This document shows positions 1 through 49,628 of a stretch of 49,628 nucleotides of DNA, piece by piece. Where the stretch lies: the NCBI GenBank assembly GCA_017436575.1, contig JAFSCU010000039.1, positions 1 to 49,628 on the forward strand, given 5' to 3'. Origin of the DNA: Oscillospiraceae bacterium. GTDB taxonomy: Bacteria > Bacillota > Clostridia > Oscillospirales > Ruminococcaceae. The notes under the pieces are model-generated. The model was not told the DNA's origin. It searched no databases and worked only from the letters and a program-made list of their open reading frames with translations. Position 1 is the first letter of the stretch. The number at the start of each line of letters is the position of its first letter. The translations under genes and the position numbers were made by a program.

Positions 1-141
1 GAGCCGGCCTCCACCTTTATGGGAGACAATGAGGATTATTCCGATGTGGTGAAAGCCCTGCAGACCCTTTGCCCTGCCGCTATACCGGATTATATCAAAA
101 TGATTTTTCTGGACACAATTGTGGCAAATGTGGACAGGCAC
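1..141. repeat. Terminal overlap of a circular assembly (copy 1)
   Basis: Bases 1-141 are identical to 49488-49628 and the reading frame of the HipA-like gene is continuous across the join. A perfect repeat of 141 bases at the two ends of a contig is the usual mark of a circular molecule assembled with a k-mer of that size. It should be counted once. Confidence 0.95.
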
Positions 142-438
142 ACCAACAATTTCGGTCTGCTGCGCGATATACAGACAGGCCGGCTGACAGGTCTGGCGCC
201 TAATTTTGACAACAATATTGCATTGATTGCCAGAGGCTACCCTTCCCTGCCTAAAAAAAGCGATATGCTGATTATCCTTTTCAATGAGCTGATGGAAGAA
301 TATCCACAATACAGGGAATTTATCCCATATGTTGATGAAAAAATTATCCGCAAAACACTGGATAAAGTGAATATGAAAGTAAAATCAAAAGAAATCATAT
401 CGCTGATTATGGCCAGATACAATCTGATTGAAAAATAA
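1..438 (+). CDS. HipA-like Ser/Thr kinase, 3' part (starts at 48885)
   Basis: This is the C-terminal part of the 346-residue kinase that begins at 48885. It contains the HipA catalytic signature VDRHTNNFG (Asp246 and Asn251 in full-length numbering) and the metal-binding APNFDNN segment (Asp271), so the active site looks intact. The ATG at 19 is internal and not a real start. The gene ends at TAA 438 and is followed by a strong terminator at 515-542, so it is probably monocistronic. The next gene has its own promoter. Confidence 0.85.
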   Translation, partial: EPASTFMGDNEDYSDVVKALQTLCPAAIPDYIKMIFLDTIVANVDRHTNNFGLLRDIQTGRLTGLAPNFDNNIALIARGYPSLPKKSDMLIILFNELMEEYPQYREFIPYVDEKIIRKTLDKVNMKVKSKEIISLIMARYNLIEK

Positions 439-514
439 AACTGAATACAGTGGCGGCTTACCTTTTTTACTTTTTGTGTTTGTGTTGTTATTGTGTCGTG
501 TTGCCGCCACGTTG

Positions 515-542
515 CAGGCACCCTTTCGGGTGCCTGTTTTTT
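515..542 (+). terminator. Rho-independent terminator after the HipA-like gene
   Basis: A nine-base-pair perfect stem (CAGGCACCC with GGGTGCCTG) closes a TTTC loop and is followed by six T residues. Confidence 0.9.
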
Positions 543-667
543 GCGTAGAAAAAATGACGTCCCCCCGTGGAACATCCACAACACCATCGCCCTGCCATTT
601 ACATAGTAAAAAATATAGATATTTTCAGATTTTAACGGTTATATCGAATAAAATTAGTAAAATGCAA

Positions 668-696
668 TTGAATTTTCGATATATTTTTGATATAAT
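668..696 (+). promoter_or_regulatory. Sigma-A-type promoter of the DUF4143 ATPase
   Basis: TTGAAT at 668 and TATAAT at 691 are separated by exactly 17 bases, ending 34 bases before the start codon at 730. The stretch 543-667 shows nothing else. Confidence 0.7.
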
Positions 697-729
697 ACAG
701 ATATAAATAATCATACGGAGCTGATTGTT

Positions 730-1944
730 ATGATAAAACGTGAAATATATATGGCGAAGATCCGCCCATTTATAGACAAAGAACTGGTAAAAGTGATGAC
801 AGGCATCCGTCGTGGCGGCAAATCTGTAATGCTGGACCTGATAAAAGAGGAGCTGTCTGTCCGCGGTGTAAAGCCGGAACAGATGATTTCCTACAACTTT
901 GAAAAACTGGGGCTGGAGCACCTGAAAACCGCCCTTGCCCTCCATGCAGATGTGCTGGAAAAAGCGGCGGCTGTAAACGGAAAAGTTTATCTTTTCTTTG
1001 ATGAAATCCAGGAAGTCAAAGACTGGGAAAAATGCATCAACTCCCTGCGCATCGACCTGGACTGCGATATTTACATCACAGGTTCAAATGCAAAGCTGCT
1101 GTCCACCGAACTGACTACCTATCTGGGCGGCAGATATGTGGAATTTGTGATTTATCCCTTTTCTTTCGGTGAATACCTGCAGGTTTATACCCGGCAGAAC
1201 CCGGAGGCAAACACAGCACAGGCTTTTCAGAGTTATCTGACCGGCGGCGGTATGCCTTACCTGTACAACCTGAATTTTGAACAGGAACCCTGCAGGCAGT
1301 ACCTGACAGACCTGTTCAGTTCTGTGGTGCTGAAAGATATTGTGAAACGCCATAACGTAAGGGATGTGGACCTGCTGGAAAGAATTATCGCCTATGTGGT
1401 GGCAAATATAGGCAACACTTTTTCTGCATCTTCAATTGCAAAATTCCTTAAAAATGAAAAAAGAACAGTCTCAAATGAAACCGTTCTGAACTATATTTCC
1501 TACTGTGTGGATGCTTTTCTTTTCTATCAGGTAAAGCGAGAAGACCTGCAGGGCAAGCAGATTCTGTCCACCAATGAAAAATACTATATGGCAGACCACG
1601 GCATACGCCAGGCTGTGTATGGTGGCAATATGCGAGATATTAACCTGATTCTGGAAAACATCGTATATATGGAACTGCTGCGCCGCGGTTATTCTGTAAC
1701 CGTAGGCCGCAACAGCGAAAAAGAGGTGGATTTTGTCTGCGAAAAACAGGGCGACAGGCTGTATATCCAGGTGGCATACCTGCTGGCCAGCGAAGAAACT
1801 GCAGACAGGGAGTTCGGTGCATTCAAAAATATTCCGGACAACTATCCTAAATACGTTCTGTCCATGGATGAATTTTCTATGGGCCGCAACGGTATAAAAC
1901 ATATGAACATCCGCGATTTCCTGCTGTCAGACAACTGGAACTGA
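730..1944 (+). CDS. AAA ATPase with DUF4143 C-terminal domain
   Basis: A 404-residue protein of the widespread AAA_14/DUF4143 family. The Walker A motif GIRRGGKS is at residues 25-32, with GIRR-type residues typical of this family in front of the lysine. The Walker B motif is VYLFFDEIQ around residues 86-94. A winged-helix-like middle (FSASSIAKFLKNEKR) is followed by a C-terminal nuclease-like fold region containing EVDFV and a later Gln, as is usual for DUF4143. The length matches the family. The cellular role of these ATPases is poorly known; they are abundant in anaerobes and often sit on accessory DNA. The start at 730 is supported by GGAG at 717. The gene is alone between two terminators. 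Confidence 0.88.
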   Translation: MIKREIYMAKIRPFIDKELVKVMTGIRRGGKSVMLDLIKEELSVRGVKPEQMISYNFEKLGLEHLKTALALHADVLEKAAAVNGKVYLFFDEIQEVKDWEKCINSLRIDLDCDIYITGSNAKLLSTELTTYLGGRYVEFVIYPFSFGEYLQVYTRQNPEANTAQAFQSYLTGGGMPYLYNLNFEQEPCRQYLTDLFSSVVLKDIVKRHNVRDVDLLERIIAYVVANIGNTFSASSIAKFLKNEKRTVSNETVLNYISYCVDAFLFYQVKREDLQGKQILSTNEKYYMADHGIRQAVYGGNMRDINLILENIVYMELLRRGYSVTVGRNSEKEVDFVCEKQGDRLYIQVAYLLASEETADREFGAFKNIPDNYPKYVLSMDEFSMGRNGIKHMNIRDFLLSDNWN

Positions 1945-1961
1945 AGTAATTCAAACAGATA

Positions 1962-1997
1962 ACCCCGGGCAGAACACAGCCACCGGGGGTGTTTTTT
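1962..1997 (+). terminator. Terminator after the DUF4143 ATPase
   Basis: ACCCCGG at 1962 pairs with CCGGGGGT at 1983, followed by GTTTTTT. Confidence 0.8.
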
Positions 1998-2177
1998 GAA
2001 TAATTTTAAATACTATTTATAATTTTTATCCATATTTTTTCAGTTTGTATTGCTTTTTGTCGCTCAAAGAATATTTCCTCAACATACCTTCCACACAAAG
2101 TCTGATAAAAATAGAGACCTCGTAGGGGATGGCATCCTTGACGTCCCGAAAAAAGTTTCCCCTCCCCTTTTCCCACA

Positions 2178-2206
2178 AAAAGCCCGGTATTGCACCAGGC
2201 TTTTTT
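2178..2206 (-). terminator. Terminator after the Fic gene (bidirectional)
   Basis: AAAAAGCC on one arm and GGCTTTTTT on the other enclose a short imperfect GC stem. The T-run faces both ways and the hairpin sits just downstream of the Fic stop codon. Confidence 0.7.
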
Positions 2207-2217
2207 CAATCAATAGT

Positions 2218-3390
2218 CTATTTTGTATTGTCATTCACACTGTATTTAACCCTGTTGCCGTATTTCTGGCCGGTCAGCAGTTCCAGCTGTTCAAATTTCA
2301 GCACAAAGCCTCTGATTGTGGCGTAAGCAGCATTGCCGAAATCCTTTTCAAGCTGTTTTGTGGAAAATTCTCCTGTGCCGTAATGTGATAGCACAAATGC
2401 CCACAGCTGTGTCTCTTTCTCGGTAATATCACCTGCTTTCAGCGCTTGCTCATACCTGTCAAAAGTCTGTGCACCGGACATATTTTCAGGAATCTGGCTG
2501 TAAACATAATCAGAAAAATACTTTATAAATGGGGTTATATCAAGACAGCCGGAGATTTTCTGGTTGGTTTCCACCTGTGAAATAGCTTTGTAATAAGCAT
2601 TTCTGTCTCTTTCAATCAGGCTGGAAAAAGGCACAAACAGGGTTGCTCCATAACCTTTCTGAATAAGAAACCACAGGTGCAGCATACGTGCCATACGGCC
2701 ATTGCCGTCAAAATAAGGGTGTATATGCACCATATAGAAATGGATGATTGCCCCTTTTTCAAAATCGGAAATATCGTCTTTTTCGTTTATAAATTCAACA
2801 AAGCGACTCATATATTCCGCCAGTTTTCTGTGACCAAGCCCGGTGTGCTGAACCTTGTCCCCCACCACATAAACACTGTCATGGCGGTAATAATTGCCGT
2901 ACTGCAGCCTATCTTCTTTCGGCAGGAAATCACCAACCATCATCATATACAGCCTGTACAGGTTTTTTTCTGTGATGGTATTGCTTCTGTCTGCAATAAA
3001 CTCCAGCCCCTTTTTCTGCCCCAGGATTCTGTTTTCCATAGCATTCTTTGGTGCAAGACCACGCAGAATATTTCTGATACTTTCCCTGCTGAAATTAATA
3101 CTTTCAATTGCATTTGATGCGGTGATTTCATCTTCTGCAGCTATAAAACTGTAACTGTTACTGTTCTGGACATAGGTCATCAGTTTGACTGTTTCCACAT
3201 TGTGGTCAACATAGTTTTTCAGGTAAACAGCCCGGTTGCCTTTAAAGTCCATCACAGGAATTTTTTTGTATTCTATCTCTTTCAGCACTGTGAGAAACTC
3301 TGCAAAATCGTTTCTGTACTTGTGCTTCATTTTGTCAAAATCAAAAAATGATTTGTCGTGCAATATCTGCACATAGGTTTTGATATCCAT
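2218..3390 (-). CDS. Fic family protein (probable AMP-transferase)
   Basis: A 390-residue class II-type Fic protein. The catalytic loop HPYFDGNGR, with His near residue 224, matches the HxFx(D/E)GNGRxxR motif that transfers AMP, or another nucleotide phosphate, to target hydroxyls. An N-terminal SNAIES segment near residue 92 fits the inhibitory helix motif (S/T)xxxE(G/N) of self-inhibited Fics apart from the final Ser. The C-terminal ~90 residues look like a winged helix. I chose ATG 3390 over the GTG at 3396 because AAAGGG lies eight bases upstream of it. It has its own promoter (3436-3464) and terminator. The substrate is unknown. It could act as a toxin or as a housekeeping AMPylator. Confidence 0.88.
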   Translation of the reverse strand: MDIKTYVQILHDKSFFDFDKMKHKYRNDFAEFLTVLKEIEYKKIPVMDFKGNRAVYLKNYVDHNVETVKLMTYVQNSNSYSFIAAEDEITASNAIESINFSRESIRNILRGLAPKNAMENRILGQKKGLEFIADRSNTITEKNLYRLYMMMVGDFLPKEDRLQYGNYYRHDSVYVVGDKVQHTGLGHRKLAEYMSRFVEFINEKDDISDFEKGAIIHFYMVHIHPYFDGNGRMARMLHLWFLIQKGYGATLFVPFSSLIERDRNAYYKAISQVETNQKISGCLDITPFIKYFSDYVYSQIPENMSGAQTFDRYEQALKAGDITEKETQLWAFVLSHYGTGEFSTKQLEKDFGNAAYATIRGFVLKFEQLELLTGQKYGNRVKYSVNDNTK

Positions 3391-3415
3391 TTTCACTGCC
3401 CTTTCTGTTTTATTT

Positions 3416-3464
3416 AACTGATACTAACTGGTACTATTTTATATCAGTACACCCATTTTGTCAA
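3416..3464 (-). promoter_or_regulatory. Fic promoter with tandem operator-like repeats
   Basis: On the minus strand TTGACA (3464-3459), a 17-base spacer and TAAAAT (3441-3436) form a near-consensus promoter. Immediately downstream are two tandem decamers, AACTGATACT (3416-3425) and AACTGGTACT (3426-3435), read on the plus strand, which would sit over the transcription start and suggest a repressor site. Confidence 0.65.
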
Positions 3465-3546
3465 CATTCTTTGTGCCACGATTATTTACAGTTCTCCCAG
3501 ATAAAACCGCCTGAACCCGTTGAATTTCCATATATTTTTATAATAA

Positions 3547-3585
3547 ATCCCCCGGATGGCACACTGCCACCGGGGGATATTTTTG
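3547..3585 (-). terminator. Hairpin after the RhuM-Fic gene
   Basis: ATCCCCCGG (3547-3555) and TGGC pair with GCCA and CCGGGGGAT (3566-3578). The T-run is on the plus strand, although the only gene ending here is on the minus strand. A sister hairpin stands next to the decayed rhuM copy at 12287. Confidence 0.65.
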
Positions 3586-3589
3586 TAAC

Positions 3590-4513
3590 CTATTGCAAAA
3601 AGTTCATAATCAGACTAATCATTATTTCCTTTTCTTCAGGACGACTTTCTGCGATCATAATTGTGATTGCAACCAGGGTGCTGTCATCAATCCGCTTTGA
3701 GCCATTACGGAAAAGAGCATTATTTTTATCAAGGAAATAGAGAAACATAGCTGCGGCGATTCTTTTGTTGCCATCGCTGAACGAATGATTTTTTACAACA
3801 AAATACAAAAGATTTGCCGCCTTTTCCTGCAGTGATGAATAAACTTCCTGTCCTCCGAAACTCTGATAAATGGCGCCTATACTGCCTTTGAAAGAATCGT
3901 CTTTTTCGTTGCCAAACAGAGTGCTGTCTGCAGTAAATCGCATACTGTCAATCAGACTACGGCACTCATCATATTCCAGAACATATGTAGCTGCTGTGCC
4001 CTTTGGCTTTGTCACACACTGATGGTCATAATCGTCCAGCAAATCAAGAGCTGTTGTATAGCTTTCAACTACAGACAGAATCTGTGAAGAATCCAGGCTG
4101 TCCAGCGCGCGTTTCATCAGCTGTACTGTCTGCCCCAGCTGTTCTAGACGGCTGTCATTCACAGCATAGCCTTTGAGAATATAGTCTTTCAGCACACTGT
4201 TCGCCCAGTGTCTAAACTCAACACCGCGCTGGGATTTTACACGGTAACCAACAGAAATAATAACATCCAGATTATAGTAATTCACCTTGTATGTTTTGCC
4301 GTCTGCGGCAGTTGTTGCAAATTTTGCAACAACTGAATTTTTTTCTATTTCTTTTTCTTTGAAAATATTGCTGATGTGGCGGGAAACTGCGGATTTGTCG
4401 CGGTCAAAAAGCTGTGCCATCTGGTCAAGAGACAGCCATACTGTTTCGCTGTCAATATTCACAGGCAGGGTGATGATTTCATCATTGGACTGGAAAAGAA
4501 TCAGGTCTTTCAT
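3590..4513 (-). CDS. rhuM: RhuM family protein fused to a Fic/DOC domain
   Basis: A 307-residue protein. Residues 1-120 form the RhuM/Bro-like domain (FDRDKSAVSRHISNIF, YYNLDVIISVGYRVKS). Residues ~200-300 form a Fic/DOC domain with HSFSDGNKR, His243 being the presumed catalytic residue. RhuM proteins are common on mobile DNA and pathogenicity islands, but their function is unsettled; DOC-type Fic proteins can phosphorylate or AMPylate targets. The start at 4513 has AAGGAG eight bases upstream. The gene faces the same way as the Fic gene at 2218, but the hairpin between them and the separate promoter make them independent units. An internally deleted relative lies at 12288-12425. Confidence 0.85.
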   Translation of the reverse strand: MKDLILFQSNDEIITLPVNIDSETVWLSLDQMAQLFDRDKSAVSRHISNIFKEKEIEKNSVVAKFATTAADGKTYKVNYYNLDVIISVGYRVKSQRGVEFRHWANSVLKDYILKGYAVNDSRLEQLGQTVQLMKRALDSLDSSQILSVVESYTTALDLLDDYDHQCVTKPKGTAATYVLEYDECRSLIDSMRFTADSTLFGNEKDDSFKGSIGAIYQSFGGQEVYSSLQEKAANLLYFVVKNHSFSDGNKRIAAAMFLYFLDKNNALFRNGSKRIDDSTLVAITIMIAESRPEEKEIMISLIMNFLQ

Positions 4514-5116
4514 ATTGTTACTCCTTGTGAAATATGCTCGGTAGTCTTATTTATATTTTATCTTAAAAAAGAGTTTTTTCAACATAAAATACATAATACA
4601 AATATCAGTTGAAAATTATAAAAAGGGGGGCTCCGTCTCCCCTAATAATAACGTTGCCAGTTACAAAAAACTCGCCACGTCGCACAATCGGAACTACAAT
4701 AATTATTCCAGTTTCTGAAAAAATTTTTTTGTAAAATCGCAGCTGAAAGTTGTAAAAGTCTGCGAAAAAAATGCAAAGAAAAATCGTTCTCATCCTGTAG
4801 CTTTTATTCCACATAAGCAGTGTATTTTTTTATGTTGCCTGCACAATCCGGAGAGGAAAAAATTTCATCCGGATTTCTGGCTGTAATTTTCAGGTCTTTA
4901 TTTTTCACCCAATATTTTTTTCTGATAAGTTTTTTAAAATTCGCGTCCGAATTTTTTTGGGGTTTCAGGGGGAGGTGCCCCAGCGAAGGCGACTGAGAAA
5001 ACGGGAAAATTGACACCGTAGTGGATATATTTTCCCAATGCTTGCTAATATCTCCCAGATGTCTTTTTTGACGTTGATATATTCCAGCCTTTTCAGACTT
5101 AAAAAAATAAATTTTC
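4514..5116. other. Intergenic region without a supported gene
   Basis: About 600 bases of AT-rich DNA. Two minus-strand open frames (4605-4814 and 4804-5130) lack ribosome binding sites, have low-complexity composition and one runs into the GIY-YIG gene, so I do not call them. A short GGGGAGGTGCCCC hairpin-forming patch near 4970 is the only structured element. Confidence 0.5.
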
Positions 5117-6571
5117 TTACAATTCTTCAAACAACGTCTGATATTTTTCCAGAATTTCTGTTTTGTTTTCTTTCAGACTTGTAATCAGGAACTGTGCCAC
5201 CTGTTTTGAAACAAAGGCAGATTCTTTCAGCTGCAGACCATAACCTGCCACCAGAAATTCAATGTAGCTTTCCTGTTTATAACTGCAGATTTTTTCCACT
5301 ATATAAAGTTTTTCTTCCAGTTCTTTCAGCTTTATTGAATACAGATCATAACTCAATTCTGTTTTGCTTTTCAGAAACCGGTACTGTGCAGGGTTTTCTT
5401 TTTTTATTTTTTTCAGAACGCCCTGCAATCTGTAATGAACTTTATTTTTTTCCTGCATACTGTACTGGTTTTTATCAGCAATATAACAGGAAACAATTTC
5501 TTCGCTCATCATCTCTGCTTCTGTCTGCAACAGCATTTCATATACCGGCTGCGCAAATTTTTTATCTATAGAAAATACTATTCTGCAGCTGTCTTCATCA
5601 CAGATTTTTTCTTTCAGCAGGCTGATATACTGATGATATTTTTCAGGCTTTCTTATAAAAACATTTTCCCCCAGTTCATTGTGTCTCCCCGGCAGAGGAA
5701 CCTCACCCACAACTGCTTCCCACACACTGTCCTTTGCCAGAATTTTGAAAGCATCTGCTGATAAATCCATTTCAATCAGACAGTCCGCCATTCTGTTTTT
5801 CAGTACATAATCCAGAACGGTGAACACTAGGCTGCCTGCCTTTTTGTTTTCAGTGTAAATCTGTTTCAGCTCATCAATAGCCACATCAAAATATGCTACA
5901 TCCTGCACCTTGTAAACTGTTCCCAGGCAATCTTCCCTGCAGCTGATAAAATCTTTTTTCGTCTGTAAAAATTCAATCATCTGATTGTCATATTCTGAAA
6001 TTACTTCTTCCATCTTTTTTATTTTCTCTTGATTTTCTATCAGCACACTTTCCAGAAAATCCGGGAATAATTTTTCTTCATTTCCTTTCAGTTCTTTTGG
6101 CAGTTTTACTTTTTTGTTTATGTATTCAAGAGCTGTAAAGGGTGGATCAATTATCATTAGATATTCACAATACCTTTCCCATATTCTTTCTTTTATTTTT
6201 CCTTTTTTCGCTTCAATGACATCCTCATTTATTTCACATCTCTCCCGGGGGGCCGACCTGTTTACTCTTCGATTGTATCCGTTTGGCACCAGACAGTTCA
6301 TCTCTTTTATCAGCCGGTCTTCCCTGTCCAGTGCCTGCTGTTCGTCAAGACCCCGGTCAACAATTTCATGGCTGAATTTATCCCAGCCGAATCGTTTTAT
6401 ATCAGTATAAAATTGTGGATTATCTTTGTACCGCTCTCCCCTGCCCCATCTTTTATGAGGCAAGGCCCTTGTTATCCCCACATAAACTTTTCCTTCCGGT
6501 GAGGTGTGTCTGTACACAAACCACTTCCCTTCTGTCAGACTGATTTCCATTTTCTTTTCAAGATTACTCAT
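5117..6571 (-). CDS. GIY-YIG nuclease-domain protein with unknown C-terminal region
   Basis: A 484-residue protein. Residues ~17-95 form a GIY-YIG-type domain: FVYRHTSPEGKVYVGIT is the strand-strand signature, followed by a conserved-looking RW and an EDRLI glutamate that fits the metal-binding Glu. The remaining ~380 residues are charged and helical (many Lys/Glu, probable coiled coil near 150-200 and 390-440) and match nothing I know. GIY-YIG domains at the N-terminus of larger proteins occur in homing endonucleases and in mobile-element proteins of Firmicutes. The start at 6571 is set by AGGAGGT. Codons are more AT-rich than in the rep/par region. Confidence 0.75.
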   Translation of the reverse strand: MSNLEKKMEISLTEGKWFVYRHTSPEGKVYVGITRALPHKRWGRGERYKDNPQFYTDIKRFGWDKFSHEIVDRGLDEQQALDREDRLIKEMNCLVPNGYNRRVNRSAPRERCEINEDVIEAKKGKIKERIWERYCEYLMIIDPPFTALEYINKKVKLPKELKGNEEKLFPDFLESVLIENQEKIKKMEEVISEYDNQMIEFLQTKKDFISCREDCLGTVYKVQDVAYFDVAIDELKQIYTENKKAGSLVFTVLDYVLKNRMADCLIEMDLSADAFKILAKDSVWEAVVGEVPLPGRHNELGENVFIRKPEKYHQYISLLKEKICDEDSCRIVFSIDKKFAQPVYEMLLQTEAEMMSEEIVSCYIADKNQYSMQEKNKVHYRLQGVLKKIKKENPAQYRFLKSKTELSYDLYSIKLKELEEKLYIVEKICSYKQESYIEFLVAGYGLQLKESAFVSKQVAQFLITSLKENKTEILEKYQTLFEEL

Positions 6572-6672
6572 ATTTACCTCCTATTTTACACTTTATAGTT
6601 TAAATAATACATCAATAAATTTAATTTTTCAATATATAAATTCAAAATTACGTTTAATTTATATAATTTGTA

Positions 6673-6701
6673 TTGAATTTTTAAACTTTTTTGTGTAAAC
6701 T
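6673..6701 (+). promoter_or_regulatory. Promoter of the small HTH gene
   Basis: TTGAAT (6673), a 17-base spacer and TAAACT (6696) precede the AAGGAG site of the HTH gene. The spacer to the divergent GIY-YIG gene is only ~150 bases, so the HTH protein may regulate both. Confidence 0.5.
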
Positions 6702-6724
6702 TAACATATAAGGAGATGAACGTT

Positions 6725-6940
6725 ATGGGTATGACTGAAAAAATACGAATTCTTCTGGTAAAACGCGGTAATCTGTCAGAATCAGAGCTGGCACGTAAAA
6801 TCGGTATTTCACCCCAGAATCTGCACAATAAAATGAAAAGAGACAACTTTACTGAAAAAGACCTGATGGAAATTGCCCAGGCTCTTGGCTGCGTTTTTGA
6901 GGCGAATTTTATAATTCCTGAAACCGGAGAAAAAGTTTAA
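6725..6940 (+). CDS. Small XRE-family helix-turn-helix protein
   Basis: A 71-residue protein that is almost entirely an HTH: ESELARKIGISPQNLHNKMKR is the helix-turn-helix, followed by DLMEIAQALGCVFEANF, as in Cro/C1-type regulators found beside plasmid replication genes. I start it at ATG 6725, nine bases behind AAGGAG at 6710; an in-frame ATG at 6716 abuts the ribosome binding site and is unlikely. It lies just before the origin and is a candidate copy-control or local regulator, which is inference from position. Confidence 0.8.
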   Translation: MGMTEKIRILLVKRGNLSESELARKIGISPQNLHNKMKRDNFTEKDLMEIAQALGCVFEANFIIPETGEKV

Positions 6941-6952
6941 CATATAAAACTG

Positions 6953-6999
6953 ACCTGGCTTTTGCGTAATTGCAAGGCTAGGTTATTCTATTTATTTTT
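6953..6999 (+). terminator. Probable terminator after the HTH gene
   Basis: An imperfect stem (ACCTGGCTTTTGC with GCAAGGCTAGGT) is followed by TATTCTATTTATTTTT. Confidence 0.6.
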
Positions 7000-7017
7000 C
7001 TCAGACAAATTATTTAA

Positions 7018-7546
7018 GTGTACAAAAATCCGAAAAATCCCACGAAAATCCCTTCAAAAAAATTTCTGCATTTTGTCGCCAAATCCTAAAAAATCATTTG
7101 TTTTTTCGGAAAATTGTCGCTGAAATCTAAAAAATTTCGGATTTTTGTCGCTTTCGTTGTAAAGCAATCTGCTTCACAATATTTTTCAACTTTTATTTTT
7201 AAGCTGATTTTTAAGGAAAATCCGCTATTTTCATATACTTTTTGTAATAATATAATAAAATATTACAAAAAATGTTGTATTTTTCCAGTTTTTGCGGTTT
7301 TCGGTGGAGGTTTTCCGAATAAAAAACTTTTTCGGATTTTTGTACACTCAACTTTTTATGATTTTCGGATATTTGTCGCTGAAAATCTCAAAAAAAATGA
7401 TAAAATGTTACTTTTTTGCTGATTATAGTACTTTATTTCCATCATCGGATATTTGTACACCCCTATTCGGACATTTGTCGCCATAATTCGGAGATATGTA
7501 CACGTTATTTCGGATATTTGTCGCTTAATTTCGGATTTTTGTACAC
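7018..7546 (+). other. Iteron origin of replication
   Basis: A ~530-base gene-free region directly upstream of rep with repeated 15-16-mers of two kinds: TCGGATATTTGTCGC (C-type) and TCGGATTTTTGTACAC (A-type). Forward copies start at 7106 C, 7137 C, 7332 A, 7365 C, 7445 A, 7467 C, 7488 A, 7510 C and 7531 A; an inverted A copy is at 7018-7033 and a partial C copy at 7070-7079. The last five are spaced 21 or 22 bases, two helical turns, and alternate strictly. Between 7150 and 7330 is a very AT-rich stretch suited to strand opening. Iterons next to a Rep_3 initiator are the standard arrangement of theta-replicating plasmids. Confidence 0.88.
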
Positions 7547-7626
7547 CGTCTTTAATATCATAATAAATAAAATAACTCTATAAAAAAATAAGTGTGACAG
7601 AAAATATTTTTTTTACAAAAATAAAT

Positions 7627-7655
7627 TTGCAATTGACCTGCAATAGATTTATAAT
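7627..7655 (+). promoter_or_regulatory. rep promoter
   Basis: TTGCAA (7627), 17 bases and TATAAT (7650), followed by CAAGGAG at 7671. It lies within 80 bases of the last iteron, so Rep binding could repress it. Confidence 0.65.
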
Positions 7656-7682
7656 AATAGTAACTATCTTCAAGGAGAATAT

Positions 7683-8987
7683 ATGAACAAACACATTGAC
7701 GACAGGGACAAGCTGTATCCTGTTACCAAGGGTAACCAGCTGATTCAGAACAGCCGTTACAATCTCACACTGCAGCAGCAAAAACTGGTGGCCTATGCCA
7801 TATCAAAAATCAAACCACAGGATAATCACTTTGAGTGGCTGGACATTACTGTCAGCGACTTTAATTCCCTGTGCGGCAAAACGGGCAACCCGGGCAACAA
7901 TGACTACCTGCTGTTCCGTGATTCAATTATGGGCCTGTCTGAAACATTTTTCCTTGAGGAATTAGAAACAGATGAGAACGGCAATGCAAAACGCGACAAA
8001 AACGGCAATTTTATCAAACGTACAACCAATGTGAACTGGTTTGATTTTGAGTTGGAAGAACGAATCAATTCCAAAGGAGAAACCGTTGCATCAAAGGGTA
8101 AAATTAAGCTGAATGAAAAGCTGAACAAGCATCTTATAGGACTGAAAGGTGTGTACACATCCTATTCCCTGCAGTATATAATGCCGATGAGAAGCAAATT
8201 CTCTATCAGGCTGTATGAGTACATCAAGAGTTTTTCCAACTATGGTGAAAAGATTGAAATAGACCTGGAAGAACTGAAAGACGTACTGCTGTCTGAAAAT
8301 GATGGTGTGCGAGATCCTAACAAATATAAAAAATATGCTGATTTTCAGCGCCGTGTGCTGGATGACTCCATTGAGGAAATAAACAGGTATACAGACATTA
8401 ATGTGGAAATTCTGGAAGCAAAGAAAATCAAGCGCGTGGTTTACGCTCTGGTATTCAGAATCAGCTTCAAGACACAGGTGCTGGATAAAGACAATAATCC
8501 GGTTGATCTGTCTGAAAATGACCTCTCCCCTGCCCTGTTCAGCTACAGCCATGGAGCATCAAAACCAAAGTTCAAGGCAGAACTGCTTAAGCGTGTAAAC
8601 ATAAACTGTGCTGATGAAAAGGAAAAACAGGTGTGGGATATGCTGCAGAACCGGTATGCTGCCCTGGCAAACCGCCATACAAAGGAAGACAGACGTATTG
8701 ACGGCGGCAATGTACAATACATAGATCTGTTCAATGAAATGATAGAAAAAGATCGGCTGGAAAGCTTTATCAATGCACAGCTGGATAAGTATGCTTCCCG
8801 CCAGTGGGAAAATCTGCTGGAAGAAAGGGCTGTCAGCAACCCTGATGCATACACCAGGGCTTGTGTAAAAAATGATATTGAATCCTGGCAGGAGTTTCTT
8901 AACAGAAGTGAGAAAACCTTTTATGAGACCTCCCTTGCTGACACACCGGAATGGGATATTTCCGTGCCGAAGTTTAAAGTTGACTAA
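7683..8987 (+). CDS. repB: Plasmid replication initiator, Rep_3 (RepB) superfamily
   Basis: A 434-residue initiator that binds the iterons upstream and opens the origin for host replication enzymes. The N-terminus (NQLIQNSRYNLTLQQQKLVAYAISK) is the classic first winged-helix of Rep_3 proteins, and MPMRSKFSIRLYEYIKSF with the following DLEELKDVL is the second, DNA-binding winged helix. A C-terminal extension of ~150 residues beyond the usual Rep_3 core is charged and of unknown role. The start at 7683 follows AAGGAG with a six-base spacer. A strong terminator follows the stop codon, so it is transcribed alone. Confidence 0.92.
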   Translation: MNKHIDDRDKLYPVTKGNQLIQNSRYNLTLQQQKLVAYAISKIKPQDNHFEWLDITVSDFNSLCGKTGNPGNNDYLLFRDSIMGLSETFFLEELETDENGNAKRDKNGNFIKRTTNVNWFDFELEERINSKGETVASKGKIKLNEKLNKHLIGLKGVYTSYSLQYIMPMRSKFSIRLYEYIKSFSNYGEKIEIDLEELKDVLLSENDGVRDPNKYKKYADFQRRVLDDSIEEINRYTDINVEILEAKKIKRVVYALVFRISFKTQVLDKDNNPVDLSENDLSPALFSYSHGASKPKFKAELLKRVNINCADEKEKQVWDMLQNRYAALANRHTKEDRRIDGGNVQYIDLFNEMIEKDRLESFINAQLDKYASRQWENLLEERAVSNPDAYTRACVKNDIESWQEFLNRSEKTFYETSLADTPEWDISVPKFKVD

Positions 8988-8990
8988 AAA

Positions 8991-9010
8991 GAGCCGCAAG
9001 GCTCTTTTTT
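8991..9010 (+). terminator. rep terminator
   Basis: GAGCC, GCAA loop, GGCTC, then seven T; flanking A-run and T-run extend the stem. Confidence 0.88.
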
Positions 9011-9125
9011 TGTGACATAAATATTTACATTTGTCCTGAAAATATTAAAAAGCAGAATATGCACGGCCCCTACTTTCCTCTGCCCTGCTGCAAGAAAGAA
9101 AATATAATGTAAGCAGCATAAATTC

Positions 9126-9353
9126 CGTTGCTATACGCACGGCGCATTATAAGCGATTGCAGGGACGTAGTCCCTGCTGTCCTGCTGTGCAGACCCTTAA
9201 TAAAATGTGTTATGTTGTAGCAACGATTCAACAGTGAAAATACAAATTCTGATTGACTTTGCATCTGTAACTTGATATTATTGAATTATAAACATAGATA
9301 AACTGTTAAAAAATATTTATAGCAACGTTTCAACATTGAAAACAACAGTGAAA
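9126..9353. promoter_or_regulatory. Partition-site or operator repeats and parA promoter region
   Basis: The 350 bases between rep and parA carry TAGCAACG(A/T)TTCAACA(G/T)TGAAA twice in direct orientation (9216-9241 and 9318-9343), an inverted TATAGCAACG core at 9126-9135, and AACAGTGAAA at 9230 and again at 9344. Each long copy holds a small inverted repeat TTCA...TGAA. A perfect eight-base hairpin, GCAGGGAC GTA GTCCCTGC, is at 9159-9177 without a T-tail. Repeats placed like this before parAB usually serve as the centromere (parS) and as the operator for ParA/ParB autoregulation; which does what cannot be told here. Confidence 0.65.
9253..9281 (+). promoter_or_regulatory. par operon promoter
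   Basis: TTGACT (9253), 17 bases, TATTAT (9276), placed between the two long repeats. Confidence 0.65.
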
Positions 9354-9362
9354 GGATAAATT

Positions 9363-10208
9363 ATGGCAATCTGTATATCAATAGTTGTAGGCAAAGGCGG
9401 TGCTGGTAAAACCACCACCTGTGTAAATCTGGCCAGTGCAATGGCTATGGACGGTAACAAAGTGCTGGTGGTAGACACAGACACACAGGCAAACACCACT
9501 ATGTTCCTCACTTCTTATAAACTGAATGAAAAAGCTTTTGGTGGCAAAGGCCTGTTTGATATGATACGCGCCTGGGGACTGATAGATGTGGAAAACTACA
9601 TCCACCCTACCCAGATAGAAGGAATTGATGTAATTGTGTCCAACGATGCCACCCCTCTTATTCCGCAGCAGCTGGAAACACTGGAAAAGGTGGCCGGAAT
9701 AAAAGCAGAAGAGTTTCTGCTGCACGCCTTGTCAGAAGTAGCTGAAAACTATGATTATATCCTGATAGACACACCGCCTGCACAGAATGATGTGCTGGTG
9801 CAGAATGCACTGCTGGCATCAGATCATGTGATTATTCCTGTGAAACTGGACGAACAGTGTATAGACGCCCTGAAACTGTCTGACGGCCTGCGCATGCAGC
9901 TGGAAAAAGATTACGATACTGAAATAAACCTGCTGGGCATACTGCCAACGATGGTGGAACGTACTGCTCTGACCAGCTATTATCTGGACTTGGCTTTTGT
10001 AAACAAAGACCGGGAGGAAAATCCTGCTGCAGAAGAACTGGCTATTCCATATGCAGATAAGCTGTTCAGAACATATATCCACAAGGGCAATGTTATAAAC
10101 GAATCCAGCCTGTACAAAAAACCGGCACTGCTTATCAACAAAAAAGCAAAACCTTGTGTTGACTATGTAAACTTGTGGGCAGAAATAAAAGAAAGGATGG
10201 GCGTATAA
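9363..10208 (+). CDS. parA: ParA family partition ATPase
   Basis: A 281-residue cytosolic ATPase that, with ParB and a centromere, distributes plasmid copies to daughter cells. The deviant Walker A motif GKGGAGKTTT has the signature Lys11 and the P-loop Lys16. The switch I-like VVDTDTQANTT and the Walker B ILIDTPPAQND follow in the right order. It lacks an N-terminal DNA-binding extension, so it is type Ib/soj-like in size. The start at 9363 follows AAAGGA. The stop codon overlaps the ATG of parB by one base, a translationally coupled pair. Confidence 0.93.
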   Translation: MAICISIVVGKGGAGKTTTCVNLASAMAMDGNKVLVVDTDTQANTTMFLTSYKLNEKAFGGKGLFDMIRAWGLIDVENYIHPTQIEGIDVIVSNDATPLIPQQLETLEKVAGIKAEEFLLHALSEVAENYDYILIDTPPAQNDVLVQNALLASDHVIIPVKLDEQCIDALKLSDGLRMQLEKDYDTEINLLGILPTMVERTALTSYYLDLAFVNKDREENPAAEELAIPYADKLFRTYIHKGNVINESSLYKKPALLINKKAKPCVDYVNLWAEIKERMGV

Positions 10209-11344
10209 TGAGCAAACTTTCAAAACTGACAAGCCAGGCGAAAAAAACAAAGCCTGCAGCATTCACAGAAGATGCCATTAAAAATTTCACACAGAAAATT
10301 GAAGATACAGGTGTAGTAGAAACCGTTGCTACTGCAAAAATACAATACAATCCTTTTAACGATTACAGGGAAGGGGACAATGAAGAAAGCATACGTTCAC
10401 TGGCTGAGGATATTGACAGACAGGGCCTGTTGCATAATTTGGTTGTTTCCGAAAAGGTGGAAAACGGGCAGACTACCTATCTGCTGATTTCCGGTGAGCG
10501 CCGCCTGCGCGCTATCCGCCTGCTGACTGAAAGGGAAGTGGAAAAGGTGAAGAATGGCGGGGTAGGGGACCCGGGCAAATACGCCACTGTAAACTGCCGC
10601 GTGGTGAAAGGCCTGACAGATCGCCAGGAAATGATAATGCTGGATGCTGCCAATCTGCAGACCAGAGGAGGGGCAGGGGATGAGGCTGCCACCAGAAAAG
10701 CAATGGTGCGCTACCGTGAAAATGTAATGGAAGAATATGGTCTGACAAATGAACAGGTGCGCGACATTATTGTAGATATGAGTCCTATGGGCTACACCAC
10801 TGTAAATTCCAACCTCATAATTGAGGACAATCTGCGTGCTGAGCTTAAAGCAATGCTGGACAGCAACGAAATAAACAAAAAACAGGCTCTGGCATTTGCA
10901 AAACTGTCCCAGACACAGCAAAAACTGATTACCGATGAAATTTCCGTTTTAAAAGGCGTTTGCACAAAAGCGGACAAGGATTACTCTGAAGAGGTAAAAA
11001 AGGCCGTAAAAGGCTTTTTTGACGCCACAGAAGAGAAAACAGACAAAAAGGTGGATGAGAAACTGGCGCAAACAGCCGCACAGCTTAAAATCCGCCGGGC
11101 TGAGCTGGCTACTCTGGACAAACCTGCAAAAGCTACAGTAAAGCGTGCACAGCGCGATATGCTGCTGGCAGACTGTGATACTATTGCCAATAAAATCGCC
11201 CGTCTTTCCACACAGAAAGCCGTGGCAAACATCAGACGCTTTGATGCAGCAGCAGAGGAAGACAGCGTGAAAATTGCTGGCAGGATTGATGTCCTTATAG
11301 AAGAACTGCAGAATCTGAAAAAACTGATTGAGGGTGAAGAATAA
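10208..11344 (+). CDS. parB: ParB-like partition protein
   Basis: A 378-residue protein with a ParB/Srx N-terminal domain (residues ~30-110): IQYNPFNDYRE, ESIRSLAEDIDRQGLLHNLVV and the nucleotide-binding ISGERRLRA motif. A central HTH region follows and the C-terminal third is charged and helical, probably for dimerization. ParB-CTPases load onto parS and spread. I chose ATG 10208, which overlaps the parA stop and has AAAGGATGG upstream, over an in-frame ATG at 10175 inside parA. The stop overlaps the next ATG in the same way. Confidence 0.9.
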   Translation: MSKLSKLTSQAKKTKPAAFTEDAIKNFTQKIEDTGVVETVATAKIQYNPFNDYREGDNEESIRSLAEDIDRQGLLHNLVVSEKVENGQTTYLLISGERRLRAIRLLTEREVEKVKNGGVGDPGKYATVNCRVVKGLTDRQEMIMLDAANLQTRGGAGDEAATRKAMVRYRENVMEEYGLTNEQVRDIIVDMSPMGYTTVNSNLIIEDNLRAELKAMLDSNEINKKQALAFAKLSQTQQKLITDEISVLKGVCTKADKDYSEEVKKAVKGFFDATEEKTDKKVDEKLAQTAAQLKIRRAELATLDKPAKATVKRAQRDMLLADCDTIANKIARLSTQKAVANIRRFDAAAEEDSVKIAGRIDVLIEELQNLKKLIEGEE

Positions 11345-11700
11345 TGGCAAGAGCCGTGAGAAAAAGATATGTGGTGCGCCTGCACCCTGTGGTTATGACG
11401 CAGATAACAGAAATGGCGGAAAAAGCCGGATATCTACCGGCCACCTATATCTCAAATATTCTTGAAATAAATACCCCGGACCGGTGGAAATATGAGATTT
11501 ATGACAGGGAAGGGGACTTCCAGCTGAAACGCGGACCAGGCAATACAAATGCAAAACAGACGTCAGTATATCTGTCGGATAAAACCTACAACGCCATAGG
11601 TAAAATCAGCGAAAACCTGATGGAAAATGTGGACAAAAATATGACCCCTACCTTTGTAATCCGTGACATTCTGACCAGATGGCTGGATGAAAACGGATAG
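11344..11700 (+). CDS. Small third gene of the par operon, tandem ribbon-helix-helix-like
   Basis: A 118-residue basic protein whose ATG overlaps the parB stop codon. Two segments look like ribbon-helix-helix units: residues 7-42 (KRYVVRLHPVVMTQITEMAE then ATYISNILEI) and residues 77-115 (TSVYLSDKTYNAIGKISE then TFVIRDILTRWL). A strand followed by two helices, twice, fits a DNA-binding protein that could act as centromere-binding adaptor or par operon repressor. I do not recognise a named family; the fold call is from pattern only. Confidence 0.65.
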   Translation: MARAVRKRYVVRLHPVVMTQITEMAEKAGYLPATYISNILEINTPDRWKYEIYDREGDFQLKRGPGNTNAKQTSVYLSDKTYNAIGKISENLMENVDKNMTPTFVIRDILTRWLDENG

Positions 11701-11727
11701 GGAAGGGGAGAAGTGAAAGGAATTATT

Positions 11728-12126
11728 ATGAAAAAGCAAGAAATTATTCAAATGTTTGAAAACAATTATGAGCAAATAAAAGATATGGTTTTCCGTTCAG
11801 CAATTCACCGGGTGAAGCCATCAGCAGAAGTATGCAGACCAATAGAAAAGGCACTGTCAATACTTGCAGAGGCCGGTAACAAAGAAGCAGCTGTACTTTA
11901 TGGGGCTGTTGCCGCGTATGACTATAATGATCACACTTTTGACAAGGAAAAGGCTGCAAAACTGCTGTTTAACAATAATGCCACAGAAGAGTATTATTTT
12001 TTTATAGAGGAAGAGTTCCGTGATGATGTGGATTGGGAATTCAATGAAGCACTGAATGAAGAACTGAAGGCATTTCCCCTTATCTATTTCTGTGAAGAGG
12101 TAATTGGCCGGGAAGAGGAAAGATAA
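11728..12126 (+). CDS. Hypothetical acidic helical protein of the par operon
   Basis: A 132-residue acidic protein of unknown function. Helical segments with alanine-rich stretches (ILAEAGNKEAAVLYGAVAAYDY) recall TPR or Sel1-like helix pairs but are too few to call. The ATG at 11728 follows AAAGGA; a GTG at 11713 behind GGAAGGGGAG is an equally possible start that would add five residues. It is 27 bases after the previous gene and is followed by a terminator, so it is probably the last gene of the par transcript. Confidence 0.7.
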   Translation: MKKQEIIQMFENNYEQIKDMVFRSAIHRVKPSAEVCRPIEKALSILAEAGNKEAAVLYGAVAAYDYNDHTFDKEKAAKLLFNNNATEEYYFFIEEEFRDDVDWEFNEALNEELKAFPLIYFCEEVIGREEER

Positions 12127-12164
12127 CTGCGAAACTTGTCTGAAAAGATAATAATCCAATCAAC

Positions 12165-12206
12165 AAAATGATGGTGAGCACAGCAATTGCCTGCCATCAT
12201 TTTTTA
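12165..12206 (+). terminator. Terminator of the par operon
   Basis: AAAATGATGG (12165-12174) pairs with CCATCATTTTTT (12194 onward) around a 19-base loop. Confidence 0.75.
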
Positions 12207-12287
12207 TATCTGCGTCCATATTCCAATACAAAATGGAATAACTTAATTAAAAACAACAATTTGTATATGGTTTCAACACAAATAATC

Positions 12288-12425
12288 CCCGGATAGCACA
12301 TCAGATACCGGGGATATTATTTTGTGATTTAAATTAAGAAAATTCATAACCAGACCAATCATTATTCATTTTCTTCAGAACGGGCACACAGTTTCGCTGT
12401 CAATATTCAAGGGAAAGGTAAGAAC
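12288..12425 (-). pseudogene. Internally deleted rhuM remnant
   Basis: The hairpin and bases that follow copy the 3' end of the rhuM gene at 3547-3640: TTCATAA(C/T)CAGAC(C/T)AATCATTATT is shared, then CTTCAGAACG. Directly after it, 12393-12418 copies the 5' end of the same gene near 4442 (GTTTCGCTGTCAATATTCA). The two ends of the gene are thus fused with about 800 bases missing between them. It is non-coding debris, evidence that a second rhuM-type gene once stood here. Confidence 0.8.
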
Positions 12426-12440
12426 CTGGAATAACACATA

Positions 12441-12477
12441 ACCCGCAGGCAGAAAACTGCCTGCGGGTGTGGTTTTT
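12441..12477. terminator. Strong hairpin between the rhuM relic and the Cys-rich genes
   Basis: A perfect 12-base-pair stem (ACCCGCAGGCAG at 12441, CTGCCTGCGGGT at 12457) with an AAAA loop. The T-run (GGTTTTT) is on the plus strand, while the gene that ends here is on the minus strand. Confidence 0.75.
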
Positions 12478-12643
12478 ACTGCTGCCAGCACTTACCTTCT
12501 TTGGCTTTGAAATAATAGCATCTGGTATATTTGCCGCAACATACTTTTCTGGATGTTTCTTTCGGAAGTCTTCTTTCAGTCAGGGCACATATCTTACCGG
12601 CAGAAAGAATTTCTTCTCTGTGGATAAGGAAAGGACAAATCAT
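12476..12643 (-). CDS. Cysteine-rich microprotein, second of a tandem pair
   Basis: A 55-residue protein, MICPFL... to ...KCWQQ, ending at a TAA next to the strong hairpin. It shares a spaced pattern with the gene upstream: Cys3-Pro, Ile-Cys19-x-Leu-Thr, Cys35-Cys36, Cys42-x-Tyr-Tyr/Phe-Lys. Five cysteines at matching places argue for a real, paralogous, metal-binding or disulfide protein. The ribosome binding site is weak, so translation may depend on the upstream gene, whose stop is 40 bases away. Function unknown. Confidence 0.65.
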   Translation of the reverse strand: MICPFLIHREEILSAGKICALTERRLPKETSRKVCCGKYTRCYYFKAKEGKCWQQ

Positions 12644-12683
12644 ACTTATTGAACATCATTGTCTGCCGATTGGTATTCAGGCG

Positions 12684-12845
12684 TTACCAAAGACCTTTTT
12701 CCTTTTTGTAATAACGGCATTTGTCAAAATTACTGCAACAGGTTGCTTCGTAAGTAGTTTCAGAAATCTGCTGATGTGTAAGCTTGCAAATGCGTTCATA
12801 GTCGAACCAGTCAATGCTTCTGTAATCATAATATGGACATGTCAT
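12684..12845 (-). CDS. Cysteine-rich microprotein, first of a tandem pair
   Basis: A 53-residue protein behind a strong AAAAGGAG site with a nine-base gap to the ATG. Its cysteines are Cys3-Pro, Ile-Cys20-Lys-Leu-Thr, Cys36-Cys37 and Cys43-Arg-Tyr-Tyr-Lys, the same frame as in the paralogue downstream. The pattern fits a small zinc-binding knot. It is transcribed away from the NACHT ATPase gene across a ~140-base divergent promoter region, so the three genes may be co-regulated. I know no family with this signature. Confidence 0.75.
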   Translation of the reverse strand: MTCPYYDYRSIDWFDYERICKLTHQQISETTYEATCCSNFDKCRYYKKEKGLW

Positions 12846-12927
12846 AATTTTAATCTCCTTTTCATTTGATTTGTTATCTCTATTTTATCGTTGAAAAATT
12901 TAAAAGTAACAAAATTCCACCAAAACA

Positions 12928-12956
12928 TTTACATTTTCTCATTTTTTTTATATAGT
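12928..12956 (+). promoter_or_regulatory. Promoter of the NACHT ATPase gene
   Basis: TTTACA (12928), 17 bases rich in T, TATAGT (12951), then an AGGAG site at 12980. Confidence 0.6.
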
Positions 12957-12985
12957 GAAGACAGAGAAAAAAGGGGGGCAGGAGT

Positions 12986-15900
12986 ATGGAAAAATATTTT
13001 GTAGGTACACAGTCTTTTTCCGCGAAAAAGTTTGTATTTGATAATCTGGTTGTGGCCGCAGGCGGTAAAAACAACAACAGAGAGGTTACGGCTTTCCTTA
13101 ACCAATGGGACAGAAACAATGTCATTTTTTTTACTGATGAAAACAGTGAGCGGCAGATAAACGGTACAAAGTCAAAATTTGCAGGTTATTTCACTGGCGC
13201 AAAGGATGAAAAATGGGTAAAAACCAGATACACTGACAAAAATAAAAAATATCATAGTCTTGCCTCCCTGGCAGACAGCCTTGTTGACTACCTGCAGGAA
13301 GACGCTGATTTCTATGGTCTGCTTTCCACAGTGGCAGATGGGCTGGCAGTGATGAAAACAGAGGCAAACCACACCGGCTATGAGGAAAAAGGCTACAGAC
13401 CACAGGTGCTGGATGAACTGACTGAATACATCACAGCACAGCTGGCAGAGTGTGGCAAAAGTGGCCAGCGCAGAAAAAGGGAAGTATATGCTCGCGGCGC
13501 TGTGGCGGTGCTTACATATTTTGTGTCAAACGGCATGACATTTATGAAAACGGAAGAAAGAATTGCACCGGGTATGGAAAAATACCTGGACGCGCTGCCG
13601 GCCAGGGTACCGCATTACGATGACAGGCTGGTATGCTATCTGCATTATGATGGTGGCCAGAGAACACTAGAATATGTGGCGTACAGGGAAAAATATATTT
13701 TTGTACACGCCCAGCAAGGTGGGGCAGGAAAAACCACCCTTCTGGTGGAAACTGCCCGTAATCTGGCATCAAAGGGCAAGAAAACTGTTTTTATTCAGGG
13801 CAAAAAGGTGGACAGGGCGCCGGAAAAAGGAAACTTTCTTATAGGACAGATTGCAGAGATGTGTGACGACTGGCGGCAGCTTGCAGAAATGACAAACCCT
13901 TTTGCAGTCATTAAGAAAAGGGGTATAAATCAGAACATAACTCTATTTATAGACGGCATAAACGAAGCCACAGCAGCCGGCCAGAAACGCCTGCTGGAAG
14001 AAATAATAGACCTGCAGGCCAGAACTGCAGTAGCGATTGTGGTTTCTTCCAGATATGAACATAGCCTTCTGGAAAAAACAGGCTTCTGCAGGGTGGAACT
14101 GGCCTCTCTGGCACCGGAAAAGATACTTGGTGGCACAAAACTGGAACAGTATCTGAAAACAGACAGGGAATTGCAGGAGTATCTGAAAAAGCCTATGTTT
14201 CTGGCAGAGTACATGGCACCGGACTGCACATCCGTCAGACTGGCAGACCTGATTGAAAAAAGACATATCAGGGATGTGGAGAAAGCAGGGGGAGACAAAG
14301 ACATTCTCACGGCATACCTTGCTGCCTTTGTACACAGCACCTACAGGGAAAAAGGACGGCAGATGTATTTTACAAAGCAACAACTGGACAGATTTGTGGC
14401 AGAAAATCCATCAGGAAACAACACGGAGTATGTTTATCAGCAAATCTGCAGTATCTGGTCTGCAGAAGGGCAGACGGTGGCTTACCCACACGAAAATATA
14501 CGCGACTGGCTGATAGCCAACAATATTGCTGCAGAAATAGCAGACAACAGGGACTGCTATGCCACAGTGACACAGTTTTTTAGCGGTGATGTAGTTTATC
14601 CCCGGTTTGTTAAAAAACTGGTGAAAGAGCTGGCTGACGGCGGAAAAGTGATGGAATGTCTGCGTGAATACTCTCTTTCACCACAGCAGTGGCACAGCGA
14701 CAAAACAGCCGCTACCACCGGAATAATGGCAGGGATTTTCGGTGCGGAATATGGTCTGCATCAGCTTAACCTAACCGCATTCCGGTTTGACAGACCTGTA
14801 GCAGATGTATATCTGTATGACAGCAAGGTGTCAGATTATACATTCAATAAAAACGATATGACAAGCGCGGTATTTGCACTGGAATGGGATGAAAACAGGG
14901 AACAGCTGTATGCCGTTACAAGGAATGCAGTGATTGTATATGACAAAAAGTTGAAACAGCTGGCCGCCACAGACTTTGGCGGCAATGGCCGGCACATTGT
15001 GTACAGCCGGCAGGATAGGGAAAATATTGCCTTTGTCACTGCGGACAGGCAGGCGTATATATACAACAAGCAGGCAGGGACAGTCAGCAGAGTGCTGGAA
15101 GACAGGCAGGTATATGCGGTGGCGCCCTGTGCAGGTGGCTTTGTAGTAGGGGCCAGGGGCAGCGTTGCCATAATCAGGGGTGCCGATATACGGTGGACAG
15201 ATATCGAAACAGAGTTTCCGGCTATCCCGGCAGAAGTGGTGGGCGGCAGGATTGTATACGGAACAGGTACTGAAATCAGAATGACTGACGGAAAAACTGA
15301 CCGCCTGCTGTGGAGTGCACAGCAGCTAGTGGTGGCACACCGCGCAGTGCTGGATGATATGGAAATCAGCCGTATAGTGTCAGATGGCCCCGGCAGGTAT
15401 TTTGTTATGCTGCGCAAACCGGGTGTTACCCTGCTGTGCCACGTGTCTGTTATGGCAGGTGCAGACAGCCGCAGCTATGTTATTGCCCTGCTGGACGGCA
15501 GGGACCAGGGTGAGGATGAAAAAGAAAAATCATCCCTGATGGGCACTGTATCAATAGACAGTATGAAGTTCAATGACATAAAAAAAGACGGGGAGTACCT
15601 CTGGTGCGGACAAAATACAGGGTATATTTTTGTCTACAGAAGAATAGAGGGCGTGTGGAAGTTCTGTGACTGCATAAAAAGTCTGGGTGGCAAATTTGGC
15701 GAAAGTGTTGAAAGCCTGTGCAGGTTTGACAACAGGCTGGCGGCAGCTCTGTCTTCCCGCAGTCTTGTATTGCTGGACGTGGCCGCCGCAGGCGGGGACA
15801 TTATACTGACAGAAAGCCAGGTTGTAAAAGGGTCCAATATAGGTGTGCGCCGCCTTGTATTAAGCCGTGACAGGCTGAAAATGTATTCCATAAACTTCAA

Positions 15901-16837
15901 CAACAGCATTACTGTGCTTTCACGAAATACACCGGCAGAGGATTTCATCTTTGAAGAAAAGATATTCATTGATAATGGCTGGTGCTGGACTGCCTGTCAG
16001 GGCAGGGGAGACAGGCTGTACATCGGCTGCGGCAATTCGGTTTACCTGTATGCTGACGGTCGCCGGGAAATGGTGGCACAATACAGAAATAAGGTGGAAA
16101 GCCTGTACTGGGCAGAGGATGAAGACATGTTGTATGTGGCCACAGGAAACAGTGTAAAAGAACTGGATACAGGCAGAAATCACTCTGAAACAAAGACAAC
16201 GGTGCTGAAAAACCGTCCTCTTACCTTTGAAATAAGTAGTAAAGGGCTGCTGGTGGGCACCACATCAGCTGAAAAAGACAAAGCGGTGATTTATAGTCTG
16301 CAGGGCAAAAAGCCTGCAGAGGTAAAAACATCAGAAACAGCCGGCTGGTACAGAAGCCTGCAGAATACAGGCGGCGGGTTTGTTGCGGCTGGCCTGTACA
16401 ACGGAAACTCACATTATTCTGTTGTGTATTCTGACAGCTTTTCGGAAAAATATATACTTTCAGGGCATACAGGCTATACCACCTGTGCAAAGCTGGTTTC
16501 ACAAGGAGAAAACATTGTCTTTGCCAGTTGTAGTTATGACGGCACCGTTAACTTGTACGCTGTAAACAGTGAAAGTGAAAAAACACTGCAGCCATACAAA
16601 ACAATACCGTTTGACAATGGCAGGGTGTATGATATAGCTGTGGACGATACAACCATATATGCCTGCGCAGAAGACGGCAGTGTGTACAGAATTGACACAG
16701 AAACAGGGGACAGAAGTATGCTGTATCACAATACTGACCTGTGGATAAGCCGCAGCGACCTGGAAAACCTGTACACGGACAGCAAAATTTCTGCAAATAC
16801 ACTTGAGGCACTGAAAACAATGAAGAATAAAATATAA
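12986..16837 (+). CDS. NACHT/STAND ATPase with C-terminal beta-propeller
   Basis: A 1283-residue multidomain protein. Residues 1-230 form an unknown N-terminal region, the place where STAND proteins carry their effector. Residues ~236-450 are the NTPase: Walker A QQGGAGKTTLL (Lys249) and Walker B ITLFIDGINEA (Asp323), the latter typical of NACHT. A helical STAND-like arm follows to ~590. Residues ~600-1270 are repeated beta strands of WD40/PQQ type, with one clear WD40 unit near residue 1160 (LSGHTGYTTCAKL then SCSYDGTVNLYAV). STAND ATPases with propeller sensors are used in antiphage defence (Avs-like) and in signalling; the propeller would sense and the N-terminus act. Monocistronic, ending at a 15-base-pair terminator. 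The defence role is inference from architecture. Confidence 0.82.
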   Translation: MEKYFVGTQSFSAKKFVFDNLVVAAGGKNNNREVTAFLNQWDRNNVIFFTDENSERQINGTKSKFAGYFTGAKDEKWVKTRYTDKNKKYHSLASLADSLVDYLQEDADFYGLLSTVADGLAVMKTEANHTGYEEKGYRPQVLDELTEYITAQLAECGKSGQRRKREVYARGAVAVLTYFVSNGMTFMKTEERIAPGMEKYLDALPARVPHYDDRLVCYLHYDGGQRTLEYVAYREKYIFVHAQQGGAGKTTLLVETARNLASKGKKTVFIQGKKVDRAPEKGNFLIGQIAEMCDDWRQLAEMTNPFAVIKKRGINQNITLFIDGINEATAAGQKRLLEEIIDLQARTAVAIVVSSRYEHSLLEKTGFCRVELASLAPEKILGGTKLEQYLKTDRELQEYLKKPMFLAEYMAPDCTSVRLADLIEKRHIRDVEKAGGDKDILTAYLAAFVHSTYREKGRQMYFTKQQLDRFVAENPSGNNTEYVYQQICSIWSAEGQTVAYPHENIRDWLIANNIAAEIADNRDCYATVTQFFSGDVVYPRFVKKLVKELADGGKVMECLREYSLSPQQWHSDKTAATTGIMAGIFGAEYGLHQLNLTAFRFDRPVADVYLYDSKVSDYTFNKNDMTSAVFALEWDENREQLYAVTRNAVIVYDKKLKQLAATDFGGNGRHIVYSRQDRENIAFVTADRQAYIYNKQAGTVSRVLEDRQVYAVAPCAGGFVVGARGSVAIIRGADIRWTDIETEFPAIPAEVVGGRIVYGTGTEIRMTDGKTDRLLWSAQQLVVAHRAVLDDMEISRIVSDGPGRYFVMLRKPGVTLLCHVSVMAGADSRSYVIALLDGRDQGEDEKEKSSLMGTVSIDSMKFNDIKKDGEYLWCGQNTGYIFVYRRIEGVWKFCDCIKSLGGKFGESVESLCRFDNRLAAALSSRSLVLLDVAAAGGDIILTESQVVKGSNIGVRRLVLSRDRLKMYSINFNNSITVLSRNTPAEDFIFEEKIFIDNGWCWTACQGRGDRLYIGCGNSVYLYADGRREMVAQYRNKVESLYWAEDEDMLYVATGNSVKELDTGRNHSETKTTVLKNRPLTFEISSKGLLVGTTSAEKDKAVIYSLQGKKPAEVKTSETAGWYRSLQNTGGGFVAAGLYNGNSHYSVVYSDSFSEKYILSGHTGYTTCAKLVSQGENIVFASCSYDGTVNLYAVNSESEKTLQPYKTIPFDNGRVYDIAVDDTTIYACAEDGSVYRIDTETGDRSMLYHNTDLWISRSDLENLYTDSKISANTLEALKTMKNKI

Positions 16838-16840
16838 TTA

Positions 16841-16874
16841 ACACACCCCATCCGGTTATCCGGATGGGGTGTGT
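16841..16874. terminator. Bidirectional terminator between convergent genes
   Basis: A perfect 15-base-pair inverted repeat (ACACACCCCATCCGG with its complement) around TTAT, between the NACHT gene and the HAD gene. The T-tail is poor, so termination efficiency is uncertain. Confidence 0.75.
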
Positions 16875-16878
16875 TCTG

Positions 16879-17616
16879 CTACTTGTTTTCTTCATAGAGA
16901 AGCTGCAGTTTGATGCTTTTTATTGCTCTGGCTACATCTTTTTCAGTCAACCCTGTATTCTTATCTGTGATAATCAGGCTGCCAAAGCTCTCTGGTTTTT
17001 CCCATAAATCACTGAAGAACTGCCCGGGGTCGTCGTCCAGCACCACAAAGGCTTTTACCCTGTTTTCAATCATCCAGTCCGCAATTTCCTCCTCTCTTAT
17101 GTTGGCATGACCTGTTTTTGAGTAGATTTGCAGTTCTGCCTGCGCGAATGATTCTTCAATCAATCTGCCGGCTTCGGTATTTGTCTGCTGCCAGTAATCG
17201 CGCCAGTAGGTAGTTAACACTATGGCACCGCCTGTGGCGTCTGCCAGTTGTTTCAGCAGCTTCATTTTTTCAGGGTCAAGCCAGTGAGTGTTGGTTCTTT
17301 TTTCAGGAATCAACACACCGTCAAAGTCTGTAAAAATAACCACATCAGGGCCGATTTTTGCATCAGAGCGGATAATATTTATTGCTTCGTTATACATAGC
17401 TTCAATTGAATCCAGCGGCAGGTCGTAAACTATATCGTTAAGGAGTGACTGCATTTTTTCTTTCGGTGTATTGTCATCAAAAGAGAGCACAGGCACTCTG
17501 GCTCCAACTGACTGGATTGTAAAGGCCAGCAGGCGTTGCAGCTGATGCTGTGTCAGCTGGAAATTGATTACTCCTGCCAGACCGTCTCTCATTCTGATGT
17601 ATGAAATTTTTTTCAT
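16879..17616 (-). CDS. HAD-superfamily protein of the RNA-repair-associated type
   Basis: A 245-residue protein. Residues ~92-245 form a HAD hydrolase domain: motif I FTDFDGVLI (Asp97 nucleophile, Asp99 acid/base), motif II VLTTYWR near Thr135, and the acidic motif IV VVLDDDPG (Asp194-196). Short cap-less HAD domains with the TYWR motif resemble the HAD domain of 'Swiss Army Knife' RNA repair proteins, a family statement from memory. The first ~90 residues are unknown. It lies 15 bases after the sigma factor gene with AAAGGAGATATATA in between, so it is co-transcribed with it. Possible job: phosphatase acting on nucleic acid ends. Confidence 0.75.
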   Translation of the reverse strand: MKKISYIRMRDGLAGVINFQLTQHQLQRLLAFTIQSVGARVPVLSFDDNTPKEKMQSLLNDIVYDLPLDSIEAMYNEAINIIRSDAKIGPDVVIFTDFDGVLIPEKRTNTHWLDPEKMKLLKQLADATGGAIVLTTYWRDYWQQTNTEAGRLIEESFAQAELQIYSKTGHANIREEEIADWMIENRVKAFVVLDDDPGQFFSDLWEKPESFGSLIITDKNTGLTEKDVARAIKSIKLQLLYEENK

Positions 17617-17631
17617 AATATATATCTCCTT

Positions 17632-18525
17632 TCAGGCTGCATAATTACAGAGGAAGTTGTGGAAATCATCGTTTTTCAGTATCTTTACCGCATTTATATA
17701 AGCATAATGAATCTGACGGGCAGTTTTGCCTAGGGCTTTTGCAATTTCTGTGTCTGTCATCATAATGCCGTCCAATATGCCCAGTTTCATAACCACAACG
17801 TTGTACTGCAGGGTGGAAAGACAGCTTTTCAGCTGATTATGCAGAGTAATACGGTTGATGATTTCTTCTTCCAGTCTTTCGTTGGAGTCCAGTTCATCCT
17901 GTAATGTGCGGTCTTTGTCATCGCTTTCATTACCTACAGGTTTGTCCAGGGAAATTGTTTTGATGCGGTTTAACAGGGTGTATGCCTTTATCACTTCTTT
18001 TTCTGAAAGATCAGTGCCGGCCATAACTTCTTCCACATCAGGTGACATACCGTTTTCAGCGCGGTAAATACTGTCAAATCTTTCCACATTGAAAACTGCC
18101 CAGCGCTTGTCTTCCGGCAGTCTGATGTCAGTAGCTGCTGAAATTGCTTTTTTAATAGTCTTTTCAATGCAGCTTGTGGCGTATGTAGACAGGGCATAAC
18201 CTTTGTCCGGGTCATAATTGTCCACCGCACGGATAAGAGCCTGGTTGCCGAGGGCAATTCTGTCCATAAAGCTGATAAGGGTGTTGTCGTTGAATTTGTG
18301 TGCAACAGCCACCACCAGGCGCAGATTGTGGACAATCAGTTTTTCTCTGGCGGCTTTGTCGCCGTTTTTTGCCTGTCTGGCCAGACTGTTCTGGTCTTTC
18401 AGCAATTCAAAACCGCTGATATCCTTCATATACTGTTTAGAGAGATAGTCTTCGTCAAATATAATATCTTTGTCTGTGGTGTTTTCCTGCTTGAATACGC
18501 CTGTTTCATAAATTTTTGCTGCCAT
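17632..18525 (-). CDS. Plasmid-encoded sigma-70 family factor
   Basis: A 297-residue sigma factor that would direct RNA polymerase to a special promoter set. Region 2 is clear: NLRLVVAVAHKF, SFMDRIALGNQALIRAVDNYDP, then YALSTYATSCIEKTIKKAI. Region 3 contains LSEKEVIKAYTLLNR and SLDKPVGNE, and region 4 (DTEIAKALGKTARQIHYAY) is the -35-binding HTH. Region 1.1 is absent, as in group 2/3 factors. I start it at ATG 18525 behind GAGGAGAAAG, not at the upstream ATG 18579. The region 2.4 helix has Cys-Ile-Glu-Lys where housekeeping factors have Trp-Trp-Ile-Arg, so promoter recognition probably differs. Candidate targets are the unusual promoters near 20040-20811. Confidence 0.85.
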   Translation of the reverse strand: MAAKIYETGVFKQENTTDKDIIFDEDYLSKQYMKDISGFELLKDQNSLARQAKNGDKAAREKLIVHNLRLVVAVAHKFNDNTLISFMDRIALGNQALIRAVDNYDPDKGYALSTYATSCIEKTIKKAISAATDIRLPEDKRWAVFNVERFDSIYRAENGMSPDVEEVMAGTDLSEKEVIKAYTLLNRIKTISLDKPVGNESDDKDRTLQDELDSNERLEEEIINRITLHNQLKSCLSTLQYNVVVMKLGILDGIMMTDTEIAKALGKTARQIHYAYINAVKILKNDDFHNFLCNYAA

Positions 18526-18606
18526 AATCTTTCTCCTCGTCTGTATTTTTTCTGATGTCATTTTACTTAATTTCAGCATCAGGAACTATGTAAAAACGAG
18601 GGTGTT

Positions 18607-18647
18607 TTTTTGTAAAAAAATACAAAACGGCCGTTTTTTTACAAAAA
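18607..18647. promoter_or_regulatory. Nested inverted repeat before the sigma gene
   Basis: TTTTTGTAAAAAAA (18607-18620) and its exact complement (18634-18647) flank a 13-base centre holding AACGGCCGTT. Located between the zinc-ribbon stop and the sigma start codon, it could be an operator or an attenuator. Confidence 0.55.
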
Positions 18648-18665
18648 CAGGCTTTTGTCAGAAAA

Positions 18666-18764
18666 TTACCGGTTATTCAGCACTATACCGCAGACAGGAC
18701 ATAGATGGGGCTTTTTGTTTTTGTTGCAGACAAACTTGCCGCAGCTGCAGAAAAACAGTTCCAT
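18666..18764 (-). CDS. 32-residue zinc-ribbon protein
   Basis: A very short gene with a near-perfect AAAGGAGG site ten bases before its ATG. The product has two metal-binding knuckles, FCSCGKFVC and LCPVCG, the layout of a rubredoxin-type zinc ribbon, in a chain of only 32 residues. Such mini-ribbons can bind nucleic acid or a protein partner. It lies between the membrane protein and the sigma factor on the same strand and could modulate the latter; this is inference from position. Confidence 0.75.
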   Translation of the reverse strand: MELFFCSCGKFVCNKNKKPHLCPVCGIVLNNR

Positions 18765-18878
18765 ACGTTTACCTCCTTTCACAAGTAAAAGTACAGAAGT
18801 GGTACGCCTGTATTTTATCGGGATTTTACAGGATAATGACAAAAGGGCAGCGTATGCTGCCCTATGGGTATGCTGTTG

Positions 18879-20009
18879 TCAGTAAGTTGATTTCAGATAT
18901 GGGTCTTCAGGTGATTTCTCAGGCAAACTGGCTGCATGGAATTTCTCAAGCTGCTGCAATACTTTTCGTATCGGGCCGGCATGGTAGGCACGTTCCGGCT
19001 CGTAAAGGTCGAAGATATATTCACTTTCTAAAGATATGCCTCCAAAGATGTTGCTTACCATCATACCGTAATAATAATCTTCTGCTATTTCAGAAACATA
19101 ATTCATAAAACTTTCAGCCAGCACATTGTCAATTGTATCCAGCAATTTTACCTGCTTGTCAGATAGTGTTTCAGGATAAACTGTAATGATAAAGCTGGCA
19201 TCATGTTTTTTTACAAATCCTGTAAACTTTTCAATAAAATCCTGCAGAATTGTTCCTGTCCGTTTACCCACATTGTCAAATACAAACACTATGTTTTTAT
19301 ATCCCAGATGGTTTATCAGCCTGTGGAATTCCCCAGCGGTCATTTCGCTGTCAAAAACAGACTGCAGCATTGTGTAAAGCTGCTTTTCAAAGGCTTTGCC
19401 CTGTATGTATGCAGAGGCATCAAACACAAAAATTTCTTTATCGCACTGTTTTACAGCCTTTGCGGTATCCTCTTTGTCCATAGACAGACTGCTGTAAAGG
19501 CTGTTAGCCATAATCGTACCGCCTTTTTCCCTGAAAGTCTCGCTGTTTCGGCAGAGCATTTTCAGGTGGGTGGTCAGGCCGTCTCCGCTTCTGGCACACA
19601 CTACACGGCGCAGCTGTGGACAGAATTCAAAATCAGTGTTTGTCTGTATATAATCTGTGCCGGTATTTTCTGCTAATATGGCAAGGTTTCCTTTGAATTC
19701 ATCAATGTCAACACTTTTGATATCTTTCAGCGGCCACAGCACCTGTTTTGGTTTGATATACACAGATGACTGATTGTGTTTGGTTTCATCATCACCAGTA
19801 TATTCTTCAGCCCAGTCTGCCAGATTATTTCTGTAATACCACAGGGCATCTTCCGCATTGTCTTTTTTTGTGTAAATCAGCCAGATAATCACACCGGCCA
19901 TTGCTGCTATTGTAAGTATCACAGGCAGGACAGACCGCAGAAAGGACACACTGTCCAGTAAGAAAAGGTAAAGGTCCGGGGCCACACGCCATAATTGTTG
20001 CATTTTCAT
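18879..20009 (-). CDS. Membrane-anchored protein with a decayed P-loop domain
   Basis: A 376-residue protein of no recognised family. One membrane helix spans residues ~27-46 (SVLPVILTIAAMAGVIIWLI), with the rest probably cytosolic because KKD follows the helix. The soluble part reads like a P-loop NTPase that lost its lysine: ARSGDGLTTH at 139-147 stands where GxxxxGKS/T would be, and hydrophobic strands ending in Asp (IFVFDAS, Asp197; IVFVFDN, Asp245) stand where Walker B and a sensor would be. It may bind but not hydrolyse nucleotide. GGAGG precedes the ATG. It heads a minus-strand series with the zinc ribbon, sigma factor and HAD protein, although gaps of 110-140 bases may hold extra promoters. 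Confidence 0.6.
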   Translation of the reverse strand: MKMQQLWRVAPDLYLFLLDSVSFLRSVLPVILTIAAMAGVIIWLIYTKKDNAEDALWYYRNNLADWAEEYTGDDETKHNQSSVYIKPKQVLWPLKDIKSVDIDEFKGNLAILAENTGTDYIQTNTDFEFCPQLRRVVCARSGDGLTTHLKMLCRNSETFREKGGTIMANSLYSSLSMDKEDTAKAVKQCDKEIFVFDASAYIQGKAFEKQLYTMLQSVFDSEMTAGEFHRLINHLGYKNIVFVFDNVGKRTGTILQDFIEKFTGFVKKHDASFIITVYPETLSDKQVKLLDTIDNVLAESFMNYVSEIAEDYYYGMMVSNIFGGISLESEYIFDLYEPERAYHAGPIRKVLQQLEKFHAASLPEKSPEDPYLKSTY

Positions 20010-20038
20010 ATAATATACCTCCGTGGCTTATTGAATAC

Positions 20039-20104
20039 ATTATACCTGATTTTTTGCAGGAATCGACACTTGTTTGTCAGAAAGCGGGGCAAAACAGATA
20101 AAAT
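20039..20104. promoter_or_regulatory. Divergent promoter pair, 20009(-) and 20131(+)
   Basis: Plus strand: TTGTCA (20074), 19 bases, TAAAAT (20099), with AAAACAGATA covering the -10. Minus strand: TGTCGA (20068-20063), 18 bases, TATAAT (20044-20039). The plus-strand site matches the one at 20781-20811 closely, including the unusual 19-base spacer. Confidence 0.5.
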
Positions 20105-20130
20105 TATACATGGAAAAAGGAGGTGTGTTT

Positions 20131-20736
20131 ATGAACAGCATAGAAACAGGTATGAATATTATGGAGTTTGTGCAGGAAGATGGAAGCAGAGTTGACAGTG
20201 TGGAATTTATGGCAGGTAAATACATTCAGAGCTGGAGAACCAGAATCCGGCAGGATTACAAGCTGAACACAGTGACCGTCACGGTGTATTCAGAACATAA
20301 GCTGAACAGCGAAGGAAATTTATATGTTTCCTGGTACTGCAATTGTATCATGAATGTTTTTTCAAGATTCAGAGTGGGAGTGGACGGCCGGGGCTATTTT
20401 TATGCTCAGCTGGATGAAAGCATAAAGCATGAACCTCTCACTGTGAAGCAGATAAGGAATATGGTTGGCAGTTGCATAACAATTATGGATTGTTATCTGC
20501 CGGTGGTTGAAAAAATTTCAGAGTTGAAACATATTACCTATATTGAAGGAGACCCGAAGATGAAGTATACAGATTATAGCATTACCAGAAAAATCAACGA
20601 TATGATGGCCCGCCTGGAAGACCATATGGAAGAGGTGAAAGAAAATTGGGATGTGGACAAAGACGGCGAAATGCCTCAAGATGAAGAATGTGAAAACTGG
20701 GCATACTATGACGAGGATGGTTTTTATGATGAATAA
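20131..20736 (+). CDS. Hypothetical protein
   Basis: A 201-residue protein of unknown function. The first half is beta-rich (TVTVTVYSEHK, LYVSWYCNC, RGYFYAQLDE), the second half helical, and the tail is strongly acidic (DEECENWAYYDEDGFYDE). There is no signal peptide or membrane helix. The start at 20131 is fixed by AAAGGAGGTG; an upstream in-frame ATG at 20074 overlaps the promoter. It has its own terminator. The protein lies between the sigma operon and the repeat-protein region. Confidence 0.7.
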   Translation: MNSIETGMNIMEFVQEDGSRVDSVEFMAGKYIQSWRTRIRQDYKLNTVTVTVYSEHKLNSEGNLYVSWYCNCIMNVFSRFRVGVDGRGYFYAQLDESIKHEPLTVKQIRNMVGSCITIMDCYLPVVEKISELKHITYIEGDPKMKYTDYSITRKINDMMARLEDHMEEVKENWDVDKDGEMPQDEECENWAYYDEDGFYDE

Positions 20737-20739
20737 AAC

Positions 20740-20757
20740 GCAGGCAGAAATGCCTGC
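20740..20757 (+). terminator. Terminator after the 201-residue hypothetical gene
   Basis: GCAGGCA, GAAA loop, TGCCTGC, then TTTCG and a short T-run. Confidence 0.65.
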
Positions 20758-20780
20758 TTTCGTGATTTTTATATGGAATT

Positions 20781-20811
20781 TTGTCACTTTAATGGAAAAA
20801 ACAGATATAAC
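20781..20811 (+). promoter_or_regulatory. Promoter of the 138-residue gene
   Basis: TTGTCA (20781), 19 bases, TATAAC (20806), with AAAAACAGATA across the -10. It shares layout and sequence with the plus-strand promoter at 20074-20104, which suggests the same, perhaps non-housekeeping, sigma factor. Confidence 0.5.
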
Positions 20812-20855
20812 ATATATAACAATATGCAGCAGGAAAGCGAAAAAGGAGAATTATT

Positions 20856-21272
20856 ATGAAAGTACTTTTTGATACAGACGAAATCCGCGCAGAAATCATA
20901 CTTACAGAAGAGGAAAACGAAGATGCAGAGAAAGCTGTACAATCACTTATCTTTGGTCTGGCAACTATAGCATTTTCTTTTATGAAAGAAAACATACTAT
21001 CAAAAAATTATGAAGAAACAAAAAGCTTTGTAGTTGATATGTTTTCTGAAATACTGAATATGATGATAGAAAAAGATAGAGAGCATACATTGGCCAGAGC
21101 CGGCAGCGCAGACAGGGAACTGGAAGATATGGTGGCTGAACTGCGAAGAATGATGACAGGCGGACCATTCAGTGAGGAAGAAATTGACAACTTTCTTGAC
21201 TTGATTATAAGAACCGGCAGTGTTGAAGAAGCCATACGGTTCCTTATGGGCCTGGAGGATGAAGAAGAATAA
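20856..21272 (+). CDS. Hypothetical acidic helical protein
   Basis: A 138-residue acidic protein, probably all helix, with no recognised family. The C-terminal ~40 residues (GPFSEEEIDNFLDLIIRTGSVEEAIRFLMG) look like two packed helices and are partly duplicated in the fragment at 21325-21438. AAAGGAG precedes the ATG. Role unknown; it follows the 201-residue hypothetical gene and shares its promoter type. Confidence 0.7.
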   Translation: MKVLFDTDEIRAEIILTEEENEDAEKAVQSLIFGLATIAFSFMKENILSKNYEETKSFVVDMFSEILNMMIEKDREHTLARAGSADRELEDMVAELRRMMTGGPFSEEEIDNFLDLIIRTGSVEEAIRFLMGLEDEEE

Positions 21273-21324
21273 CCTATGAACACAAAAGCAGAAGCATGGC
21301 TGTACACAGAAATGCAGACAAAGA

Positions 21325-21438
21325 ATGGACAGTGGCTCTTTTGGCGCGGAAGATATTGAACTTTTTCTTGATGTTACTATGAGATGTGGCGGTGTGAAAG
21401 AAGCTATAGGCTTGCTTCTGGACAGAGATTTTAAATAG
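21325..21438 (+). pseudogene. 3' fragment duplicated from the 138-residue gene
   Basis: This open stretch reads MDSGSFGAEDIELFLDV, then TMRCGGVKEAIGLLLDRDFK and a stop. It parallels the end of the preceding gene (GPFSEEEIDNFLDL, then GSVEEAIRFLMG). No ribosome binding site precedes it, and the sequence just upstream (from 21276) is in another frame, so it looks like the broken remains of a tandem paralogue. Confidence 0.65.
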
Positions 21439-21452
21439 GAACAGGGTAGATA

Positions 21453-21490
21453 AAAACGGGAACAGACTGATTACAGTCTGTTCCCGTTTT
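21453..21490. terminator. Bidirectional terminator
   Basis: A perfect 17-base-pair stem (AAAACGGGAACAGACTG at 21453 and its complement ending in TTTT at 21490) with an ATTA loop. The A and T runs make it work on both strands. Confidence 0.9.
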
Positions 21491-21606
21491 TATCTTTGTT
21501 TTTTGTCATACAGCAGGATTTGTTGCTGTTATTGGTCTTTGTACAACTGCTCCAGAAAGGCGTTCCATTCGCTGTCCATATGGGTAAAATGGCTCGCAAC
21601 GCTGTT

Positions 21607-21785
21607 TTATGTGGAAGATACCGGCTTTTTCCAGTATACAAAACTGCTTGTAAATTTTTTGATTGTTTTGTAATTGAAAGTAACGGCAATACCGGACATG
21701 GAAGGGCCGTTGCGATAAACATATACAGGATAGCCGTTTTACGGGGCGCTGCTTGCCATAGAGCTTTTGTTGTTCAAATTGTCAC
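21607..21785 (-). pseudogene. Decayed copy of the last FxW repeat unit
   Basis: Read on the minus strand it encodes YPVYVYRNGPSMSGIAVTF, then NYKTIKKFTSSFVYWKKP and a stop. This is the second half of unit 10 of the adjacent repeat protein (YPVYVYRKGPSLYDIAVTS, NYKTIKKFTSSFAYWKKP). About 155 bases align with 21902-22060 with only scattered differences. It has no start and directly follows the intact gene, so it is a tandem-duplication remnant. Confidence 0.85.
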
Positions 21786-21787
21786 TA

Positions 21788-24700
21788 TCAGCGCAGTTTG
21801 TTCAGGTAGTTTGTAAAATTCTGGCTTTCTTCTTCATCTATCCGGTCCAGAAATTCGTCTATGTCATCCTCCAGGTCATCAATAATACTATCGACAGAAG
21901 GTGCCGGTTTTTTCCAGTATGCAAAACTGCTTGTAAATTTTTTGATTGTTTTGTAATTGGAAGTAACAGCAATGTCATACAGGGAAGGACCTTTGCGATA
22001 AACATATACAGGATATTCGTTTTCCGGCGCGGTACTTGTCATAGGGCTCTTGTGGTTCAACAGGTATTTGCGCTTTTCGCAGGCTGCCATAAAGTTGTAG
22101 TAAGCCTGTTCGTTTTCGATGACAACCGCGAACTGCTTGTTTCTGAAACCATCCCAGTCCAGATAAGGAACATATTCTTTTTCCACCTGTGTTTTTACAG
22201 CGGAACCCGCTGCAGGCTGTGGTTTGGGCTGTGGGGCCGGCGCTGGCTTTGGCTGCGGTGCCGGTGTATATTTCCACGGCAGAATCTGTGGGGTATATTC
22301 TTCACATGTTTCGGAATCATTCGCTAAATCTATAGTACCATCTATATTGGTGCCATAAAAAATATAAACTATTTTGCCGTCTTCGATGGCAGAGGCATAA
22401 CTATAATTTGTTGCTTTAACGCCATCATACCAGGTAATGCCGCGTTTGTCACATTCCAGCATAAAGTTATCGTAGGCCTCTTTATTATCAACAGAAACAG
22501 AAATCAGTCTGTCTTTAAACCGTTGCCAGCTGAAGGCAGTTACAGGCTTTTCAGCCGGTTTTGCAGGGTATTTACAGTCCCAGTTAACAATAGTTATGTT
22601 ATGCTCTTTGTAGTAATACTCGTAATCCCATCCAATTGCAGTTTCATCTTCATCTTCATAAGCAAAATGAATGTAAAATATTTCATCCTCAAAATATTCA
22701 TAGCGGCGTGCCACTGTTCTTGTACCGAATGGCCATGTATACCTTTGTTCTTCACAGGCCTGCATAAAGTCGTCATAAACTCTTTTACTGTCGATACGTA
22801 CGGCGATTTGTCTGTTACGGAAAGCATCCCAGCTGAAAACAGGTGGTGTATATTTCCACTGCAGAATCTGTGGAGTGTACCGTTCGCATGCTTCGGGATA
22901 ACTCGTAAAATCTATTGTTCCTTCTTTATTTATACCATAAATAAAATAGACTGTTTCTTTGCCTTTGCGAATAGAATCAAAACTAGACGATGTTGTTTTT
23001 TTACTGTTTGACCAGGTAATGTTCTGCCTGTCACATAGTGACATAAAGTCGTCAAAAGCTGCTTTACTGTCAACCGATACCGAAACTTGTCTGTTTTTAA
23101 ACAACTCCCAGGTAAAGGTGTTTACAGCTTTTTCAGCCGGTTTTGCTGGGTACTTGCATTCCCAGTCTGCAATTACCATAGAATTTTTTTTACAGTAATC
23201 CGCATCAGCGGTCTTCGCAATGGCGTTTTCTGTCTCGTCACTGTAAAGCACGTAGAAGGTTTTGCCACCTTTTGCAAAATAAGCATAACGGTAGGCAACT
23301 GTTCTGTTACCATCTTTCCATTTAAGATTGTTGTCTTCACAGGCCTGCATAAAGTCATCATAAACCCTTTTACTGTCTATGCGCACGGCTATCTCTCTGT
23401 TTCTGAACCCACTCCAGCTGAAAACAGGTGGTATGTATATCCAGTCCACAATCTGTATGGAATGGTCTTTGCAATATTTTTCGTCACTTGTCCATATGAT
23501 GGAATTTGCTTTTTTATCATTATGAGCGATATAAAAATCCTTTACACGGTTGGTAAAGAAAGTTTTGTTTGTCAGAGCGAAAAATTCATATGAAACTTCT
23601 TTTGCGTTTTTTCCGTCGCTCCATTTCAGGCATCTCAAAGTGCAGTTATCTATAAAGTTTGTATATGTGGCTTCGTTGTTAATACGTACGGCCACCTTCC
23701 TTTTACGGAAATTATCCCATGTAAATTCGGGCACAGGTTCTGTTTTTGGCTGTGGTTTAGATTCCGGCTTGGGCTGTGGTTTTGGCTGCACCTGCGGTGT
23801 GTATTTCCACCGGATAACCTGTGGTGTATATCGTTCACAGACCTTTGCATCGTAGGAGTAAAATATTGTTCCGTCTGCTATGGTTCCGTAAAAGATATAA
23901 ATAGTTTTCTTGCCTTTGCGCAGAGTGTCATAACTGTAGGTATCCGCTGTTTTGCCATCAAACCAGCAGATTTGTTGTGTACAGCATTCCTTTATGAAAT
24001 CATCATAAGCAGCCTGATTGTCAACAGATACTGAAATCAATCTGTCTTTAAACCGTTGCCAGTTGAATTCTGTCACAGGCTTTGTATCTGCTTTTACAGG
24101 AGATGTGCCTTTCCAGTCAACAATCTGCATAGAGCGGTCTTTGCAGTATTTTTCTTCAGAAGTGCTGGCAATGGCACTTTCTTTGTCGTTGCTGTAATAA
24201 ATGTAGATAGTTTTGCCTTTTGTGCCGAATAAAGTTTTTACCTGTTCTGAAACATATGCATAGCGCACTGTCTCTGGCAGGCTGCCGCCTTCCCATTTAA
24301 GCCTCTGGAACGCACAGGCTTGCATAAAGTTTGTATATGAAGCTTCACTGTCAATTCGTACAGCTATTTTTTTCAGGCGGAAATAATCCCATGTAAATTC
24401 AGGTACAGGTTTTGGTTTTGGCTTTTCAGTCTGTGTTTTGGCGGCAGGTTTATTTTCCTGTTTTTTAACCACAGTATCTGTTTTTGCGGGCGGTGTGTAT
24501 TCCCATTCCACAATATGTGGGGCATAGTATTTGCAGGTATTCTCGTCAAGAGAGTAGCTCATTGTCCTTGGGTATATTACACCATAAGTAATATATACAG
24601 GCCCGCCCTTTGGTGCGATAGACGCATATTTATAGCTTGCTGCTTTTTCGCCCTCTGGCCATGTTATATTTTCTTTTTCACACAGTGCTGTAAAATTATC

Positions 24701-25072
24701 AAATGCAGCCGCATTGTAAATGCTGACTGATATCAGCTGATTTCTGAAGTTATCCCAGCTGAAAACAGGTGGTGAAGCAGGGGCTGCTTCCTGAATCTGC
24801 CAGGCGGTTACTTTAATATGGCTGTGCATCACAGGGCTGTAACCCAGCCGTTTTGGCCGGGATTTATCGCGGTATATGTACAAAGAATCCTGCAGCAGGA
24901 CCGGCAACCGCTGTACACGCATAAATGCGTCAAAATCAGACAGTTTTTTTCCTTGTTGCCAGGAAAAACCTCTGGATGAGCATACTGAAATAAAATCTTT
25001 GTAATCTTTATATGTACGGGTTTCTACCACAAAATCATTGTTCAAAAATCCGCTCCAATCGAAATTCTGCAT
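21788..25072 (-). CDS. Giant FxW-repeat protein, ten ~90-residue units
   Basis: A 1094-residue protein made of ten units starting at residues 4, 104, 226, 336, 450, 551, 653, 746, 847 and 971. A unit reads Phe-x-Trp-x-x-Phe-(Arg/Lys)-(Asn/Asp)-Arg-x-(Ile/Val)-(Ala/Ser)-Val, Tyr-x-x-Phe-x-x-x-Cys, (Ile/Leu)-x-Trp-x-x-Gly, (Val/Ile)-Tyr-(Ile/Phe)-x-Tyr, Cys-x-x-(Tyr/Ser), and closes with (Ile/Val)-x-x-Trp. Two subtypes exist: A (units 3, 5, 6, 8: IAVRID, YCK, QIVDW) and B (units 2, 4, 7, 9: ISVSVD, GTI, YTPQI, WKYTP). Pro-Lys/Gln linkers separate some units. There is no signal peptide or membrane helix. I start at ATG 25072 because AGGAGA lies just before it, inside the longer frame from 25090. 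The unit also occurs in the EssC-like ATPase (~34725-35340) and the membrane protein (39347-39616). It may be a scaffold, adaptor or T7-secreted protein. I do not recognise the family. Confidence 0.88.
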   Translation of the reverse strand: MQNFDWSGFLNNDFVVETRTYKDYKDFISVCSSRGFSWQQGKKLSDFDAFMRVQRLPVLLQDSLYIYRDKSRPKRLGYSPVMHSHIKVTAWQIQEAAPASPPVFSWDNFRNQLISVSIYNAAAFDNFTALCEKENITWPEGEKAASYKYASIAPKGGPVYITYGVIYPRTMSYSLDENTCKYYAPHIVEWEYTPPAKTDTVVKKQENKPAAKTQTEKPKPKPVPEFTWDYFRLKKIAVRIDSEASYTNFMQACAFQRLKWEGGSLPETVRYAYVSEQVKTLFGTKGKTIYIYYSNDKESAIASTSEEKYCKDRSMQIVDWKGTSPVKADTKPVTEFNWQRFKDRLISVSVDNQAAYDDFIKECCTQQICWFDGKTADTYSYDTLRKGKKTIYIFYGTIADGTIFYSYDAKVCERYTPQVIRWKYTPQVQPKPQPKPESKPQPKTEPVPEFTWDNFRKRKVAVRINNEATYTNFIDNCTLRCLKWSDGKNAKEVSYEFFALTNKTFFTNRVKDFYIAHNDKKANSIIWTSDEKYCKDHSIQIVDWIYIPPVFSWSGFRNREIAVRIDSKRVYDDFMQACEDNNLKWKDGNRTVAYRYAYFAKGGKTFYVLYSDETENAIAKTADADYCKKNSMVIADWECKYPAKPAEKAVNTFTWELFKNRQVSVSVDSKAAFDDFMSLCDRQNITWSNSKKTTSSSFDSIRKGKETVYFIYGINKEGTIDFTSYPEACERYTPQILQWKYTPPVFSWDAFRNRQIAVRIDSKRVYDDFMQACEEQRYTWPFGTRTVARRYEYFEDEIFYIHFAYEDEDETAIGWDYEYYYKEHNITIVNWDCKYPAKPAEKPVTAFSWQRFKDRLISVSVDNKEAYDNFMLECDKRGITWYDGVKATNYSYASAIEDGKIVYIFYGTNIDGTIDLANDSETCEEYTPQILPWKYTPAPQPKPAPAPQPKPQPAAGSAVKTQVEKEYVPYLDWDGFRNKQFAVVIENEQAYYNFMAACEKRKYLLNHKSPMTSTAPENEYPVYVYRKGPSLYDIAVTSNYKTIKKFTSSFAYWKKPAPSVDSIIDDLEDDIDEFLDRIDEEESQNFTNYLNKLR

Positions 25073-25524
25073 AAAAAATCTCCTGCTCATATCATAATGT
25101 CTTGTTGGGTATATGATATATAAATAGTATACATATACAAACGATTAATATTCTATGCATATTATTGCCAAATTTTCAGGGGACTTTTTATCGTTTTGAT
25201 GAAAATATAAACTGATTTTTATATTTATGAAAAAAAGAGGCAGAAAACTGTCAGAACAGGATATAGTATATATAATACGGGTAGCGTTATATATTACTAT
25301 TATATAAAACCGTTACAGGCAGAACATCAGCAGTGGCTGTATAAAGTAGATGCAGTTTTTGTACTGAATCGGCTTATGTTGTAAATCCCAAAAATAATAT
25401 TTTTTTTTAGTGATTTATACAAATTTGACAAAAAGCACGGAAATTTGTTTAAAAATAAGTTTTTATTTAATATAATTACAGTTATAAAATAAATATGCAG
25501 ATTTTAACTGAAAGGGAGCTTTCT
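25073..25524. other. Divergent intergenic region before the secretion-like cluster
   Basis: About 450 AT-rich bases between the repeat protein and the cluster. GTATATG (25109-25115) and CATATAC (25132-25138) form a dyad in the likely promoter of the repeat gene. No clear consensus promoter is visible for the plus-strand cluster, although TTGACA-like and AATATAAT-like elements occur near 25428 and 25470. No gene seen. Confidence 0.5.
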
Positions 25525-26130
25525 ATGTCATACAACAATTTTTCTCAGGACGCGTTGATGGATACATATAATTCCTACAAACGCAAATATGAAAATGCTG
25601 CGGCAGAGAAACGCCGGTCTGAAAAGAAAGAGGCCAGCTATGTTTCCCAGAGAAAAAAGAAAAAAACTGCCATAAGCACCAAGTCCGTACAGAAGAAAAA
25701 CCTGGAAAAACGTCTGGCTGGAATAAAAGACATAATCAAAATGTTTGACGGTAACGGCGGATGGTTTTCAACTGATATTCCGGATACTGTAAAAGCTGCC
25801 AACAAAAAAGCAGAAAAAGCAGATGGAGCCTACAGGGAAAGCATCAGGCTGTCAGGCGGTGCACCGGCTGCCAGCATAAGCACTGCGTTTTACACAAAAT
25901 CTGTTTCTGAAGATGTAAATTCCGGCAGCGCTTATTCAGAGTTTAAAAAAGAAAAAAGCAATGTTGAAAAAAATATAGAATCACTGACATCACAGATTAA
26001 AAAGCTGAATGCAGAGGTTGAAGACCTGAACAAAAAAATAAAAAACTGCAATGCACAGCAGGACAGGCTGGAATCCAAAATGCGCAGCTATCTGTTTGAA
26101 ATGACGATAATTAAAAAACTGATTTATTGA
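25525..26130 (+). CDS. Coiled-coil protein upstream of the effector
   Basis: A 201-residue Lys/Glu-rich protein. Residues 1-75 and 140-190 are long amphipathic helices (EKRRSEKKEASYVSQRKKKK; NIESLTSQIKKLNAEVEDLN) that would form a coiled-coil hairpin. In Firmicutes T7SS loci small helical proteins encoded directly before a toxin act as targeting partners or chaperones, and this gene is in that place, 14 bases before the metalloprotease gene. I start it at ATG 25525 (GGGAG upstream), not 25495. No sequence family recognised; the partner role is inference. Confidence 0.65.
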   Translation: MSYNNFSQDALMDTYNSYKRKYENAAAEKRRSEKKEASYVSQRKKKKTAISTKSVQKKNLEKRLAGIKDIIKMFDGNGGWFSTDIPDTVKAANKKAEKADGAYRESIRLSGGAPAASISTAFYTKSVSEDVNSGSAYSEFKKEKSNVEKNIESLTSQIKKLNAEVEDLNKKIKNCNAQQDRLESKMRSYLFEMTIIKKLIY

Positions 26131-26144
26131 TACAGAGGTTTTTT

Positions 26145-28100
26145 ATGAGAATAGAAATTAACGGCAGAGGCGGTTTCGGCGGAGGTGCCACCCTGGACGA
26201 TTTCCACGATACCATGACACAACTGAATAACAGCATTGAAGATGTTATAGCTGATTTCAAGGCGGTAAAAACAGCCACGAACAGCCTGAACGGTGGCGTG
26301 GGCAATCTATCTGCGGCTATGGCCAGTGTGGATGCCCGTATTGCGTCTGAAAAAGAGCGGATATATTATGTAAGCAGAGTAAACGATAAATACAGCAGCC
26401 TTATCAATACTGTTGCCAGCATAGACAACCGGGTGGCAGTAATGGTGGCCCAGAACCGCAAAGAAGTATATCTGCTTTATCCGCAGTCTATGACAGCAGA
26501 CGCACCGTGGTATGAGCAAGTGATAGAGTTTGTAGGTGAATCTCTTGATTCTGCCTGGGATTTTCTGACTGACCATAAAAACGAAATCATCAGTTTTGCA
26601 CTTGGTGGTCCTGTAGGTCTTATTATAAACAGTTATTTACGGACCGAAGAAGGCCAGAAATGGTGGGATGAACACTGGTATGACGTTGTTAACATCGGTG
26701 TGACCGCTATCGTTGCTGTGGGTTCTGCCCGGGTACTCATTCTTTTTCCTGGCGTGGGGGTTGTTTTGGTATCTGCAGTTGGCGGTGGTATTTTGGCCGC
26801 TACACGAGCTACTACAACGCAGATAAGAGATAAAGGAAAGATAGTAGACGGATGGCAGATATTAGATGAAACTATTAAAGGTGTGCTTGCGGGCGCAGTT
26901 ACAGGCTATATCGGTGGTTACATAGGTAATGCAGCAACCGGAATTTTTGGAGAAACACCAGTGGTTGTCCGCTATTTGGGAAAAGGTATGGCTGAAGTTG
27001 GCAGTGGTATTGCAACCCGTGGTTTGGCGGCAGCTATAGAAACCTTTGACACAGAAAAAGGTGTGAACTGGAAGGCAGTTCGTAATCAGGCGTTGGACCC
27101 TGCGTCTATGATGATGGATTTTGCCATTGGCGAGGCAACAGAAGCAATCCCTGTAGACAAATACGCAAACAAGTTCAGAAATGCTGTATTGGGAGACGCG
27201 GCAACACCGCCTGCTAAAGTATTGGATGTATATTCCAAAAAGATGGACCCGGATGTTGCACCATTAAAACCTGGCACAAAAGGCATTGTTGATTTAGAAT
27301 ACAACAACAACGTGCGGAAACACTTGTATGATAATAATCTTGTCAAAGGCTCTTATTTCAATGGTATGGATTCACGCGCTGTTAATGAAATTGGCGATAC
27401 AATAGTAGCGCTTAAAAATAGAGTGCTTGGTTTGGAAATTGGCTATGTGACTACACAGGGGGCTATGAAAAACCGGATTACATCCGATATTACTGATTAC
27501 GTAAAAACTGTAGCCAATGTAACTGATGATGTGGCAAAACAGTATGCAGACGATGTTATAAAGTATCGGACAGATATTGCTGATGACAGTCTGGCAAGTG
27601 TAGTGGTGTTTAATCCGGATATGGCGGGAAATGACCAGAACCGGCGCAAGATGTTAGATTGGCTTGGTTCGAAATATAACAACAGTATTGTGGTTAATGA
27701 TGTTCTTGCATCTAATTATGATGAGGGTATCAGATATCTTAATGACATGGTAGCTATTGGCGCCAGCCCTGAGGGCTGTAATGATTTCTCATCATTAATG
27801 GCCCATGAAATGACCCATCTGATTGATAATATGGTAGGTGCATCGTCTAATAAGGCTATAATAACCGAACTTATTAATTTGGATGCTACTGGAAAAACTG
27901 GAAAAGTCATTTCTTCATATGCAGCTACAAGCGGCTTTGATGATAAGATTGCGGAAGCGGTCTCCAAGGTATGGAAAAAAGGCACATGGGATGATGTTGC
28001 CAATGGAATATTGTCTGATGACCCTTGTGATACCATTACAAAATTAGTTTTGGACCTTTTAGATCCGAACCAGCCAACCCTTACCCGAATACTCCGATAA
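26145..28100 (+). CDS. Predicted T7SS effector with zinc-metallopeptidase toxin domain
   Basis: A 651-residue protein. Residues ~1-120 are helical, like the targeting region of LXG-type substrates (LNNSIEDVIADFKAVKTATN). Residues ~145-290 are glycine/alanine/valine-rich and hydrophobic, resembling translocation regions. The C-terminal ~130 residues carry a zincin motif LMAHEMTHLID (His554, Glu555, His558), followed by SSYAATSGFDDKIAEAVS whose Glu604 fits the third ligand in the S-x-Y-A...A-E pattern of polymorphic zincin toxins. The order of targeting, translocation and toxin parts fits a secreted antibacterial effector. ATG 26145 follows AGAGG; TTG 26127 is an alternative. No obvious immunity gene follows; the TPR gene is next. 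Substrate unknown. Confidence 0.72.
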   Translation: MRIEINGRGGFGGGATLDDFHDTMTQLNNSIEDVIADFKAVKTATNSLNGGVGNLSAAMASVDARIASEKERIYYVSRVNDKYSSLINTVASIDNRVAVMVAQNRKEVYLLYPQSMTADAPWYEQVIEFVGESLDSAWDFLTDHKNEIISFALGGPVGLIINSYLRTEEGQKWWDEHWYDVVNIGVTAIVAVGSARVLILFPGVGVVLVSAVGGGILAATRATTTQIRDKGKIVDGWQILDETIKGVLAGAVTGYIGGYIGNAATGIFGETPVVVRYLGKGMAEVGSGIATRGLAAAIETFDTEKGVNWKAVRNQALDPASMMMDFAIGEATEAIPVDKYANKFRNAVLGDAATPPAKVLDVYSKKMDPDVAPLKPGTKGIVDLEYNNNVRKHLYDNNLVKGSYFNGMDSRAVNEIGDTIVALKNRVLGLEIGYVTTQGAMKNRITSDITDYVKTVANVTDDVAKQYADDVIKYRTDIADDSLASVVVFNPDMAGNDQNRRKMLDWLGSKYNNSIVVNDVLASNYDEGIRYLNDMVAIGASPEGCNDFSSLMAHEMTHLIDNMVGASSNKAIITELINLDATGKTGKVISSYAATSGFDDKIAEAVSKVWKKGTWDDVANGILSDDPCDTITKLVLDLLDPNQPTLTRILR

Positions 28101-28116
28101 GAGAGGAATATACAAG

Positions 28117-29709
28117 ATGACCAATTTTAATAATACAATTGATTTCAAGCAGAACAAAGAGGAGCATCTGCACTTTGCAGACACCGCCTTTGCAAACAGA
28201 CAGTATGACGAGGCGCTGAAATGGTACGGCAGAGTGCTTGAAGCGGAACCGGGCAACATCCATGCACTGTTCCATACAGGGGTTATCACCCTGTCCCAGG
28301 GCAGACATGAAGAAAGCCTGCAGTATTTTGCAAAAGCAAGAGAACTGGACCCGGACAATGGTGATACAGCCTATACATACGGTACAGCCTTTTACTATAC
28401 AAAAAACTTTGCAAAAGCTTTTGAACAGTATGTGGAAGCCGAAAGACTGGGATGCCGCGAAGATGTGCTGGTGCGTATGTACTACAAAATGGCATCTATC
28501 TGCATAGGCCGCAGAGATACAAAATCAGCCCGGATTTACCTGAAAAAAGGTGATGAAGCAGATACATCAGGTGTAGTCAGCCTGCACCCACAGATTATCA
28601 GGGAAAAGTTCAATATGTACCTGATTCTCAGAGACTTTGAAAATGCTGAAAAATGTTCAGCACAGCTTCTTGCCACAGACCCTTCTGACTTTGACAATTA
28701 TCTGCTGTATGCAAATCTGCTGAAGGAAAAAGGGGATAATGACAAAGCGCTGAAAGTTCTTCTGGATGCTGAAAAATATGTTGACCTTACGGCAGAAGAA
28801 CGTATCCTGCTCAATATGCAGAAAGATGAATTTACTGCTACAACACCGGAGGAAAAAGTGTCTGACAAGTCTGTGAAAATGCTGGAAGACTACTGCAACT
28901 CTGACGATATTTCTGAAGAAGACAGATTTGCAGGTATACTGACACTTACAACACTTCTCATTGAAAAGGGCGATTATGACAAGGTAATTGATTATCTAAA
29001 GCCGTTTGTCGAACTGACTTATGGCACAGAGGATGATTATGTGCCTGTGGAAGAAGCGGCAGAATACGATACCGACCCTGGCTATATAGATGAAGAAACC
29101 TATGATGCTATCCAGAAGGGAATGGATGAATTCCAGGAGATGATGGACACAGGTATGATAGACGTGGATATGATCAGACGGAGTGCCGAAATTGCATATG
29201 ACGAAGACGGCAACGAGTATTATGAATATGATGAATCAGTGTTCCGCACTGAAAACAAATTTTCATCCGGCGATGATGCAGAGGACGCAGAAACCGAAAA
29301 AGAGGCATATGAACTTACTGTCGCAGACAGGGAAAAAGCCCGGTTTACACTTATGACAGCATATATGTGCAAAGATGACTATGCAAAAGCAATAGAAATT
29401 GCCAATACACTGAAACACAGTGAAACCAGATTCTATGCACACCACGGCCTGTACACAGCTACTGCACTGAAAATGAAACAGGAAGGTTATACTGACCGGG
29501 TGCAGGCAGAATATGCTAAAGCACTTGCGTATTTCAAGGCGCGTAGCTTTGAAGACCCGTCTGATTCACTGGCACAGGTGTTCAGGGCACGCCTTTATGT
29601 GGAACAGGGTAAAAACTACAAAGCACGAGAAATTGCAAATCTTCTTTCTGAAAATGACAGACAGGCTGTCCTCAGATATGTTGACAGTTATGCACAATTC
29701 AGGAGGTAG
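28117..29709 (+). CDS. TPR-repeat protein
   Basis: A 530-residue protein with at least four tetratricopeptide repeats in residues ~15-215 (ADTAFANRQYDEALKWYGRV; ALFHTGVITLSQGRHEESLQ; YTYGTAFYYTKNFAKAFEQY) and more in ~400-520 (TAYMCKDDYAKAIEIANTL; ARLYVEQGKNYKAREIANLL). An acidic, Tyr-rich insert (residues ~300-385) separates them. There is no signal peptide. TPR proteins serve as assembly platforms or chaperones. Set between the effector and the WXG100-like genes, it is either a secretion accessory or the effector's cytosolic antagonist. GAGAGG precedes ATG 28117, and its stop overlaps the ribosome binding site of the next gene. Confidence 0.8.
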   Translation: MTNFNNTIDFKQNKEEHLHFADTAFANRQYDEALKWYGRVLEAEPGNIHALFHTGVITLSQGRHEESLQYFAKARELDPDNGDTAYTYGTAFYYTKNFAKAFEQYVEAERLGCREDVLVRMYYKMASICIGRRDTKSARIYLKKGDEADTSGVVSLHPQIIREKFNMYLILRDFENAEKCSAQLLATDPSDFDNYLLYANLLKEKGDNDKALKVLLDAEKYVDLTAEERILLNMQKDEFTATTPEEKVSDKSVKMLEDYCNSDDISEEDRFAGILTLTTLLIEKGDYDKVIDYLKPFVELTYGTEDDYVPVEEAAEYDTDPGYIDEETYDAIQKGMDEFQEMMDTGMIDVDMIRRSAEIAYDEDGNEYYEYDESVFRTENKFSSGDDAEDAETEKEAYELTVADREKARFTLMTAYMCKDDYAKAIEIANTLKHSETRFYAHHGLYTATALKMKQEGYTDRVQAEYAKALAYFKARSFEDPSDSLAQVFRARLYVEQGKNYKAREIANLLSENDRQAVLRYVDSYAQFRR

Positions 29710-29714
29710 CCATT

Positions 29715-30035
29715 ATGAGCACTCTCAAAAAGGATATTGTGCTGGACCAGGAAGCCTTTGACGCGGCCATCAGGGATTTTTCAGAATTAAGCACAAAACT
29801 GGATTCACTGAACAACGATGTGGAACAGATGCTGGGCACGGTGAAAAAAGGCTTTGATACCCCGTCGGGGCGCCAGCTGGTTAACCTGTGTGAAACCAGA
29901 CTGCGCCAGCCACTGGACGCACAGAAGACGGTTTTGCAGGTTATTTCACAGACACTGGCTTCTGCAAAAACCTCATATCAGACAGTTTTCAACGAATATG
30001 AAGAACTTCAACAATTGATAAAAAATATTAAATAA
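29715..30035 (+). CDS. WXG100-like helical hairpin protein 1
   Basis: A 106-residue protein with two amphipathic helices (DAAIRDFSELSTKLDSLNND and KTVLQVISQTLASAKTSYQT) around a turn GFDTPSGRQLV, where the canonical Trp-x-Gly is replaced by Gly-Phe-Asp...Gly. Size, helix pattern and position next to other Esx-like genes support membership in the WXG100 superfamily, whose members are secreted as dimers by EssC/EccC ATPases. AGGAGG precedes the ATG. Confidence 0.72.
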   Translation: MSTLKKDIVLDQEAFDAAIRDFSELSTKLDSLNNDVEQMLGTVKKGFDTPSGRQLVNLCETRLRQPLDAQKTVLQVISQTLASAKTSYQTVFNEYEELQQLIKNIK

Positions 30036-30069
30036 ATTACATATAACCGCAAAAAGAAAGGAATTTATT

Positions 30070-30429
30070 ATGGCAACAGTAGTTTCATCATCTTCAACAA
30101 CAGAAGGCTTTATGTTTTCTACACAGGTTAAAGCAAATGCTGATACAGCAGTAGACAACTGCATCAAAGAACTTAATTCCATTGTTACAGAACTGGACGA
30201 TGTTATTCTGACAGGACTGGCAAAAGAATTTGAAGGCGACGCATATGAAGGTTTTAAAGAATTCTATGTTAGCAAAGTTAAACCTATTATCAGCGACAGC
30301 CTTACAGCAGCCAACAACTCCCTGATGTCCAACATCAAGAAAATTATGGCTGATGTGGAACAGCAGTTCCTCCGCAACGTTGACCCAAAACTGGGTGAAG
30401 CAAACAGAAACCCAAGCGCAGGCGAATAA
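30070..30429 (+). CDS. WXG100-like helical hairpin protein 2
   Basis: A 119-residue protein with two long helices joined by LAKEFEGDAYEGFKEFY, where Phe-Glu-Gly stands in place of Trp-x-Gly. The Ser/Thr-rich N-terminus and short disordered tail (NRNPSAGE) flank the hairpin. AAAGGAATT precedes the ATG. It is likely a secreted or co-secreted partner of the neighbouring WXG100-like proteins. Confidence 0.72.
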   Translation: MATVVSSSSTTEGFMFSTQVKANADTAVDNCIKELNSIVTELDDVILTGLAKEFEGDAYEGFKEFYVSKVKPIISDSLTAANNSLMSNIKKIMADVEQQFLRNVDPKLGEANRNPSAGE

Positions 30430-30463
30430 TTAAAACAGGAAATATATAACAAGGAGACTAATC

Positions 30464-30772
30464 ATGGCTGATAATATGAAAATATACTATCCTGCAGTGG
30501 ATGGAGCAATTACACAGATTGAACAGATTGCACAAAGATATGCAACAGTAGCAGAAAACTTTAAAAACGAATTCGATACTGCCACAAAAGGCTGGACAGG
30601 CGAAAGCAAAAACGCAATGAAAAATTATATCGATGTGGCAGTATACAACTATATTGCAGAAGATATGAAGAAAACAGTTCTGGCACTGGTAACTCTGCTG
30701 GAAAACAACCAGCAGCAGATTAACAGTGCTGACAGCAAAATTGCAGAAAGCCTGCCAAAACAGATAGGCTAA
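30464..30772 (+). CDS. WXG100 family protein (EsxA-like)
   Basis: A 102-residue protein with the canonical turn GWTGESKNAMKNYI between helices (ITQIEQIAQRYATVAENF and LALVTLLENNQQQINSADSK). This is the clearest Esx substrate in the cluster. WXG100 proteins form helical dimers exported by the FtsK/SpoIIIE ATPase of type VII systems. AAGGAG precedes the ATG; the gene is 34 bases after the previous one, so the three are co-transcribed. Confidence 0.85.
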   Translation: MADNMKIYYPAVDGAITQIEQIAQRYATVAENFKNEFDTATKGWTGESKNAMKNYIDVAVYNYIAEDMKKTVLALVTLLENNQQQINSADSKIAESLPKQIG

Positions 30773-30813
30773 ACTGTGGCAGGGAGATGACATAAATTTA
30801 CGGAGGTTCTTAT

Positions 30814-31824
30814 ATGAAACATACAAATGAATATACAGACATCAAGGAACTTTTTGAATATGAAATGACAGAAGTTTTGCTGAAACTGAAGGGTGAATTT
30901 GCTGTTATCTCCAAAGACCATGAATTGTACAAAAAGATGCCAGAAGTAACCGGAGTGAAAATAATCCCTGTTACATTGGCAGATGTTGAATGCAAGTCTG
31001 AGGCAATTATATTGCCTCAGACTATAGTCAATAATACGATAGTTTTTCCGGCTTTGTCAGTGGATAATGCCGGAGTGACGCTGGTGGCAATACCGGAATA
31101 TGGTTTTGCTGTTACCGGCACAGAAGAAATCAGCCCTGCAGCAGTACAGCTGGCAGGGAAAGCAGTTATCCCGGCGGAAATACCGCAGGCGGATATACAG
31201 GGCAGTGCAAAAATTACTTTGGCATATATACCAGCCGCCATAAAAGATATTACCGGCACAGAAGAAATCGCCCCTGCAGCAGTACAGCTGGCAGGGAAAG
31301 CAGTCGCACCGGTGGAAATACCGCAGGCGGATATACAGGGCACAGTCAATGTTAATCCCGGAAATATCACAGAAATCCCTCAATCCACGCTTGCACGGCC
31401 GGTTGTGGAGAAAATTGAAGCAGAATATATTCCTGTCCGGCCACATATCGGATACAAAACGGAAGATATTGAGATTAAACAAGAAAAAATTCCGGAAGTA
31501 TCTGTATCTGTTATAAAGGAATATAACTTTACAATCCCAGCAATTCTGCATATGGCAGTTCATATGCCGGATGTACCTGTTGTAAAGCAGGCAGAGATAT
31601 CTAAAGTGATGCCTGCTGAAATCAAGATGGATGAAATACTGCCACTTACACCGGTATTGCTGAGCTTTGAACCAATCCAGCAGACAACAGTTGAAAATAT
31701 TTATGTTGAAATTCCAAATTTCAGTTCAGAGGAATTTGAACACGCAGATTTTCAGCTTTCAGATATAAAAAAAGTACAGATACCTGACACACCAGGTTTC
31801 CCTGTGTTCAATATTGAAAAATAA
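30814..31824 (+). CDS. Hypothetical beta-rich protein with an internal duplication
   Basis: A 336-residue protein without a recognised family. After a short helical start (residues 1-35) the rest is Pro/Val/Ile-rich with many short strands and no signal peptide or membrane helix. Residues ~101-131 and ~147-177 are near-identical (TGTEEISPAAVQLAGKAV and TGTEEIAPAAVQLAGKAV, each followed by EIPQADIQG), encoded by a 93-base direct repeat. Proline-rich, repetitive composition suggests an extended or adhesin-like protein. Between the WXG100 genes and the EssC-like ATPase, it may be a substrate or machine-specific component. CGGAGG precedes the ATG. Confidence 0.6.
   Translation: MKHTNEYTDIKELFEYEMTEVLLKLKGEFAVISKDHELYKKMPEVTGVKIIPVTLADVECKSEAIILPQTIVNNTIVFPALSVDNAGVTLVAIPEYGFAVTGTEEISPAAVQLAGKAVIPAEIPQADIQGSAKITLAYIPAAIKDITGTEEIAPAAVQLAGKAVAPVEIPQADIQGTVNVNPGNITEIPQSTLARPVVEKIEAEYIPVRPHIGYKTEDIEIKQEKIPEVSVSVIKEYNFTIPAILHMAVHMPDVPVVKQAEISKVMPAEIKMDEILPLTPVLLSFEPIQQTTVENIYVEIPNFSSEEFEHADFQLSDIKKVQIPDTPGFPVFNIEK
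31112..31342 (+). repeat. Two 93-base direct repeats inside the 336-residue gene
   Basis: Copies at 31112-31204 and 31250-31342 are in the same frame, 138 bases apart, and differ at only a few positions, which suggests a young duplication. Confidence 0.85.
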
Positions 31825-31838
31825 TCCAGAGGTTTTTT

Positions 31839-34800
31839 ATGGAGAACAATAAAATATTAATCGGTGTACAGTTCACCCAGAAAATAGACGAAAAAAAACG
31901 TATGTCCTACAATATAGAGCTTTATGTTTTACGTGATATAAAATTCAGCCAGCTGATGATAGGCATTGAACAGGGGCTGGCCAAAATGGCAAAAGAAGAC
32001 CTTGCCAATAAAGACATTTATGATATTTGCAGGGCAGTTTATTCAGCATGTCTGGTTAAAAAGGCAAAAAATGAGCAGGGCAGGGAATACTATAGCCATA
32101 TCAAGCTGACATCCTGTTTTTTACGGGATGACACCACAGACAAAGATGAGTACAGGATTTTTATAGATGAAGACAAGCCAATCTGTGACCTGGGTTTTGT
32201 AAATGCAACACGTATAATTTTTGATGAAACCGGTGTGATTAAACCGCGTGGCCGGCAGAATATTTCCAGAATAATCGATGCTTTCCACCCTGAAAAGGAA
32301 GAAGAAATTGTTTATCCTGAATACAATATCAGCACACGTATGCTGTGGCGGTTTGACCAGTCACCGGTCAGCATTATACCGCCATCAGACCCGCCTAAAA
32401 AAGCAGAAGGCAGTTTGATTTCCCTGCTGATGCCTACTCTGATTTCTGTTGGTGTTATGATGGGCTTCAGTGCCGCATTTATGACAGGCGGCTATGGTAT
32501 GGTTGCTATGATTCCTGCCCTTATAACCACTGTTATCAACTGGAACAAACAGAAGAAAAAATACGCAAAAGACCTGGCCGACTGGAAAAACCATTACCAA
32601 GATTACATAAATAAGCTTATTGTTGCAATCAAGGCACGCCAGGAAACTGATGCAGTAAAAATGGACCAGCTTTATCCTGATGTTACAACACTGGTTGAAG
32701 ATGATGGCAACGGTATGTTTTCACTTAATGACAACATTTACTCCCGTTCAGAAAACGATGAGGATTTCCTGACCTTCCGTATAGGTACATCCAATCAGGT
32801 GCCTTCAAAATTTGAAATACGTGGTGAGAAAAAAGATGTTGTGTTCTCACAGGCAAGCTACACCCTGGAAGATGACAGGCTGCATATGTTTATCGGCGAT
32901 GAAACCGAAGGAGACAAAAAAGACACTGCAGATGGCGTGAAAGCAAATCTGTCTGACCTGCCGTACAATCTTTCAGAAAAATACCGCTTTCTTAAAAATG
33001 CCCCGTTGCTGTATTCACTGAAGCACAATAGTTCCCTGGGTATAGTGGACAGAAATATTGATAAAGATTTAAAATCAAAAGGCACTGACGTTATATCCCG
33101 AATGATTGTAGAGCTGTGCTATTATCATTCACCTGACAAGCTGCAGTTTGTTATGTTCTTTAATAAGGAAACTGGATGGCTCAATATAGAAAAAGCTATA
33201 GGTAAATATAAATTCATGCCTCATTTCAGAGGATTGTTTGAGGATAAGTCACAGTTTGTATTTGACGAAGAAGGTGCTCATGGCGTATTGAATGCTTTGC
33301 TTCAGACTGCAGAAAGCCGTGCATCTGTAAAACAGGATGAAGAACAGGGTCAGGCATCACCTATGCCACATATTGTATTTATTATATTCGATGACCACGG
33401 AATCAAAGAACACGCATTTTCAGAATATCTGCCAAAAGTGCCTGAAAAGGAAAAACAGGGCAATAAGCTGGGAATGAGTTTTGTGTTTGTAAAAAAATAC
33501 AAAGAATATCTGCCTGAATACTGTGATAATATCATTGATTTCACCGGCAATAAATCTGTGATTATTCCTCATGACAATGTAAATGGCCAAAAGATATTCA
33601 CATATTCATTAAACAAGCAAGATTTTACTGTAAAATCTGCTGCTGCAATAGCATTCCTGTCTTCTATATACTATGCAAAAAATGCAGAAGCATCCAAGGT
33701 GCCATCTTCTGTAAGCTATTTTGAATTACACGATTTAACCACTGACACACTGGAAAGCCGTATCAGAGCAAACTGGGGCTTTGAAACCCAAAGGGCTGTT
33801 GCACCTGTTACAAAAAGCCTTAAAACACCAATCGGCAAAACAGATTCCGGTCTGGCATACTGGGACCTGCACGAAAAAGGTGACGGCCCACATGCCCTTG
33901 TAGCCGGCACTACCGGTTCCGGTAAGTCAGAGACAGTTATAGCTTATCTGCTGGGGCTGTGTATGCAGTTCCGTCCGGATGAACTGAACCTGTTGTTGGT
34001 AGACATGAAGGGCGGAGGTTTTACAGAACGACTTGATAGTCTACCTCATGTAGTTGGCAAGGTAACAGATGTGGACAATGTGGAATCTGGAACAAGCCCG
34101 GTTTATATGCTGAAAAACTTCCTTCAGTCTATGCGGGCTGAAAGCCAGAAACGTAAAGTCCTTTTCAAAAAGCTGAAAGTGGACAATATTGACGATTATA
34201 TCAGAGCATGGGATAATATTGATGAGCACATTTCCAACAAGGGAATAGACCGCAGAGAGATAGAATATCTGCAAAAAACAATGAAAAATCCTAAGCTGTC
34301 ACATCTGATACTTGTTGTTGACGAATTTACTGAACTGAAACGTTTTTCAAGCGAAAATGATGATGTTGACTTTATAAAAGAGATAACAACCATTGCCCGT
34401 ACGGGCCGTTCACTGGGGCTGCATATTATTCTTGTGTCACAGAATATTGAAGGCGCCATCACAGATGATATCAGGGTCAACTCCAAATCCCGTCTCTGTC
34501 TGAAAGTGGCTACAAAACAGGCGTCAAAAGAAATGTTGGGCACAGAGGTTGCGGCCAGCCCATCTATGCCAGGCAACGGCCGTGCATATCTTATGGTTGG
34601 TACAGGGGCCCGACTGGATCATTTCCAGTCCGGATATACAGGCATTAAAGTGGGTGAAGAAATCCCTCTGGAGATTACATACGCCAGAAAGAACAGCCGG
34701 TATACCCGTTTTAACAAAGGCAACGAAACAATCTATATTTCCTATGATAAGGATGAAAACTGTCTCAAGGCTTTTGACAGTATGTATGAATGTAAAAAAC

Positions 34801-35561
34801 ATGTGCCCCATATTGCTAAATGGGATTGTTTCAGCTGGGATAAATTCAGAAGCCACCAGATTTCAGTGTTAATCAGAGATGCGGCTTCATATAAAAGCTT
34901 TGTAAAAAATCTTGATATCCAGGGTTTGAAATGGGAGAAAAATCAAAAAGCATCCAGTTTTTCATATGATGAACTTTCCGGAACAAACAAGATTTTCTAT
35001 ATTTTCTGTAAACGAGATGGAACACTGGGTTTGGACCACATAATAGAAAACCACAAAAGATATACACCACATATCATAGACTGGGTATACAGCAACGCTG
35101 ACACTGATAAGCATATTAACTGGAACAGCCTGAAAAACGACGGTTCTGGCCATGAAGGGTTTAAAGCTGAATACATTTCTGAATCCAAATTTGACAGCAG
35201 TATTTTCAAAGACAATAAATTTGCTGTACAGATTTCTGACAATTACAGCTATAATGATTTTATGGTTGCGCTGGAAAAGAGAAATATGGTTTGGGCCGGT
35301 AAAAAGAAAGCAACAGAGGTTGCTTTTGACAGGGCTGTTGAAAACGGCAAGTCCGGAGAAACAGACAAAGAAGCACCTACACAGCTGCAAGCAGTTATTA
35401 ATGCTGTAAACAAGGTGTTCCGTGATGCATCCAGAAAAAATGCAGTTGATACCCCGGATATAGTGTTCCATGCTCCATTGCCTGTAAATATTGCTTTTAC
35501 CGATGGCAAAGTGCAGACATATAAAGACAGTGAAGGCTGGAAAGAATGGAAGGATTGGTGA
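31839..35561 (+). CDS. essC: EssC-like T7SS ATPase, first half, with FxW-repeat insertion
   Basis: A 1240-residue membrane ATPase. Residues ~20-110 resemble the ubiquitin-like YukD/EsaB fold (YNIELYVLRDIKFSQLMIGI). A hydrophobic hairpin at ~190-230 gives two membrane helices. A degenerate ATPase domain without a P-loop follows (PHIVFIIFDDHG), then an FtsK/SpoIIIE domain with Walker A GTTGSGKSE (Lys696) and Walker B ILVVDEFTE (Asp828, Glu829). Residues ~955-1165 are foreign to EssC and contain FxW units: a C-terminal half, one full unit starting at Phe998, and an N-terminal half. The end (~1175-1240, LQAVINAVNKVFRDA, then PLPVNIAF) is the usual inter-domain linker. Canonical EssC carries two further ATPase domains; here they are in the next gene. 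Drives export of WXG100 proteins. Confidence 0.85.
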   Translation: MENNKILIGVQFTQKIDEKKRMSYNIELYVLRDIKFSQLMIGIEQGLAKMAKEDLANKDIYDICRAVYSACLVKKAKNEQGREYYSHIKLTSCFLRDDTTDKDEYRIFIDEDKPICDLGFVNATRIIFDETGVIKPRGRQNISRIIDAFHPEKEEEIVYPEYNISTRMLWRFDQSPVSIIPPSDPPKKAEGSLISLLMPTLISVGVMMGFSAAFMTGGYGMVAMIPALITTVINWNKQKKKYAKDLADWKNHYQDYINKLIVAIKARQETDAVKMDQLYPDVTTLVEDDGNGMFSLNDNIYSRSENDEDFLTFRIGTSNQVPSKFEIRGEKKDVVFSQASYTLEDDRLHMFIGDETEGDKKDTADGVKANLSDLPYNLSEKYRFLKNAPLLYSLKHNSSLGIVDRNIDKDLKSKGTDVISRMIVELCYYHSPDKLQFVMFFNKETGWLNIEKAIGKYKFMPHFRGLFEDKSQFVFDEEGAHGVLNALLQTAESRASVKQDEEQGQASPMPHIVFIIFDDHGIKEHAFSEYLPKVPEKEKQGNKLGMSFVFVKKYKEYLPEYCDNIIDFTGNKSVIIPHDNVNGQKIFTYSLNKQDFTVKSAAAIAFLSSIYYAKNAEASKVPSSVSYFELHDLTTDTLESRIRANWGFETQRAVAPVTKSLKTPIGKTDSGLAYWDLHEKGDGPHALVAGTTGSGKSETVIAYLLGLCMQFRPDELNLLLVDMKGGGFTERLDSLPHVVGKVTDVDNVESGTSPVYMLKNFLQSMRAESQKRKVLFKKLKVDNIDDYIRAWDNIDEHISNKGIDRREIEYLQKTMKNPKLSHLILVVDEFTELKRFSSENDDVDFIKEITTIARTGRSLGLHIILVSQNIEGAITDDIRVNSKSRLCLKVATKQASKEMLGTEVAASPSMPGNGRAYLMVGTGARLDHFQSGYTGIKVGEEIPLEITYARKNSRYTRFNKGNETIYISYDKDENCLKAFDSMYECKKHVPHIAKWDCFSWDKFRSHQISVLIRDAASYKSFVKNLDIQGLKWEKNQKASSFSYDELSGTNKIFYIFCKRDGTLGLDHIIENHKRYTPHIIDWVYSNADTDKHINWNSLKNDGSGHEGFKAEYISESKFDSSIFKDNKFAVQISDNYSYNDFMVALEKRNMVWAGKKKATEVAFDRAVENGKSGETDKEAPTQLQAVINAVNKVFRDASRKNAVDTPDIVFHAPLPVNIAFTDGKVQTYKDSEGWKEWKDW

Positions 35562-35566
35562 TTTTT

Positions 35567-37126
35567 ATGAAAATAAAAATGGGTATATACGATTCACCGC
35601 GGGAACAGAAAAGAGATTTTTTCACAGTCGATAACTGGAAAACAAATATTGCAGTATTTGGTGATTCCGGCAGTGGCAAGACAGTGTTTCTGAAAACATT
35701 GATTATGATGCTGTATAATGCTGACAAAAAAGCAAAAAAGCATATGAACGATATATATATCATAGACTTTGGCCAAGGTATGAGTTCATTCGCATCAATC
35801 GGGAATGTGTGTGCATATTTCAACAGGTCAAATGAAGAATATATCAAAAGTGTTTTCACTACAATCGAAGAACGTCTGAATGAAATTTCAGAAATAATCG
35901 GCGATATGACATATCAGGCATATGCAGAAAAATACCCGGAAAAATGTCCGGTTCATATAACCCTGATAATAGACAATATTACTCCGTTTCTGCAGGATGA
36001 GAATTATTCCTATTACCGGGAACAGCTGGAAACCCTTTGCCGCGATGGTGTTATAAAAGGGCTTAATGTTATAATTACAGCAAATAATCTTATCGGCATA
36101 CACAGCAGACTGTTGTCAAACTTTGAACAGAAAATTGCTTTTTCTATGCTGGATGAAGATTACCGCACTCTTTTCAATACAAAAACAGACAGACCGGTGA
36201 ATGTTCCGGGCAGATGTCTTGTGAATATCGGTCCATATGTTCACGAATGTCAGATTTTCCTGCCATATAATGATATGGATTATGACAACAATCAAGAACA
36301 TTCTCTGGCAGAAAAAAAACAACATCCACGCAGAATGCATGCGCTACCTGCAGTGATTACCATGGAAAATATTGCCCGGCACTGCAGAAATGGTAAAATA
36401 AACAGCAGGACAGACAGTGAGTTGCTGTTTGGTCTGGATTACCGTAAATCTGAACCTGTAACACTGGACACAGGCAATGTGCGCGCAGTGGCCGTATATA
36501 ATAAGAAAAGCAGAACCGGCGAAAAAATGAATTTTCTGAATGGTATGCTGGGGCAACTGAAAGACAAAGCACCTGATATCCGTTTTGTATTTTTTGATGA
36601 CAGCCGAAAAGAAATGGACAAACTGTATGATAAATACAGCCATCAGTCTGCCATTACATACAGCGTGCTGGAGTTTATCTCATATATCATAGAAGAAGGA
36701 TATATCAAAATGAAATATCCTCCGGTGGGCAAAGAGTGTGCAGAAATTAAAATCAATCCGCCTACAGTATTTCTGATTCAGTCCAAATCCTTCTATAGGG
36801 ATAACAGCCATGCCAACAATCTGCGCAAGTGGGTTTTTGAAGAAATGCTGGACAATGCAGATAAATATAACTATATGTTTGTATTTACAGATGTTCCGAA
36901 TATTGTGGACAAAGGCAAATACGATGTTATCAATGGTGCGATGGATGCAGCATTCCTGTTTGATGATATAGCTGAATTCAGGGCAAGCAGAGGTGAACAT
37001 TCTGTTTTCGGAATCTTGAATCCTGACGAACTGAAAACAGAATATGCAAAATGCAGCAAGTATGACGGATATTACTACAATGTTCAGGAAGATGATTTGA
37101 AAAAATTGAAATTTATTAAATTTTAA
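35567..37126 (+). CDS. EssC-like T7SS ATPase, second half (D2/D3-type FtsK domains)
   Basis: A 519-residue protein completing the EssC-like motor. Walker A FGDSGSGKTVF (Lys38) is followed by the Asp-ended strand IYIIDFGQGM and ITLIIDNITPF. A second, P-loop-less FtsK domain fills residues ~290-519 (VFFDDSRKEMDKLYDKY, FVFTDVPNIV). In canonical EssC these domains are fused to the first half and regulate substrate binding. The start at 35567 is six bases after the stop of the first half, so the proteins are co-translated. I prefer it over ATG 35546, which overlaps the upstream gene. Confidence 0.82.
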   Translation: MKIKMGIYDSPREQKRDFFTVDNWKTNIAVFGDSGSGKTVFLKTLIMMLYNADKKAKKHMNDIYIIDFGQGMSSFASIGNVCAYFNRSNEEYIKSVFTTIEERLNEISEIIGDMTYQAYAEKYPEKCPVHITLIIDNITPFLQDENYSYYREQLETLCRDGVIKGLNVIITANNLIGIHSRLLSNFEQKIAFSMLDEDYRTLFNTKTDRPVNVPGRCLVNIGPYVHECQIFLPYNDMDYDNNQEHSLAEKKQHPRRMHALPAVITMENIARHCRNGKINSRTDSELLFGLDYRKSEPVTLDTGNVRAVAVYNKKSRTGEKMNFLNGMLGQLKDKAPDIRFVFFDDSRKEMDKLYDKYSHQSAITYSVLEFISYIIEEGYIKMKYPPVGKECAEIKINPPTVFLIQSKSFYRDNSHANNLRKWVFEEMLDNADKYNYMFVFTDVPNIVDKGKYDVINGAMDAAFLFDDIAEFRASRGEHSVFGILNPDELKTEYAKCSKYDGYYYNVQEDDLKKLKFIKF

Positions 37127-37140
37127 AACGAGGTGACATT

Positions 37141-37458
37141 TTGGACGACCGTGGATTTGTTTATCTGGATACAAAAGCATTTGATGAAGCAATAGATATG
37201 AAAAACACACTGGTATCAAAATATGCAAACATAACTGATGAGTATGATGCTATTATTGAAAGACTTAAGAAAAATTGGAAAGGGCAGGGTGCAGAAGCTT
37301 TTTTTGATGACACTCGCCTGGTAAGAACCAATCTGGCCCAGCTTTTTGATGTGCTTAAAATAATGTGTGACACATTACAGGACTGTAAAACAGTTTTTAT
37401 GGAAAACGATGCTGCTCTTGGAGAATATAATCTGGAAGCGGCAATATCAGAAGAATAA
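37141..37458 (+). CDS. WXG100 family protein 4 (TTG start)
   Basis: A 105-residue protein with the turn NWKGQGAEAFFDD between two helices, the standard Trp-x-Gly hairpin. It uses a TTG start behind GAGGTGACATT. It is encoded after the ATPase genes, apart from the other three WXG100-like genes, so it may be the partner specific for another substrate. Confidence 0.82.
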   Translation: MDDRGFVYLDTKAFDEAIDMKNTLVSKYANITDEYDAIIERLKKNWKGQGAEAFFDDTRLVRTNLAQLFDVLKIMCDTLQDCKTVFMENDAALGEYNLEAAISEE

Positions 37459-37482
37459 CTTTTCAAAGGAGGCATATGGATT

Positions 37483-38949
37483 ATGCCGGATATATTCAGT
37501 AAATATGATATAATTGTTGTGGACCCAGCGTATTTTATGAAAAAGTTTCCAGACAAAGTAAAGGAAGCTTTAAATAACGGGCAGGTTTTTTTGCCCAAGA
37601 CATATACTGCTGAAGTTAAAGCTTTTACAGATTTTGACCTAGGTTATACAGCTTATTCTGACAATTTCAAAAAAAATACAGACTTTATAAAAGAGAAAAG
37701 AGAATCCAGCTATCGCCGCAATACTGATATATGGTCTCTGGTCAGCTATCTGTCCGGGTCCAGTTCAATACAGAAATCTGTTGTTGTTACAGGCAATATC
37801 ACTCTGATAGCCCGTATTATTTTAAACAAGCTGGATATAGATGTTTACAATCTTGTCAATGAGCAGTTTATTTACCCACAGCCATCGCCTCTGAAAGACC
37901 AGATGAAGAAAAACAGTATGATTTCATTTTCTGCACCAAAAAAATCTTCCACATTGAAAAATAGTACAAACCTGTATAAAGAAGATGGCAAAAAAGTTAT
38001 AATAGGAACACGTAAACATGACAATCTCCAGACAACTACCTATACTGTGATGGCTGACAACAAGCTGCAGATAAGAATATTGAACAGCAAAAAAATTGAT
38101 GAGTATATGATAAAACATATCCGCACACTGACCAGACTGAATGAAATTACCTGGGTAAACGCCCCGGTGGACATGTTGTATTACGACAAGGAAAAGACAC
38201 TTTTTGCCGGATATACAGAAAAAGTGGTAAATACAGAAAAATTGTTGTCAAAAAACATACTGTCTGCCAGAGATGTGGACAGTATTCCTGAAAAAGATTT
38301 GAAAGCTACAAGTCTGTCAGACAATATCAGGCTTTGCTATAATGTTGTGCGCCAGGTATACTTTTTGAAGTCCTTCGGTTTCCTTGTTCCTGATTTCAGT
38401 CCGGAAAATTTTATAAGCATCAATAAAAACACATTAAAGCTGCTTAATGTATATAATTGGGGCTACAATGGCGTGTTCTGCCAGGACACCTCTGTAGTTC
38501 AGGCTACAAAACCATATAATAATACAAATATGCTGGATTCTATGGCACTCTGTGATGAAGCATTGTATCACTTTGTATTCTCTGTTCTGACCTGTGGTGA
38601 TATGCCGTTTGAAAAAGGTAGTGGGAATTTCAGCTATCTTATCCCGGATTATTCCCAGAGTTTCAGAAAAAAACTGGTTCCTGAAAATATATGGAATCTT
38701 TTCCAACAGGTATTTACAGAAAATCAGGATTTTTCTGTAGATTTACTTCTTGCAGAACTTGATACAGCATTATATAATCTGGAAGAAAATCCTGAACACA
38801 ACATGAATTATCAGCAGCTTATTTCTGCAGCCCGTACGGAAACAGTGGCAAAAGAAAAAGATGATTCCGATGTTGTTATCCTAGAAGAATACCCGGATCT
38901 GGATGATGATGCATATGATGAATTGCTGATTTATCTTACTGAAATCTGA
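37483..38949 (+). CDS. PIN-like plus pseudokinase-like protein
   Basis: A 488-residue protein. Residues 1-115 resemble a PIN-like alpha/beta domain (KYDIIVVDPAYFMKKFP, then LPKTYTAEVKAF, then SVVVTGNITLIARII), though the acidic cluster is incomplete. Residues ~215-445 look like a protein-kinase fold: LFAGYTEKVV as hinge, a long helix before VPDFSPENFI (Asp304 and Asn309 in catalytic-loop places), then LLNVYNWG where the metal-binding Asp is lost. Canonical T7SS loci encode EssB/YukC, which is a membrane pseudokinase; this protein has no membrane helix but might replace that role. The tail is strongly acidic. AAAGGAGG lies ten bases before ATG 37483. Confidence 0.6.
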   Translation: MPDIFSKYDIIVVDPAYFMKKFPDKVKEALNNGQVFLPKTYTAEVKAFTDFDLGYTAYSDNFKKNTDFIKEKRESSYRRNTDIWSLVSYLSGSSSIQKSVVVTGNITLIARIILNKLDIDVYNLVNEQFIYPQPSPLKDQMKKNSMISFSAPKKSSTLKNSTNLYKEDGKKVIIGTRKHDNLQTTTYTVMADNKLQIRILNSKKIDEYMIKHIRTLTRLNEITWVNAPVDMLYYDKEKTLFAGYTEKVVNTEKLLSKNILSARDVDSIPEKDLKATSLSDNIRLCYNVVRQVYFLKSFGFLVPDFSPENFISINKNTLKLLNVYNWGYNGVFCQDTSVVQATKPYNNTNMLDSMALCDEALYHFVFSVLTCGDMPFEKGSGNFSYLIPDYSQSFRKKLVPENIWNLFQQVFTENQDFSVDLLLAELDTALYNLEENPEHNMNYQQLISAARTETVAKEKDDSDVVILEEYPDLDDDAYDELLIYLTEI

Positions 38950-38983
38950 TTAGTTAGTATCCGGTTTAAAGGAGAAGAATTTT

Positions 38984-40240
38984 ATGCCCACACAAGCAAC
39001 AGATACCATAGTAACTTTGCGCCCGGAAATTCACAGAATATTTATTGCCATATTAAACAGATGCAGAGCACTTTCTGCCAGTGCAGATGTTCCAGATAAA
39101 TTGCTTTGTATAGCAGTTGTTTCTTCTTTGTCAGACAAGGTTAAAAGTGGCGATATAGCGATGATGGGTGCATCTGAAATTGAAGCTATGGACGCCAGCC
39201 AGCAAGAAGAATTTAACAGCATCTGTACAGACCTTGAAAACAGGATGATATCTCTGGCCGAAGAAAATGAAATGCAATATAAAATCTTGTACAATATGAT
39301 TCTTGATGTTGTGCAGGATTACGTGGAAGATAATATTATTCCGTATTTCAACTGGAATGATTTTCTTGAAAAACAGCTATCAGTGAAAATTGCAAGTCCG
39401 ACGGTTTTTTACAGTCTTATGGCTATGTGTGATTCCAACCGGATTACCTGGGATGACGGAAAAAAGGCCTCATTTGCAGATTTCAGTTCTATGGCCGGGG
39501 AAGATGGCGAAGTTTACATTATGTATGGTGTTCATGCAGACAGAACTATCAGTTACACTACTGATGTTGATGTCTGTAAAAATGCATCGCCATATATTGC
39601 AAAAGTAAATTATATTCCATCAGCCGCATCCACCCCTGTTGATAAAAAAACAGAAACTGCCAATACCGATGATACACAGGATGTAAAAACTCCGGTTGTC
39701 GGCAAAAAGGAAAATCCGCTGAAATATATTATAGTGTTTGTGATTGTATTTGTTCTGGGATATAGTGTAAAGACAGGTAAAATATCCTTCAGCAAAATTC
39801 CTGCTGTAACTCCACAGGCTGTTGTGTCTGTTACAGCCACATCACATCTGGAAGAACCTGAATACTGGCTGATTTATTCACCGGAAAATGTATTTGATGG
39901 TCAGCTTGACACTGCATGGTCTGAAGCTGTGTCCGGCCCGGGCATAGGGGAAGCACTGACGGTCACACTTGATGATACATATCTGGTGTCTGGCTTTAGT
40001 ATCAATGCAGGCTATCAGCAGGATGAGCATCTCTACGATGTAAACTCCAGACCATCCGAACTTACAGTCACATTTGCAGACGGCAGCAGCATTGACGTTG
40101 CGCTGGAAGATATTTACGGCCAACAGCAGATTGAATTTGCTGAACCTGTTAAAACCCAAAGCGTAATATTTACAATCAAAGCCGTATACCGGGGCAGATG
40201 GTATCAGGATACTTCAATTTCTGAACTTCAGCTGTACTGA
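38984..40240 (+). CDS. Single-pass membrane protein with FxW unit and discoidin-like domain
   Basis: A 418-residue protein. Residues 1-118 are helical; residues 122-211 form one complete FxW unit of B type (FNWNDFLEKQLSVKI, ITWDDGKK, VYIMYG); residues 246-262 are one membrane helix (LKYIIVFVIVFVLGYSV); residues ~280-418 form a jelly-roll domain like the discoidin/NADase-type glycan-binding domain (SPENVFDGQLDTAWSE, SGFSINAGYQ, ISELQLY at the end). With the Lys-rich side before the helix, the FxW part would be in the cytosol and the jelly-roll outside. It could tie cytosolic FxW proteins to the cell wall. Last gene of the cluster; AAAGGAG precedes the ATG. Confidence 0.75.
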   Translation: MPTQATDTIVTLRPEIHRIFIAILNRCRALSASADVPDKLLCIAVVSSLSDKVKSGDIAMMGASEIEAMDASQQEEFNSICTDLENRMISLAEENEMQYKILYNMILDVVQDYVEDNIIPYFNWNDFLEKQLSVKIASPTVFYSLMAMCDSNRITWDDGKKASFADFSSMAGEDGEVYIMYGVHADRTISYTTDVDVCKNASPYIAKVNYIPSAASTPVDKKTETANTDDTQDVKTPVVGKKENPLKYIIVFVIVFVLGYSVKTGKISFSKIPAVTPQAVVSVTATSHLEEPEYWLIYSPENVFDGQLDTAWSEAVSGPGIGEALTVTLDDTYLVSGFSINAGYQQDEHLYDVNSRPSELTVTFADGSSIDVALEDIYGQQQIEFAEPVKTQSVIFTIKAVYRGRWYQDTSISELQLY

Positions 40241-40375
40241 TAAGACATTTTCAGGCTGATATAAACAAGAATGTCGATGTAAAGCAAATAAACTTTTCAC
40301 CGATATTTTCAGAACAAAAAATTAAATCTTTATGGTAAAAGCTGTTTTTGCATTACCAAAAGAATAAAAAAGCAT

Positions 40376-40412
40376 TAAACCGGCAATATAACAATGTTAT
40401 ACTGCCGGTTTA
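40376..40412 (+). terminator. Terminator of the secretion-like cluster
   Basis: TAAACCGGCA and TGCCGGTTTA close an 18-base-pair imperfect hairpin 135 bases after the last stop codon, followed by ATTATATATTTTTT. Confidence 0.8.
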
Positions 40413-40650
40413 ATTATATATTTTTTAATTAGTTTTTATATATTATCAGCAGTGCGCTTCGTTTTTCCTCCCTTGGTTTCGCTAAACTTATATTTAGCGA
40501 AGTAACTGAAATCCACATTTTTATCCTATTCTCCCACCTAATTTTCAATTTCAGTGCAATAAAAAGGTATATACACGGTGATTGTTCATATATCTGTCTT
40601 TATTCTATTATTTCAATTGTATTTTTAATCTTTTTTTACCTAAACTATCG

Positions 40651-40809
40651 TCATCCATCTCCAAACCAAAAATATAGGTTCCTTTGGGTGTTTAATAATT
40701 CAATATCCCCACTATCTTCCTCTCTATAAACTTTTGGTGTATCTATATAAATGTCATGATAACCATATGATTTTAAGATTTCTGTATAGCTATTTTTAAT
40801 TTTTCGCAT
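40651..40809 (-). pseudogene. Fragment of an unidentified gene
   Basis: An open frame of 52 codons (MRKIKNSYTEILKSYGYHD, later YREEDSGDIELLN) that extends 14 codons upstream of the ATG without a start (FIHRYTDLVAK). The composition is protein-like, but there is no ribosome binding site and no recognisable family. It is probably the 3' end of a lost gene. Confidence 0.4.
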
Positions 40810-40898
40810 TTTAGCAACTAAATCAGTATAACGATGTATAAAGGCTCCAGGCTGTTAAAAATCTTAATATAATTATATCAGTATAATAATGAAAAAAG

Positions 40899-40929
40899 AG
40901 AGTATTCAATTTTATAAATTGAATACTCT
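40899..40929 (-). terminator. Orphan terminator
   Basis: AGAGTATTCAATT and AATTGAATACTCT form a perfect 13-base-pair stem; on the minus strand it is followed by CTTTTTTC. No intact minus-strand gene ends above it. Confidence 0.7.
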
Positions 40930-41128
40930 GACTTAACTTAATGACATTATCACAAGATTTTTTTCTTACTTACTGATATATCAACATAAGTTACAGTTTT
41001 AAATCTGTATGGTTTATCATCAAATCAAACAAGAAAGATTGGTCGCCTGCAGGGAGACCATTCAATCCCCTTTTTAATGTATTATAATCTTAAGAACCTT
41101 ACTTACACATAAACAAGGAGGAACCACT

Positions 41129-41191
41129 ATGAAAAAGACAAATAAAAAGGACAATTCGTTAAAATTAACAGCAATTATATATCTATTTTAA
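41129..41191 (+). CDS. Possible 20-residue leader peptide or truncated gene
   Basis: AAGGAGG seven bases before an ATG opens MKKTNKKDNSLKLTAIIYLF and then stops. The ribosome binding site is excellent, but the peptide is very short; a basic start followed by a hydrophobic end would suit a leader, a membrane peptide or the stump of a truncated secreted protein. Confidence 0.35.
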   Translation: MKKTNKKDNSLKLTAIIYLF

Positions 41192-41223
41192 ATACTGAAG
41201 AAATTATTGTTGAAATCGTTTTC

Positions 41224-41246
41224 TGGTGCGGATGAAGGGACTTGAA
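41224..41246 (-). other. tRNA 3'-end-like sequence, possible attachment-site remnant
   Basis: On the minus strand the bases read TTCAAGTCCC...CCGCACCA: a T-loop (TTCAAGT), the 3' acceptor strand CATCCGC, a discriminator A and CCA. The 5' side of the T-stem does not pair, and no tRNA body is present. Tyrosine integrases commonly target exactly this part of tRNA genes, the type resembling tRNA-Leu, so this may be an att scar. No integrase gene is in the window. Confidence 0.45.
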
Positions 41247-41521
41247 ATCTACATGGTTGCAAAAAACCTAGTAAAATAGCCACTTTTTCGACCGCAAAAT
41301 TGAAGCGTACCGAAATCGTACCGGAAAACCTCATTTTTTCACATATAATTATTATGAATACATAATATAAAAACCAACGGATGAAAACTATTCGTTAGTC
41401 TTTATATAAAGTAACTAGTTAGGAAATGGCTCTGTATTTGTTATATACAACGTTCATTTGCATACATCATTTACATTGTAAATCAAAGAATTTCTCAATA
41501 TAAATATAAAACCATACCATT

Positions 41522-41565
41522 AAAAACACACTGGGCGACTCATTCAAGCCACCCAGTGTGTTTTT
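41522..41565. terminator. Bidirectional terminator after the TOPRIM-like gene
   Basis: AAAAACACACTGGG and CCCAGTGTGTTTTT form a perfect 14-base-pair stem with A and T runs on both sides, just downstream of the stop at 41569. Confidence 0.9.
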
Positions 41566-41568
41566 GGT

Positions 41569-42309
41569 TTATGTTAATAAATTTGGATTATAATCTGCAA
41601 TGTAAAAAACGCAAGTACATAATACAGAAACAAGTTGTTCCTCTTCTATCTTTTTTAACTGTGCTTTCAAAACATTGATAGCGTCCGGAAGTATCTTGAC
41701 AATTCCATCCACAACACGTTCCGTTTCTGACAAAAGCCATGCCTTATCGATATTTTGCTTAATAACAGCCGAACACTCTTCTTTGGTAGTTGCAAACTTC
41801 GAGTAGTCGTGATTTCGATTTTCTTTGTTTACTCGTTCTTTGTACTTACGATTTCGAAGTTCTTCCAGCGTAGCTATGTAACTATCGTACGCGACATCGG
41901 GTATGTCTTTCATGTGATAAAACGCTTCCACCATGGGATAATTCAAATAGAGTTTTCCCATGTCAGAAGATTCTACGAAAAAGGATACCATTTCCAGAAT
42001 CTTATCTGCCGTAAAAGCAGGATCCTGCGGATCCAAATCAAAGATCAAAAGAATATCTGAATATCGGCAATCAAATATCTTTTTCTTAGTTTCATCAGAC
42101 TCATGCTCTTTCAAGATTTGAAGAATATCTACAGATTCAGGGTCTCCATCTCGGAACATTTGATTGTACAAAGTATATATGTTGGTGTTGTACGAAACGA
42201 TCTCATGACTCTTTCCAATACCATACATCTGAAGCAAGCGATCCATCAGTTTGTAGTCTGTTTTTTCACCCTCAACGAGCACGAGTATTTTGCTCTTCTC
42301 ACTGACCAT
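41569..42309 (-). CDS. TOPRIM-like partner of an ABC-type ATPase (RloB/AbiL-like)
   Basis: A 246-residue protein. ILVLVEGEKTDYKLM at residues 8-22 is the TOPRIM/RloB-type glutamate signature and DILLIFDLDPQDP supplies the Asp-x-Asp. The C-terminal part is helical. Paired with the ATPase encoded just upstream, whose end it overlaps by 11 bases, it matches two-gene abortive-infection systems of the RloAB, AbiL or PARIS kind, in which the ATPase senses a phage protein and releases a nuclease. I prefer ATG 42309; GTG 42318 is an alternative. Which subtype it belongs to cannot be settled by eye. Confidence 0.7.
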   Translation of the reverse strand: MVSEKSKILVLVEGEKTDYKLMDRLLQMYGIGKSHEIVSYNTNIYTLYNQMFRDGDPESVDILQILKEHESDETKKKIFDCRYSDILLIFDLDPQDPAFTADKILEMVSFFVESSDMGKLYLNYPMVEAFYHMKDIPDVAYDSYIATLEELRNRKYKERVNKENRNHDYSKFATTKEECSAVIKQNIDKAWLLSETERVVDGIVKILPDAINVLKAQLKKIEEEQLVSVLCTCVFYIADYNPNLLT

Positions 42310-43399
42310 AAAACTCACCGCTCATATACAATTTTTCAAGATTATGACCTTCGCGAAGTTCTCTTGTAGTTGCATTTGCCAATGCAGTAAGCTTATCTTT
42401 GGTCAGGATAAAGTAGCAATCTGGACGCATGATTTTATTTGTCAACAAATTAGTGTTGTGAGAAGTCAAAACAACTTGCGTGTTACTCATCTTCTCAAGG
42501 ATAGCTACAATACTTTCTGCAAGTTCGAAATGATAGAATGCATCGAATTCATCAATAAACATAAAGGACACATCTTTTGCTGTTTTATACCAATAAAAGA
42601 AAGTATACAGTGCGCGTGTTCCGCTGGAAGCAACCTTAAAAAACGGAAGCGGAATGTCGGTATCGAAATAGAGAACTCGTTTTCCATCTACGTTAGTCTT
42701 TACAACCAGATTATCTTCCACACCAGAAGCATGGAGGAAGGTCTCAAACTCACGAAGGATTTTCTCTTCGAAAATAAAATCATAATAATCTGTACTCTTT
42801 GTTTTAAAGCCAATATAACGATTTTCATCAAGACTTCTAAACCAAAGCATATTATTGACAAATCTCATCATACAGCGCAACGGATGTTGATCGTCAAGCA
42901 CGGTGTTATTAATAACATACTTCAAAATGCAATCCATGTCCTGGAAAGCCCAGTTCAGCGTTGGCGCAAGAGCTTTAATTCCTTCTGTATGTCCTTTGTT
43001 TTTAGCATAGTTATACTCATAAAGCAAAACACCGTTCAACAAAAGTTTTTCGTAAACTAGAGATTGCTTTTCATCTTTCCAATAACTATAATCAATTGTT
43101 CCCTCAGTAAACTCAAATATATATCTGAATTCTGCATAATCATTTAAATTAGCAGCATTCAAATAGTAATCGTACATATTAGGGGATACATTTTTAGACG
43201 AAAGATGCGATACAATATCAAATAGAGCAAGACCAAAATTAGACTTGCCTACAGCATTCTTTCCATAAATAATAGCTTTACTAATTAAATTGTTTGTTAC
43301 GCAATGCGAATTGAACTTGTAATCACGGACATCAGCGAAATCGATTCTAACTGTCTCTTTAAAGCTCTTAAAACCCGTAACTTCAAACAGTTTCAGCAT
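42299..43399 (-). CDS. SMC/ABC-type AAA ATPase of a predicted defence pair
   Basis: A 366-residue OLD/AbiL-like ATPase. Residues 1-20 (MLKLFEVTGFKSFKETVRID) are the typical first strands; Walker A is YGKNAVGKSNFG (Lys52). Walker B is FMFIDEFDAFYH, and VVLTSHNTNLL carries the switch histidine. The family acts with a TOPRIM-type or nuclease partner in antiphage abortive infection. The ATG at 43399 follows AAAAGGAG; GTG 43408 overlaps that site. It is the first gene of the pair and has the promoter and operator at 43423-43479. Confidence 0.8.
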   Translation of the reverse strand: MLKLFEVTGFKSFKETVRIDFADVRDYKFNSHCVTNNLISKAIIYGKNAVGKSNFGLALFDIVSHLSSKNVSPNMYDYYLNAANLNDYAEFRYIFEFTEGTIDYSYWKDEKQSLVYEKLLLNGVLLYEYNYAKNKGHTEGIKALAPTLNWAFQDMDCILKYVINNTVLDDQHPLRCMMRFVNNMLWFRSLDENRYIGFKTKSTDYYDFIFEEKILREFETFLHASGVEDNLVVKTNVDGKRVLYFDTDIPLPFFKVASSGTRALYTFFYWYKTAKDVSFMFIDEFDAFYHFELAESIVAILEKMSNTQVVLTSHNTNLLTNKIMRPDCYFILTKDKLTALANATTRELREGHNLEKLYMSGEFYGQ

Positions 43400-43422
43400 T
43401 CTAGTCACTCCTTTTCACCATT

Positions 43423-43479
43423 ATTATATCCATCTGGAACCTAGAAGTCAATACAATCCGTAATAATTTTACGGATTGT
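43423..43479 (-). promoter_or_regulatory. Promoter and palindromic operator of the ATPase/TOPRIM pair
   Basis: On the minus strand TTGACT (43451-43446), 17 bases and TATAAT (43428-43423) form a near-consensus promoter. One base upstream of the -35 box is an 11-base perfect dyad, ACAATCCGTAA (43453-43463) with its complement (43469-43479), and a TAATT centre. A regulator bound there would touch RNA polymerase. No regulator gene is in the pair itself; the HTH gene at 44101 is the nearest candidate. Confidence 0.75.
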
Positions 43480-43649
43480 TAGAAATATAATTTCGGACAA
43501 ACCATTATTTATCATCGAATCATTTGTTCAGCGCACTAACTGACTCTTACCACTATTATTATTCACAAAAAGGGCTAGACTATTGTTCAATTGTCAAATA
43601 TTGGAATTATGAATGGTAATAGAAATAGAAGTTATCAAATCAAATAGCG

Positions 43650-43684
43650 AACCGACTATGTGTAAAACATAGTCGGTTTTTTAT
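43650..43684 (+). terminator. Orphan plus-strand terminator
   Basis: AACCGACTATG and CATAGTCGGTT close a hairpin followed by TTTTATTTT on the plus strand, where no gene ends. The surrounding 43480-43775 holds nothing else I can support. Confidence 0.75.
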
Positions 43685-43775
43685 TTTGCATTCTTTACCG
43701 AATTAATTGTTGTAGAAATCATCAAAAATAAAACAAACAGAGTAAACAAAATAGTTTTTATACCAATTATTCTTA

Positions 43776-44111
43776 TTATATATGTTTAAATAAAATATAC
43801 GTTACCAGAATATCAATAAGCTGGCTGACAGTGATTTCGTTTTGTATGTTTTGACCTGTCAATTTTTTCAAAGACTTGATATCCATATTCAATAATAATG
43901 TCCTGATATTTCTTTCTATGGAGTTTTCTTTGCAATCATATATCCCGGCTACATACGGATATATATCGTGAGACAGATTATACTGCAGTTTTCCCTGCTC
44001 TAAAATTTTTTCAATTATAGATACAAGCTGCTGAAAACCTTTGTAATTTCCTATTGGTTTTATAGGTAACAGCACTGTATAGATTGATGAAAAATCTGTT
44101 TTAAGCTGCAT
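43776..44111 (-). CDS. Spo0A C-terminal-domain-like protein
   Basis: A 111-residue protein whose middle matches the DNA-binding effector domain of Spo0A: HDIYPYVAGIYDC, then KENSIERNIRTLL, parallel to the YPxIAxxY...VERAIRHAI pattern of that family. The receiver domain is absent. Its ATG lies 11 bases inside the end of the HTH gene upstream, so the two are translationally coupled. Free-standing Spo0A-C-like proteins occur on mobile DNA of spore-forming Clostridia; here it could interfere with or borrow the host sporulation programme. The recognition helix is diverged, so DNA specificity may differ. Confidence 0.65.
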   Translation of the reverse strand: MQLKTDFSSIYTVLLPIKPIGNYKGFQQLVSIIEKILEQGKLQYNLSHDIYPYVAGIYDCKENSIERNIRTLLLNMDIKSLKKLTGQNIQNEITVSQLIDILVTYILFKHI

Positions 44112-44379
44112 TATTTGTATACCTTTCTATAGAAATTTTCAGCTGGCAGAGAAATTCAGTGGGGTCCTTACAGCAAAATATAAGAAAAAGACATAAGGTC
44201 AAAGCACTGCAACCGGAGCAGCCGTGGTCCAGCTCTACATAAGAGCGAACATCCATCATCAGCACCTCTGCCATAGCGGCCTGTGTGTAGCCTGATTTAC
44301 AGCGTGTATATATAAGATTATCGTGAAATAAATTTTTTAAAATCTGTTCGCATTGTTTTCGCATAAAGGTTACTTCCAT
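44101..44379 (-). CDS. XRE-like HTH protein with a cysteine-rich tail
   Basis: A 92-residue protein, with SGYTQAAMAEVLMMDVRSYVE as HTH (Gln-Ala...Ala-Glu-Val). After it come Cys residues in HGCSGCSALTLCLFLIFCC, an unusual cluster of five cysteines in a hydrophobic stretch that might bind metal or a cluster. The start is uncertain: ATG 44379 has no ribosome binding site, while ATG 44364 has GGAAG upstream and would give 87 residues. Operon with the Spo0A-C-like gene. Confidence 0.65.
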   Translation of the reverse strand: MEVTFMRKQCEQILKNLFHDNLIYTRCKSGYTQAAMAEVLMMDVRSYVELDHGCSGCSALTLCLFLIFCCKDPTEFLCQLKISIERYTNNAA

Positions 44380-44498
44380 AGTTACATAGTTTTAAAAAAT
44401 TTGTCGACAAATATTGATAAAATTTTACAATTTCTGTCGCCAATGTAACATGAGGTACACCTCAGGAAATTTATGCAAAATCCCGATAAAAAGAAAAA

Positions 44499-44529
44499 AG
44501 ACCAATTTACATTAATTGGTCTTATTCTT
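44499..44529. terminator. Terminator after the secreted-protein gene
   Basis: AAGACCAATT and AATTGGTCTT with a short loop; TTCTTTTT follows on the minus strand and TATTCTTTTT on the plus strand. Confidence 0.75.
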
Positions 44530-44580
44530 TTTACAGGCATTTGGTTTGTTTAAATGGTTGTGGGCGGATAAGTTAAAAGG

Positions 44581-44970
44581 TCAGGTATATTCTTCTGAAA
44601 TTGTTACTGTTTCAGTCTGACCGGATTGAGTATATGCTTTTACTGTTAATTCAACTTTGTAGTCTTTAAGAGAAGAAAAATCATATGTTTTATTCGCAGT
44701 GTGAACATAATTGTACACTGTTTTAGATATAGAAGAAACTTCTGTATAACTAGTAAATAGTCCCTTTTCATAAAGTTTCACATTAATATCCATTTTATAT
44801 ACATCTTCTACCGCAATAACACTAGCAATATAATAGTCGTCTTCTATTATACATAATGCTGTTGCAGAATTAATTAACGACCATCTTGGTTGTGCCCGGT
44901 AAGCAGTTGTTGTAAAAATAGGAACTGCAATAATAATTGTAGCTATTAAAGCGATAATTCTTTTCTTCAT
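44581..44970 (-). CDS. Small secreted or lipid-free exported protein
   Basis: A 129-residue protein with a clear signal peptide: MKKR, a hydrophobic core (IIALIATIIIAVPIF) and a probable cut after TTTAYRA. The mature part (~100 residues) is beta-rich (DINVKLYEKGLF, YKVELTVKAYTQ) and of unknown family. GAGGT precedes the ATG. It follows the ECF sigma and anti-sigma genes on the same strand and is a likely target of that sigma factor. Confidence 0.75.
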   Translation of the reverse strand: MKKRIIALIATIIIAVPIFTTTAYRAQPRWSLINSATALCIIEDDYYIASVIAVEDVYKMDINVKLYEKGLFTSYTEVSSISKTVYNYVHTANKTYDFSSLKDYKVELTVKAYTQSGQTETVTISEEYT

Positions 44971-45030
44971 ATACTTTACCTCATGTATTTATAATGCCTG
45001 TACACTATATATACACAAATCAGAAAAAGG

Positions 45031-45723
45031 TCACAAAATTTCTATATTCTTATAAATTTCAATTATTTCTTCTATTGCACAGCGACAGGAAATAGTAAAA
45101 ACAATGTTATCATTGTTTATAATTAAATAATTTATACTATTATGTGAAATCCACGTACCTATACTTTCGTCAACTGTTATCTTAAAAACAGAAGCTCGTT
45201 CATTATCGAAAGTGTTTTTACTGTTTTCAGCAGAGGCACTTATTTGAATTCTTAAAAAATTATTGTCTGAAGAGAAGAAAGTATAATTACAATATGTATT
45301 ACTTTTGATACTCTCCTCCTCCACCAATTCAAACCCTTCCGGAATATAATTAAACCTTATTTCCGGCAGTTTTTCAGGTTGAGCATCTGTTTCAATAAAA
45401 ATTCTTGTGAACTTATCGTGCCATTCCAGAATTGTGGTTGCCACGCTTTCACGCACGGCTTCTGCGGTCATAAGTGTTGCAAATGACAATGATATGCACA
45501 TCAATATGATAACAGCCACTCTTGAAGCTATTTTGTGCATATGTATCAGCTTTTCATTGCGTGTTTCCCTGTTCACTATCTGATTGATTCTGCGCTTTAA
45601 TTTATCTGACGGGTGCACAATTTCTTTCAGTTTATCCTCTGGTGGAATAGAATTTACCTGTTCTGTATACATTTCTCTTACAGCCATGCGCAGCAGACTG
45701 TCAAAACTTACCTGATTGTTCAT
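45031..45723 (-). CDS. Transmembrane anti-sigma factor, DUF4367-like
   Basis: A 230-residue protein. Residues 1-62 are cytosolic and helical, residues ~68-88 form one membrane helix (VAVIILMCISLSFATLMTAE), and the outer part contains the DUF4367-type segment IRFNYIPEGFELVEEE followed by FLRIQISASAE. Such proteins hold an ECF sigma factor at the membrane until a signal outside releases it. The start ATGA overlaps the stop of the ECF gene, the usual layout of a sigma/anti-sigma pair. Confidence 0.8.
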   Translation of the reverse strand: MNNQVSFDSLLRMAVREMYTEQVNSIPPEDKLKEIVHPSDKLKRRINQIVNRETRNEKLIHMHKIASRVAVIILMCISLSFATLMTAEAVRESVATTILEWHDKFTRIFIETDAQPEKLPEIRFNYIPEGFELVEEESIKSNTYCNYTFFSSDNNFLRIQISASAENSKNTFDNERASVFKITVDESIGTWISHNSINYLIINNDNIVFTISCRCAIEEIIEIYKNIEIL

Positions 45724-46262
45724 TTTTTAGCCTCCAGCAATTCATATATCATCTTTTTTGCACGGGATATTCTCATTTTTACAGCTGACTGGGAGATATT
45801 CAGCGAATCAGCAATTTCGCTTATTTTATAGCCCTGTTCCTGCAGCACAAGTGGTGTAACATATTTTTCATCAAGTGTGGCAAGGGCCTTTTTCATTTCT
45901 TCATACATTACTATAGATACAGTTCTGGATTCATAGTCAGTTTTATCGGCAACAGTTTCTTCGATAATATTATCTTCAGGCATTATGATATATTTTGAAT
46001 TTTTCTGCGCCATACGATAAGAGCAGTTTCTGACAATGGTCACAACATAGGCTTTGGTTTCTGCTGATGTGTCTGTACGGATGGTTTTGATATTTTTTGC
46101 AATCTGCAGAAAGGCTTCCTGCACAGCATCTTCTGCCAGATAATCATCCTTCAATATATCAATTGCAGTATACAGCATACTGTTGCCGTACTTTTCATAT
46201 ATCATTTTAAATTTATTTTGATTCTCCTCATCGTCTATCAGACTAAGGTAAAAGACTAACAT
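45720..46262 (-). CDS. ECF-type RNA polymerase sigma factor
   Basis: A 180-residue sigma factor. Region 2 is FKMIYEKYGNSMLYTAIDIL with DDYLAEDAVQEAFLQIAK, followed by YVVTIVRNCSYR. Region 4 is ALATLDEKYVTPLVLQEQGYKISEIA with SLNISQSAVKMRISRAKK. This is the regular two-domain ECF size. ATG 46262 follows AGGAGG; the longer frame from 46280 includes the ribosome binding site. It would be released by the anti-sigma factor encoded next and is likely to activate its own operon. Confidence 0.88.
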   Translation of the reverse strand: MLVFYLSLIDDEENQNKFKMIYEKYGNSMLYTAIDILKDDYLAEDAVQEAFLQIAKNIKTIRTDTSAETKAYVVTIVRNCSYRMAQKNSKYIIMPEDNIIEETVADKTDYESRTVSIVMYEEMKKALATLDEKYVTPLVLQEQGYKISEIADSLNISQSAVKMRISRAKKMIYELLEAKK

Positions 46263-46315
46263 ATTTCCTCCTAAAAGCATTTATAATATTCTAATAAAAA
46301 TAAATAATATTATCA

Positions 46316-46345
46316 GGAACAGGACAGTTTAAACTGTCCTGTTCC
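46316..46345. promoter_or_regulatory. Perfect 30-base palindrome upstream of the ECF operon
   Basis: Bases 46316-46345 read the same on both strands (GGAACAGGACAGTTT then its complement) without a loop. It lies 53 bases before the ECF start and 142 bases after the relaxase stop. The GGAAC arm recalls the -35 element of ECF promoters. It may be an operator or a weak terminator of the relaxase gene. Bases 46346-46487 hold nothing further. Confidence 0.65.
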
Positions 46346-46487
46346 CAATTTAATGTATACCCCATAACGCCTTGCAAGTCAACAACAAGCGAAAAATCTG
46401 CCTTTTATGGTCAAATTTTAACTATTATGTCTTCATACATTGCAGAAAGATTCTCAACAATATGTCTATAAATTTTTCTTTAATTGA

Positions 46488-48512
46488 TCATAACTCAAAA
46501 TCATATTCATCATGCTCTCTCTGTGGCGGTGTGTGGTCGTAATCTATCGCGATATTCAATTCTGCCTGTACTTTTTTGTAATTTATTATCTCGCCTTCGT
46601 CATATGGCATACCTCCTTTGGCTGTGATAAAGGTATTTCTGATATGGCGGTAATGCAGATACTCTTTTTCCAGCTGTTCAAGTGCTCTTTTGTTTCTGTC
46701 ATTTTCGTTCAGTATGCGGTTATACAGTTTTTTGAAGCGCTCCCTGCTGTCTTCAGAGTAAATCCCCACGCTTTCCAGTTTTTTGGTCAGTTCCTCCAGA
46801 CTGTCCGGATCCTGCTCATTTTCTCCCAGAATCAGCTCATGCTCTATTACAAGCTGTCGCTTATGTTCCAGCATATCTAGTGTGTTCATTGTAGTGGATA
46901 CCGTATGGTGAAGGCTTACCATAGACACTGCAATATTATCCATTACTCTCTGCCGCTGGTTTTCATCTGCTATATTTTCTTTCCTGTGTATCTCAATGGC
47001 ATCTATCATAGCCTGGGCTTTTTTGTTTACTGGGCCAAAATATGCTTCTTTTGGGCGAGAATAATCCCGACGGATTGACTCCACTGCCTGCTTGCGGACC
47101 TTTGCCGCCCTCATTTTCTGTTCAAAAGTGACCTGTTGCAGTTTGCTTTCATCATAACCTGCTATAGCCCAGCGGTCCTTGTTGGCAGCTATTTCTCTGG
47201 CAAGGGCCTGTTCGGCTTTTTCTATATTTTTTAACATCTGCCTGTATTCTCTCCATCTGCGGCGGGATTCCTCATCACTTCTCCTTGCCAGCAACATCAG
47301 CCAGTAACGGAAGTTTTCTGCCTGTTTTGTCAGCTTTTCCAATTCTATTTCTGCCATCTGAATCTCTTGATAATACCTCTCCGGCTTCCAGTTTCCGAGC
47401 GCTCTGTCAATTCTGTCAATATTGGCAGAATGCCCTGCGGCAATTTTCAGAAAGTGGCTTTTTTCATTTTCTGTTTTTGCCTCCGCAGCCAGATTTCGGT
47501 TTATTTGTGCCAGACGATACTCCTCCCTTTTCTGCTCTTTCAATATGTCCTCGGCAGAAAAAGCCTGGTTGGTACTTACTTTGTTGTCTATCTTTTGGTA
47601 CAGTTTCAGGAACGTATAAACCTTATTGGGAGAAAGCGCCACCAGGTCGCGGTACAGCTTCGCCTCATCTTCATAAATTATGTTACCTTCTCTAACCTTA
47701 TCATTCCACGCTCTGATATATTTGTTCTCTTTTTCAATTTGTTTTTTCTTTTCGTCTGAAAAGCCCTTATGAATATGAAAATAAGGTATGTACAGACTGG
47801 TTTCGGGGTCATACACCTCTCTTACCAGATCTGGCTGCAGGGTCTCGTTGATCCAATAAGCATAGTTATGCTTCATTGTATTAACCCAATGTTTCGTGGA
47901 CATATGACTGTATTTCGCGCCAAATATATCATCCTCTTTCCATTGTTCCCCTTTTTTTATAATTCTGCAGCCCCGGCGCAGACTGCCATCCGGGTTAAGA
48001 ATTTCTTTTTTTGTTCTGCGCCTTTTCCCATTTTCATCCAAAAATATATTGCGGTTGTAAACAATGTTTTCCTTTGCCTGCGGCAGCAGTGGCCTGTCTG
48101 CTATAAGAATATGCACGTGGGTGTTTCCCTGTTTGTTCAGTTGCCCCTCGTGGCTGTTATGCAAACCAATGGCACAATCTGTACCTGTTTTTTGTATGGT
48201 GAATTCATAAAGAGAATCCATTAGGTCCTTCTGTTCCCTGTTGCTCATTTTCAGAACATCATTGGGAAGATTCATAATAATTTCGATTGCTTCCACTGCC
48301 CCGCGCTGTCTGTCCTTTACGCGTTTTGTATTTTTGCTTTCCTGTTGACTTTTATGTGCCAGCCGTTTCCATAATGTTCTGTCTGTATTACCCACAGCAA
48401 GTATCAGCTTCTCTTGCTGGCGTTCCGGATTAGTTATGTATTCCAGCCTGTCCATCACATCACGGATGGCAGTTTTCGCAATATAAATGTGTGTAGCTTT
48501 CTGTTTCATCAT
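46488..48512 (-). CDS. mob: Mobilization relaxase (MOBP/MobA-like)
   Basis: A 674-residue relaxase, which nicks one strand at oriT and pilots it during transfer by a helper element. LEYITNPER gives the candidate catalytic Tyr25. GLHNSHEGQLNKQGNTHVHIL carries the metal-binding histidines (His118, His132, His134), in the order of motifs I and III. The C-terminal ~430 residues are helical and charged, as in Firmicute mobilization proteins, and probably bind DNA or partners. AAGGAGG lies seven bases before the ATG. No coupling protein or mating-pore gene is visible, so transfer would depend on another element. Confidence 0.85.
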   Translation of the reverse strand: MMKQKATHIYIAKTAIRDVMDRLEYITNPERQQEKLILAVGNTDRTLWKRLAHKSQQESKNTKRVKDRQRGAVEAIEIIMNLPNDVLKMSNREQKDLMDSLYEFTIQKTGTDCAIGLHNSHEGQLNKQGNTHVHILIADRPLLPQAKENIVYNRNIFLDENGKRRRTKKEILNPDGSLRRGCRIIKKGEQWKEDDIFGAKYSHMSTKHWVNTMKHNYAYWINETLQPDLVREVYDPETSLYIPYFHIHKGFSDEKKKQIEKENKYIRAWNDKVREGNIIYEDEAKLYRDLVALSPNKVYTFLKLYQKIDNKVSTNQAFSAEDILKEQKREEYRLAQINRNLAAEAKTENEKSHFLKIAAGHSANIDRIDRALGNWKPERYYQEIQMAEIELEKLTKQAENFRYWLMLLARRSDEESRRRWREYRQMLKNIEKAEQALAREIAANKDRWAIAGYDESKLQQVTFEQKMRAAKVRKQAVESIRRDYSRPKEAYFGPVNKKAQAMIDAIEIHRKENIADENQRQRVMDNIAVSMVSLHHTVSTTMNTLDMLEHKRQLVIEHELILGENEQDPDSLEELTKKLESVGIYSEDSRERFKKLYNRILNENDRNKRALEQLEKEYLHYRHIRNTFITAKGGMPYDEGEIINYKKVQAELNIAIDYDHTPPQREHDEYDFEL

Positions 48513-48543
48513 TTTCTATTCCTCCTTGTATTGAGAGGGCATC

Positions 48544-48586
48544 AGCACCGCAGGTCGCCCGCAGGGCCATAGAGCACCGCAGGTCG
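48544..48586 (-). other. Candidate oriT repeats
   Basis: AGCACCGCAGGTCG occurs twice (48544-48557 and 48573-48586), 29 bases apart, in a short GC-rich island only ~30 bases upstream of the relaxase start codon. Repeats directly before a relaxase gene in an otherwise AT-rich spacer are the usual sign of the transfer origin. The nick site cannot be assigned. Confidence 0.5.
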
Positions 48587-48693
48587 GGGACTGTATTTTA
48601 TATATTTTTTGAAAAAATGTGTAAAATACTGATTGGCGCCCCTTTTCCTGTCCTTAAAAAATTCCCCTCTATTAATACACATACCGTCTTTTT

Positions 48694-48755
48694 AGTGGAA
48701 AAACCAAAAAACTTTATTTTTTATGCATATATACTTTATATACCGTTTTTCCACT
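48694..48755. repeat. Inverted repeat upstream of the HipA-like gene
   Basis: AGTGGAAAAAC (48694-48704) and its exact complement (48745-48755) are 40 bases apart in an AT-rich spacer, with ATACCGT next to each arm. It may be the operator of the HipA-like gene or part of the oriT region. Confidence 0.5.
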
Positions 48756-48812
48756 GTTTTTTTGTGGTACCTTGGGTTAACAGCAATTTGTTTTTCAGCA
48801 TTTATAAATCAA

Positions 48813-48841
48813 TTGCTTTTATGATATATAAATGATAAAAT
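48813..48841 (+). promoter_or_regulatory. Promoter of the HipA-like gene
   Basis: TTGCTT (48813), 17 bases, TAAAAT (48836), 44 bases before the start codon. Confidence 0.6.
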
Positions 48842-48884
48842 ATATATAATATATGCACTTATCACACGAGAGGGGAGGAAAAAT

Positions 48885-49628
48885 ATGGCTTACAGGGATT
48901 ACGAAATTTTAAGCGGCAATATTGTTGTGGCAAAATGGGAAAACGGCAGCCTGTCCGTGCTGGATGAAAAGCTGCTGCCTCTGTATCTGAAACGTATACA
49001 CAACGCTGATATGTGGCTGGAAACCAGAGCCATAGACTCCCACCGTGCAAACAGCCGCCTGCTGAAAAAGGCACTGCGCCTGGCAGAAAAGGATGACGTA
49101 TCCACAGTGGTTCACGTAAACGCGGCTACCATTACAGACAATTACTGGATACGCTCTATAGGTTCAGAACTGACCTATGAAGATGTAAAATTTGACAACG
49201 ACTATTTCTCCAACCTGGCGCTGCGCGGTACTATAGACAGCTTTAACCGCGCTGCAAACAGCAAGCGTAGCCGCACCCCGGAACTGACCAATACAGGTTC
49301 TTTTGAAAAGTGCTGGAAGCTGAAAGACGGCAGCTGGTGGATGTATAAAACCGCCAACCACAGCGAAACATTTTCTGAATTGTTTATCTACCATCTGGGT
49401 GTACTGCTGGATATGAATATGGCTGTATATGAACGCGGCGAAAAATGTGTAAAGAGCCTTGATTTTACCGGCGGCACTGTGAACTTTGAGCCGGCCTCCA
49501 CCTTTATGGGAGACAATGAGGATTATTCCGATGTGGTGAAAGCCCTGCAGACCCTTTGCCCTGCCGCTATACCGGATTATATCAAAATGATTTTTCTGGA
49601 CACAATTGTGGCAAATGTGGACAGGCAC
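48885..49628 (+). CDS. HipA-like Ser/Thr kinase, 5' part (continues at base 1)
   Basis: This is the N-terminal 248 codons of a 346-residue protein that crosses the circular join. The frame of 49488 equals the frame of base 1, so the gene is whole on the circle. It starts at ATG 48885 behind AGGGGAGG at 48871, and a TTGCTT-17-TAAAAT promoter lies at 48813-48841. HipA-family kinases phosphorylate cytosolic targets such as tRNA synthetases and are usually toxins paired with a small HTH antitoxin. No HipB-type partner lies next to this gene, and the length and architecture (no obvious HipA N-terminal subdomain) look more like stand-alone CtkA-type kinases. The N-terminal ~150 residues carry no motif I can name. 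The catalytic residues are in the part at 1-438. The family call is firm; the toxin role is inference. Confidence 0.8.
   Translation, partial: MAYRDYEILSGNIVVAKWENGSLSVLDEKLLPLYLKRIHNADMWLETRAIDSHRANSRLLKKALRLAEKDDVSTVVHVNAATITDNYWIRSIGSELTYEDVKFDNDYFSNLALRGTIDSFNRAANSKRSRTPELTNTGSFEKCWKLKDGSWWMYKTANHSETFSELFIYHLGVLLDMNMAVYERGEKCVKSLDFTGGTVNFEPASTFMGDNEDYSDVVKALQTLCPAAIPDYIKMIFLDTIVANVDRH
49488..49628. repeat. Terminal overlap of a circular assembly (copy 2)
   Basis: Identical to 1-141. The true circle is therefore about 49,487 bp. Confidence 0.95.

Follow-up and report, generated by a model that had tools for sequence, protein, structure and literature searches.

The mycobacterial ESX-1 type VII secretion system (T7SS) has a motor divided between ATPase domains 1 and 2 into two proteins, EccCa1 and EccCb1, and the linkers between ATPase domains of EccC/EssC proteins are autoinhibitory, both according to the passages cited here from PMC6954902. 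A contact between FHA domain and pseudokinase is described for T7SSb, and kinase, phosphatase and FHA genes accompany several of the variants T7SSc–T7SSj (sections of PMC11217815), as they often do in the relatives of the locus treated here. In Staphylococcus aureus, T7SS assembly is aided by a flotillin scaffold (as stated in part of PMC5718613).

The window, our term for the whole 49,628-nt stretch of Oscillospiraceae DNA that was analysed, is a circular plasmid carrying a T7SS locus with a split EssC ATPase (Table 1), the single plasmid of this kind that we found. The two halves are of the EssC-type FtsK/SpoIIIE ATPase typical of Bacillota T7SS, scoring 446.5 and 142.4 bits against TIGR03928, each less than the whole-protein cut-off of 778.4 and each covering part of the model. 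The WXG100 candidates remained under the PF06013 cut-off (E = 1.1e-4 and 0.0093), with the 30070 protein giving no WXG100 match in the Pfam scan, and are supported by position and by the relatives; among 10 window proteins scanned with NCBIfam, no EssA, EssB, EsaA or EsaB family appeared. The plasmid also holds a candidate defence pair, PDC-M12A/B. On the strand opposite to the T7SS operon lies a gene for ten tandem copies of a unit here called FxW; promoter sites predicted in the intergenic region between the divergent genes numbered 8 vs. 3.9 expected and were given no weight. Searching the 2.1-Mb host genome with the unit profile, we found 13 matches at E ≤ 0.001, confined to three genes on the one plasmid, and a fuller look added one further match in EssC and a decayed copy of a unit.

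Table 1. Features of the T7SS locus and FxW units, in window coordinates
Feature	Position	Strand	Evidence or remark
Decayed copy of unit 10's end, 3' of stop codon	21614..21777	-	86% to 21897-22060
Ten-unit FxW protein	21788..25072	-	1094 aa; no TM or signal-like hydrophobic segment
Unit 10 (divergent), then acidic tail	21899..22162	-	Profile match, leave-one-out
Unit 9 (type B)	22259..22534	-	Profile match, leave-one-out
Unit 8 (type A)	22565..22837	-	Profile match, leave-one-out
Unit 7 (type B)	22841..23116	-	Profile match, leave-one-out
Unit 6 (type A)	23147..23422	-	Profile match, leave-one-out
Unit 5 (type A, 8-residue loop insertion)	23426..23725	-	Profile match, leave-one-out
Unit 4 (type B)	23792..24067	-	Profile match, leave-one-out
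Unit 3 (type A, 8-residue loop insertion)	24098..24397	-	Profile match, leave-one-out
Unit 2 (type B)	24488..24763	-	Profile match, leave-one-out
Unit 1 (divergent)	24785..25063	-	Motif/alignment, leave-one-out
Conserved coiled-coil-like protein, T7SS operon	25495..26130	+	Match in 13/38 loci searched
Putative T7SS effector; N-terminus common to relatives, C-terminal HEMTH motif	26127..28100	+	9/38 loci; effector role inferred
TPR protein of operon	28117..29709	+	25/38 loci
Three small proteins, WXG100-like or similar (29715, 30070, 30464)	29715..30772	+	Pfam weak for 29715, 30464
EssC-N: TM segment 191-215, first FtsK domain	31839..35561	+	TIGR03928 E 1.9e-133, model 3-688; FtsK_SpoIIIE
C-terminal half-unit, start of EssC insertion	34689..34829	+	A2 positions 42-89, E 3.8e-5
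Full FxW unit inside EssC-N	34830..35096	+	Profile match, leave-one-out
N-terminal half-unit, end of EssC insertion	35193..35351	+	Positions 2-54, E 3.7e-10
EssC-C: second half of split ATPase	35546..37126	+	TIGR03928 model 785-1248, E 1.2e-41
WXG100-like protein 3' of EssC-C	37141..37458	+	TIGR03930 E 4.1e-7, below cut-off
Protein of unassigned family; by eye degenerate kinase-like	37483..38949	+	Inference only; family searches empty
Membrane protein with N-terminal region, FxW unit, single TM (244-268) and discoidin domain	38984..40240	+	PF25302 1.4e-26, NF047619 1.2e-35
FxW unit in membrane protein	39347..39619	+	Profile match, leave-one-out

The first-pass annotation had delimited the ten-unit gene as in Table 1 and divided its product into ten units of ~90 residues. 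Motif and alignment recovered the same ten units, and the gene limits agree with ours: the start chosen by the ORF caller was ATG 25090 (1100 aa), and ATG 25072 is the better one because an AGGAG Shine–Dalgarno sequence precedes it by 7 nt. The repeat is real; each of the 12 complete units (ten in the array, one in EssC and one in the membrane protein) scored 36–113 bits when held out and compared with a profile built from the remaining 11, against at most 11.0 bits in 200 shuffles of any unit. Hydropathy over 19 residues peaks at 1.16 in the ten-unit protein, and the linkers between its similar domains are proline-rich. The two subtypes that had been described as alternating can be told apart (B in units 2, 4, 7 and 9, A in 3, 5, 6 and 8), but units 5 and 6 are both of type A and units 1 and 10 are divergent; likewise, of the positions held to be invariant, Cys at column 28 is present in all ten array units (and absent from the EssC unit), but Trp at column 35 is missing from unit 10. 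A suspected duplication of the dimer 6–7 as 8–9 is visible as a DNA repeat of 182 nt (77%, 585 nt apart), with the linker YPAKPAEK common to both. The unit tree is weak, with 2 of its 20 inner branches well supported and units 1 and 10 on long branches, and we base no claim of origin on it. The units are under protein-level constraint, since dN/dS was 0.13–0.58 in the 18 computable of 24 printed pairs, dS being near or past saturation. Around the decayed copy, three in-frame stops fall within 21526-21777.

That the unit belongs to no family one could name was confirmed in Pfam and PHROGs, scanned with single units, and in NCBIfam, scanned with whole proteins only, none of which gave a confident model; PDB profile searches gave no match below E 0.1. 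The unit nevertheless does not stand alone. Profile comparison shows full-length homology to an N-terminal domain, present in single copy, of uncharacterised phage proteins (hhalign probability 97.3, E = 2.4e-11, columns 1-88 against 2-82), the alignment scoring 59.4 vs. 20.0 for the best of 200 column shuffles; the unit is a divergent tandem form of that phage domain family. The N-terminal domain of Ruminococcus gnavus phage proteins such as gp50 of phiRg507T2_3 (QOI66140.1), which bears no family name, shares with the FxW unit a start of the form FxWxxF, a W near column 35 and an end of I-x-W type, and the phage domain is ~10 residues shorter, mostly in the second half. Phage proteins of ~180–380 residues carry the domain once, N-terminally, whereas the plasmid has an array of ten together with insertions in other proteins. 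In viral contigs, searches with the full ten-unit protein, type-B units or the EssC alignment found no relative. The phage profile A4 matched none of 249 genomes of the phylum, a weakly informative result in that at the same threshold it also missed the units of the window.

Several weaker candidates were rejected. DUF3425 (PF11905) scored 23.3 bits against a cut-off of 27.1 and was placed on a unit boundary; phrog_4897 and phrog_9112 were each matched by one of the 12 units, the latter matching in the window alone across 61 genomes (E = 9.5e-4); and XPG_I_2 and weak PHROGs from the first scans fell below cut-off, straddled unit boundaries or hit a single unit among the 12. A tblastn search of phages with unit 9 returned 16 records at E 4–8; of these the Vibrio record, a membrane-type protein read in another frame or belonging to another family, was judged chance. 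An order-wide search matched 11 of 394 genomes at E ≤ 0.05, the host included; the best non-host match (E = 0.0025, genome G663) was by eye a metallo-beta-lactamase-type lipoprotein and was judged chance, and locus L051 was among the other weak matches.

Extra units had been noted near 34830-35090 and 39347-39616, and both are present with slightly extended ends (Table 1). It had gone unnoticed that they lie inside EssC and a T7SS membrane component, positions that give the chief hint at function. Within EssC-N, past the first ATPase domain, one full unit stands between two half-units, so that both ends of the insertion fall mid-unit, at about the same unit position; the first residues of the leading half-unit (up to YTRF) are native to EssC by alignment. 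The distance from GRAYL to TQL is 267 aa here vs. 67–71 aa in 28 of 30 readable relatives, measured by script, and the remaining two (L054 and L071) were judged insertion-free from printed sequence, leaving the insertion absent from all 30. No FxW unit occurred in any of 36 relative loci, two of which (L081 = G056:C201 and L080 = G071:C202, the same contigs) also belong to the three-protein EssC alignment. Within the searched data the unit is restricted to this T7SS locus.

In the membrane protein, the C-terminal domain exceeds curated cut-offs for the NADase-type glycan-binding discoidin families (93.9 vs. 27 bits for PF25302 and 122.5 vs. 38 for NF047619), and of the two sides of the single TM, the FxW unit is on the KK-flanked one. 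We take the discoidin domain to be outside and the unit to be cytosolic. All three sites of FxW units are in fact predicted to be cytosolic, because the array lacks a hydrophobic segment, the EssC insertion is behind an ATPase domain and the third unit is on the KK-flanked side. Because, in three genomes of the family, the discoidin domain ends proteins that look by eye like transmembrane Hanks kinases, the FxW unit would occupy the place of the kinase.

Our leading explanation, to which we give somewhat less than an even chance, is that FxW units dock proteins in the cytosol, with the ten-unit protein serving as their scaffold on the secretion ATPase and on a membrane partner. A phage-related unit would have multiplied on the plasmid and spread to three proteins of one T7SS locus, with the soluble ten-unit protein becoming a multivalent scaffold that joins EssC and the membrane protein. 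On the EssC side the contact would be made by the unit and the two complementary half-units in the linker past ATPase domain 1, and on the other side by a membrane protein with its unit inside and discoidin domain outside, through either unit–unit pairing or a common ligand. Docking at the EssC linker may turn the motor on, given that inter-ATPase linkers are autoinhibitory in other EccC/EssC proteins. Docking would not be inherited from the phage relatives, as the phage domain has no assigned function. Against docking, recombination alone could give three carriers a common module, the T7SS of relatives work without the unit (0 of 36 loci), and the array gene stands on the strand opposite to the T7SS operon, which makes joint expression less certain.

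We consider doubtful the further step that this T7SS traded phosphorylation control for a phage-related docking code, comprising a circularly permuted double insertion in the motor's autoinhibitory linker, a unit beneath a transmembrane receptor whose outer domain is of sugar-binding type, and a ten-unit scaffold coupling both. By tblastn, among the 23 relative loci of at least 15 kb, kinase was present in 19, PP2C in 18 and FHA in 18, and these genes of the relatives had no match in the window at E 1e-4. PF00069 had no match on the window contig at E ≤ 10, though by eye the protein at 37483-38949 could be a strongly degenerate kinase; nor was FHA, which T7SSb carries on EssC, found on the contig at E ≤ 10 or in the Pfam scan of EssC-N. 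Kinase absence is not peculiar to the FxW-bearing locus, because L077, L086 and L089 lack kinase, PP2C and FHA altogether (3 of 23 loci) and the closest relative, L054, also had no kinase match, its PP2C and FHA being named by eye and matching only themselves. The lack of a kinase match in L054 led us to rate the exchange of control slightly lower still.

The units might instead still do what the phage domain does, such as bind a phage or host factor, which would make the ten-unit protein a decoy or sponge in phage defence or counter-defence and would tie secretion to phage infection through the units in T7SS parts. The strong homology and the presence of PDC-M12A/B on the same plasmid fit such a role, which we nonetheless think unlikely: it predicts nothing specific for a domain without assigned function, the ten-unit protein had no PADLOC match at E 0.001, and units in an ATPase linker and a membrane protein better suit a structural role. 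Still less probable is neutral or selfish spread, in which a recombination-prone array shed pieces that came to lie in frame within essC and the gene of the membrane protein, with no selected function. Breakage of the EssC piece mid-unit at either end, near the same unit position, is what such spread would leave, as is the decayed copy 3' of the stop, but dN/dS was below 1 in all 18 computable pairs, a neutral insertion of ~196 aa would be unlikely to remain open in a motor protein, and genome-wide only genes of the T7SS locus were affected. A T7SS substrate forming a surface or intercellular fibre, as might be suggested by many similar domains strung on proline-rich linkers beside a secretion locus, is very improbable for a protein with no hydrophobic signal-like segment and no WXG100 or LXG match (Pfam, NCBIfam), whose units also occur in cytosolic parts of machine components.

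An undescribed phage domain is now tied to a testable setting, namely a T7SS motor, a membrane component and a ten-fold array. Docking by FxW units would show secretion machines gaining new control through domain insertion and would offer the phage domain its first functional handle, and the locus would be a documented case of a plasmid-borne T7SS of Clostridia whose EssC is split.

Like T7SSc–T7SSj, the plasmid locus combines an EssC-type ATPase with candidate WXG100 proteins, but unlike several of these variants it has no kinase, PP2C or FHA gene that we could find; the Ser/Thr kinase and PPM phosphatase that mark T7SSc/e/j clusters were absent by the PF00069 and tblastn tests. The sections of PMC11217815 cited here do not use the word 'split' and describe no FxW-like domain. 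The membrane protein resembles, by position only, the EssB/YukC-type component of T7SSb in having one TM with a cytosolic and an outer part, but it has no EssB family match and carries an FxW unit in place of the cytosolic pseudokinase and a discoidin domain outside. By description, the proposed ten-unit scaffold is likened in role to S. aureus flotillin as a scaffold for a T7SS; flotillin is a membrane-microdomain protein and, unlike the ten-unit protein, is not known to have an FxW-unit repeat. Closest in the layout of the motor is EccCa1/EccCb1, like which the plasmid EssC is split, here between model positions 688 and 785, so that its first half holds one FtsK domain, and from which it differs in being of the Bacillota EssC type with FxW units ending that half.

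The first-pass annotation had read the product of a minus-strand gene as an array of ten FxW units (U1–U10) of about 90 residues each, and the scores bear this out: scored with a profile of the other 11, every one of the plasmid's 12 complete units (ten in the array, one in EssC-N and one in a membrane protein) gained between 36 and 113 bits, versus a top score of 11.0 bits for 200 shuffles of any unit. Both of the proposed subtypes, A and B, are real, and their alternation holds along most of the array but fails at U5 and U6, which are both A; the duplication suggested for U6–U7 and U8–U9 is visible at the DNA level. For the 18 computable pairs among the 24 closest unit pairs listed, dN/dS was 0.13 to 0.58, always below 1, figures that are rough because dS (1.0 to 3.0) is near or past saturation. 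ATG 25072 is preferred as the start over ATG 25090, which the ORF caller had picked, because an AGGAG site lies 7 nt upstream of it.

In family, genus and order samples that overlap and may lack records very close to this one, the unit profile found the host's own genome alone among 396 family genomes (E 0.001) and 16 genus genomes (E 0.05), as did a broader profile among 295 order genomes (E 0.001), and among 394 order genomes the unit profile matched 11 at E 0.05, of which ten were weak and about as many as chance would give. The whole ten-unit protein had no match in plasmid and phage records, and viral contigs gave no match. The entry point to the phage comparison was one weak tblastn match (E 2) of unit 8 to gp50 of the Ruminococcus gnavus phage phiRg507T2_3, a protein that fits what we take to be a phage domain pattern without a name. 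Against the unit profile gp50 reached E 4.7e-7 over 40 columns, and ten phage sequences aligned with it end to end (probability 97.3, E 2.4e-11). This comparison scored 59.4, whereas none of 200 column shuffles exceeded 20.0 and the reversed alignment scored 11.2. With search size set to 1000, the unit profile matched all ten phage sequences (E <1e-4) and the phage profile matched 9 of the 12 units (E <3e-4), the match being weak or absent for U10, U2 and the membrane-protein unit. The reverse search, with the gp50 domain against 147 order genomes at E 0.01, returned only the host, with three units (E 0.0016–0.0065). In further phage carriers (L116–L128) the domain is single and N-terminal, in open frames 177–376 residues long; other carriers (L090 592-1185 and L091–L103) have a second conserved stretch, C-terminal, at and around NLELIWER. 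No confident family for the phage domain was found in Pfam or PHROGs, and the available text of the paper naming the phage (PMC10072058) has no mention of gp50.

The sequence is the entire contig C38 of a 2.1-Mb genome. Identical contig ends are the usual mark of a circular contig, and here positions 1-141 equal 49488-49628, so that the closed molecule measures 49,487 bp. Besides having these ends, it encodes a Rep3 initiator, ParB and a MobA/MobL relaxase, each above its curated cut-off, and a ParA-like protein identified by eye; it therefore very probably represents an entire plasmid that can be mobilised.

Coordinates of features on the plasmid
Feature	Positions	Strand	Remarks
Fic/DOC-family proteins	2218-3396, 3590-4513	-	RhuM domain in one
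1283-aa protein	12986-16837	+	WD40 and NACHT-type matches weak, all under curated cut-offs
Ten-unit protein	21788-25072	-	
Type VII secretion locus	25495-40240		
Putative effector	26127-28100	+	HEMTH motif in C-terminus
Gene ahead of EssC-N	30814-31824	+	internal repeat (123 nt, 83%); weak matches only, 5 of 38 loci
EssC-N	31839-35561	+	TIGR03928 model 3-688
Complete unit in EssC-N	34830-35096	+	
EssC-C	35546-37126	+	TIGR03928 model 785-1248
Gene before membrane protein	37483-38949		
Membrane protein	38984-40240	+	
Complete unit in membrane protein	39347-39619	+	
Candidate defence protein PDC-M12A	42299-43408	-	PADLOC E 1.4e-122
Candidate defence protein PDC-M12B	41569-42318	-	PADLOC E 4e-85; RloB-like, below cut-off
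ECF-type sigma factor, then putative anti-sigma partner (by eye)	45031-46280	-	sigma factor 45720-46280; possible regulator

In the secretion locus EssC is spread over two proteins, accompanied by WXG100-like proteins, a TPR protein, the putative effector and the membrane protein, which has an NADase-type discoidin domain. Three aligned EssC-N proteins, used as the query in a profile search of genome contigs, recovered 36 relative loci, most titled Ruminococcus, Ruminococcaceae or Clostridia/Clostridiales and many rumen-derived, the last few being distant (one Flavobacteriales). The operon is common to these relatives and agrees best with locus L054, which shares the coiled-coil protein, effector N-terminus, TPR protein, three small proteins, EssC-N, EssC-C and a fourth small WXG100-like protein. 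The putative effector shares its N-terminus with polymorphic proteins that lie in a row in L054; at 16730-21875 that locus has four genes in tandem whose N-termini (MHIEIN..GG..GGAS) are closely alike and whose C-termini differ. The ten-unit gene, the membrane-protein gene and the gene before it had no match in the relative loci at E 1e-3.

Nor did any of the 36 loci match the 12-unit profile at E 1. The EssC stretch was readable in 30 of them and unreadable in six: the distance from GRAYL to TQL, 267 residues in the plasmid EssC-N, was 67–71 in the 28 measured by script, and the insertion was absent from the printed EssC of L054 and L071. As judged from these sequences, the FxW units are an addition to this secretion machine. 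The insertion runs as second half-unit (profile positions 42-89, E 3.8e-5), full unit, linker and first half-unit (positions 2-54, E 3.7e-10), the two ranges overlapping by 13 positions. Alignment with relatives makes the first residues of the second half-unit, up to YTRF (954-958), native to EssC, so both breaks lie near the loop ahead of the TIYIFYG strand. The arrangement could be a circularly permuted unit closed around a full unit, or could be a piece excised in phase from an array.

All three carriers probably hold their units in the cytosol: the ten-unit protein is without a hydrophobic segment, the EssC unit is positioned behind an ATPase domain, and the membrane protein would have its unit inside and its discoidin domain outside, because KK precedes its single TM (244-268). 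The same discoidin domain ends transmembrane Hanks kinases (by eye) in 3 of 148 family genomes, host aside; the proteins L143, L144 and L145 are Ser/Thr kinase-like (by eye), with a TM segment and a terminal NADase-type discoidin domain. With proteins of genome G071 and L054 as tblastn queries, the 23 relative loci of at least 15 kb gave kinase in 19, PP2C in 18 and FHA in 18, with none of the three in 3; across all 36 the counts were 21, 22 and 19, which take in L080 (the same as G071) and a self-match of L054, the latter only for PP2C and FHA, both named by eye there. The same tblastn gave no kinase, PP2C or FHA on the plasmid, and kinase and FHA profiles did not match it at E 10. Against a simple swap of kinase/FHA control stands L054, the closest relative, which also lacks a kinase match by tblastn. 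In T7SSb, according to PMC11217815, the EssB pseudokinase is contacted by EssC FHA domains, and in TcEccC and GtEssC the inter-ATPase linker can occupy a pocket and inhibit (PMC6954902). Given these precedents, the kinase/FHA comparison and the apparently cytosolic units, we propose that FxW modules may supply a contact between the motor and a membrane partner, replacing kinase/FHA docking, and that the ten-unit protein may act as a multivalent scaffold.

The excerpts of open-licence literature covered describe neither an FxW-like repeat nor a split EssC in Clostridia; the word "split" does occur in PMC10730906. PMC11217815 regards it as unclear whether T7SS variants beyond T7SSa are carried on plasmids, and already describes variants equipped with kinases, phosphatases and FHA; PMC6954902 reports that EccC of ESX-1 is divided between its first and second ATPase domains; and in S. 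aureus flotillin, a scaffold protein, is reported to aid T7SS assembly (PMC5718613).
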